IMG/VR virus record: IMGVR_UViG_3300048589_001324
Coordinates: 1-36,121 of that record
Direction: 5' to 3' (one strand)
From: a virus
DNA: 36,121 bases
Shown here: positions 1 to 36,121 of the stretch, in pieces
Numbering within the stretch: the first letter of the stretch is position 1
Layout of the letters: the number at the start of each line of letters is the position of its first letter
Notes under the pieces: generated by a model
Told to the model about the DNA's origin: nothing
Databases searched by the model: none
What the model saw: the letters and a program-made list of their open reading frames with translations, nothing else
Program-made: the position numbers and the translations under genes

Positions 1-337
1 CGTGAACCCGTACTCTCGGTGCATCAATCTCACGGCTCTTGCGATTTCGATCTCGCCGCTTGAAAGCGGGATCGGCGGATTTTTTTTCCGCTCGTCTCTC
101 AAGGAGAGTTACGACGTGTTGCGCTATCTTTTCAAAGTCTTCATCGCCGACTTGGTCGAAGGTTTCTGTGTCCATATCGCAGATCGATGCGCATAGTGAC
201 AGCAGGTTGTCCATCTCGGAGAGCGATCCGAGACTTTCGATCAAGCGTCGTTCCTTGACCCGGATACGGTTAGATGTTTCTATTTCGGTATAAGTGACAC
301 TTTTAAATGCAAACGGTGATTCAAGAACCAATTTCAA
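1..337 (-). CDS. Tail assembly chaperone, P2 gpE-like (partial, runs off the left edge)
   Basis: It directly follows the tail tube gene, the position of gpE in P2-type tails, where gpE and its frameshifted form gpE-E' help load the tape measure protein during tail assembly. The visible product begins LKLVLESPFAFKSVTYTEI and has the family-like segment DEDFEKIAQHVVTLLERR. I chose the TTG at 337 because AGGA lies 8 bases upstream and there is no ATG. After a run of eight A (minus strand) the zero frame becomes a basic, low-complexity tail, while another frame gives a more protein-like extension, as expected of a frameshifting gene. Family assignment rests on position and sequence pattern and is fairly secure; the 3' end is outside the window. 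Confidence 0.72.
   Translation of the reverse strand, partial: MKLVLESPFAFKSVTYTEIETSNRIRVKERRLIESLGSLSEMDNLLSLCASICDMDTETFDQVGDEDFEKIAQHVVTLLERRAEKKSADPAFKRRDRNRKSREIDAPRVRVH
80..87 (-). promoter_or_regulatory. Candidate programmed ribosomal frameshift site (A8 run) in gpE-like gene
   Basis: The minus strand reads GCG GAA AAA AAA TCC in the zero frame. A shift of +1 (equivalently -2) at this homopolymer gives an open continuation to the window edge that includes LSSGEIEIARAVRLMHREY, resembling a gpE' extension. A -1 shift stops after about 18 codons. Frameshifting at this point in tail assembly chaperones is well established (lambda G/GT, P2 E/E', and a -2 shift in Mu). The site itself is seen; its use is inferred. 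Confidence 0.5.
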
Positions 338-347
338 GCACGGAATC

Positions 348-860
348 CTAGATCAGAAGGTTTTGGCGGGTTATTGCGTTCTGGTCGATTGGACCAAGGA
401 ACACAATACCGTTGGGCATGTCGATATTAACGAGCGGCACTCCGTTACGAGTGAGTGACCATCGCCAAACTGCAAGCTCGATGGACTGCATGGCCGCTTT
501 GATGTCACCTGCCTTCCACGTTCCCGCTTCGATCTTCTTGATCCAGCCGGATAGAACGCTTACAACAGGCTCTGAAGGGCCTGCAGGGACCTTGACACTA
601 CCTGTCACGAGAGCCGTTACAAGACCTGTCGCGTTGAGGCCAGCAGCAAGGTAGGCTTCGTAGGTTTGCTCCAGGACTTTAAAAGTCGCTGTCAGCTTCT
701 CAAGAGTAACAGGAATTTCAATGGCACCAGGCATGCCGCCGAGCGTGATCTCTTCAGCCTTCCAGCTGAGCTGGGGAATGACGATTTCTTCGACTTTCCC
801 ACTAAAATTTGATCCGTTGAATTGAACAGTTGCATTCGTAAGTACAGCAGGTAAGAGCAA
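348..860 (-). CDS. Major tail tube protein (P2 FII family)
   Basis: This 170-residue protein forms the inner tube of a contractile tail, through which DNA passes on sheath contraction. The N-terminus (MLLPAVLTNATVQFNG), the VTLEKLTATFKVLEQTYE segment and the C-terminal NIDMPNGIVFLGPID region match the P2 FII tube family in pattern and length. The start is a TTG with AAGGA 6 bases upstream. It lies just after the sheath gene and before the gpE-like chaperone, the exact P2 order (FI, FII, E). Confidence is high. Confidence 0.9.
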   Translation of the reverse strand: MLLPAVLTNATVQFNGSNFSGKVEEIVIPQLSWKAEEITLGGMPGAIEIPVTLEKLTATFKVLEQTYEAYLAAGLNATGLVTALVTGSVKVPAGPSEPVVSVLSGWIKKIEAGTWKAGDIKAAMQSIELAVWRWSLTRNGVPLVNIDMPNGIVFLGPIDQNAITRQNLLI

Positions 861-869
861 ATGGAATCC

Positions 870-2036
870 TTAAGCAGCGTTCGCAAGAGTGGCGACCTGT
901 GTGAGAAAGTCCGAAGTCACTTCCTCTTCAAACGTGAGTGTTTCGGATACAGGTGTAGGAGTGAAACGATAGGTGAAATAAGCCCTGCCATCGAACAGAG
1001 CTTCCGGTGTGTTCTTTGTTTTATTTGGGACGCATTCGCCGCCTGCAATGGCCCCAAGGCCCATCAGGTATGCAAAGTAGCTGTTAACACTCGCAGCAAC
1101 TGTCTCAAAGTAGGTGGCGGTGAGGCCCTTGGCGATAGCCCACTGGTGACTGATGATAAGGGCTTCTTTCACAGCATACCTTATCCTCAATTTCTGAAGT
1201 TGATTGGAAGTCAGATCAGTCTGGTCACCTGTTCCCCTTACTCCCCAAAGGCGAAAGCCCATGGCCCTTACGATCGTTGATACCTGCATCGCATTTAGTC
1301 TTTGCCCAAGCGACTGGGGATCATCGAGAGCGAACGAGATCGGAACACTGGTCCCAACGATTCCCTGGATTTCTCGATTTGAAGGGGACTCCCAATAGTT
1401 GATGGTTCCGAGAAGGCCAGCGACGTAGGAACTGGCAGGCACATCCCTGTAGCCCTGTCCCTCCACAATTTTCACCTTGGGATACACCATGTATATTCCC
1501 TCATCGCCATTGATATCCCGGTAGTCTTTCACTTTCGTGCCATCAGCCGGGCCGTCAACGACTCCGATGCCGTTCAATCGACGAGCGGTCTGTGCCAGCT
1601 TTTTAACTATGGGATCAGCCAGAATCGCAAGAGGTGTATCCGGGTCAATGGCGACCGTTCCAGTGTGTCCGCCTGCAACAAGCACCTTGGGTTTGATGCC
1701 GGTGACCGATTCTGCGTCGAGCAGCTTCTCGATGGCTGACTCGATATCAGCAGTGGACTCAGATTTGGCTTTGACGACGACGACGGTGGGATTTCCCTGC
1801 TCATAAATACCCGTCAGAGAATCATAGAGGGTGCCTTTGGGCTCACCCGACTCATGAATTGCACCAAGGGCTTCCTCTTTGGAAAAGAATGCAACCGGGA
1901 CCTCATCCTTGACACTGCTTTTTGAAAGGGGAGCCGTGCCGACTGCTCCGATTGCACTCTGGTTTGGCGTGCGAATGATCCTTACCTCTTTGGTGCCGGA
2001 TACAACGACGATCCCGTGAACGTAACCTTCAGACAT
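870..2036 (-). CDS. Contractile tail sheath protein (P2 FI family)
   Basis: This roughly 388-residue protein polymerises around the tail tube and contracts at infection. It opens MSEGYVHGIVVVSGTKEVR and carries the sheath-like core (PTVVVVKAKSE, then KVLVAGGHTG, and near the end AYFTYRFTPTPVSETLTFEE). Length fits P2 FI (about 396). I prefer the ATG at 2036, which has GAAG 6 bases upstream and overlaps the gpI stop by 8 bases; a TTG at 2048 adds four residues but sits only 3 bases from its GGAG. Tail fibre genes H and G, which lie between I and FI in P2, are absent here. Confidence 0.92.
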   Translation of the reverse strand: MSEGYVHGIVVVSGTKEVRIIRTPNQSAIGAVGTAPLSKSSVKDEVPVAFFSKEEALGAIHESGEPKGTLYDSLTGIYEQGNPTVVVVKAKSESTADIESAIEKLLDAESVTGIKPKVLVAGGHTGTVAIDPDTPLAILADPIVKKLAQTARRLNGIGVVDGPADGTKVKDYRDINGDEGIYMVYPKVKIVEGQGYRDVPASSYVAGLLGTINYWESPSNREIQGIVGTSVPISFALDDPQSLGQRLNAMQVSTIVRAMGFRLWGVRGTGDQTDLTSNQLQKLRIRYAVKEALIISHQWAIAKGLTATYFETVAASVNSYFAYLMGLGAIAGGECVPNKTKNTPEALFDGRAYFTYRFTPTPVSETLTFEEEVTSDFLTQVATLANAA

Positions 2037-2436
2037 ACTTGACTTCAAAATCTCCGTGAAAAATACGTGTCAGTGTCCCTCGTGCAGGAGCGGACAATTC
2101 CAGCGCAGTGGTGATGGCTTTAAGCTGGAGCTGGCTCGGAACAAGGCCAGGATCAAGCTCATAGGTGGTTGGTGAAAGGCGGTGGAACGTAAAGTTTTGA
2201 ATACCGATCCACGAGAGGGCCATTCGGATCGACTTGAGCGTTCCCCGGCAGCGCAGAAACTCACTTTTTTCCTGCAGCAGCCTTCGGATGGAAATGGCAT
2301 AAGGCGCAATCCTTTCAAGGGATCCCTCGACAAGGAGAGCCTCGATAAACTGCCCGCTTACGCCGCCGTCGCGGACGGCTAGCAAACGCTGAGGGGTATA
2401 TGCTGGGAAGTAGCGCCTTATGTGATTCTCGATCAA
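2029..2436 (-). CDS. Tail/baseplate protein I-like (P2 gpI)
   Basis: This 135-residue protein follows gpJ, as gpI does in P2, and would be a wedge component of the baseplate. The core RRLLQEKSEFLRCRGTLKS, followed by a hydrophobic helix, resembles the gpI motif around the conserved RGT. It is shorter than many gpI proteins. The start is a TTG that overlaps the gpJ stop (TTGA), with GGAA in the upstream coding end. Its 3' end overlaps the sheath start. Position and the RGT motif support the call; divergence elsewhere lowers certainty a little. Confidence 0.78.
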   Translation of the reverse strand: MIENHIRRYFPAYTPQRLLAVRDGGVSGQFIEALLVEGSLERIAPYAISIRRLLQEKSEFLRCRGTLKSIRMALSWIGIQNFTFHRLSPTTYELDPGLVPSQLQLKAITTALELSAPARGTLTRIFHGDFEVKYV

Positions 2437-3272
2437 GTGAGCCGTTCCAATGCCAATGTGATTTTACCGGGGCTTGGGTATTCAATCGCACGGGTCGGTG
2501 AGTCGGGTGCGTCTGAAATCGGGGTTTTAAGTTTGACGGCATCAACTGCCGCCGTATGCAGCTCCTTGGTGATCCAGGAAACGGAAGGCATCCACCCAAG
2601 CCGCAGCTCACGTTGCCAGGAAAGGAGCAGTGATTTCTGAATCGCGTCGAGTGCGCTCTGCCCATAACCAGGTTTAAGGCGAAAGTCTGCCTGAATATTG
2701 ACAGTCACAGAGTTTGCAACCCTGACTTCCACATCGTCCAAAGCGGGCTTCACGGATTCCCTGGTGAGATATTCAGCCACAGCCCGGGCAAGCCCATTCC
2801 CTATCGCAATCTCTTTGGAGTCCGGGAGAACATAAACGACGACCTTGCCTCCTTCGGGACGAATAGCTGCATCCAGCACTCCATGAACGGCATCCCCCAC
2901 CTTGAATCGTCCCGATAGGATCGCCAGGGCGCGGTACATTTCCCGGGATCCCGCAGGGGATGAAGCGCCGATAGCCAGCAGCACGCGGGAAAGAAAGTCT
3001 GCAAAGGCTTCTCCCTCACGACGCTGCCCCTGAAAGATAAAATCCAATTCACTGGAGAGGGCGACAAGCTGTGCGAGCGCGGCATGGTTGATCTTTTGCC
3101 GGATGATCAGCTCAGAGTAGGCAAGCTCGGAAAGAATCTGATATATGGGATCAGACGGCTGCGGAATCTCAAATTCCGGCACTTCTCTGCGGTAGGTTTC
3201 CGTGAAGCGGGTGAGCTTATCCTGAAAAATTTCACTGTGCTTTAAATCCTCGATTAAAAGGGGAATCTGCAT
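2433..3272 (-). CDS. Baseplate protein J (P2 gpJ / Mu gp47 type)
   Basis: A baseplate wedge protein of 279 residues. Family features are the N-terminal sequence that pairs a short linker with PQPSDPIYQILSELAYSELI, the downstream LDFIFQGQRREGE region and the C-terminal VYVLPD and LTRESVKPALDDVEV stretches. The ATG at 3272 is preceded by GGAGG at 7 bases, so I prefer it to the in-frame TTG two codons earlier. It lies between gpW and gpI as in P2. Confidence is high. Confidence 0.9.
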   Translation of the reverse strand: MQIPLLIEDLKHSEIFQDKLTRFTETYRREVPEFEIPQPSDPIYQILSELAYSELIIRQKINHAALAQLVALSSELDFIFQGQRREGEAFADFLSRVLLAIGASSPAGSREMYRALAILSGRFKVGDAVHGVLDAAIRPEGGKVVVYVLPDSKEIAIGNGLARAVAEYLTRESVKPALDDVEVRVANSVTVNIQADFRLKPGYGQSALDAIQKSLLLSWQRELRLGWMPSVSWITKELHTAAVDAVKLKTPISDAPDSPTRAIEYPSPGKITLALERLT

Positions 3273-3274
3273 GC

Positions 3275-3592
3275 TCAATCCTCCACCTCGACAAGGCTAT
3301 CCCGCCAGGCAATGCGGACCTTAAGTTTGACCCTTGCTTCCTCCACCGAAGGCTCGATGGAGACAAAGCGCACGGAAGGAATGGCCCGCTGGATGCCATC
3401 TCTGATATCGGAAGTAAGATTCAGAAGCCATTCGCTGGTTATGCTTTTGTCGACGTATTGCATCAGATCAAGACCAAACCACCGCATCATGGGGATCGAG
3501 CCCTTTTGCGTGCGAAGGATGCGGCGAATGCACTGCTGGACATAGGGTAATCCCACGAGGAGTTTTCCGGTTCTTTGATCCATGCCCATCAT
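3275..3592 (-). CDS. Baseplate protein W (P2 gpW / T4 gp25 family)
   Basis: This 105-residue baseplate component belongs to the gpW/gp25 family, a lysozyme-like fold without catalysis that nucleates sheath assembly. The family pattern is seen in VQQCIRRILRTQKGSIPM followed by the FGLDLMQYVD segment, and in the C-terminal RDGIQRAIPSVR and VKLKVRIAW. The ATG overlaps the preceding stop (ATGA) and has GGAGGT 8 bases upstream. Order V, (small gene), W, J matches P2-type tails. Confidence 0.9.
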   Translation of the reverse strand: MMGMDQRTGKLLVGLPYVQQCIRRILRTQKGSIPMMRWFGLDLMQYVDKSITSEWLLNLTSDIRDGIQRAIPSVRFVSIEPSVEEARVKLKVRIAWRDSLVEVED

Positions 3593-3777
3593 TGGAGCTT
3601 ACCTCCCGAAAGGGGACCGCCACCAGAAGGGCATGCGCCGACAACCAGGGCGTTTTTTGTTATGTGAGAAAGGATTATCGCGGCCATTTTTTCCCAGGCT
3701 TCGTTGTAGTCCTTGACGTTTTTCATTGCGTTCTTGAGTTCAGACGCGAGGGCGCTTTCGGATCCTTGCAGCGGCAT
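3589..3777 (-). CDS. Small phage protein between gpV and gpW
   Basis: A 62-residue protein of unknown function. The N-terminal half is helical and charged (ASELKNAMKNVKDYNEAWEK); the C-terminal end is glycine- and proline-rich (GACPSGGGPLSGGKLQ). It starts 3 bases after the gpV stop and its stop overlaps the gpW start by 4 bases, so it is translationally coupled within the baseplate operon and likely real. A role in spike or baseplate assembly is suggested only by position. Confidence 0.7.
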   Translation of the reverse strand: MPLQGSESALASELKNAMKNVKDYNEAWEKMAAIILSHITKNALVVGACPSGGGPLSGGKLQ

Positions 3778-3779
3778 GT

Positions 3780-4379
3780 CTATCCAACAAATGATTCCAG
3801 CTTCTCCTTCAAAGGTGGAAGCTGGGTTGAGTTGCCGATGGATTCCCGATCACCCATCATCGTAGGGGTCTTGCTGGTCGCAATGATTTCAGCCATTTCT
3901 GCCAGCGTTGGTATCAGGCTGCAGGTGCTGTTTTTTATCTCGGCCTTGTCCGTTTCAAAGGAAATGGACGTTGCCTTCACCTGGATCTTAAGACCATCCT
4001 GCCTTGTAAGTGAAAGTATGTTTGACGCTGAGTCATAGCTTATTGAGAATCCATCACCAGTTTCAGTCACAAGCAAATCGTCAAGGTCCGAAGGCTGATC
4101 GTAGGTGTCAGAGTAAAGCCCACGGAGGGCGCATCCAAGTGTCAGGTCCCCACCAGGGGAAAGCACCATGCACTGTTCCCCGATGACTGGCGGTTCCCAG
4201 CTGCGGGACTTTCCTGCAGCTCTAGCGAAGAATGGAAGCCAGTCGGTCCTGATATCGCCCGACTCAACGCGAACGAGGCCCTTTGCCAGATCAACTGCCG
4301 AGATGCGGCCATAGCGGAGCATATTCGAGAGGCGCCGGGAAAGTTCACTCACTTCTGCCAGAAGTTCTTCGATATCCAT
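3780..4379 (-). CDS. Baseplate assembly/tail spike protein V (P2 gpV)
   Basis: This 199-residue protein would form the trimeric membrane-piercing spike under the tail tube. After an N-terminal helix (residues 1-25) comes an OB-fold-like region with RISAVDLAKGLVRVESGDIRTDWLPF and a VIGEQCMVLSPGGDLTLG stretch typical of gpV, then a beta-rich C-terminal part (ISYDSASNILSLTRQDG, IQVKATSISFETDKAEI) fitting a beta-helical spike. The ATG has AGGG 6 bases upstream. It is the first P2-like gene after the lambda-like head module, so the head-tail mosaic join lies just upstream. Confidence 0.9.
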   Translation of the reverse strand: MDIEELLAEVSELSRRLSNMLRYGRISAVDLAKGLVRVESGDIRTDWLPFFARAAGKSRSWEPPVIGEQCMVLSPGGDLTLGCALRGLYSDTYDQPSDLDDLLVTETGDGFSISYDSASNILSLTRQDGLKIQVKATSISFETDKAEIKNSTCSLIPTLAEMAEIIATSKTPTMMGDRESIGNSTQLPPLKEKLESFVG

Positions 4380-4387
4380 TGCAAACC

Positions 4388-4822
4388 CTACGCTACTGCG
4401 TTTAACTGGATCATCGCGCCAGAGCGTGGGACGAGGTAATTGATGCGATAGACGTGCTGGGCTGCAGCAGCGACATCAACGCCATCGCCTTCGACTACAA
4501 AATGAACTGACACCAGATCAATCTTTCTTAGAACCTTGGACAGAGATGACCCCAGGAGTACCGCTTCCAACTCGTCGGATAGACTGTAAATTTCATCTTC
4601 GGGATCGAGGCTTGGAATGATCCCAACCTCAACCCGCAGCTCCAGCTCGCGCTCTGTGTAGACGTCCTTGTCATCAAGGACCTGCTCACTTGGAAAATAG
4701 ATCAAGGCTGCAGGAAAATCGGCAGAATCAAGAGGCGACGTCCGGGCGCTGAATCTTTGGATATTTAGTTTTGATTGCAGAAGTCTACGGACTTCATTGC
4801 GGATCTCTTTACGGTTGTGCAT
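4388..4822 (-). CDS. Tail terminator/completion-like protein
   Basis: A 144-residue protein between the head connectors and the contractile tail genes, where tail terminator (lambda gpU-like) proteins are found. The sequence has a helical N-terminus (NRKEIRNEVRRLLQSKLN), then ELELRVEVGIIP and a YSLSDELEAVLLGS segment, a layout common in tail terminators that measure a mixed alpha/beta domain. The ATG at 4822 overlaps the previous stop (TGATG); a TTG one codon earlier is also in frame. No specific family motif is decisive, so the role is inferred from position and fold pattern. Confidence 0.5.
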   Translation of the reverse strand: MHNRKEIRNEVRRLLQSKLNIQRFSARTSPLDSADFPAALIYFPSEQVLDDKDVYTERELELRVEVGIIPSLDPEDEIYSLSDELEAVLLGSSLSKVLRKIDLVSVHFVVEGDGVDVAAAAQHVYRINYLVPRSGAMIQLNAVA

Positions 4823-5121
4823 CAAAACTTTCCGATGGCAAGGCTATCGTTTCCACTCCTGGCGCGTTCAAGATCCAGCTCCACCACGCCGACTCCGCTG
4901 ACAAATGCCTCTTTGATGACGTAGACGACTCCGGTTTCAAGTCGTCTGATTTTCAGCCCCTTTTGCAAATCGCCGCCGGCTTCTGTACTCACATGCAGGA
5001 TGGCCTTCAGACTATTTACGGTGGGCTTCAGCTGGCTTGACTTGTCCGAATACTCGAAGAAGTGCCCGTTGACCGGGCTTTTGTCTTCAACAAGAAAGTT
5101 CTCTGCTTCCAGGCTTTTCAT
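4822..5121 (-). CDS. Head-tail joining/stopper-like protein
   Basis: A 99-residue protein directly downstream of the major capsid gene. Its beta-rich sequence (KAILHVSTEAGGDLQKGLKIRR, TGVVYVIKEAFVSGVGVVELDLE, paraphrased in two parts) and its place between capsid and tail genes fit the small head-completion proteins that seal the head-tail junction (lambda FII-like position). The ATG overlaps the capsid stop (TGATGA), indicating translational coupling. Function is inferred from position. Confidence 0.5.
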   Translation of the reverse strand: MKSLEAENFLVEDKSPVNGHFFEYSDKSSQLKPTVNSLKAILHVSTEAGGDLQKGLKIRRLETGVVYVIKEAFVSGVGVVELDLERARSGNDSLAIGKF

Positions 5122-6149
5122 CAGGCCACCTGCATCAGGCAGGCCGCGTTGGGATCATAGGAAACCAGGAGTGGCGCGGATTGAATCATGATGTACCGAT
5201 GGCTTGGGTCTTCACTTTCCCAGCTTTTCAGGAAGAAAGGCATGGCCTTGAGTTGAGCCTTGCGGTCTTTGATGGCTCCGAAGTGGCGAACGCCGTCGAT
5301 GGAACGTCCGATCAGGAGGGCTTCACCAGGATCAAAGAACTGTTTCTCGCGGCCATCGTCCAGGTAGGTTCCATAGTGTACAAATACGTTGTAGTCACCA
5401 AAGGACCCCTTGTATTGGATATCCTCTGATTGCTCCTTCGGCGTCAGGACGACTGAAGAGTCCACGTTGCGAAGCAAGGTTGCTGCCGCTCTTACCTCTT
5501 TGTTGTTGCGAAAGAGAGTCCAGGCCCGGGAACCGAGAATGAGGTCATTCGCCCGCGCATTGCGATTGGATTTGGTTGCAACCCTGCGACTCTTGTCCTC
5601 AAGGAACTCGGTCATATTGAGATCAAGGTTTGTCCATTTCTGATCATCGGGCAGGTCGGTTATTGTGAGCTCCGCATCACGGCCAAAATCCAGTTGCGCA
5701 CTGAGGCCTTCGCCGATAATGGTGGCCTTGCCTGTTTTGCACACTTCAGTTGCCATGACTTCGAGGCGATTCTGGAGCCGTTCCCGCAACCTCTCAGTAT
5801 CCAAAACAACGTGAAGGCGCATGCGCTGCTCGGCGCTAAGGGAGCCACCGAATGGCTCGCCTGCAAGACGCTTGAGCGGACGCTCCGCATCGTGAACGAC
5901 TTTTTCCTTCACGTAAGCAGGTTTATAGGACTTTGTCTCGTATCCTTCATGTGTAAGGAGCTTGCCCTGATGAAGAGGATGTACGAACGGTGAGATGCCT
6001 TCGGAGGATTCCACGACGTCGAAGTAAACTTCCTCGGATTCGTGGGTGACTTCAGTAGGAAAGTACCTATTAAGAAAGAAGCGGGGCTGGAGTTTCAGCC
6101 GGTTTACCACGCGATGCAGGTGGTAGGTGGAGTAGATCGGAAGAGTCAA
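5121..6149 (-). CDS. Major capsid protein (lambda gpE family)
   Basis: This 342-residue shell protein matches the lambda gpE capsid family in length and pattern: an N-terminal segment with FFLNRYFPTEVTHESEEVYF, then GISPFVHPLHQGKLLTHEGY, and a C-terminal MPFFLKSWESEDPSHRYIM where lambda-type capsids have a conserved tryptophan-rich turn before SAPLL. The start is TTG with AAGG 6 bases upstream. It follows the decoration protein gene, as E follows D in lambda. Confidence is high. Confidence 0.92.
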   Translation of the reverse strand: MTLPIYSTYHLHRVVNRLKLQPRFFLNRYFPTEVTHESEEVYFDVVESSEGISPFVHPLHQGKLLTHEGYETKSYKPAYVKEKVVHDAERPLKRLAGEPFGGSLSAEQRMRLHVVLDTERLRERLQNRLEVMATEVCKTGKATIIGEGLSAQLDFGRDAELTITDLPDDQKWTNLDLNMTEFLEDKSRRVATKSNRNARANDLILGSRAWTLFRNNKEVRAAATLLRNVDSSVVLTPKEQSEDIQYKGSFGDYNVFVHYGTYLDDGREKQFFDPGEALLIGRSIDGVRHFGAIKDRKAQLKAMPFFLKSWESEDPSHRYIMIQSAPLLVSYDPNAACLMQVA

Positions 6150-6180
6150 AGTAAACCTTAAAAATATAATCCATTACGGA

Positions 6181-6201
6181 GCAGCCAGTTTGCAGGGCTG
6201 C
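6181..6201 (-). other. Inverted repeat between decoration and capsid genes
   Basis: GCAGCC and GGCTGC form 6-bp arms around a 9-base spacer in the only sizeable gap (77 bases) of the head operon. No T-run follows it, so it is not a standard terminator. It could modulate message stability or capsid expression; this is inference. Confidence 0.35.
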
Positions 6202-6226
6202 CATTCAAAACAAGGACGGTGCTAGG

Positions 6227-6610
6227 TCAGCCTTGAAAAAAGATCGACCTCAGTTCCATTTTTTCTTTAATGCTGGCGATCGTATGCCCTTTGCCAAGAG
6301 TCAGACTCTTTGGATAGAAAGACCCCGTGAGGTAGGCTATCGTCTGGTGATCATCTTTACTGGCATCTACATCCTCAGCCAGGATTCGGCTGGGATCTTC
6401 ACTGCCGTCCTTGATCTCGGCGTTTGCGCCATTGACCCTTGACGACATCACGTACTTGCCTGAGTCAGTTTTCCTGCCGAGCACCGTGCCTCGCTTAAGG
6501 TTCTGTCCAGCTTCAAGAATAATGGTTTCCGAAAGAAGGTTGAAATCGCCCGCTATGAGATCAAGAGGCTGATAGGAGGCCACATCCCCGAATTTTGGTT
6601 CATATCCCAT
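6227..6610 (-). CDS. Head decoration protein (lambda gpD family)
   Basis: A 127-residue capsid-stabilising protein. It has the HDPD-type pattern: an N-terminal segment before AGDFNLLSETIILEAGQNLK, then RGTVLGRKTDSGKYV, RILAEDVDAS and a C-terminal strand. I chose the ATG at 6610 because GAGGTGAAT immediately precedes it and the upstream in-frame extension only reads through the end of the protease gene. It is located between protease and major capsid genes as in lambda (C, D, E). Confidence 0.88.
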   Translation of the reverse strand: MGYEPKFGDVASYQPLDLIAGDFNLLSETIILEAGQNLKRGTVLGRKTDSGKYVMSSRVNGANAEIKDGSEDPSRILAEDVDASKDDHQTIAYLTGSFYPKSLTLGKGHTIASIKEKMELRSIFFQG

Positions 6611-6617
6611 ATTCACC

Positions 6618-6971
6618 TCACGCCACGAGGCCAAGTTTGATAGCCAGTTCGATGTCGGCATCAGCCTCATCGTCAGCCGGTACATCCTGCTTTTTGGACG
6701 TCACCTTATCCAGCAGCCGGTCAGCTTCGACCAACCGCGTAACGCCTGCTTTGGCGTCCCGATCGGCTTCCGTCAGGACCTTGAAAGCAGCCTCCTCCAC
6801 GCTTAGTCCTTCGTCGATCAACGACTCGCAGAACTGCTGGGATACCCGTCCACGGCATAGGCTTTGAATGGTTACAATGCGCTTTCGTTCCTGGACTCTG
6901 ACCTGCTCCAGTGCGGACGCATTGATTTTACTTGCGGGCTCCGAGCCTGCATCTTCTGTCAATTCACTCAT
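6618..6971 (-). CDS. Probable nested scaffold protein (lambda Nu3-like, same frame as protease C-terminus)
   Basis: An in-frame ATG at 6971 opens a 117-residue product equal to the protease C-terminal domain (MSELTEDAGSEPASK to IELAIKLGLVA). AAGG lies 5 bases upstream. The segment is charged and helical (ALEQVRVQERKRIVTI, AAFKVLTEADRDAKAGV), as scaffolds are. In lambda, Nu3 is made from an internal start inside C, so the arrangement is a known one; the internal start here is inferred from the ribosome-site spacing. Confidence 0.45.
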   Translation of the reverse strand: MSELTEDAGSEPASKINASALEQVRVQERKRIVTIQSLCRGRVSQQFCESLIDEGLSVEEAAFKVLTEADRDAKAGVTRLVEADRLLDKVTSKKQDVPADDEADADIELAIKLGLVA

Positions 6972-7739
6972 TAGACCTTCAAATGTTGCTATACGATCAA
7001 TCATCCCTCGCATCCGCGCCTCTTCGCTGAGAAAGGTTGCGCCCTGACCAAAGGATTTCAGTACGGTTTCGATTGCGGTGCCACGATTTCTGGCCACCTT
7101 CCCGACGAATATCTCTCCGAGGTTATCCACAATACGCTGGACTTCGCGGGCTCCGGTTTCTGTCGCAGGGTCGGCATTTTTGAGGGGGGATTGGGAACTC
7201 ACAAAGCGAAGTTCTGACGGATCGCTTTTCGATCGAATCACTGACTGGACACCGATGCTTCCAATCATGGCTGTTTCAGAAGCGACAATACGAGTGCATG
7301 CCGACGCGATCCAGTAGGCAGCGGAGCAGCCCTGGCCACTGATATAGGCTATGATTGGCTTTTTGGAGCGCGAGGAAAAGACAAACTCGGCGAGATCACT
7401 GCAGCCATTGGCCTCACCCCCAGGAGAATCGATATTGAGGACAATTGATTTGACTGAGGCATCATCAAGGAGAGTTGCAAGATCGCGGAATGCCATCTCA
7501 TAGCTTGTGACGGCACACACCTCGGTGATGAGGTTTGCTCGTTTGAACATCGCCCCCTGGATTGGGACAATTCCGACTCCATCCCTAACGGTGGATGAGT
7601 GTGCATAGCCAGGACGCTTGCCCAGGCTCTTTTCAAGAGCGTGTGGTTCCATTCCACGATCTGCAACTGTGATGAGAAATCGAAGCCCGGCTTCATTCAT
7701 CGCCCACGGTATCAACTCAATCATCGAAGCCAGACTCAT
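6618..7739 (-). CDS. Head maturation protease, S49 family (lambda gpC-like)
   Basis: A 373-residue serine protease that would process the procapsid. Counting from the ATG at 7739 (preceded by GGAGGGAAA), the signature LNIDSPGGEANG lies at about 102-113, the nucleophile serine is Ser139 in SGQGCSAAYWIAS, and a lysine near 187 (SPLKNADPATETG) is spaced like the lambda gpC dyad partner. AMIGSIGVQ also matches S49 enzymes. The first 55 codons of the longer open frame lack a ribosome site and are left out. Normally this gene abuts the portal gene; here a 4.4-kb island separates them. Confidence 0.9.
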   Translation of the reverse strand: MSLASMIELIPWAMNEAGLRFLITVADRGMEPHALEKSLGKRPGYAHSSTVRDGVGIVPIQGAMFKRANLITEVCAVTSYEMAFRDLATLLDDASVKSIVLNIDSPGGEANGCSDLAEFVFSSRSKKPIIAYISGQGCSAAYWIASACTRIVASETAMIGSIGVQSVIRSKSDPSELRFVSSQSPLKNADPATETGAREVQRIVDNLGEIFVGKVARNRGTAIETVLKSFGQGATFLSEEARMRGMIDRIATFEGLMSELTEDAGSEPASKINASALEQVRVQERKRIVTIQSLCRGRVSQQFCESLIDEGLSVEEAAFKVLTEADRDAKAGVTRLVEADRLLDKVTSKKQDVPADDEADADIELAIKLGLVA

Positions 7740-7905
7740 TTTCCCTCCACGAAACGGAAGATAGTCGATCTCTGTACAGGAGTCACTGGAGTCGGCGATG
7801 ACCACCGGAAAGCAGACGAATCCAGGGTTCACTAACCGCAAGAATCTCATTGACCCCAGACGCTTTGTGTTTCTATGCTTTCCAAAAGAAAAACGAGGTA
7901 TCAAA

Positions 7906-8325
7906 ATGGTTCGACTGATCGCATTCCGGCGTTATCTCAGTTTTATACTGATTATTGCAGCTCTTTCTGCACTATCACCAAACCCGTATTCCCTTCAGTT
8001 GGTTCCCACATTCGTCCGCCCCAGGGCCTTCATATTTTCTCTTATTCCGCTCGCGTCGATGTTTCTAATCCACGGAATATCAGTCTTTAGAAGGATATTC
8101 ATCGAACGCGATTCGGGGCTTCGACGAGGACTCCAATCGAGAATCATTATTTTTGGCCTGCTGGCATTGATTTTTCTTGCTGCAAAGTGCCTCAAGACTC
8201 TGGATAATACCGACAATATCGGGCCAAACGTCATGGCTGGAATTACGCTTTTCTTCTGGCCTTTGTTACCGTCGTGGTATCTATACGCAGATACAGACTG
8301 CAAAAAAAGATGCCGAGAATCTTAA
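7906..8325 (+). CDS. Predicted inner-membrane protein, unknown
   Basis: A 139-residue protein with about four hydrophobic segments: LSFILIIAALSAL, FSLIPLASMFLIHGISVF, IIIFGLLALIFLAAKCL and MAGITLFFWPLLPSWYLYA. No family is recognised. The ATG at 7906 follows GAGGT at 6 bases, better than the earlier in-frame ATG at 7798, which lies in the leader of the divergent protease gene. It is read opposite to the phage structural genes and marks the left end of the sensory island. Its membrane topology fits a phage-borne envelope modifier, but nothing specific can be said. Confidence 0.6.
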   Translation: MVRLIAFRRYLSFILIIAALSALSPNPYSLQLVPTFVRPRAFIFSLIPLASMFLIHGISVFRRIFIERDSGLRRGLQSRIIIFGLLALIFLAAKCLKTLDNTDNIGPNVMAGITLFFWPLLPSWYLYADTDCKKRCRES

Positions 8326-8473
8326 GATATTGTTATGAATAAATGCAAAGCGCTGGATTAGAGGCGTCTCGGATGTCGTGAGTTTCTTGGTGGATTCAGG
8401 ACGTTGTTCTTGAAAGCCTCCATAGCGACCAGCCATATAAAAACTGCCTTGAGTATCGAAGGTGGCTTAGTCG

Positions 8474-8893
8474 TTAGGATTTACCCGAATTTGGTTTTGA
8501 TGCCTCCAAAATGTATTTAAAGCTCGATGCTTTTGCTTCGGAAATGGCTCTGTGCAAAGTTTGAATCAAGACTGGCGGTGGAACCGGCTTTTTTAGCACG
8601 GAATGTACGTTTGAAAGTGAGGATTGGAAATCACCGATATCCGCTCCAGTATAAATCACAATCGGAATGCCGGGTTGGCTTTCAGCAATAGTTTGAGCAA
8701 AGCTTATTCCACTCATTCCCGGCATTATAAAGTCCGTGAGCACAGCTTCAACTTTTACACCCTTTAGTATTTCAAGTGCCGATTCTGCATCGAAGGATTT
8801 TATAACATCGAATCCTACTGATTCTAGCAGTTCTCCAATAGTTTCAAGAATATGAGTATCGTCGTCAACGAATAGAATTCTTTTACCTACCAC
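8474..8893 (-). CDS. Single-domain response regulator (REC, CheY-like)
   Basis: A stand-alone receiver domain with no output domain. Counting from the longer TTG start at 8908, the acidic cluster DDD is at 15-17, the phospho-acceptor is Asp59 in LTDFIMPGMSG, the switch Thr is T87 (IYTGAD) and the conserved Lys-Pro is K107-P108. All catalytic positions are present, so it should be phosphorylated by a histidine kinase, which is not in the window. I favour the GTG at 8893 because AAGGA is 7 bases upstream. It shares the strand with the chemoreceptor-rhodanese gene but is separated by 209 bases, so it probably has its own promoter. Confidence 0.85.
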   Translation of the reverse strand: MVGKRILFVDDDTHILETIGELLESVGFDVIKSFDAESALEILKGVKVEAVLTDFIMPGMSGISFAQTIAESQPGIPIVIYTGADIGDFQSSLSNVHSVLKKPVPPPVLIQTLHRAISEAKASSFKYILEASKPNSGKS

Positions 8894-9102
8894 AACTTGT
8901 TCCTTCAAATTTTATCATTATCAAATAATAGACCTAAAAATTTGTTCAATCGTGATAATCCGCAAGAGCTATTTGCCAGCCATCTCTTTACTTGAACCTG
9001 TCAGATTCTGTTGGGGCAAAAAAGCAATATAACACTGTAGCAATTATCTTTTGATCCCTGGATTGCAACAGTAAAGCTTTCTATGGATCAAAAAGCAGTG
9101 AT

Positions 9103-10188
9103 CTAAGGACGTGTGACGGTCGGCAGCTTCAGCTTGTTCCACTGCAACATGCCACCATTCAAATTGTAGATTCGATCGTAGTCGAAGGATTGAGCTAGGC
9201 GAGCCGCCCGAGATGAACGCCCTCCACTACGGCAGACAAAGAGATACGCCTGATCTCTATCCCCATTCTTCAGGAAAAGTTCCAGGTCAGGCCCCAAGGT
9301 TTTGAGGACAGCACCCGGGATGTGAGAAAGCTCGTCATTGAATTCTTCAACCTTGCGAACGTCAATGACTCTAAAGTCTGCGAGATTATCTTTGACCTCA
9401 ACCGGGTCCAGGTCTTTAATATGACGACCCGTTAGGCACCCTATTAGATCACTTGTCATTTTTGTCAGTTGTTCTAACTCATCTTTCACTGTTTTTTGGA
9501 AATCCTGTGCACTTAGTACAGTACTATGGCAATCCTCCTTGAGCCCCTCAATTTGAGCCTTTTGACGTTTGGCTTCCTGCAACAATTTTTCTGTACTTTG
9601 GTGTAGGGCTTCCGAGCCATGAGACACACGTTCTTCGATTTTATGGAACTGCTCCACTGCAGATGCTGTAATCTGTTCTAGCTGGCTGACATTGTCTTTA
9701 ATTTTTTTCGCAGCCACCTGACTGCTTCGAGCCAAGTCCCGAACTGACTGTGCAACCACTGAAAACGTTTTGCCATGTTCACCTGCGCGAGCTGCTTCCA
9801 CAGAGGCGTTCAAAGATAGAATATTAGTTTGGGTGACTACGTCTTCAATGCTCTTAAGATTTTGAACCATTTGTCGAGTCAGATCGAGAGTTTCTCTCAG
9901 TTCGCCTGCGACCTTGGGAATATCTGCAATTCCAAGACTCAAGGCGTCTATCATCCGCTTTTGCAGAAGGAAACTTTTCTCCAGATCATCATTGCAGGTC
10001 TTGATCTCAGTTGAGCTTTTTTCAAAGCGAAAAATTGCTTTGATTAAGCCATCAAAAACTTGGGATATTGATTGAGTCATATCAAACTGTCGAGCGAAAA
10101 GACCGCGAACTAGACTTTGTCCTTCTTGAGAAAGATCTGTAACAGACGAATTTGAGGTTTTTGCCTTAAACTTGAACCATTTTATCAT
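9103..10188 (-). CDS. Soluble chemoreceptor signalling domain fused to rhodanese
   Basis: A 361-residue protein with no transmembrane segment. Residues about 20-250 are coiled-coil, with the chemoreceptor hairpin tip at about 120-155 (QTNILSLNASVEAARAGEHG, then FSVVAQSVRDLARSS), the region that contacts CheA and CheW. Residues about 255-355 form a rhodanese domain with IDVRKVEEF, HIPGAV and the active loop C319-RSGGRS, a persulfide-carrying cysteine. This suggests a cytoplasmic receptor sensing sulfane sulfur or redox state, acting through the host array; no CheA or CheW is encoded here. It is read divergently from the MarR-cytochrome pair. The fusion is directly seen; the ligand is inferred. 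Confidence 0.88.
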   Translation of the reverse strand: MIKWFKFKAKTSNSSVTDLSQEGQSLVRGLFARQFDMTQSISQVFDGLIKAIFRFEKSSTEIKTCNDDLEKSFLLQKRMIDALSLGIADIPKVAGELRETLDLTRQMVQNLKSIEDVVTQTNILSLNASVEAARAGEHGKTFSVVAQSVRDLARSSQVAAKKIKDNVSQLEQITASAVEQFHKIEERVSHGSEALHQSTEKLLQEAKRQKAQIEGLKEDCHSTVLSAQDFQKTVKDELEQLTKMTSDLIGCLTGRHIKDLDPVEVKDNLADFRVIDVRKVEEFNDELSHIPGAVLKTLGPDLELFLKNGDRDQAYLFVCRSGGRSSRAARLAQSFDYDRIYNLNGGMLQWNKLKLPTVTRP

Positions 10189-10217
10189 CTCTGTTCCAAT
10201 ACCTTCTGTTTGTTCCT

Positions 10218-10247
10218 ATAGTAGCATCCCTAGTTGTGATGTATCAA
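10218..10247 (-). promoter_or_regulatory. Putative sigma70-type promoter of the chemoreceptor-rhodanese gene
   Basis: On the minus strand TTGATA (10247-10242) and TACTAT (10223-10218) are separated by 18 bases, about 30 bases upstream of the start at 10188. The remaining part of the 10189-10558 gap holds the MarR-side operator and no further gene. Confidence 0.5.
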
Positions 10248-10466
10248 ACTGGATTTTTTGACGAACCGAGGAATAGGGAGCTACTCCAAGCCATTTTTAA
10301 TCATGAATCCCTTACTCATTTCGAGACTATCCGAAAACCTCAACGTGCTTAAATCCTGCCAGCGTGCGGGAGGTTGAGATTGCGAACTCGAAAATCTCTA
10401 TTGACGCTAAACGTCGGTTCGGACAAAGAAATTTGCAAGCAGTGCTTCAAATATCTCCGCCCTATT

Positions 10467-10486
10467 TTAGTTGCGATCGCAACTAA
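10467..10486. promoter_or_regulatory. Perfect 20-bp palindrome, candidate MarR operator
   Basis: TTAGTTGCGATCGCAACTAA is perfectly self-complementary, about 70 bases upstream of the MarR gene. MarR-family dimers bind inverted repeats of this size, and GTTGC/GCAAC half-sites are common among them. It overlaps the -35 box of the predicted promoter, so binding should repress marR and the cytochrome gene. The palindrome is seen; the binding protein is inferred. Confidence 0.65.
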
Positions 10487-10500
10487 TGTTGTGGTATGCA
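10471..10500 (+). promoter_or_regulatory. Putative promoter of the MarR-cytochrome operon
   Basis: TTGCGA (10471-10476) and TATGCA (10495-10500) are 18 bases apart, with the palindrome covering the -35 box. The match to consensus is moderate; position and operator overlap support it. Confidence 0.4.
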
Positions 10501-10558
10501 TCTCCTAGTCCTTGGCACTCTGGATACTTCGATGCACCAGTAAGTCGGAGAAAACACT

Positions 10559-11017
10559 ATTTCTGAGAATAAAAGTCGGAAAACATCGCTGGAGCTTAGA
10601 AAACTTCTTCAACAAGTAGTGAGAAGATTTGGAGTCCTAAAAGAGCAGACAACTCCTTGTGGCAAGAAGTTGAGCATCACGCAAGCTCATGCCCTCATGA
10701 TTTTGCTGGAGGCTGAAAAGAGTTCTTCTGAGATCCGCCAGCAGGAATTAGTTAAAGAATTGAATATAGACAAGAGCAATGTTGCTCGTTTGTGCCAGAA
10801 AATGACAGACGTAGGTCACATTGTTCAAAAGAGAAGTGACTTAGATGCTCGAAGTTGGCAACTTGGTCTTACGAGTCGCGGACTGAAAATGGCACAACAA
10901 CTCGAAGACTCTAGTTTGGACAGATTTTCAAGGCTCTTGGAGTCGATACCAGAAGATCAGCGTGGAAAAGTAATAGCAAGTCTGAGAATTCTTTCAGAAG
11001 CAATGGATAGCTTATAA
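10559..11017 (+). CDS. MarR-family transcriptional regulator
   Basis: A winged-helix regulator of about 152 residues. The DNA-binding part includes LSITQAHALMILLEAEKSSS, QELVKELNIDKSNVARLCQKM and the wing with RSDLDARSWQLGLTSRG. The usual N-terminal dimer helix (SLELRKLLQQVVRRFGVLK) is encoded only if translation begins upstream of the GTG at 10619. In that frame no ATG, GTG or TTG gives the full helix; an ATT at 10559 has GGAG 8 bases upstream, so I propose ATT initiation (alternatives: CTG at 10589, GTG at 10619). It is followed after 24 bases by the cytochrome gene and probably controls both. A cysteine in EQTTPCGKK could be redox-responsive, which is speculative. Confidence 0.82.
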   Translation: MSENKSRKTSLELRKLLQQVVRRFGVLKEQTTPCGKKLSITQAHALMILLEAEKSSSEIRQQELVKELNIDKSNVARLCQKMTDVGHIVQKRSDLDARSWQLGLTSRGLKMAQQLEDSSLDRFSRLLESIPEDQRGKVIASLRILSEAMDSL

Positions 11018-11041
11018 TTTTACAAAGAAAGGAGTTCATCT

Positions 11042-11575
11042 ATGTATTTGGATTACAAGAAAGTAGCTTGTTCTGTCTTCGCTGCGAGCTTGTATGCTCA
11101 ATCTGCTTATGCTGCATCGCAACGAAATGAAGGAAGTGGTATGAACGGATCAGTGAAAGGCTTGCTTGAAATGGAAGACCTGGATAAGCGAAAGCCGGTC
11201 ACGCTTACACCGGAAATGGCGCTTCATCAGAAACAAAACATGAGAGAGCACCTGGAAGCTATTCAATCGATTGTTAGTGCTCTTATAAAGGATGATTTTG
11301 CGGCAGTTGAGCAGGCGGCGAAAAGGATTGGATATTCTAAACAAATGGAGCAAATGTGCACTCATATGGGTGCGGGTGCGCCTGGATTCACGGAGTTGGC
11401 TCTTCATTTTCACAGGACTGCTGATACGATCGGCGAAGCAGCAAGATTCAAGGACCGGAAGGCGACCTTAAGCGCTCTTGATAGAACACTCCAGACTTGC
11501 ACGAGCTGCCATGCACAGTTTCGTCAGAAGATTGTCGAGGGACCTCACAAAATGCACGAGTCTGGAAAGAAGTAG
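11042..11575 (+). CDS. Periplasmic c-type cytochrome (cytochrome c'/c556-like)
   Basis: A 177-residue exported haem protein. A signal peptide spans about 1-24 (hydrophobic core ACSVFAASLY, cleavage near SAYA-AS). A single haem-binding motif, C153-T-S-C156-H157, lies near the C-terminus, and methionines in TPEMALHQKQNMREHL near 59-67 are placed like the axial ligand helix of cytochrome c'/c556 four-helix proteins. AAAGGAG precedes the ATG. It probably forms an operon with the MarR gene, so its expression would respond to whatever MarR senses. The role (gas binding, electron transfer or stress protection) is not determined by the sequence. Confidence 0.82.
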   Translation: MYLDYKKVACSVFAASLYAQSAYAASQRNEGSGMNGSVKGLLEMEDLDKRKPVTLTPEMALHQKQNMREHLEAIQSIVSALIKDDFAAVEQAAKRIGYSKQMEQMCTHMGAGAPGFTELALHFHRTADTIGEAARFKDRKATLSALDRTLQTCTSCHAQFRQKIVEGPHKMHESGKK

Positions 11576-11603
11576 GTTTCGTATCGGCTGATTTGGAGCG
11601 TCT

Positions 11604-11960
11604 TCAAGCAGCCTTCACTTTATTCCTGAGGTTTCGGATGTGCGTCACAACTTTGTTTGAATTCTCAGCAAACTTGCTTTTCGCACCCAGGGCCATTTCA
11701 TCTGTAACTTTCTCACCTCTTTTTGCTCGCCTGATAATTTCAGCCGCTTCTTTATGAAAGTCTGCGTGGGCTCCTTTGAGAAATCCGAATTCTGGTTCCG
11801 CTGAATATAATGATCCTTCTCCGTGTATCCATTTCCCGAGAGCACACTGATCGTCTTTACAGACCATATCTGGATTGAGGGAGTCATCAGGACTTCTAAT
11901 ATAGTTTGAGAGTTTCATTTTCCACGCGGCATGGGCTTGGATGGCATCATCAAAATTCAT
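11604..11960 (-). CDS. Stand-alone CZB (chemoreceptor zinc-binding) domain protein
   Basis: A 118-residue single-domain protein. The CZB pattern is complete: H10 (with W13) near the N-terminus, C39 in CALGKWIHG, and H65 and H69 in HADFH, giving the 3-His/1-Cys zinc site. CZB domains usually end chemoreceptors or diguanylate cyclases and respond to zinc and to oxidation of the zinc-bound cysteine. Here it stands alone. AAAGGAG precedes the ATG at 7-8 bases. It converges on the cytochrome gene, 28 bases apart. The function is inferred to be zinc/redox sensing, possibly acting in trans on a receptor. Confidence 0.85.
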   Translation of the reverse strand: MNFDDAIQAHAAWKMKLSNYIRSPDDSLNPDMVCKDDQCALGKWIHGEGSLYSAEPEFGFLKGAHADFHKEAAEIIRRAKRGEKVTDEMALGAKSKFAENSNKVVTHIRNLRNKVKAA

Positions 11961-12180
11961 AGTCGCTCCTTTGAATTTTTCCTACTGCTTGCTTGATCGG
12001 CAAAGATCAGTGAGACGTTAGCTTTGTATTTTTAATATTCGGATTTAATTGACCATTATTGCTGTTAATCTGTAAGTTATGCCGCGTGATAGCTGGTTAA
12101 CGTAGATGATCTCTTGATGACTGACGGATTGCGTAGGCTTGAGTGTAAAGGCCTGTTTGAAAATTCTAAGTCAGAGGTGC

Positions 12181-13638
12181 TCAGTAAGACTGCGTCACAT
12201 CAACCGCCGATTTGTCAGGTTGCTCACTGGCGATCTCTCTCTGAAGCTTCTCAAAGTCGCGTCCTTCCCCTTCAACAATCGAACGCCTGGATGCTGTTTG
12301 AGTGCTTAATCTGGTTTCATCAGCCTTAGCGTCCTTCAGTCTGTCGATGGATGGCATGGATGGCCCAACCCACTCGGCAGAGGTATAGATCCTGCGCTTG
12401 ACCACGTTGGAAAAATCCGGTGCAGATAACATTCCCTTCGCCACTGCCTCTCCGAGCGCCCACTCATAGAAAGGCTGACAAATTTTGGATACTGTCCAGG
12501 CGCGACGGATCATGACAAACTTCCACGCTTCCAACAGCGCTGCACGAGCAGCTGTGTAAGACGACTGGAAGTTCTGAGTCAGAACCTCGAAAGGGATGGA
12601 TAGTCCCATACCGATCTGCTGAAGCACCGCCTGGATGAACGGCTGATAATTGGCATTCGGTCGGCCCGGTGTAAGTGTCTCCACCTTTTCACCCGGCAGC
12701 ATATTGAGCAGCATGCCCGACCCGAATTTCTCTTTGGATCTGGTTTGCATGTTCGCCTGCCGCGACGCAAGGTGGATGTCCTTTCGGTCCCCGAATGGCC
12801 CGTGACCTTCACTCGTGACGAATACACTGAAAAATGCACTGATCACTGCCGCCATAATTTCGCTTTCCGTATAGCGACTAAGCTGTTTGAATCGCTCGAC
12901 GACCGGAGCAAGGAACGGTTCGCCCCGTGTTTGTCCGGGCAGGCGGCTGTGGAAGACATGAAGTGCGATCGGATTGCCATCCGCGTCGAAACGTGGAATG
13001 CGTATGGTTCTCTCCGGCTGGAGGGTTTGCAACCTGTCCCGGTTCACGATGTGATAGGCCACAGCCTCGCCATCCTCGTTCAACTCAACTCCCTCTCGGA
13101 TGTCCTTGTCCGCACCTCCAAAGTCCGGGTTGCGCAGACGGGAGCCTTCAATGATCTGGATACAGGTTCCAAGGATGGCACCCGGTCCCGGCTTGTAGCG
13201 CTTGAGAATGAGGCAGTCTCCATCAAGCAGTACCGAACGCAGCGCTATGGCCTGATTGATCCCAAAGGGGTTTGACCTTGTAAAATCGGAATAGACCGAG
13301 CTGGCATGAAGCGCAAAGATTCGTTCGGCTGCTTTTTCAAACTCCCGCGCCTTCTGCTCAGGGATTCCCAGAACCTGATGATCCAGCTTCGCTTGTGGCC
13401 TCAATCCATCCGCTACCACGTTGCTGACCGTATTCTCGACAGCCCCTCTCGCAATGGCTTCGTTACGGTCGAGATCATGGCTCTGATTCCGCAAGGCAGA
13501 AAGAGCGGGCAGAATCGCCTCGTCGGCACTGGCGTCAGGTGGATTCCAATGCTCAACAGCGGGGTTGCTTCGGGATGTCGATCGGTACGGGCTTTCCGGT
13601 ATGAGAACACCAGCCTCTGTTTCAATATATCCGGTCAA
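12181..13638 (-). CDS. Portal protein (lambda gpB family)
   Basis: This 485-residue protein would form the dodecameric portal ring through which DNA enters the head. Lambda-portal patterns include RNEAIARGAVENTVSNVVADG, the IEGSRLRNPDF turn, the YHIVNRD motif and QQIGMGLSIPFEVLTQNFQS followed by YTAARAALLEAWK. Length is slightly below lambda gpB (533). The protease normally follows at once; instead a CZB gene and the sensory island lie downstream. The C-terminus (EQPDKSAVDVTQSY) looks intact, so the insertion did not obviously truncate it. Confidence 0.93.
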   Translation of the reverse strand: MTGYIETEAGVLIPESPYRSTSRSNPAVEHWNPPDASADEAILPALSALRNQSHDLDRNEAIARGAVENTVSNVVADGLRPQAKLDHQVLGIPEQKAREFEKAAERIFALHASSVYSDFTRSNPFGINQAIALRSVLLDGDCLILKRYKPGPGAILGTCIQIIEGSRLRNPDFGGADKDIREGVELNEDGEAVAYHIVNRDRLQTLQPERTIRIPRFDADGNPIALHVFHSRLPGQTRGEPFLAPVVERFKQLSRYTESEIMAAVISAFFSVFVTSEGHGPFGDRKDIHLASRQANMQTRSKEKFGSGMLLNMLPGEKVETLTPGRPNANYQPFIQAVLQQIGMGLSIPFEVLTQNFQSSYTAARAALLEAWKFVMIRRAWTVSKICQPFYEWALGEAVAKGMLSAPDFSNVVKRRIYTSAEWVGPSMPSIDRLKDAKADETRLSTQTASRRSIVEGEGRDFEKLQREIASEQPDKSAVDVTQSY

Positions 13639-13646
13639 TTGCTGTC

Positions 13647-13856
13647 CTATCCTGGTACCACGAACTCGATATCAGATCCCCCTTCACGCGAAACCATGCG
13701 GCGCAGGAAGGCTTCACGTCGGTAGAGTTCCTTCAGGTCACCGCGCTTGACGCTTCGTCTGTTCATATTCACTTCCAGGTCAAACTCCTGACCGCCTGAT
13801 TCAATAGCTTCAATGGCTCGCTGGACGCTATCCAGCTGTTCTCTATATGTCTTCAT
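13647..13856 (-). CDS. Head-tail joining protein W (lambda gpW family)
   Basis: A 69-residue protein, the same size as lambda gpW (68), between terL and portal as in lambda (A, W, B). It has a helical start (KTYREQLDSVQRAIEAIESG), then SVKRGDLKELYRREAFL. The ATG overlaps the terL stop by 4 bases (ATGA) with GGAGGG upstream inside terL; a start nine codons earlier lacks this support. It attaches to the portal after packaging to close the head. Confidence 0.88.
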   Translation of the reverse strand: MKTYREQLDSVQRAIEAIESGGQEFDLEVNMNRRSVKRGDLKELYRREAFLRRMVSREGGSDIEFVVPG

Positions 13857-15754
13857 GCCACTTTTCCCTCCAACGTGTCGCATAGCCTGTCGATATTGAT
13901 GTCCAGGAAATGTCGGGCGGCGTCGGCATAGCGAAGGCAGTCGTGGGCGTGGTCGGCAACACCATCAGTCGATTCATAAGCCAGCTGGAACCCGCCCTCG
14001 CGTTTGACCCAGCGTGCCTTTGGTGCGGAAACCTCCTTGTAAAAAGACGGATCCAGACCTTTATGAAAATGGATGATTTGTGCCCTGCGATATTCGGTCT
14101 TTATGCCGTTTCTTGCTTTCTCCCGGTACTCCTTGCGGCTGCTGATCGATCGTGCAATGTCGGAAAATAAGCGCCCGTGTGTGGCAAGCTTGCCGACCCT
14201 GAACAGGTAGACATTCTCGTCCTTGAGCAGCGTGGGCTTATCAATGATAGGGGCCGACGGGTTACCGATGCCTTTTATTGCAATCACGCAGTCCCCCAAT
14301 CTGGGCCGACAGAAGTCATAAACGGCAGCGGTTGTATGCCCCCCGGTGTCGACACTAGCAGCTGCAATACGAAGCTTTTCGCCGCGACTATGAGTATAGG
14401 TGGTCAAGAGCTTATCCTCGACGCGAGCCCAGGTCGACATCTCGTTGCCGTCGCCATAAATAACCCAGTAGTCCAGCACCCAGCTTTCACCGTCCCGACC
14501 CCATGCCCTCGTACAGATGTTGATATGGTTTGGATGTGTATCAATCCCAGCGGTAACTAGAGCAGCACCAGCGGGAAGAATGGTGGCAGGATCATAATCC
14601 TCGGCAAGTGCCTGGATATCCCCGGCATCCAAAGAAGCGACCGAGCGATCCTCCCAAGTCTCGCCCAGGCAATTGTTCACGAACACTTTAAGCTCGACCG
14701 GGTTCTCATACCCCTTTTTGAAGAGCTCCACGCAGCTTTTCCAGGAGTACATCCCGACCGGGGCATAGAGAGCCGGTAAAAAATAGCCGCGAACATTGGG
14801 GAATATTGCGGTAGCAGTTGGACGCCATTGTCCTCCAGCAAGCATTTCTGTTTTGTCCTGCTCATAGTGACTTGCGTTACACCTGATGCAGCGGAAAACG
14901 GGCACCTTCCCCGAAAAGTCTATTTGCTTCCATACGATCACCTGCGGTTCGCCGCACGATAAGCAGGGGACAAAGAACTTGCGCTGGTCCGTGGTCAGAT
15001 ATTCCTGCTCGATCCGGCACTGGCCAGCGATTGTCGGGGTAGAGATATAAAATATTTTTTTGCGACCTTCGTAGGCACTGGTTCGGCCAATGGCAATTCC
15101 GCAAGGATCGCCTTCACCTTGGCAATCCAGATCATAGGCCGACACTTCGTCGAACACGATGAACTGAATGCTGTCCGACCGCAGCGATATTGCGCTTTTG
15201 CTGGTCCCAAGGTTCAGAAAGCCACCAGGAAAGAGCTTGGTGATGATGGTATCTTTCTCCTTGGTCTTGTCGCGCTTATAGCGCTCTAAATCCTTGATCT
15301 TACCCTGAAGGGATTTGCAGTTGGCCACAATCGGGGCTATGCGCTGCTTTGAGAATTTGGCGCGAAGTTCATCGGAAGGCTGGACGATAAGCATAGGTGC
15401 TGGGTTCACGTCCATCACCCATAGCATAAATGCCAAAGCCGATAGCGTTCCTCCGGTTTGCCAACCTTTCTGCAGGACAACCTTCTCCACCCCATTGTCG
15501 GGCATAAGAGCATCCAGAATTTCGCGGAGGTAAGGTGTTCGGTCGAAATCGACCAAACCGGGGAAGGGGTTCTTGCCGCTGACAAGGTAGAGATTTCGAG
15601 ACGCATGATTGATGATCGAGATGTCGGGATTGGGCAGAGTGCCAAGCGCGAAGTCATCGGTCACGGAAACAAGGTCAGAATACACGCGGTCAATCAGTGG
15701 AGGCGTCCTCGGCAGAGGTGGCAGAAGCGGTGAAGCGAGAGTCAGCGAGGTCAC
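13853..15754 (-). CDS. Terminase large subunit (lambda gpA family)
   Basis: A 633-residue packaging motor and cos-cutting nuclease. The ATPase domain has a deviant P-loop with the lysine at its start (VLQKGWQTGGT, near 93-103), as in lambda gpA, and a Walker B with acidic end (IQFIVFDEVSAYD, near 195-207). A zinc-binding-like CLSCG and CIRCN pair lies near 266-290. The nuclease domain has VTAGIDTHPNHI and SVDTGGHTTAA. The GTG start has AGGG 6 bases upstream and overlaps terS by 65 bases; a later start is possible. The lambda type predicts cos packaging. Confidence 0.93.
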   Translation of the reverse strand: MTSLTLASPLLPPLPRTPPLIDRVYSDLVSVTDDFALGTLPNPDISIINHASRNLYLVSGKNPFPGLVDFDRTPYLREILDALMPDNGVEKVVLQKGWQTGGTLSALAFMLWVMDVNPAPMLIVQPSDELRAKFSKQRIAPIVANCKSLQGKIKDLERYKRDKTKEKDTIITKLFPGGFLNLGTSKSAISLRSDSIQFIVFDEVSAYDLDCQGEGDPCGIAIGRTSAYEGRKKIFYISTPTIAGQCRIEQEYLTTDQRKFFVPCLSCGEPQVIVWKQIDFSGKVPVFRCIRCNASHYEQDKTEMLAGGQWRPTATAIFPNVRGYFLPALYAPVGMYSWKSCVELFKKGYENPVELKVFVNNCLGETWEDRSVASLDAGDIQALAEDYDPATILPAGAALVTAGIDTHPNHINICTRAWGRDGESWVLDYWVIYGDGNEMSTWARVEDKLLTTYTHSRGEKLRIAAASVDTGGHTTAAVYDFCRPRLGDCVIAIKGIGNPSAPIIDKPTLLKDENVYLFRVGKLATHGRLFSDIARSISSRKEYREKARNGIKTEYRRAQIIHFHKGLDPSFYKEVSAPKARWVKREGGFQLAYESTDGVADHAHDCLRYADAARHFLDINIDRLCDTLEGKVA

Positions 15755-16346
15755 GAAGAGCCCTGGTCAGTGCATCTTTCATGACGATGCGAATACGGGC
15801 CACGAGATCATCAATTTCGTATTCATAGCTATCGATCTGCTGTTCATCAAACCTATCCGCGATAAAGGAGCGGACTTGCCTTTTGATCTCGGCGGATATT
15901 GCCTGTGGTGTGTAGAGAACCGCATCCCTGGTAGCACGCGCGGCCTGGAATGCTTCGATTCGATATTTCTCGGCGGAAATGAGAGTGCCTGCTTTCTCCA
16001 GATAGGCCAGCTTGCTAAGGAGGGCAGTATAGTGACGATCCATGGCGATGGATTCACTCGTTGGCATGACATCTTCATGCGAAGGGCGACTGGTTGATTG
16101 GTTGGGCAGGTGATGGCGATCGGTGTGATCCTTGTCCAACCTCGCGTTTTGAAAGAACTCCTGCACGCCGAGAGCAGCATCGATCAGGTAGTTGTTTTCC
16201 ACGCGGGTGACTGATTTGGAGAGCCTTCCGCTCTTGATCGCCTTGCTCACAGTTTGCTTTGAAATCTGCAAAAGATCCGCAAACTCTACTGTATTCAATT
16301 GCTTAGCCAAGTCGATTTTTCTTTGCTGTAGTGTTGAGTGGATCAA
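15690..16346 (-). CDS. Terminase small subunit (Nu1-like, HTH)
   Basis: A 218-residue protein with an N-terminal DNA-binding helix-turn-helix (VEFADLLQISKQTVSKAIKS, near 20-39) followed by a helical oligomerisation region. It directly precedes terL with overlapping ends, the place of lambda Nu1, and would recognise the packaging site. The TTG start has no clear ribosome site; a TTG 12 codons later is an alternative. Identity rests on HTH plus position. Confidence 0.78.
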   Translation of the reverse strand: MIHSTLQQRKIDLAKQLNTVEFADLLQISKQTVSKAIKSGRLSKSVTRVENNYLIDAALGVQEFFQNARLDKDHTDRHHLPNQSTSRPSHEDVMPTSESIAMDRHYTALLSKLAYLEKAGTLISAEKYRIEAFQAARATRDAVLYTPQAISAEIKRQVRSFIADRFDEQQIDSYEYEIDDLVARIRIVMKDALTRALRDLADSRFTASATSAEDASTD

Positions 16347-16413
16347 AAAGCCAGGGATGATTTGGGCGTTTGCAGTCAGTCACCTCGAAAATTTTCATCA
16401 TCGCCCGAGCGGC

Positions 16414-16433
16414 AGGGGTGCCTCGTCACCCCT
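16414..16433. other. Inverted repeat upstream of terS, candidate cosN or terminator
   Basis: AGGGGTG and CACCCCT form perfect 7-bp arms around CCTCGT, 68-87 bases upstream of terS. Lambda-type terminases cut a rotationally symmetric site upstream of Nu1, so this is the best cos candidate. A second short palindrome, GAAAATTTTC, lies at 16387-16396. Read on the plus strand it is followed by CTGATTTTATT and could be a weak terminator instead. The rest of 16347-16718 is AT-rich, with no gene seen, and should carry promoters for the genes on both sides. Confidence 0.35.
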
Positions 16434-16718
16434 CTGATTTTATTGAGGAAAGGACCCATGCGCTATTGAAGCTTTGCTTGAGATTGCAAGAGATATTTTG
16501 CATAAGCATTGATTTTTATTTATCTATTCAACATTGAGGCTTGCGTTAACCAAAGTCACGAGAGCAGAGCTTTGCAGCCAGTGGTTCGTGCTTTTCTAAT
16601 CCGTTCTATAGCAGTGTGCTAGTGAAAGCAATGTCATCAACGTCGATCACCGTAGTAGTAACATTCACGGAAACAATTATTAAAATGGCCAGTTATAGAA
16701 GTATGGACTAGGTTTTTA

Positions 16719-17519
16719 ATGCACGGCAAAAAAGTGCCGATGCCCTACCAGTGCCAATGCTTATGGAGAAGATCGGTGTCTATACGACCTCACAGAAAAT
16801 TCACATGCTCCGACACCGGCGAATATGAAAGCAATCCTGGATTTGAGAGTCGAGCTAAGGAAGCAATAAAGCGAACGAATAGTTTGCTTAGCATGTTCGA
16901 AAAGCCGCGACAAAAGGCTCTCAAGATGGCCACAGTTATATGTGTGCTTTGGCTTATTTCGCTCGGGATATCAGCTTATTTTGGTGGTCACTTTTCCAAC
17001 TTTGATTTTTGGAAAGCTGTTTCACCACATAGAATTTGGAACTATGGCCTAGCTTTCTTCAAGACGGTGTTGAGTACTTTGGTGCCTCTGATACTAGGTT
17101 ATGTTGGTCTGATAGTCACAGTGTATTGGAATCTTGATTCACAGTATGGAAGAAAATGGCAGGTAATCGCGACAAAGTTCTATGACATAGGTGGGTGGAA
17201 GAGCGAACGTCGTCGCAATCTATATTTCCTAAATCTCTGGCAAGATGCGCTGGACCTTAAGATCTGGGCGGATCCGGCACTAAACGAGATGATCTTCTAT
17301 TTTGCAAAGCTTGCTTTGCTATATAAGCACGGAGAAACTGGAAAGCTAGATACACCAAAGACATCAGTGGATCTTCAGGCTATTGAACGAGGAGAATGGA
17401 CAAAAAGGGATATTTTTGACTTGCTTAAGATATATCAAGAGTCTCTTCCCCTTGAAGATGAGCCTTCTAAAAGTTGGAAAGATTTTTTCTCGATTGACCA
17501 GAGAAGCCAAGATAAGTGA
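16719..17519 (+). CDS. Predicted two-helix membrane protein, unknown
   Basis: A 266-residue protein not recognised as any family. Residues about 70-90 (MATVICVLWLISLGISAYF) and 111-138 (LAFFKTVLSTLVPLILGYVG and onward) are transmembrane; the C-terminal 120 residues are a soluble, charged domain (YGRKWQVIATKFYDIGGW, LYFLNLWQDALDLKIWAD). The N-terminal 60 residues are basic and contain CQC and TC. The ribosome site is weak (TAGG), so the start is uncertain. It is transcribed against the phage genes, beside the hsd operon and the predicted cos site, a place where many phages carry lysogenic-conversion or exclusion genes. Confidence 0.55.
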   Translation: MHGKKVPMPYQCQCLWRRSVSIRPHRKFTCSDTGEYESNPGFESRAKEAIKRTNSLLSMFEKPRQKALKMATVICVLWLISLGISAYFGGHFSNFDFWKAVSPHRIWNYGLAFFKTVLSTLVPLILGYVGLIVTVYWNLDSQYGRKWQVIATKFYDIGGWKSERRRNLYFLNLWQDALDLKIWADPALNEMIFYFAKLALLYKHGETGKLDTPKTSVDLQAIERGEWTKRDIFDLLKIYQESLPLEDEPSKSWKDFFSIDQRSQDK

Positions 17520-17568
17520 ATAGCATTTAGATCCTGCGTTGCTAGACATGTTTGCTGATGAAAGCCTT

Positions 17569-17742
17569 TCAAGCCAATTGTTCCACACATGAAACCATGA
17601 AATCCTCACCGCAGTCCATGCAGCTGCTTGTCTCACCAGCAGCGTCAGGACTATCAAATGAATGGTAGTTCTTACATCGTGGGCACCAGCATCACCGGCA
17701 ATTGTCACTCTTGTCTTCCAGTTCCGCAAGCACACGTCGCAT
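17569..17742 (-). pseudogene. Zinc-ribbon protein remnant with in-frame TGA
   Basis: Reading the minus strand from the ATG at 17742 gives MRRVLAELEDKSDNCR, an in-frame TGA at 17694-17692, then CWCPRCKNYHSFDS followed by SSCMDCGEDFMVSCVEQLA and a stop. Two CxxC pairs form a plausible zinc ribbon, and no normal start lies between the TGA and the first pair. The codon choice on both sides is protein-like. The simplest reading is a decayed gene with one nonsense mutation; a sequencing error or TGA read-through is possible. The intact ORF that overlaps it in another frame (17364-17753) is rejected as a shadow. Confidence 0.4.
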
Positions 17743-18071
17743 CGGTTGTTCAAAGCCTCCCGATACGGTTCTATAGCAAAGATTACATTGATGGCAATGT
17801 CATTGCTGGTGTCCAGTTGGGGGATTTAAAAGTATGTACTTGAAAGTTTCGGTAGAAAATTTTCTGAAGGATATTGATAGAGACTGCCACGAAATAGAGG
17901 GTCTTGTCCAAAAATCACATTCCGGCGCAACGTTCCATTGCGAATGTGACGAATCATTTTCGCGGATTCACAACCACAACAGACAAGAAATCTTACAACA
18001 ACAAAGCGATGATGAAACTTAGTCTTATTCCGACAGCGATTTATGTTGCAAGATTTTGGGTGAACTGCGAA
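17743..18071. other. Gene-poor stretch downstream of hsdS
   Basis: No convincing gene is seen. Upstream of the zinc-ribbon remnant the same frame has another TGA (about 17802) followed by HCHQCNLCYRTVSGG, so the decayed gene may have been longer. A 43-codon minus-strand frame (MIRHIRNGTLRRNV to the TAA near 17829) and plus-strand frames here have no ribosome sites. It looks like degraded sequence at an insertion border. Confidence 0.35.
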
Positions 18072-19469
18072 TCAAACCTTAACCGTTTTCTTTCGCGTCT
18101 TCTTGTGGTCTGTCAGTGCAAATTTCTCAGAATTCTTGAGCTTTCGGATACGTTCGAGCAGCTTTTCCGCTGGTTCATCGTTAAGGTTCTGTGGGATAAG
18201 GTCACCTTGAAATGCTTTGTTAAGAAGAGATGGTTCGACGCGCTCCATCAATTTTTTTGCAGAAAGATACTTAGCTTCAGTGCGATCAGCTATTGAAAGT
18301 AAAGTTTCAACTCGACTGACTATTTCTTGAATTTCAACTAAAGGCGGCAATACTATTTCGATATTAAGCAGGTTCTCTTGTGACAGGTTTCTCATAGAAA
18401 GTTGATTGCCGCTAGACATGGACTCTATCTGATTTCGACCTGATATTGAACGCAGGTTATACAACAGCCAAGGTTTTATTTCGCTTGGCATTTCCAACCT
18501 AAGAACTTTGTCGGAAAGGTACAGCTGACGGCTTATCCCGTGAACGATCACGCATGCTCCAACCAGCTCAATCGTATTGGCTCGACTGATCAAAAAATCG
18601 CCAACCTTGATCCTTTTTCGCTCGTCTATATCGGTTCCTGCAAAAAATGTTTTGCTTTCACTTTCATCAAAGGTACCCCATGTAACTGAACTAATTTTAA
18701 GAAGTCCCTTCTCGTCAAGATTGGGCGGGCGTTCATCACAGCGAACGTTCAATCCAGCTTCAATACGTGAGACAACATCTCTAACTTTTACATTTTTCCA
18801 TTCGTCAACTCGAATATTTCGTTCTTTACGCCATTCTTCGGTCAACTTACCACTTAAAGCAGCTTCCAACACCGCCTGTCGAAGCTGCTTCAAAAGCTTT
18901 GGCACTCGATTGAGCCTTGCTTTGCAAGAGCCAACATTTGACAGGATTTTACTGACTTTATTCTCGATTCTGAACTGTTCTGCCGATGGAGCGATAGGTA
19001 AATTTATCTTCCCTAACTTGGCTCTCGCAATTCTTTGACGAGTGGTTCCTGACGCAAAAGACTGTATTTGCCCCCTGAAAGTCGGGGAATTTATGAAATA
19101 AGTGAGCCAGTTGTTGTTGATTAAGTTGGTGCCCGTACGAATGATGGCTACATCTACAACAGTCACACATCGCTGAGGCATTTTAGGTAATACACATGCT
19201 CTGCCCAAAGGAGCGGGCATGCGTGCAATCAAAATGTCGCCTTCCATCAATTCCGTACACTTCAATCGGTCAAACTGTTCTTGGTTCAAAAATCTTGCGG
19301 ACTTGTCTATAAACTTTCCATCTCCGATATCAGCAAGCTGCAGCAGTCTAATGTTACCCGAGGGATCTTGATCTTTGCTTTCCACCCAATCTCCATCAGA
19401 AAAAAGACCAGACGCAGAGATCAAGTCTTCTATTGGAGCAAGTGACCATCCTTGTGGTAGACCGTTCAT
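18072..19469 (-). CDS. hsdS: Type I restriction-modification specificity subunit HsdS
   Basis: A 465-residue S subunit that reads the two halves of a bipartite target. Two target-recognition domains are seen, at about 1-190 (LPQGWSLAPIEDLIS to LPIAPSAEQFRIENKVSKIL) and 225-425 (EWKNVKVRDVVSRIEAGLN to IVLPPLVEIQEIVSRVETLL), each ending in a conserved spacer coiled coil (KQLRQAVLEAALSGKLTEEW after the first). The ATG overlaps the hsdM stop (ATGA). Specificity cannot be predicted by eye. Confidence 0.93.
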   Translation of the reverse strand: MNGLPQGWSLAPIEDLISASGLFSDGDWVESKDQDPSGNIRLLQLADIGDGKFIDKSARFLNQEQFDRLKCTELMEGDILIARMPAPLGRACVLPKMPQRCVTVVDVAIIRTGTNLINNNWLTYFINSPTFRGQIQSFASGTTRQRIARAKLGKINLPIAPSAEQFRIENKVSKILSNVGSCKARLNRVPKLLKQLRQAVLEAALSGKLTEEWRKERNIRVDEWKNVKVRDVVSRIEAGLNVRCDERPPNLDEKGLLKISSVTWGTFDESESKTFFAGTDIDERKRIKVGDFLISRANTIELVGACVIVHGISRQLYLSDKVLRLEMPSEIKPWLLYNLRSISGRNQIESMSSGNQLSMRNLSQENLLNIEIVLPPLVEIQEIVSRVETLLSIADRTEAKYLSAKKLMERVEPSLLNKAFQGDLIPQNLNDEPAEKLLERIRKLKNSEKFALTDHKKTRKKTVKV

Positions 19470-20944
19470 TCTTGAATCTCCGTTCCCAATTCCCTAATGA
19501 TCTCGCGCAAGCCTTCTATTGCGCCTTCCAACTCATTGATTGCCAGCTGTGCAATAGCTTCGGGTTCAGGCATATCTTCAAAGTTATCATCGCTGTCATC
19601 CTTGAGCCAGGAGATATCAAGGCTATCACCTCGCTCTGCGATCCAATCCCGCGAAAACTTCCTAAAACGCCCTGTCTCGCCTTCTTCCTTACGTTTGGAA
19701 AGCGCTTTTTTACTTCCTACGGGATCTTTTCCGAAAGCTTCTTCAAACTCCTTAAAGTACTCGCGCTTCAATGGAGTACGCTTGCCGAACTGTGGCGCAT
19801 TCGCCCGGAGATCGTAAATCCAGACCTCTTTTGTATTGTCCTTATCTGAATCCCCGCGTGTAAAGAACAGCACGTTGGTCTTTACGCCTTGGGCATAGAA
19901 TATCCCAGTCGGAAGCCTAAGGATGGTATGTAAGTTGCATTTATTCATAAGGTCACGACGGATATCGCTACCTGTGTTGCCCTCAAACAAAACATTGTCT
20001 GGCAGTACCACCGCAGCTCTACCGCCGGGCTTGAGACCTCTGTAGATATGCTGAAGAAACGCGAGCTGTTTATTGTTGGTTGGGTAAGTGAAGTCATCAC
20101 GAGAACTTATGAGCTTGCCGTTTTGCTGCTTTTCGAGCAGGCCTCCACCCTTTGCTGTTCCAAATGGCGGGTTGCTCAAAATCAGGTCTGCTTTTGACAG
20201 TTCCTTTCCGGTCGGACTAAGGGTGCTGCCACGGAGAATTTCTGATTCGATCCCGTGTAGCATAAGGTTCATAAGTGCCAGTCGATGTGTGTCATCAACA
20301 AGCTCCATGCCCTGGTAAGCTTTGGTTCTTTGCCACTTCTGCTCTTTCTCTGGAAGCTTAAACAGATCGTCTGTTTCAGCTTTTATATGTTCATGAGCAG
20401 CGATCAAAAAGCCACCCGTCCCGGCAGCAGGATCCTGGATTATTTCCCCTGGCTTCGGCTGCATGACAGCGACAATCGAAGATATAAGGGGTCTTGGGGT
20501 GAAGTATTGGCCAGCGCCAGACTTCTTCTCGCTGGCATTCTTTTCGAGAAGGCCTTCGTAGAGGTCCCCCAGACCGTCTGCGCGAGCTGTAAACCAGTCG
20601 ATGTTTTCGATTTGCTTTACAATCTCTTCGAGATGTTTAGGTTGCCGAATGAAAGTATTTGCGTTTACGAAAATACTTCTTACACGCGCAGAGCTTCCCG
20701 AGTCAGGTGAACCAAGTCTATTCAGGAGGTTCTTATAGAAGGTGAGTTTATCAATGCCTACTCGTGAGTAGAGATCGTCCCACCGATAGCTTTTTGGGAG
20801 TTCCTTTTCGGTTTCAGTCTCTTTAGCCATCTTAAGAAACAGAATATAGGTGAGCTCTGTCACATACTGATGATACGTCACTCCATCATCGCGCAGAATG
20901 TCGCATAGACTCCAAAGCTTCTGTACAATGTCCTGAGTTGCCAA
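19466..20944 (-). CDS. hsdM: Type I restriction-modification methylase subunit HsdM
   Basis: A 492-residue N6-adenine methyltransferase subunit. The N-terminal HsdM domain (ATQDIVQKLWSLCDILRDDG) is followed by GQYFTPRPLISSIVAVM, the AdoMet motif DPAAGTGGFLIAAHEH and the catalytic NPPFG (ILSNPPFGTAKGGG). I chose the TTG at 20944, giving ATQDIVQKLW as the first residues as in the family, with GGAG 7 bases upstream; a TTG six codons earlier has no site. It pairs with HsdS to form the methylase and with HsdR for restriction. Confidence 0.94.
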   Translation of the reverse strand: MATQDIVQKLWSLCDILRDDGVTYHQYVTELTYILFLKMAKETETEKELPKSYRWDDLYSRVGIDKLTFYKNLLNRLGSPDSGSSARVRSIFVNANTFIRQPKHLEEIVKQIENIDWFTARADGLGDLYEGLLEKNASEKKSGAGQYFTPRPLISSIVAVMQPKPGEIIQDPAAGTGGFLIAAHEHIKAETDDLFKLPEKEQKWQRTKAYQGMELVDDTHRLALMNLMLHGIESEILRGSTLSPTGKELSKADLILSNPPFGTAKGGGLLEKQQNGKLISSRDDFTYPTNNKQLAFLQHIYRGLKPGGRAAVVLPDNVLFEGNTGSDIRRDLMNKCNLHTILRLPTGIFYAQGVKTNVLFFTRGDSDKDNTKEVWIYDLRANAPQFGKRTPLKREYFKEFEEAFGKDPVGSKKALSKRKEEGETGRFRKFSRDWIAERGDSLDISWLKDDSDDNFEDMPEPEAIAQLAINELEGAIEGLREIIRELGTEIQE

Positions 20945-20974
20945 CGAAATACTCCAGTTCAAGCGGGGAAAGCA

Positions 20975-23900
20975 TCAACCTGTGGTTCCTGTGCGCCATA
21001 TCGCATCAGTGAGGTCCCCAATCACTTTTAACAGTTCACCCTTAAATATCTTATCAAGCCGTGTTATGCCACCCCCTTCGCTCTTGAATGCGCCTTCATT
21101 CAGAGCTGCTTGGTCGATAACGAGGTCGTTGGCTATCGCCTTTGCGAAGCGTTCGATCCATCGCTTCTGTTCTGGTGTCCAAGCCTGGGACTTTAGGACG
21201 GCATTCTTGCCGCGAACGATGCGCTCTTCAAGAGATTCAAGGGCCTCGCCTAGTGCTGCTTGTCGGATATGGCCTATGATACGGGCGGCGACATCCTCAT
21301 GTTTTGCGCGTGCCCAGGCTCGATGCAGATTTGCTTCTGTAAATTTTTCCGAATCAAGAAGCTGCACGACTTCCAATAGATCTTTTCGCTGCAGATCCCG
21401 TGGACGAGTGACCATGACTTTCAATGCAGCAACTTTGTTTACGTTCTGCTGGATGAACTCTGAAAACTGTTCCAGGTAATCGCCAGGGTCATTTGTCCTG
21501 CCAAAATCCTGAGTAACAGACACCAGTTCGTCTGGATGAACAGAAACCACAAGCATGTGCTCTCTAGCGCTACTGTAAAGGCAATCCAAAACGTGTGGAC
21601 CATTGGGGTGAAGTCGAGCTTTTAAGCTGTCGAACGCGTCTGAAGGCGACATAGTTTGCAGTTGTTTAAGCATGCTTTCGACATCTTCCCCAAAGATATC
21701 ACCTAGAGCCTCGGGATCTGATATCTTTAGTGACTTGTACTTTCGTTCGATCTTTTTGACGATCGACTTAAGGAACTCCTGTTTTCCATCCTCTGTATCA
21801 GCAGTTTCGAATGCGCTAAAAAGTGCCTCAAAGGAACTTTTGACGTTTACAGCGACAGGTTTCATTGTTGAAAAGTCGACAAGGCTCTCATAAAGACCAA
21901 CTGCGTCGAATACCCTAAAAGTTTCCTTTTGAATTTCTGGGCAGAGGCGTGTTGCACGGCCCATCATCTGTTCGTAAAGAATACGGCTTCCGACACGTCT
22001 TAAAAATACGATATTGCGAACTTGGGGGACATCGATTCCGGTTGTCAGCAGATCTACAGTCACTGCAATTCTTGGGTCTCGCTCATTCTTGAAACTTCTT
22101 ATCAACTTTTCTGGCTTGTCTGCCTTTGCTGTAATTTTCACAATTGCATTATCAGGTAAGATGTGATCTGCGGCTTGGCATTCCTCTTTGAGGATTTGCA
22201 CTACAAGGTCAGCATGCACGTCGGAAGCACAGAAAATTATGGTTTTTCCATCATTAATTTCCATAGGGAGAAGTTGATTCGAGACGAGTTCCCTGCAGAC
22301 TGTCCGATTAAAATTTTCTGTGAGGACTTTCCTGTTGAAGTCCTCCAATCCGAAGACAACTTCATCCGGCGTTTTATCTTCAATGAGCTGGCCAGTTGTA
22401 GTCGATACTCTTTTGATAACAGCATCTTTTTCGTAGCGAATTCCGGATTTCGATAGCTCAGTCGCAATGATATAAGGTGCTTCAAAATCACAGAGATAAC
22501 GATCGGTGACCGCTGTCCTATACGGATATCGATAAACTGGTGTTCCGAATATTTCCGTTGTGTGAAGTGCGGGCGTAGCTGTCAGACCCAACTTTACGGC
22601 ATCGAAATATTCAATTACCCGACGATATTTCGATATGTAGTCCTGATCGTCTCTGAACTCAAGCTCGTTGTCGGTTTGCTCTTTATCGAGAATATATCCC
22701 CTATGGCACTCATCCACTACGATCAAATCGTAACTATCGACAGGTGGAATGCTTTTGTCATCGGCGAGCACTCGCTTTACCATGCTCTGCACAGTCGCAA
22801 TATCGACTCTGGCATTGTTGTCGAAAACACCAAGACCCGATATTCCAAAGATCTCAGCAAAGTTTCTGAACTCCTTCATCTTCGTAGAGCGAAAGCTTTC
22901 TTCGGTTTGAATTCCAAGTGATTTACGATCAACGAGAAAAAGAATACGCCGGAATCTCTTCGATGCAAGTGCTCTGTACATGAGAGCAATTGCGGTTTTT
23001 GTTTTTCCGGTTCCAGTAGCCATTGCGATCAATATGTTTCTTGCGCCATCAGCTACGGCTTTCTCAAAAGCTTCTATCGCCTTGACCTGATAGTAACGAA
23101 GGTCGAAGTCAAACTGTATGGGCTCGCTGGATAGGTTGCTGTTGCCCTCGTCAATATTTGTCTCGAACTCGGCCTTCAATCCGTCAGGTGATTTCCAACC
23201 TAATATGGCCCTGGGCAAATTCGTTGGATTTCGTGCATCTCTAAACCAAATACCGGATAGCGTTTCGATCTCTTTGAGGTACGGACGTCCATTTGTAGCG
23301 AATAAGAATGGCACTTGTACTTTTCCCCAGGGGCCGCCTGCTCGATTGAGGCCTTCGGACATTATAAAGCCCTCTGCATATCGAGTCGTCTGTGTGCTGA
23401 CCCTGGAAGAGATGGGCGTCTCGAAGTTTTTTGCTTCTACAAGTGCATAGGGTGTCAGTCCTCTGAATAACGCATAGTCGACTGGACCGTTCTCCGTTGG
23501 CCACTCGGCAATCGCCATGTTCCGGCCTTTGACTGGTCTCACGCCTTTGGCAAATGTAATATTTTCAGTATCGGCCTCCCAACCTGCATCCTGCAGCTGC
23601 TTATCAATGATAAGCAGTCGCGTTTCCAACTCACTGAGGCGCACACGTTTACTGACTTCTTTAACAGTTTCAAGACGGTTTTCTTGATCGGCGGCACTCC
23701 TCTTTTGACCTTCCTTCTCAATTTCCTCCTGACGCTTTTCAAGGGCTTTCAGATTTTCAATCAGTTCAGCCTGGGCTTGTTCTGCCTTGAGAGCGCGCTC
23801 TTTCATCTCAAGGAAATCGTTTTCTGAAATCACGGACGTCCGTTCGACTTGCGGAGAGGACTTGGCTGCAGGTGGAGGAGCCTGAAAAGGTGGAACCTTA

Positions 23901-24277
23901 AAATTCTTGTCGTAAAAGGATTGATGGTACCAAACACATAGCATTCTTGCACCCAGCAGGAGCCTGACTGCTGTGCTGGTGTCGCCGAGGTGCTCATGCA
24001 CGGCTCTGTTGCCTTCACGTCGAATTGCATGAAAGATGTTCTTAACGTCCAGGGAAATCTGTCTATAGGGCCCGAGTAGAGAGAGAATATCGACTTGCGA
24101 CATTCCAGGCTCGATGTGGATGCCAAGCTGAGCTGCAGTAAGCTTAGCAATAGCTTCCCCGAGCTGTCGAACCTTGACGATTGCGGTCACGGGATCATCT
24201 TCTAAATATCGCTCAATGCGCGATGCAATCAGATGCAGGTGAGGCTCGCTTTTCTCAAGGAAACCAAAGTTCGACAT
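20975..24277 (-). CDS. hsdR: Type I restriction subunit HsdR (EcoEI-like)
   Basis: A 1100-residue ATP-dependent translocase and nuclease. The N-terminus resembles a DUF4145-type domain (VKVRQLGEAIAKLTAAQLGI), followed by a coiled coil near 150-220. The nuclease core has YALFRGLTPYALVEAKNFE near 270. The SF2 helicase has P-loop MATGTGKTKTAIAL near 420, DECHRGY, GLTATP, and motif VI-like YEQMMGRATRLCPE. The C-terminal part fits the EcoEI family. The ATG at 24277 is preferred over the GTG four codons earlier. No disruption is seen, so the system should be active. Confidence 0.94.
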   Translation of the reverse strand: MSNFGFLEKSEPHLHLIASRIERYLEDDPVTAIVKVRQLGEAIAKLTAAQLGIHIEPGMSQVDILSLLGPYRQISLDVKNIFHAIRREGNRAVHEHLGDTSTAVRLLLGARMLCVWYHQSFYDKNFKVPPFQAPPPAAKSSPQVERTSVISENDFLEMKERALKAEQAQAELIENLKALEKRQEEIEKEGQKRSAADQENRLETVKEVSKRVRLSELETRLLIIDKQLQDAGWEADTENITFAKGVRPVKGRNMAIAEWPTENGPVDYALFRGLTPYALVEAKNFETPISSRVSTQTTRYAEGFIMSEGLNRAGGPWGKVQVPFLFATNGRPYLKEIETLSGIWFRDARNPTNLPRAILGWKSPDGLKAEFETNIDEGNSNLSSEPIQFDFDLRYYQVKAIEAFEKAVADGARNILIAMATGTGKTKTAIALMYRALASKRFRRILFLVDRKSLGIQTEESFRSTKMKEFRNFAEIFGISGLGVFDNNARVDIATVQSMVKRVLADDKSIPPVDSYDLIVVDECHRGYILDKEQTDNELEFRDDQDYISKYRRVIEYFDAVKLGLTATPALHTTEIFGTPVYRYPYRTAVTDRYLCDFEAPYIIATELSKSGIRYEKDAVIKRVSTTTGQLIEDKTPDEVVFGLEDFNRKVLTENFNRTVCRELVSNQLLPMEINDGKTIIFCASDVHADLVVQILKEECQAADHILPDNAIVKITAKADKPEKLIRSFKNERDPRIAVTVDLLTTGIDVPQVRNIVFLRRVGSRILYEQMMGRATRLCPEIQKETFRVFDAVGLYESLVDFSTMKPVAVNVKSSFEALFSAFETADTEDGKQEFLKSIVKKIERKYKSLKISDPEALGDIFGEDVESMLKQLQTMSPSDAFDSLKARLHPNGPHVLDCLYSSAREHMLVVSVHPDELVSVTQDFGRTNDPGDYLEQFSEFIQQNVNKVAALKVMVTRPRDLQRKDLLEVVQLLDSEKFTEANLHRAWARAKHEDVAARIIGHIRQAALGEALESLEERIVRGKNAVLKSQAWTPEQKRWIERFAKAIANDLVIDQAALNEGAFKSEGGGITRLDKIFKGELLKVIGDLTDAIWRTGTTG

Positions 24278-24411
24278 ATTCACTCTCACTTTATGTATTC
24301 AAAAGGGGTTGAGTAAAACTTCCTGTTCTGGATATTTGTATGTAGGCACAATAGACTTAGCCTTTCATGGCCGCCGCACTCCCTGGGGTGTACCGTGCTT
24401 ACCTGGGCTTT

Positions 24412-24441
24412 TGCATATCTAAGGCGCCATGCCTAAGTCAA
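24412..24441 (-). promoter_or_regulatory. Putative promoter of the hsdRMS operon
   Basis: On the minus strand TTGACT (24441-24436) and TATGCA (24417-24412) are 18 bases apart, about 135 bases upstream of hsdR. The remaining sequence of 24278-24617 shows no gene. Confidence 0.4.
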
Positions 24442-24567
24442 TAAATAATAGGGTAAATTTAAAATGGGTAGACTGATCAAGTTAAGTCAGATAGGAGATC
24501 AAACCTGTGACCAGCTACTTTTTCACAGACGGTTGCCTGAAGACTCGCTGGTGATTTCTCTCTGCCA

Positions 24568-24607
24568 AGCGATATCGCTAAGCAAAGAGGTTTGCAGCTT
24601 TAGCTGC
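24568..24607. other. Palindromes between hsd promoter region and a small gene
   Basis: AGCGATATCGCT (24568-24579) is a perfect 12-bp palindrome. GCAGC-TTTA-GCTGC (24594-24607) is a short hairpin just after the stop of the 82-residue gene, without a T-run. The first could be an operator for the hsd operon or the end of phage transcription; neither is proven. Confidence 0.3.
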
Positions 24608-24617
24608 CCCTGCATTC

Positions 24618-24863
24618 CTACACAAACTTTTGTATGACGCTATAGTGATATATGCCGATACCTTGGATAACTTTCAGAGTTGGCTCGCTTAACTTCGAGC
24701 CCCATTTCTCTACCCATTCTTGCCGGTAATCGTCCCAGTCGACTTTGACCAATCGACGAAAGTTCCGAAAGCGTGTGGCCGCCACCAGAACTGGTGCCCA
24801 TTCTTCGGATTCGCCGAGGTGTTGGCTTAGCTGCTCGATCGTCTCGACCTTAGTCTTCACCAT
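24618..24863 (-). CDS. Hypothetical protein
   Basis: An 81-residue protein, not recognised. It begins MVKTKVETIEQLSQHLGESE and has WAPVLVAATRFRNFRRLVKV and a C-terminal IQGIGIYHYSVIQKFV. The ATG has no strong ribosome site, and a TTG one codon earlier is in frame. It is the last phage gene before the hsd block and lies 91 bases after the methyltransferase. The sequence looks like a real soluble protein rather than a shadow, though support is limited. Confidence 0.45.
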   Translation of the reverse strand: MVKTKVETIEQLSQHLGESEEWAPVLVAATRFRNFRRLVKVDWDDYRQEWVEKWGSKLSEPTLKVIQGIGIYHYSVIQKFV

Positions 24864-24957
24864 CAAATGTATCAGAGCGTGATTTTCTCGCTGCCGGCAA
24901 GCCTGATTGGTTTGATAAAATCGACATGTATTACTTTGGTGCTCACAGCTGACCCCT

Positions 24958-25728
24958 TCATGCGCTGACTTCGGCTTTGCTGAAGATATTTGAGATCACT
25001 TTAGACTGGAGCCCATACTGCTCCTTCATCCTATCCATGATGCGCTGACAGAAGGCGGGCTCGATCTCCACGGCCTTGGCAATTCGTGCCGTTTCCTGGG
25101 CGGCGGCGAAGATTGTGCCCGAACCCGCAAAGGGGTCGTAAACCACGTCGCCCATATCCGTATGGTTCCCGATCGGCTTGGTATACAGCAGAAGCGGCTT
25201 TTGCGTGGGATGGATCCGGTCGGCAGTAGCAGGCACCTCAGCTTCCCACACCGTCGTTTGCTTTCGATCGCCTTTCCAGTGAGCCGTTTCAAATTGCCGG
25301 ACACCATATATAGCGGACTCATGCTTCCAATGGTAAGCGGCACGACTGAGTGCTGCCCGGTTTTTCAGCCATACAATGGCTTGACGAGGTTCGTAGTCAC
25401 CATCCCTGAAAGCCTGAAACGCGACGTCGGTGGCAGTTGCTGCATGCCAGATATATGCTACTCGCGCATTCGACAGGTAGAATGCCTTGCTCCAGTTCGC
25501 ACGGTGATCATTACGGACCCGCAGATCCTCCAGCTCGTTGTCCCCGCCACGGACGGAGTTCGCTTTGTGCCTGTCGCGGACCTGTAGCTTTACGCCATAA
25601 GGTGGATCCGTAACCATCAGCTGAGGAATGGTTTCCCCTAGCAGCTGCCCTACCATGGCCTTTTCAGTGGCATCGCCACAGAGCAGAGTGTGATTGCCAA
25701 TCTTGATAATATCGCCGAACTTAACCAA
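24958..25728 (-). CDS. Orphan DNA methyltransferase (DPPY type)
   Basis: A 256-residue site-specific DNA methyltransferase. Catalytic motif IV is DPPYGVKL (near 40) and the AdoMet motif YDPFAGSGTIFAAAQ (near 205) comes later, the beta-class order for N6-adenine or N4-cytosine enzymes. RIHPTQKP precedes it, also typical. The TTG start has GGAG 5 bases upstream. No partner endonuclease is adjacent, so it is probably a phage protection or regulatory methylase, separate from the type I HsdM. Confidence 0.9.
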   Translation of the reverse strand: MVKFGDIIKIGNHTLLCGDATEKAMVGQLLGETIPQLMVTDPPYGVKLQVRDRHKANSVRGGDNELEDLRVRNDHRANWSKAFYLSNARVAYIWHAATATDVAFQAFRDGDYEPRQAIVWLKNRAALSRAAYHWKHESAIYGVRQFETAHWKGDRKQTTVWEAEVPATADRIHPTQKPLLLYTKPIGNHTDMGDVVYDPFAGSGTIFAAAQETARIAKAVEIEPAFCQRIMDRMKEQYGLQSKVISNIFSKAEVSA

Positions 25729-25783
25729 AAGAACTCCAAATGCAAAAACAACTGCCGACTATCGGCAGCCATAGAAAGTCTGA

Positions 25784-26350
25784 TCACGATAGCAATAGAT
25801 TTTGCTGAAACCTGCGATCGACGGCTTCAGTAACGGTTCCCTCGAAATCCCAACGCGGCTGAGTCGTCTTCCGGTCTTTGAGCAGATAGAGGATCCTAAG
25901 GGTCTTTCTCTTTCGATCTCTCTGAAATATGCCTTCCAGGCCATTGAACTTGTGGCCGCTCTTGCCTTCGAATGAAGCTTTGAACGTTCCGTTTTGCTCC
26001 AGAATCTTCCTTGGAAACCTGCTGCTCGGGATGAGAGCGTTAGGGCGGGTTCTCACCTGGGCAGGAATAGCGACGTGCTTTCCCTTGGGATGGTGGACAT
26101 CCCCATACTCCTGTTTTGCCATCAGCTCATCCAAAGAATACACCCTTGCGACAGGGTGAGCTTTGGTAGCCGCATCGAACCGGACGCCCTTTCGGACCCA
26201 GTCGCGCCGCAGGGTAAATTTCGTCGGCATATCAGCTTTGACGGCATCCGCTGCGTCACGAGCTGTGCGGGTAAGGGCCTTCACTACTTCAAACTCAATT
26301 TCGCTGCGAATGCCTGAAATTGAGGGGATATCAACTTCGAGGGAGATCAT
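25784..26350 (-). CDS. Minor tail/tail-completion-like protein (gpZ-like)
   Basis: A 188-residue protein. The N-terminal region with VVKALTRTARDAADAVKADM, FTLRRDWVRKGVRFDAAT and ARVYSLDEL resembles minor tail or tail-completion proteins (lambda gpZ type), which help join tail to head. The remainder is basic. Its ATG overlaps the HTH gene stop (ATGA), so it belongs to the same transcription unit as lysis and HTH genes, far from the tail module. The call is by sequence pattern and is moderate; a nucleic-acid-associated protein is an alternative. Confidence 0.5.
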   Translation of the reverse strand: MISLEVDIPSISGIRSEIEFEVVKALTRTARDAADAVKADMPTKFTLRRDWVRKGVRFDAATKAHPVARVYSLDELMAKQEYGDVHHPKGKHVAIPAQVRTRPNALIPSSRFPRKILEQNGTFKASFEGKSGHKFNGLEGIFQRDRKRKTLRILYLLKDRKTTQPRWDFEGTVTEAVDRRFQQNLLLS

Positions 26351-26622
26351 TTAAGAGTAATCAATTCCTCGAACGAATAGTAGTTGATTGCCTGCAGGTG
26401 AACGTGTGTTTCGTAAGCAAGCTCCACCATCTCCTTACAGGTTTCATCCGATGCATTAAGCGTCCGGCAGATGTTTCTTATCACATCCGGCGCAGGCGGC
26501 GGCGTCTTCCCCGATTCATAGCCACGAATGGTTGGACGCGTATATCCGGCCTTCTCTGCAAACGGGAGCAACTTTGGATATTTTTCCAGCCGCATGGATC
26601 TTAACTTTTCATGAAATAACAT
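26347..26622 (-). CDS. XRE-type helix-turn-helix regulator
   Basis: A 91-residue DNA-binding protein. The HTH covers about 8-60 (EKLRSMRLEKYPKLLPFAEKA, GYTRPTIRGYESGKTPPPAP), with an IRGYE recognition-helix pattern typical of Cro/C1 proteins, followed by a short helical C-terminus. The ATG at 26622 has GGGGG 6 bases upstream; the longer open frame reads through the preceding small membrane gene in another frame. It may regulate late or lysogenic functions; there is no evidence for which. Confidence 0.78.
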   Translation of the reverse strand: MLFHEKLRSMRLEKYPKLLPFAEKAGYTRPTIRGYESGKTPPPAPDVIRNICRTLNASDETCKEMVELAYETHVHLQAINYYSFEELITLK

Positions 26623-26779
26623 GTACGAGCCCCCAGACAATAATGAGGATAGCGACGAGCGCCAACCGGAGAAAAAGCTTTCTCTTTGGGAAATCTGATC
26701 GTTTGAGTTCAAGCTTTCGCCCCTCAGTCGGTAGCAATATGGTCCCCATAAGCTTTCGCTTCAAATCGCTATCCACCAA
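26609..26779 (-). CDS. Small single-span membrane protein in the lysis cassette
   Basis: A 56-codon frame immediately after the endolysin: a basic N-terminus (DSDLKRKL, RKLELKRSDFPKRK) then one hydrophobic span LFLRLALVAILIIVWGLVHV ending at TGA. GAGG from the endolysin end lies 6 bases before the TTG start (GTG at 26776 is an alternative), and its stop overlaps the HTH gene. Topology with cytoplasmic positive N-terminus and C-terminal span suggests a holin-, antiholin- or spanin-related helper, but the family is not recognised. Confidence 0.5.
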   Translation of the reverse strand: MVDSDLKRKLMGTILLPTEGRKLELKRSDFPKRKLFLRLALVAILIIVWGLVHVIS

Positions 26780-26782
26780 ATT

Positions 26783-27283
26783 CTACCTCATAGTCAACGC
26801 AACACGCAGAACCCTTTTAATCCAGCCTTTTCCGAAGACCTTGAACTTTTTCATTCTGCGATAGGATTCAATTCTTTGAAAGAGAAATTCCACCGCAAAT
26901 TCCATGCCGCTAACGCCTTTGAGAGCCATCAAAGTTTTGGCACCAACGATGCCGTCCTCCGCGACTTTACGGCCTATTTTTATAAGGCTGCTCTGGACGA
27001 GACGCGCGGACGCCTGCCTGCCCATGTTCACAGCTGTATCAAAAATTGGAAGTCTCAGGTACGACGGAACTGAATCCAGGCTCAAGGCATCCCAGTACGA
27101 TTTACGATAGATCGCAGCAGCCTGCTCCCTCGTCAAATTCCTGATTCCCTGCTCGCCCAACTCTGGATGCTGGGTTAGGGCGATTCCATACTTTGTAAGG
27201 CCACCGGGATCGTCCGGGTGCTCCGTGATTTTGCTTCCACCTTCAAGTTGAAGGATGATGTCGACCGATTCATTAAAATTCAT
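26783..27283 (-). CDS. Endolysin, glycosyl hydrolase 108 family
   Basis: A 166-residue peptidoglycan hydrolase. The family start is seen in FNESVDIILQLEGGSKITEH with the proposed catalytic Glu14 in EGG, followed by PDDPGGLTKYGI and a peptidoglycan-binding-like C-terminal part (VGAKTLMALKG). The ATG overlaps the previous stop (TGATG); the upstream extension in the open frame lacks support. There is no signal peptide, so a holin is needed for release. Confidence 0.92.
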   Translation of the reverse strand: MNFNESVDIILQLEGGSKITEHPDDPGGLTKYGIALTQHPELGEQGIRNLTREQAAAIYRKSYWDALSLDSVPSYLRLPIFDTAVNMGRQASARLVQSSLIKIGRKVAEDGIVGAKTLMALKGVSGMEFAVEFLFQRIESYRRMKKFKVFGKGWIKRVLRVALTMR

Positions 27284-27588
27284 CAGGCCGCCAGACGCTT
27301 TGTTGCGATTCGACCAACAATGGCCAGAACGTGCTGAAGAATTGCCACCAGTTCGGATCCCGATATATCGCCCCATTCCTTGGGTGCTTCGCTGCTGCCA
27401 TCGATGGCTTCGGATAGCTCATGCCGGAACTGCTCCGACAGGGCATATCGCATCAGCTCCAGTTTCGATAGGCCACCAGTGAATCGAGCCAGAAAGAGCT
27501 TTTCGGCGACGAGTCCAATGAGATCCAGAATCTCAAGCGTTTCCTTGATACCGTAAGATTCCTGCGCGTTTTGTTTCGATGCTTCCAT
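27283..27588 (-). CDS. Hypothetical protein in lysis region
   Basis: A 101-residue acidic, helical protein, not recognised. Segments include IKETLEILDLIGLVAEKLFL, GGLSKLELMRYALSEQ and a C-terminal LVAILQHVLAIVGRI. The ATG follows the previous stop directly (TAA ATG) and its own stop overlaps the endolysin start, so it is coupled into the operon. No transmembrane segment is clear apart from the moderately hydrophobic C-terminus. Function is unknown. Confidence 0.65.
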   Translation of the reverse strand: MEASKQNAQESYGIKETLEILDLIGLVAEKLFLARFTGGLSKLELMRYALSEQFRHELSEAIDGSSEAPKEWGDISGSELVAILQHVLAIVGRIATKRLAA

Positions 27589-27900
27589 TTAATAATCCTC
27601 TCTTTTGCTAAGCGCATTTTCGATGCGCATGATTCGTGTTTCCAGGAGCTTGATCTCTTTTTGGTAGAAAAGGTCGAATCCAAGCTCCAGCTTTTCGAGT
27701 CGTAAGGAAAAACCGTCGACTTTCTCCCTCACGGCTCCAATGTCACCCCTGATTTGACTGATCCATTGCAGAATCACAAGGGCGGCAGGTACACCGCCCG
27801 TGATGCCGGTGAGTAGGGACTCGACCAGCTTGCTGTCCAACTCGATTATGATAGGCTCCGCTTCATGATTCGCTTGCTGATCGTGGCTCGACCTTGCCAT
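27589..27900 (-). CDS. Holin-like membrane/coiled-coil protein
   Basis: A 103-residue protein with one hydrophobic span (LTGITGGVPAALVILQWISQ) and a C-terminal coiled coil (IRGDIGAVREKVDGFSLRLE, then KEIKLLETRIMRIENALSK). The span next to a coiled coil and the location beside the endolysin fit a holin-associated or lysis-helper protein. The ATG at 27900 overlaps the previous gene by 38 bases and has a weak ribosome site, so a TTG at 27945 is an alternative. Confidence 0.55.
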   Translation of the reverse strand: MARSSHDQQANHEAEPIIIELDSKLVESLLTGITGGVPAALVILQWISQIRGDIGAVREKVDGFSLRLEKLELGFDLFYQKEIKLLETRIMRIENALSKREDY

Positions 27901-28057
27901 GCTGAAGAGCAATGGCTTCCTCAGAAAGAGTCCAGAGCCGATCAAAGATGGCCCAGGCCTTGGGGGAGTCAGTGACTTTTACGAGGCGCTTGATAGCCTC
28001 TTTTTTCAGTTGGACTGCCTTGATATTGATCTCATTCCTCTTTTTCTTTTTAGTCAT
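27863..28057 (-). CDS. Small basic protein
   Basis: A 64-residue protein starting MTKKKKRNEINIKAVQLKKE, then AWAIFDRLWTLSEEA. It is strongly basic at the N-terminus. Its ATG overlaps the RusA stop by 4 bases, supporting translation. No family is recognised; the basic start suggests nucleic-acid or membrane association. Confidence 0.5.
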   Translation of the reverse strand: MTKKKKRNEINIKAVQLKKEAIKRLVKVTDSPKAWAIFDRLWTLSEEAIALQHGKVEPRSASES

Positions 28058-28662
28058 GACGCCACCATACTTTCTTCGTATGGAATGTCGTAAGAGAGAA
28101 TGGTGTTAAGCAGGTCGTCTGGATCCTGTTCAAGCTTCGCAGCTAGGTCCAGAAGTGACATCTCCTCTTTCAAGTCCAGCAATTTAAAGATCCTATCTTC
28201 CACAGGTTTTTCCCTCCTTTCCTGCGAATTATCACAAAGTCTTGACAGGGTAATTTCGACCCTTGGCGATTCGCCCCTGGCGGCGAAGTATTTTTCGACA
28301 GTAGCCGTCGCAATGCGCGAATCATTCACCACCACTGTTCCCTGAATGCAGTCCCCGATCAGTTTCCCGATGTTATCCCAATCCGGCTTTACTGCCGCGT
28401 AGACAGTGCCCTTCTTCAGCACCTTTGGACGCGTCCTGTATGTGCGAATCTCAAGCTTCACGGGTTCATCGAGCAGTGGCCCCTTATAGCATTCAAGGAG
28501 GTGCCGCTTGAGTTGCTCCATCCGCTCCCTGGTTGCAGGAGCCTTATAGACTTTGCCAAGGCTTGTGCGCCTGGCTTCTTCCTTCCCAGCAGGTTCCATG
28601 GGAATGATGCAACTCAAGATCTGACGGTCGGTCACAGTCGGGCTCAATCGGTATCCGCTCAA
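28054..28662 (-). CDS. RusA-like Holliday junction resolvase with C-terminal extension
   Basis: A 202-residue protein. The RusA domain spans about 1-145, with the start CIIPMEPAGKEEARR and the catalytic aspartate motif KPDWDNIGKLIGDCIQG followed by VVNDSRI. RusA is about 120 residues; an additional C-terminal segment (EDRIFKLLDLKEEMSLLDLA, then EQDPDDLLNTIL) looks like a small winged-helix domain. The TTG start overlaps the SSB stop (TTGA). It would resolve recombination and replication intermediates before packaging. Confidence 0.85.
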   Translation of the reverse strand: MSGYRLSPTVTDRQILSCIIPMEPAGKEEARRTSLGKVYKAPATRERMEQLKRHLLECYKGPLLDEPVKLEIRTYRTRPKVLKKGTVYAAVKPDWDNIGKLIGDCIQGTVVVNDSRIATATVEKYFAARGESPRVEITLSRLCDNSQERREKPVEDRIFKLLDLKEEMSLLDLAAKLEQDPDDLLNTILSYDIPYEESMVAS

Positions 28663-29075
28663 AATGGAATATCCTGATCGAAGCCCCCGCTGTCCGGGGC
28701 TTCAGATTCCCTGGCAAAAGGCTCCTGTCCGCCGTCTCCACTGTTTTTGCGTTCTGTCAGAAAGATTATCTTTTGGCCCAGGATTTCGGATATGAACTGC
28801 TTGCGCCCGTCTTTCTCATACGACCGCTTCTTCATGGATCCTTCGATATAAACCTTTGACCCCTTCTTCAGAAACCTTGCGCAGTTTTCGGCCTGCTTTT
28901 TCCAAAAAACCACGCGATGCCAGTCTGTAACGCTCTTCCATGTGCCATCCTGCTGTTTCATGGATTCGGTTGTACCGACATCGAACGCGCACCACGCTGT
29001 CCCGCTATTTGTATATCGACATTCGGGATCCTTCCCCAGGTGCCCCAGAATTCTGGCCTCGTTTACGCTGCTCAT
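28659..29075 (-). CDS. ssb: Single-stranded DNA-binding protein
   Basis: A 138-residue SSB. The OB-fold has NEARILGHLGKDPECRY, the DWHRVVFWKKQAENCARF segment and VYIEGSMKKRSYEKDG; the acidic linker ends in the partner-binding tail DQDIPF. The ATG overlaps the recT-like stop (ATGA). Phage SSB is usually encoded beside RecT, as here. Confidence 0.95.
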   Translation of the reverse strand: MSSVNEARILGHLGKDPECRYTNSGTAWCAFDVGTTESMKQQDGTWKSVTDWHRVVFWKKQAENCARFLKKGSKVYIEGSMKKRSYEKDGRKQFISEILGQKIIFLTERKNSGDGGQEPFARESEAPDSGGFDQDIPF

Positions 29076-29803
29076 GCAGGCTTCCCTTCTTTTGCCTTGG
29101 CAACGAGCGAGACAAATTTGGTCTTGAAGGCATCAGCCGGGTGGCCGTTAAGCTCTGCTGCTATGAGCGACCATTCCGCTTTCGGCACCTTCTGGTCCAA
29201 GAGCTGCTGGTGCAGCCACGACAGCTGCTTGGGATTTGTGGAATCGAAGGCTGATGCCGCAGGTCTTCCCTCCACGGGATCGAGACGGATGGGCTCCTGC
29301 ATCTCGTCATCCGTATAGAACTCAGAGAGCTCTTCGGGAAATGCCCGCCGCAGAGCCTTGGCCTCTGCGCATTTTTCGAGCATGGTTGTTGGCATTTCAT
29401 TCCAGATGGGTACACGCTCCCGATACTGCTCCTTATAGAACGCAGTGGCCTTGAATTCACAGATTTGCCCCTGAACGAACCTTTTGACAGTGACCGTGCA
29501 GCAGATCGGCTTTCCATCTGCGCCCATCGTAAGATCGCTGGTTTCACAGCCCGCATAGGCACCGGTTCTCTGTGCAATGAGGCGATTTGCTTCTATGCTC
29601 AAAATGATTGTGGGTTTGTCTCTGACCTTCATAAAATAAATATGCCGTGCCTCTGGATTGAGACGCCTGAATTTGCACACCCCAATGTAGTGTTCAAACT
29701 CAAGGTCTGTCGCGTCCTTGGCGTAATATTTTCTCAGATACTCCAGCTTTTCCTTGGAAAAGTGAGGTACTGGAGATTGCTTTTGTTCCACGAGTTCAGT
29801 CAA
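29072..29803 (-). CDS. RecT/Bet-type single-strand annealing protein
   Basis: A 243-residue recombinase that anneals complementary strands. Family segments are LEYLRKYYAKDATDLEF, the core with FMKVRDKPTIILSIEANRLI and MPTTMLEKCAEAKALRRAFP, comparable to the Bet consensus before LSEFYTDDEM. The TTG start has AAGGA 8 bases upstream. It lies next to a RecE-like exonuclease, forming a two-component recombination system with the SSB. Confidence 0.9.
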   Translation of the reverse strand: MTELVEQKQSPVPHFSKEKLEYLRKYYAKDATDLEFEHYIGVCKFRRLNPEARHIYFMKVRDKPTIILSIEANRLIAQRTGAYAGCETSDLTMGADGKPICCTVTVKRFVQGQICEFKATAFYKEQYRERVPIWNEMPTTMLEKCAEAKALRRAFPEELSEFYTDDEMQEPIRLDPVEGRPAASAFDSTNPKQLSWLHQQLLDQKVPKAEWSLIAAELNGHPADAFKTKFVSLVAKAKEGKPA

Positions 29804-29836
29804 ATGTTGATTCCTTGCAATAAATACGTTCAGCCT

Positions 29837-30685
29837 TCACGCTACGAGTGCTCTGAGGCTCTTTTCCTCAGCATCAAGCTTGCGAAGCTCCTGAAACCCT
29901 CTATACGGCAGACCCAGCGGCATCACCTCGACTGGCAATCCAGGCCAAACATTCGTCGTTTTGCACTCCTTGATGGTCTGCAGTGTGCGCTTGATCCGAT
30001 CCTGTCCCAGCTTTATCTCGTCAGCCATAGCCTGATAAACCGCCGTGAGACAGGGTGCTTCCGACTGCTGTGCGACGAAGAGATAACGTTCCGGCTCCAC
30101 TCCCGTACAGGCTTTGACACCAGCAAGAGTGTGCGCAGCCGACACGTAGTAGTGATAGCGATAAGCCGCCTCCCTGAATGCCCAGTGCCCGGGATCCACC
30201 GTGGTCTTGAAATCAACCACCGTGCTGTAATCGTCCGTGATAAAGTCGGGCCGGCATTTGCATTCAAGGTCGGTGAGGTCATCGAGCCAATAGAAACTCA
30301 CCTCGTATCGACCTCCACGCTCAAGCACGTCCCTGGCGGGCGGAAAAGAGCGGGTGGCCGAAGCCATCCGCTGTAAACTGTCCCACTCATCCGGTTTCAA
30401 ACAGACTTTCCCCTCGTTTTCCCGTTCAAAGGCTTTCCATGTTGCTTCGGCCCGTGACTTGACCGCAGGTCCTTTGACTGCAATCTGGGGGAAGCTCCCA
30501 TCCATGATTGCGTGAAAGAGACGCCCCATCTTCATGGATTGGGAGTCCTTCTTCCCTTGCCCAAGAACCTTGGCCTGGTAGTAGACCGCCGGGGCGATCG
30601 CCGCCGCAACAATCCCCGTCTTCGAGAGAGCATCATCCGCATGGTAGTCTTCCAACGGACGATCGTTATAAATTCCGATTGTCAC
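29837..30685 (-). CDS. RecE-like 5'-3' exonuclease (PD-(D/E)XK)
   Basis: A 282-residue nuclease partner of the annealing protein. The nuclease core has ECKCRPDFITDD and TVVDFKTTVDP (D and D-x-K), followed by the QxxxY-like region with YRYHYYVSAAHTLAG, as in the RecE C-terminal nuclease family. I chose the GTG at 30685, which overlaps the previous stop (GTGA) as most neighbours do; an ATG four codons upstream is possible. It makes 3' overhangs for annealing. Confidence 0.88.
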   Translation of the reverse strand: MTIGIYNDRPLEDYHADDALSKTGIVAAAIAPAVYYQAKVLGQGKKDSQSMKMGRLFHAIMDGSFPQIAVKGPAVKSRAEATWKAFERENEGKVCLKPDEWDSLQRMASATRSFPPARDVLERGGRYEVSFYWLDDLTDLECKCRPDFITDDYSTVVDFKTTVDPGHWAFREAAYRYHYYVSAAHTLAGVKACTGVEPERYLFVAQQSEAPCLTAVYQAMADEIKLGQDRIKRTLQTIKECKTTNVWPGLPVEVMPLGLPYRGFQELRKLDAEEKSLRALVA

Positions 30686-31152
30686 GCAAGATCCCATTTG
30701 CAAGTGCAACCTGTGCGCTCGTATCGGCCAACGAAGGGATGGATCCAAATGCCGACGCTTCCGTCGCAGTCCAGCTTCCGCGAGGTTCTGTCGAAGGCTT
30801 CGGCCACAGCTTTCATGGTGTCTTCCAGGAATATTTTTCTAACGCTGAAGTTCGCGTTGGTCATCTTTGGCTGAAGGCGATAGGGATGGCCAATTACAGC
30901 GAGATACTTTCCGATGTTCTCGGAGGCAACACCTTTGAAATACTTTTCCGTGATTTCGTCGATTGGCAGCCAGCTATCGACTTTGGCTTCTGCCGGTTCC
31001 GGCTCCTTCTGCTCAGTGCGGCGTTCAAGCTCTGCAAGCAACGCTTTGGTTGTAAAGCGCTGAAGGCCATTGGTGCTGACCGCAGATCCGGCGATCTGAT
31101 CCGTCAAGGCTTTTCCAAAAAGTTCGGCGATAGCGATGCGATTGAAATTCAT
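30682..31152 (-). CDS. Hypothetical early protein
   Basis: A 156-residue protein, not recognised. The N-terminal half is helical and acidic (LLAELERRTEQKEPEPAEAK), and the C-terminal half (IGKYLAVIGHPYRLQPKMTN, WIHPFVGRYERTGCTCKWD) looks like a compact domain ending with CTC. Its ATG overlaps the preceding gene stop (ATGA) and its stop overlaps the exonuclease start. Position between an HTH protein and recombination genes suggests a role in DNA metabolism or host takeover, without firm evidence. Confidence 0.65.
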   Translation of the reverse strand: MNFNRIAIAELFGKALTDQIAGSAVSTNGLQRFTTKALLAELERRTEQKEPEPAEAKVDSWLPIDEITEKYFKGVASENIGKYLAVIGHPYRLQPKMTNANFSVRKIFLEDTMKAVAEAFDRTSRKLDCDGSVGIWIHPFVGRYERTGCTCKWDLA

Positions 31153-31685
31153 ACCGTGTCCTCCTGTTTGGTCATTTCGATGGTTATGTTTTCCATCAAG
31201 AAATCGTTCAACTTTTCAAGCTGTTCCTCAAGGCGGGAAATCCGTTGCTCCTGCTCGTGGAGCCGTCTTATGCATTCTGCAAGCAAAGACTTCTGAGTTA
31301 TGACCTTCCCTAAATCACTCAAGGATTTGAAGGGGCGTCCGGCTCTCCAGATTGATGCGAAAGCTTCCATGGCATCCTTGGTTCCGATGGCCTTGGCGAT
31401 CCGATAAAGTGCTGCTCGGGAAACGAAGCGGCATGTCGCAGACTTTGGTCCTATAACACCCGCCTCTCTGAGAGCCTTAAGACCTGAGGCGGCCACCCGT
31501 GCTGTTTCTATTTTCCCGGTCGCAATGATCCGCCGAAGCTTAATGTCGGTGATTCCGAAAACTCGGGCTGCATGCTCCGGGGAAAGACCCTGCTCGGAGC
31601 CGATGTTGATGATTGCCAAGGGCAGCGTTCCATCGTTCGCTACAACGTTTTTCAATTCCACAGTGATGTAGTTTGCTTTCACCAT
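31149..31685 (-). CDS. HTH and coiled-coil phage protein
   Basis: A 178-residue protein, unknown family. It has an HTH-like segment (LSPEHAARVFGITDIKLRRI), a second helical segment FVSRAALYRIAKAIGTKDAM that recalls antirepressor-type domains, and a C-terminal coiled coil (RLHEQEQRISRLEEQLEKLN). The ATG at 31685 overlaps the helicase stop (ATGGTGA) with GGAG upstream. It may be a regulator of early genes or an adaptor; this is inferred from features only. Confidence 0.65.
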   Translation of the reverse strand: MVKANYITVELKNVVANDGTLPLAIINIGSEQGLSPEHAARVFGITDIKLRRIIATGKIETARVAASGLKALREAGVIGPKSATCRFVSRAALYRIAKAIGTKDAMEAFASIWRAGRPFKSLSDLGKVITQKSLLAECIRRLHEQEQRISRLEEQLEKLNDFLMENITIEMTKQEDTV

Positions 31686-33478
31686 GCTTCGTTTTTCTCC
31701 GAGGTGGCTTCCAAGGTCAATGTCATCGCCGGTGACCACTTCAGCCCGGAAGAGTCATCAGCTCCGAGTATCTGTTGAAATTTGGGAGGGAAATCCAGCA
31801 CATGTTTCGCTCGGGTGACAGCGACATAGAGCAAATTGATTTCTTCAATGGGGATTTCTTCCAGAAGATTTCCATCATCGCCAAAGAACTTGTCCTCAAA
31901 ATCTGAGGAGATTTTTACCCGGTCCCACTCACAACCCTTGGCTTTGTGGGCTGTAATGATTGAATGACTGGCTGAACCTGGACTGGCCGTCGAGAGATCA
32001 AGCAGTTGGTCGATGACACGGGGAATGGATGAACCCTTGAGCTTGCGGATCATTGTGATGCCGCGCAGGTAGTCCACGTTTCCGGTGAGTTTGCACTCAG
32101 CATGAAACGACTTAAGTGTCTTGAATTCCCGAATGAAGGAATTTTTGATCAGCTTGTGCTGAAGCTCGGCCAGCCAATGGATGTCCTTCAGGTCACTCAG
32201 AAAAGCTGAGGAAATAGACTCGCCGATGTGAATGTCCGTGATACCCTTGGTTATCAGCGCAAGAGCCTCTTCCGCGACCCCGGCATTGGTACGGCAAAGT
32301 ACGGTCGTTCCAATTGCTTGGGACCAGGAATGCTGGATGGATCCAATGATTTTAGGAATTGATCCGGGTGGATGCTTCTCACCATGAAATCTGTACTTCA
32401 GCGCGAGGACCCGATCAGCATACTGTGCAATATGTGGCCCAAACCTGAAGGATCGAGTAAGCGGATAGCTCGGAATACCCGAAGACTCCATGGATTCGAT
32501 TGTATTGACAGCCCCAGTGAAACCGTAAATGGACTGGTGAGGGTCGCCAACATAGACCTTGCGGACGGATTGCTGATCGACGATATCCAGGATCACAGGG
32601 TTGGCGTCCTGGAACTCATCGACCATGATGGTCGTGTATCCACTGAGGCTTGGGCGGGAAAGCTGATACATTTTTAAATACGTGGAGTGATCCATCGGGA
32701 CTGAAGACTGAGGGTCAAGCATTCCTTCCCAAAGCCGCGTAGCGTCATTCCCAAGCCGCGCGTAGACGGCTTCCAGTATCGAAGAAGACTCCTCATTCGC
32801 GGTCAAACGGCCTAAACATTCAAGGATAAGAGGGTCGGCAGACCCCAGGCTTGTGAAAAGAGTAGTCCTGCGGTCAACGCCTATCCGTGCGCAGAGGCTC
32901 AGAAGAGCCTCGACGCTTTCTTCAGGTGTATCTCCACCCATTTCCTTGAGGCCCTGAATCAGACGCTCCTTGAGGCGAACAAGCCTTTCCAGTGGCATGC
33001 TGGAGAGGAGGATCATGGCCTGCAGGATGGATCCATAACGTCGCCTTACCCAATTGAGGTCCAGCTTTTGATCAGCAGTCCGTTCGAACTGGCTGATCAT
33101 CTCCCTCACGATCTGAATGTACTGGCCTGGAGAAAGACCACCGATTAGCTCAACGATTTCAGATGCCCCGGATATGTGCGCGGAATAGTCGAAGCGCCTC
33201 GCTTGCGAAAGCTTGTGACGGAATCTGTTCATGCCCATTGCCCCATAGGCGAGGGAATGAGCAGTTTTAACGGTAACATTGGACGGAAATCGCCCTTTGG
33301 CTTCTTCAACGATCTTTCGGTTGTAGGCCAGGTAAAGAAACCTATCCTGCGGATTGTTTTCTGCCAGATTCACCAGCGAGGTGGTCTTGCTCGCGCCTGC
33401 GAAGGCCTTCACCAGAATGGCTTTTTCAAGCCTGCTGTAGGCCCTGAGAATGGCTTTTTGCTCTTCGGTAAGGATCAT
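31679..33478 (-). CDS. SF1 (UvrD/FBH1-like) DNA helicase
   Basis: A 599-residue ATP-dependent helicase. The P-loop is AFAGASKTTSL near 24-34, an A-x4-SKT variant seen in phage and FBH1-type helicases. Later motifs are IMVDEFQDANP (II), VGDPHQSIYGFTGA (III), IITAHKAKGCEWDRV (V) and LLYVAVTRAKHVL (VI). Overlap with the primase stop (ATGA) fixes the ATG. It would unwind DNA in phage replication or recombination. Confidence 0.92.
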   Translation of the reverse strand: MILTEEQKAILRAYSRLEKAILVKAFAGASKTTSLVNLAENNPQDRFLYLAYNRKIVEEAKGRFPSNVTVKTAHSLAYGAMGMNRFRHKLSQARRFDYSAHISGASEIVELIGGLSPGQYIQIVREMISQFERTADQKLDLNWVRRRYGSILQAMILLSSMPLERLVRLKERLIQGLKEMGGDTPEESVEALLSLCARIGVDRRTTLFTSLGSADPLILECLGRLTANEESSSILEAVYARLGNDATRLWEGMLDPQSSVPMDHSTYLKMYQLSRPSLSGYTTIMVDEFQDANPVILDIVDQQSVRKVYVGDPHQSIYGFTGAVNTIESMESSGIPSYPLTRSFRFGPHIAQYADRVLALKYRFHGEKHPPGSIPKIIGSIQHSWSQAIGTTVLCRTNAGVAEEALALITKGITDIHIGESISSAFLSDLKDIHWLAELQHKLIKNSFIREFKTLKSFHAECKLTGNVDYLRGITMIRKLKGSSIPRVIDQLLDLSTASPGSASHSIITAHKAKGCEWDRVKISSDFEDKFFGDDGNLLEEIPIEEINLLYVAVTRAKHVLDFPPKFQQILGADDSSGLKWSPAMTLTLEATSEKNEAW

Positions 33479-35886
33479 GCCAGCACCTCGGGGTTAATGC
33501 GGATAACCTTGGAGCCATTGGATCTTTCGAGCGAATCTTCGAGCTTGATTACATTCAGGCGGCAAAGCTCATCGAGTGCTCGCTCAAGTTTTTTGGGATT
33601 CTTCAGATGAGGAAAGCCCGAGTTCTGGACATCCCGCTTGGTCATTCCATCGGTGATACCACCGCTTCTGATCTTGCTGGCCAATGAACGTACTGCCGGA
33701 TCGTAGTAGCTGTCTGACTTGGAGAAGGTCTTGTGAGCATGCAGGGACAGATAGTCACACCATCGTTTGGCCAGTTCAGCAGCCAATTTGGAGATCTGGT
33801 TCTTTTCACTGATGGTTCCCTCGAACACCAGAACCAGGTGAAAGATCAGGGCAAGGCTACAGAAGAGGCTGGTATACTTGGAATAGTGGGACGTGAGTAC
33901 CGGGGAATACTCAGACTCCCGCAGACGATTTTCCTTCTCCTCAAGCCACGGAATGAAGATTTCCCGAGCCTCATCCGAGAACTTGATGATCCGTGGGTCG
34001 CCTTCCTTCCAGTTGGCGACTATGTCTGCGGTATCGAAGTCATGGAAGGCGCGGAACATTCGCTCATAGATCTCGTAGGCTTCGGGAACAGGCTTGCGAT
34101 CCACGAATGTCCACTTCTCGATGCTTTTGTCGTGATTGATGATGAGAGCGAAGCGATTGATTAACCCATCATTTTCCTTTCCGCCCTTATCGATATCCGC
34201 AAGGATATGGGAAAGCCAGTCCGGTTGAACCCCACCAACCACGGATACGATGCTCTCGCCCTTGAGGCGGTATGTTTTCCGTTCCAGATCGATCTTCAGA
34301 CCGCCCCAGCTTTCGAGCATAATCTTTCGCTGATCCAGTTGCCCCATGGACAGGGATCGCCACCACCCGGACAGCTCATCGCAGAACCACATGACGCCGT
34401 TGGGGTTGCTGACCATGATTTCAAGAGCCCTTTCAGGGGTGGCATCCCTTACGACCAGATATCTCGGACCTTTGGAAGATAGGGTGGCCATTTCGAGCCC
34501 GATCTTTGCGAGCTCGCTGCGAGCAGCTTCGGCACCGAGGTTGTCCTTCTTGCGAACAGCAATCGTTAGAGCCGACTCGCATTCTTTTTCCCTGACCTTG
34601 AGCAGCTTGAATGTTGCCTCAAGATCAGCCATCAGGACTTTGTTGGAATTGGCAAGGTCGGCCTCGATATGGAAGAGGGGTAGAAGCGACTTTTTCAGCA
34701 TTGCAGTTTTCTTTTGCCCGCTCTGTGCGATGAGAAGGCACCAGACGGGTGCTGGAACGAGAAACTCGCTGCTGTGCTGCTTAGGCTGAACGTAAAGCTT
34801 TCTGCCTACCAGAATGGAAAGGCCTGAGATGGCTGGTGCGGCCAGAGCATCCATGGGTGCCTGAAGATCGTCTGCCAGATATTCAAGCCAGTAGCGCAGG
34901 GATTCAGGCAGCATCTCATCGGGCTCAAATCTTGGGATGCGCTCCAGCTCGCTCAAATTGAGCCGTGGGGCTTCCCAAACGTGTTTTATATCCCGAGAGT
35001 CGTCCATGAGGCTTTGGAGTGATTGCTGGGCTGTTTCCGTTCGTCTGACGAAGTCTGTGACGTCAGTGCCTTCGTCTCCGGGAAGATTGATGAGTTTGAT
35101 CGAACGAACGAGAGGTCGAAGGTCTGCAAGGATCGCCTGAGCGTATTTGGCTCCTGGTTCATCCTTGTCAGGGAAGATGATGACGTCTTTGCCTTTGAAA
35201 AGGGGTGCATACTCAGCCTTCCAGCTGCTTGACGAGCCTGTGGTCGTCGCCGGGAGTCCAAGTTCCGCCAGCGTCTCAACATCCTTTTCGCCTTCACAGA
35301 TAATGACCCAGGGCGAATCCTTAACCTTGTCCCAATGATAGGGGGCGTGTGGCTTGTGACCATGAGGTTTGCTCAGCCACCAGCTGCCATTCAGGAAGAA
35401 AGCCTGTGGACATTGTTTGCGACCATTGGAATCCCGGAATTTCATGGACGCTTTGTTTTGGCGAGCATTGCGGTCCAGCCATAGGTAGGTTGCCTCATGC
35501 TCATGGCCAGGCATCCTGGTCTTGAAGTGCGCAACGACAGAATCCAGCGTGGGGAATCCCGATGACTTGCGGGTGGGGCGAGTCTCGGGCATTTCAAGTC
35601 CGGCTTTGGAAGCCAAAGCTTCCACTGCTTCGGAAAATGAAACCTGCTTCTGGTCCTGATAAAAGGATAGGATGTCGATACCGCGATCGTGCTTCGAGCA
35701 GGCGGGTGAGAAGCACTTGAATGTACCGGAATCGTCATGACAGGACATGGATGGTGAACGATCATCGTGGTATGGGCAAAGAATCATTCCACCCTTGGGA
35801 GAGAATCCCAGCATGGATGCAACGTCCGTTGGTTTGACTTTCTGCTTGATTTTGGCAATAACATCCGTTAGCGAAGTCGTTTTCAA
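33475..35886 (-). CDS. Phage primase-helicase (CHC2 zinc finger, TOPRIM, DUF3987)
   Basis: An 803-residue replication protein. From the chosen start, the primase zinc finger is at about 37-63 (C37, H40, C58, C63), the TOPRIM domain at about 195-250 (WVIICEGEKDVETL, then IFPDKDEPGAKYA), and a C-terminal DUF3987-type ATPase domain with a P-loop variant (IAQSGQKKTAMLKKS) near 385. I prefer the TTG at 35886 because AGAGGGA lies 7 bases upstream and the protein then begins like primases (LKTTSLTDVIAKIKQ); an in-frame TTG at 35982 would add 32 residues with no such site. Confidence 0.92.
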   Translation of the reverse strand: MKTTSLTDVIAKIKQKVKPTDVASMLGFSPKGGMILCPYHDDRSPSMSCHDDSGTFKCFSPACSKHDRGIDILSFYQDQKQVSFSEAVEALASKAGLEMPETRPTRKSSGFPTLDSVVAHFKTRMPGHEHEATYLWLDRNARQNKASMKFRDSNGRKQCPQAFFLNGSWWLSKPHGHKPHAPYHWDKVKDSPWVIICEGEKDVETLAELGLPATTTGSSSSWKAEYAPLFKGKDVIIFPDKDEPGAKYAQAILADLRPLVRSIKLINLPGDEGTDVTDFVRRTETAQQSLQSLMDDSRDIKHVWEAPRLNLSELERIPRFEPDEMLPESLRYWLEYLADDLQAPMDALAAPAISGLSILVGRKLYVQPKQHSSEFLVPAPVWCLLIAQSGQKKTAMLKKSLLPLFHIEADLANSNKVLMADLEATFKLLKVREKECESALTIAVRKKDNLGAEAARSELAKIGLEMATLSSKGPRYLVVRDATPERALEIMVSNPNGVMWFCDELSGWWRSLSMGQLDQRKIMLESWGGLKIDLERKTYRLKGESIVSVVGGVQPDWLSHILADIDKGGKENDGLINRFALIINHDKSIEKWTFVDRKPVPEAYEIYERMFRAFHDFDTADIVANWKEGDPRIIKFSDEAREIFIPWLEEKENRLRESEYSPVLTSHYSKYTSLFCSLALIFHLVLVFEGTISEKNQISKLAAELAKRWCDYLSLHAHKTFSKSDSYYDPAVRSLASKIRSGGITDGMTKRDVQNSGFPHLKNPKKLERALDELCRLNVIKLEDSLERSNGSKVIRINPEVLA

Positions 35887-36027
35887 GAACGATTCCCTCT
35901 GTGTTGTGATTTTTCTGGATGTGTCATGCGACACGGGAGACTTGACGTTACGAAAGTCTTTAGACGAGCCTGGGAAGAACAACGATCCTCGTGTAGAAAC
36001 ACAAGTTGCTGTTGAAAGATGATCAAC

Positions 36028-36047
36028 GATTTCTGTTTTCAGAAATC
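36028..36047. promoter_or_regulatory. Palindrome upstream of the early operon, operator-like
   Basis: GATTTCTG and CAGAAATC are perfect 8-bp arms around TTTT, about 140 bases upstream of the primase start. Such a site in the leader of the first early gene suggests a repressor or Cro site. The minus-strand gene start lies to its left. Confidence 0.45.
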
Positions 36048-36050
36048 ATT

Positions 36051-36077
36051 TTATTTACAATCTTTGATTGTAAATAA
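36051..36077. promoter_or_regulatory. Perfect 27-bp interrupted palindrome, operator-like
   Basis: TTATTTACAATC and GATTGTAAATAA form 12-bp arms around TTT. It lies 3 bases from the 36028-36047 palindrome. The arms are AT-rich and typical of dimeric repressor operators. A purine-rich GGAGG-containing ATG (36092) opens a 13-codon frame ending inside this palindrome; that frame is noted but not called. The region to the window end is a TATATA-rich stretch that may hold the early promoter. Confidence 0.55.
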
Positions 36078-36121
36078 TTCTCTCCCCTCCATCTTCCTCC
36101 TCTTTATATATTTATATATAA

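Follow-up and report, generated by a model that had tools for sequence, protein, structure and literature searches.

A Sensory Gene Cassette at the Portal–Protease Junction of a Tailed-Phage Fragment as Candidate Conversion Cargo

Genes and Features at the Junction

The window, a stretch of 36,121 nucleotides of viral DNA (IMG/VR record IMGVR_UViG_3300048589_001324), is an incomplete phage sequence in which the genes for the portal protein and the head protease lie approximately 4.4 kb apart. The gap is filled by mixed-strand, low-GC genes, and the features of the locus are collected in Table 1. The initial annotation had described the portal and protease genes as separated by a mixed-orientation set, which is confirmed by the protein families, the coordinates, and the drop in GC content from 0.51–0.55 in the flanks to 0.42–0.46 in the island. 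The GC3 values are 0.54–0.61 for the structural genes and 0.33–0.46 for the island genes. The protease most likely starts with the ATG at 7739 rather than the TTG at 7904, because the ATG is preceded by GGAGG.

Table 1. Features of the portal–protease junction (window coordinates)
Feature	Position	Strand	Evidence or remark
S49 head-maturation protease, right junction boundary	6618..7739	-	PF01343 E 9.6e-20; phrog_53 E 2.5e-69
Small membrane ORF, adjoins protease	7906..8325	+	shared with contig L005 at ~84% amino acid identity
Sensory cassette, ~3.5 kb, five genes	8474-11960	mixed	within the ~4.4 kb gap
Single-domain receiver, no output domain	8474..8908	-	PF00072 E 1.8e-17
Soluble chemoreceptor with C-terminal rhodanese, 361 aa	9103..10188	-	PF00015 E 2.1e-26; PF00581 E 3.2e-15
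Perfect 20-bp palindrome TTAGTTGCGATCGCAACTAA	10467..10486	.	separates the MCP-rhodanese gene from the divergent MarR-cytochrome pair
MarR-family regulator	10619..11017	+	PF12802 E 6.1e-10
Secreted c-type cytochrome, cytochrome c'-like	11042..11575	+	signal-peptide-like N terminus; CTSCH near C terminus
Stand-alone CZB zinc-binding protein, 118 aa	11604..11960	-	PF13682 E 3.4e-13, over cut-off
Portal protein, left junction boundary	12181..13638	-	PF05136 E 1.4e-87

The CZB, MarR, receiver, and MCP-rhodanese genes named in the initial annotation each pass the Pfam family test. As also stated there, no transposase was found at the island, and a search for flanking repeats as traces of insertion gave none that was convincing. 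Promoter-like and terminator-like sites in the island are no commoner than in shuffled sequences. No near DNA relative of the window was present in an annotated phage collection. A defense role for the island was considered and rejected; the PADLOC matches to the MCP and receiver proteins are weak and resemble coiled-coil or receiver cross-hits.

The related contig L005 matches the window in two uninterrupted blocks, 2449–8307 and 12315–16463, with 95–96% identity, and the homology to close relatives stops at 12310–12315, within the 3' end of the portal gene. The membrane ORF had been counted as part of the island, an assignment that does not hold: it lies in the flank shared with L005, has a dN/dS of ~1.3 relative to L005, and is interrupted by an internal stop codon there. 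It is therefore probably a decaying or doubtful gene of the flank, outside the cassette. A distant homologue is found elsewhere in contigs L052–L054.

The acidic triad (D15–D17), D59, T87, and K107 of the receiver are invariant across four phage sequences, and PF00072 is the sole domain above cut-off, as in single-domain response regulators. The CZB protein has conserved residues H10, W13, C39, H65, and H69 and the C-A-L-G motif of the CZB-only subgroup. We take H65 and H69 to be zinc ligands from what is known of DgcZ. The zinc-ligand residues and the L-G-K-W that follows C39 are invariant between the two phage CZB proteins, consistent with membership in the CZB family. CZB-only proteins make up 27.1% of CZB sequences (PMC8262984). 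In the tree, the phage CZB proteins form a clade (100/96) nested among cellular CZB-only proteins, in the starred group (98/94). In 13 of 25 cellular loci, the CZB-only gene follows an MCP gene at a distance of 25–50 bp (three of the 13 MCP neighbors being confirmed by Pfam), and a partnership of CZB-only and MCP proteins therefore has precedent. The literature searches found no account of a CZB protein encoded by a phage.

The MCP-rhodanese protein is predicted to be soluble, with no segment having a KD19 of at least 1.6. Its signaling tip, QTNILSLNASVEAARAGEHGKTFSVVA, aligns with that of the Thermotoga MCP 2ch7, as expected for an MCP hairpin, and the active-site loop of the rhodanese domain, CRSGGRS, aligns with CRAGGRS of BpPRF 5ve3. 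The MCP tip resembles those of CheA-coupling receptors. The description of the island proteins as sensory in type is borne out by the key zinc, rhodanese, receiver, and MCP-tip residues, which are all intact.

The MarR and cytochrome genes share a strand, with MarR first and 24 bp between them. The annotation of the second gene as a secreted c-type cytochrome is upheld by the CXXCH motif and the signal-peptide-like N terminus; the Pfam score for cytochrome c' (Cytochrom_C_2, 23.9 bits) falls below the cut-off of 26.5. The cytochrome c' assignment thus rests on the CXXCH motif and a weak best fold match, which is to cytochrome c' 1rcp in Foldseek (E 0.24, from a model with a mean pLDDT of 56). 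The single-sequence structure models are poor, with mean pLDDT values of 56 and 50. The palindrome occurs once in the window when up to 3 mismatches are allowed. It is the sole palindrome with arms of at least 7 in the 36 kb; one of 20 shuffled sequences also reached 10. It is a candidate operator for the MarR protein.

Distribution among Related Phages

A survey of relatives for empty portal–protease junctions, proposed with the initial annotation, found the junction empty in 12 of 22 related contigs, where the gap is -9 to 144 bp; the other 10 are loaded, with 1.4–2.5 kb. When the portals are clustered at 90% identity, six clusters are loaded and four are empty, the window's cluster included. 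The portals of the window, L004, and L005 are 94–96% identical, yet three different cargos follow. Other cargos at the junction include an HNH nuclease, a beta-barrel protein, an IscB-like nuclease, and uncharacterized proteins. In this poorly known clade of tailed phages, the portal–protease junction is thus a well-supported hotspot for cargo (moron) genes. The window's insertion, like a moron, is missing from relatives at a conserved junction and differs from its surroundings in composition.

The full gene set was also sought in related phages and is unique to the window's record. Scans of the viral collection with single proteins, which reach close relatives only, gave no relative of the MCP-rhodanese, MarR, or cytochrome proteins at the sensitivity used. 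These genes are found in the window's record only, and their link to the receiver and CZB genes is thus a single observation. The proposal of one inserted sensory unit stands for the insertion itself and for the receiver and CZB genes, which recur as a pair. A unit of six genes is rejected, because the MCP, cytochrome, and MarR proteins found no viral relatives in these close-range scans and the membrane ORF lies outside the set.

The receiver and CZB genes, the two outermost of the window's cassette, are both present at the portal–protease junction of L007 and L008, near-identical records of the same phage, whose portal is 51% identical to that of the window. The receiver is 74% identical in amino acid sequence to that of the window and the CZB protein (L007:8001-8357) is 80% identical, despite saturated synonymous sites (pS 0.88) in the CZB gene. 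CZB was seen in two of 16 clade relatives, both of them this one phage. Recurrence of the pair in a diverged phage is stronger support than was available when the window was first annotated.

Receiver homologues with 63–73% identity are found in three other phages of the clade. The dN/dS values of 0.14–0.17 among the four phages show that the receiver is under purifying selection at the sequence level. The gene occupies three kinds of locus in the four phages, and in three of them its strand opposes that of the neighboring phage genes. Two relatives carry it at other loci without CZB. An MCP domain was sought in 15 clade relatives and none was found; three of the four receiver carriers are thus without one. 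A close cellular origin of the receiver was also considered and set aside, with no match at E 1e-24 or better among 291 Bdellovibrionota genomes in a search with no positive control, a negative of little weight.

The tyrosine integrase family PF00589, which leaves out serine recombinases, was found in 14 of 14 control genomes and in none of 17 clade records, most of which are fragments. ParA is present in 5 of the 17 clade records and ParB in all three that were inspected by Pfam; the phage with the receiver and CZB pair is among the ParA/ParB-bearing records. ParA was sought in the window, itself a fragment, and was not found. From the ParA and ParB genes of the relatives and the absence of a tyrosine integrase, the clade probably consists of phage-plasmids. 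The earlier suggestion of lysogenic conversion is accordingly left unsupported as far as integration is concerned, and for the same reasons conversion would run via a plasmid-like state. A Bdellovibrionota host was considered on the basis of related prophages and rejected; their terminase is at best 39% identical and their portals 22–28%, outside the clade.

Proposed Function and Alternatives

The cassette may be phage-borne conversion cargo that feeds redox, zinc, and sulfane-sulfur inputs to host chemosensory signaling, a reading that we consider about evenly balanced between right and wrong. The receiver and CZB-only protein would form the core, and the MCP-rhodanese gene and the MarR-cytochrome unit, divergent around the palindrome, would be extras. 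Zinc occupancy of the CZB protein may report oxidants or zinc, and the rhodanese cysteine may report sulfane sulfur. The MCP hairpin would relay the signal to the CheA/CheW array of the host, and a host kinase would pass phosphate to the receiver, which may act either as a phosphate sink or as a competitor resembling CheY. MarR would derepress the unit in response to an electrophile or redox signal, and a periplasmic cytochrome c' may buffer NO or electrons. Signaling, binding by MarR, coupling to host chemotaxis, and a benefit to the carrier are all presumed. An extension that is possible though doubtful is that the CZB-only/receiver pair is a portable core of the junction, and that added receptors such as the MCP-rhodanese let a phage-plasmid rewire host taxis toward redox, zinc, and sulfur cues.

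The genes may instead be unrelated host genes caught singly at a permissive junction, with no shared sensory pathway and a coincidental redox theme. The unrelated cargo held by the junction in other phages, the mixed strands, the restriction of MCP, MarR, and cytochrome to the window's phage, and the two relatives with a receiver gene at another locus and no CZB are consistent with single capture. It is unlikely, however, since the receiver and CZB genes occur together at a junction with only 51% portal identity, CZB is otherwise absent from the examined clade records, and cellular CZB-only genes are linked to MCP genes.

Quite unlikely is a role of the receiver in host takeover, in which it would silence a host histidine kinase during infection by draining phosphate or serving as a decoy, with CZB as a redox trigger and chemotaxis of the carrier irrelevant. 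The receiver has no output domain and intact phosphorylation residues, and its spread over three kinds of locus, its opposing strand in three of four phages, and the three carriers devoid of any MCP domain suit such a role. In the window, however, its companions are an MCP and the MarR unit, the latter with its own candidate operator, a setting that resembles sensing rather than shut-off, and the receiver has no known kinase partner.

The CZB protein could act on surface attachment via c-di-GMP, in the manner of DgcZ or PilZ-like proteins, rather than on chemotaxis. The only NCBIfam match of the protein is a DgcZ-type diguanylate cyclase model, and the window CZB has its Trp three positions beyond the first His, a trait that PMC8262984 describes in the cyclase subgroup of CZB. 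CZB-only genes of Bdellovibrionales have a PilZ-like gene (assigned by eye) as their downstream neighbor and not an MCP gene, and a c-di-GMP role is therefore allowed. The island has no GGDEF, EAL, or PilZ gene by Pfam, and an MCP gene precedes the CZB-only gene in the 13 cellular loci; this role is judged very improbable. A chimeric assembly, with host DNA joined into a phage contig, would account for the low GC and the cellular gene types but is hardly credible and was rejected at the level of sequence, since both flanks run on in independent contigs (up to 8307 on one side and beyond 12315 on the other), the near-identical L007 and L008 records have the two outer island genes at the junction as well, and other phages are likewise loaded there.

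The best known cargo of phages comprises toxins, resistance, defense, and metabolism genes. If the cassette is conversion cargo for chemosensory signaling, inputs that could alter the swimming of the infected cell would benefit or manipulate it in another way than such cargo does. The recurrent receiver and CZB pair is a small, testable two-gene unit, and the mapped hotspot is a simple site at which to seek more cargo in the clade, defense genes included.

Comparison with Known Systems

The clade resembles phage-plasmids (PMC11652158, PMC9600943) in its accessory cargo, in the ParA and ParB genes that some records carry beside those for phage structural proteins, and in that no tyrosine integrase was found. 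It differs in that the partition genes are seen in the relatives only and in that the window is a fragment. The island is similar to phage morons and conversion cargo in its extra genes of odd GC between conserved head genes, which are absent from close relatives and phage-specific. It differs from them in its larger size (~3.5 kb, five genes), its signaling proteins, and the lack of promoter or terminator enrichment.

A soluble MCP-rhodanese fusion with the domain order of the window protein is encoded on a chromosome in the cellular genome L144 (Bdellovibrionota); the two proteins are 28% identical, and the L144 loop is CEDGSKS versus CRSGGRS in the window. The jumbo Vibrio phage vB_VmeM-Yong XC31 also bears an MCP signaling domain, but its protein has dCache and HAMP domains and no rhodanese. 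The window CZB shares with cellular CZB-only proteins the 3His-1Cys set, the Ala after the Cys, and the absence of any other domain; unlike them, it is phage-encoded, and the phage proteins form their own clade beside the CZB-only proteins of Bdellovibrionota and Myxococcota. The TlpD/McpA-type CZB chemoreceptors, for which redox or zinc sensing has been proposed (PMC6715182, PMC13370339), likewise combine a chemoreceptor with a CZB domain, whereas the window CZB is a separate gene and the window receptor bears a rhodanese domain instead.

Location of the cassette at the portal-protease junction

The head and tail genes of the window (36,121 bases) lie on the minus strand. The head-gene series of terminase, portal, S49 protease, decoration protein and major capsid protein is consecutive except for a gap of ~4.4 kb between portal and protease, which contains six genes (see Table). 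The GC content is 0.42-0.46 in this stretch versus 0.51-0.55 in the flanks, and the GC3 of its genes is 0.33-0.46 versus 0.54-0.61 in structural genes. A second cargo region, between the terminase small subunit and the early genes, carries complete-looking type I restriction-modification genes with a GC content of 0.43-0.48.

Table. Window features, with the gap genes ordered from the portal side.
Feature	Position	Strand	Context
Terminase	13853-15754	-	head-gene series
Portal	12181-13638	-	head-gene series
CZB-only protein	11604-11960	-	gap
Secreted cytochrome, c'-like	11042-11575	+	gap
MarR	10619-11017	+	gap
Palindrome	10467-10486		gap
Soluble MCP-rhodanese	9103-10188	-	gap
Single-domain receiver	8474-8908	-	gap
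Small membrane ORF		+	gap
S49 protease	6618-7739	-	head-gene series
HsdS, HsdM, HsdR	18072-24289		second cargo region

Both flanks are matched by two close relatives, L004 and L005, at 88-96% nucleotide identity, with sharp divergence within the junction. The match is unbroken up to position 8307 and resumes at 12315 for L005; the corresponding positions for L004 are 7752 and 12310. The slot holds an HNH nuclease and a beta-barrel protein in L004 and uncharacterised proteins in L005. The clade was defined by a portal-profile scan of viral contigs (portals at least 50% identical). Among the 22 contigs with both genes, the junction is empty in 12 (portal stop to protease match, -9 to 144 bp) and loaded in 10 (1.4 to 2.5 kb of cargo), counts that are not independent, since many of these fragmentary contigs come from a single numeric series of metagenomes. 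Clustering at 90% portal identity, window included, gave 4 empty and 6 loaded clusters. Cargo varies even inside clusters, and turnover is therefore fast. The continuous flanks and empty junctions bear out the insertion proposed in the initial annotation, and no transposase is seen in the island, as noted there. No convincing flanking repeats were found at the junction. An IscB-like RRXRR+HNH protein occupies the slot of a related phage (L057:1521-2807).

Recurrence and constraint of the receiver and CZB genes

A CZB scan retrieved L007 and L008, mutually 99.9% identical records of a diverged clade phage whose portal, terminase and capsid are 51%, 41% and 46% identical to those of the window. 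The portal-protease junction of this phage holds a receiver (74% identical to that of the window) and a CZB protein (80%). Synonymous sites of the CZB gene are saturated between the window and L007 (pS 0.88), and the high protein identity therefore reflects constraint, not very recent transfer. The receiver gives a dN/dS of 0.14-0.17 across its comparisons, and it shows no change at its phosphorylation residues across four phages. It is also present at other loci in two further clade phages, upstream of the terminase genes by a VapBC-like pair and in the early region. In one clade phage, a VapB-VapC-like pair (L112:7120-7835; named by eye) adjoins the receiver gene.

No other clade record examined yielded a CZB gene, and an MCP domain was found in the window only. 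Single-protein scans, which reach close relatives only, returned no viral relatives of the MCP-rhodanese, cytochrome or MarR. These three are particular to the window phage, and the supported unit is therefore the receiver plus CZB; the island, first described as one set, holds together across phages for this pair.

The MCP-rhodanese gene and the MarR-cytochrome genes diverge from either side of a perfect 20-bp palindrome, the longest in the window. An equal length was reached in 1 of 20 shuffles, so that the reading of the palindrome as a candidate MarR operator rests on position. The MarR frame has no stop just upstream of its putative GTG start at 10619 (10544-10621, SLELRKLLQQVV...), where the single nearby candidate start is an ATT at 10559 behind GGAG.

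Probable carried state of the clade

Tyrosine integrase was found in none of 17 clade records by a search that was positive in 14 of 14 controls. ParA appears in 5 of the 17, each at least 32 kb, and was not found in the window, itself a fragment. In all three records checked with Pfam, ParB adjoins ParA; one of the three is the receiver+CZB phage, which also encodes a KfrA-like protein. The missing integrase and the ParA/ParB of relatives indicate that the clade probably persists as phage-plasmids. Integration by a tyrosine integrase is thus unsupported, and the suggested lysogenic conversion would rely on a plasmid-like carried state. Prophages of Bdellovibrionota genomes are distant from this clade. 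The ParA-ParB pairs at L131:2556-4359, L138:2727-4581 and L141:6950-8669, each in a different clade phage, have baseplate genes nearby, and collagen-like repeat proteins, probably tail fibres, are encoded at L137:807-3682 and L131:11965-13179.

Proposed signalling and comparison with known systems

We infer the favoured signalling scheme as a whole; the location, the recurrence, the residues and the constraint are observed. In a cell that carries it, the cassette would supply host signalling with inputs from redox state, zinc and sulfane sulfur. Zinc occupancy would provide the CZB input, in the way suggested for McpA (preprint PMC13370339); the MCP-rhodanese would signal by way of its cysteine and of CheA/CheW, with the receiver as phosphate acceptor. 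Piecemeal capture of the genes, a takeover device and c-di-GMP control are rival explanations.

No hydrophobic segment was found in the window MCP-rhodanese. Its tip aligns with 2ch7, a soluble Thermotoga receptor, and the rhodanese active-site loop CRSGGRS aligns with BpPRF, a persulfide-dioxygenase fusion. A soluble MCP-rhodanese fusion is likewise encoded in a cellular Bdellovibrionota genome (L144). In a protein search of a phage collection, a few phages gave MCP domains, of which that of a jumbo Vibrio phage was verified; phage-borne MCPs as such are therefore not new. The MCP of this phage, vB_VmeM-Yong XC31 (L179:142-1974; annotated as hypothetical), has dCache, HAMP and MCP signal domains. 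No report of a phage CZB protein was found in open papers, which is weak evidence of absence.

Among 25 cellular CZB loci, the CZB gene starts 25-50 bp downstream of a same-strand MCP gene in 13, not a general proportion since the loci were picked by two seven-residue patterns and are mostly betaproteobacterial. Three of these MCPs were confirmed by Pfam, two with CXXCH in the pre-HAMP part. The betaproteobacterial MCP genes at L018:6336-8345 and L022:6346-8330 encode CXXCH before HAMP, and a CZB-only gene lies no more than 50 bp downstream of each. The neighbour in Bdellovibrionales is not an MCP gene but a PilZ-like gene (named by eye), which comes after the CZB gene. The window CZB protein pairs with that of L007 (support 100/96) inside a supported set (98/94) of Bdellovibrionota and Myxococcota CZB-only proteins. 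The predicted zinc-ligand residues H10, C39, H65 and H69 are kept in the phage protein, which also has Ala at the position where CZB-only proteins are reported to have Ala or no conserved residue (PMC8262984).
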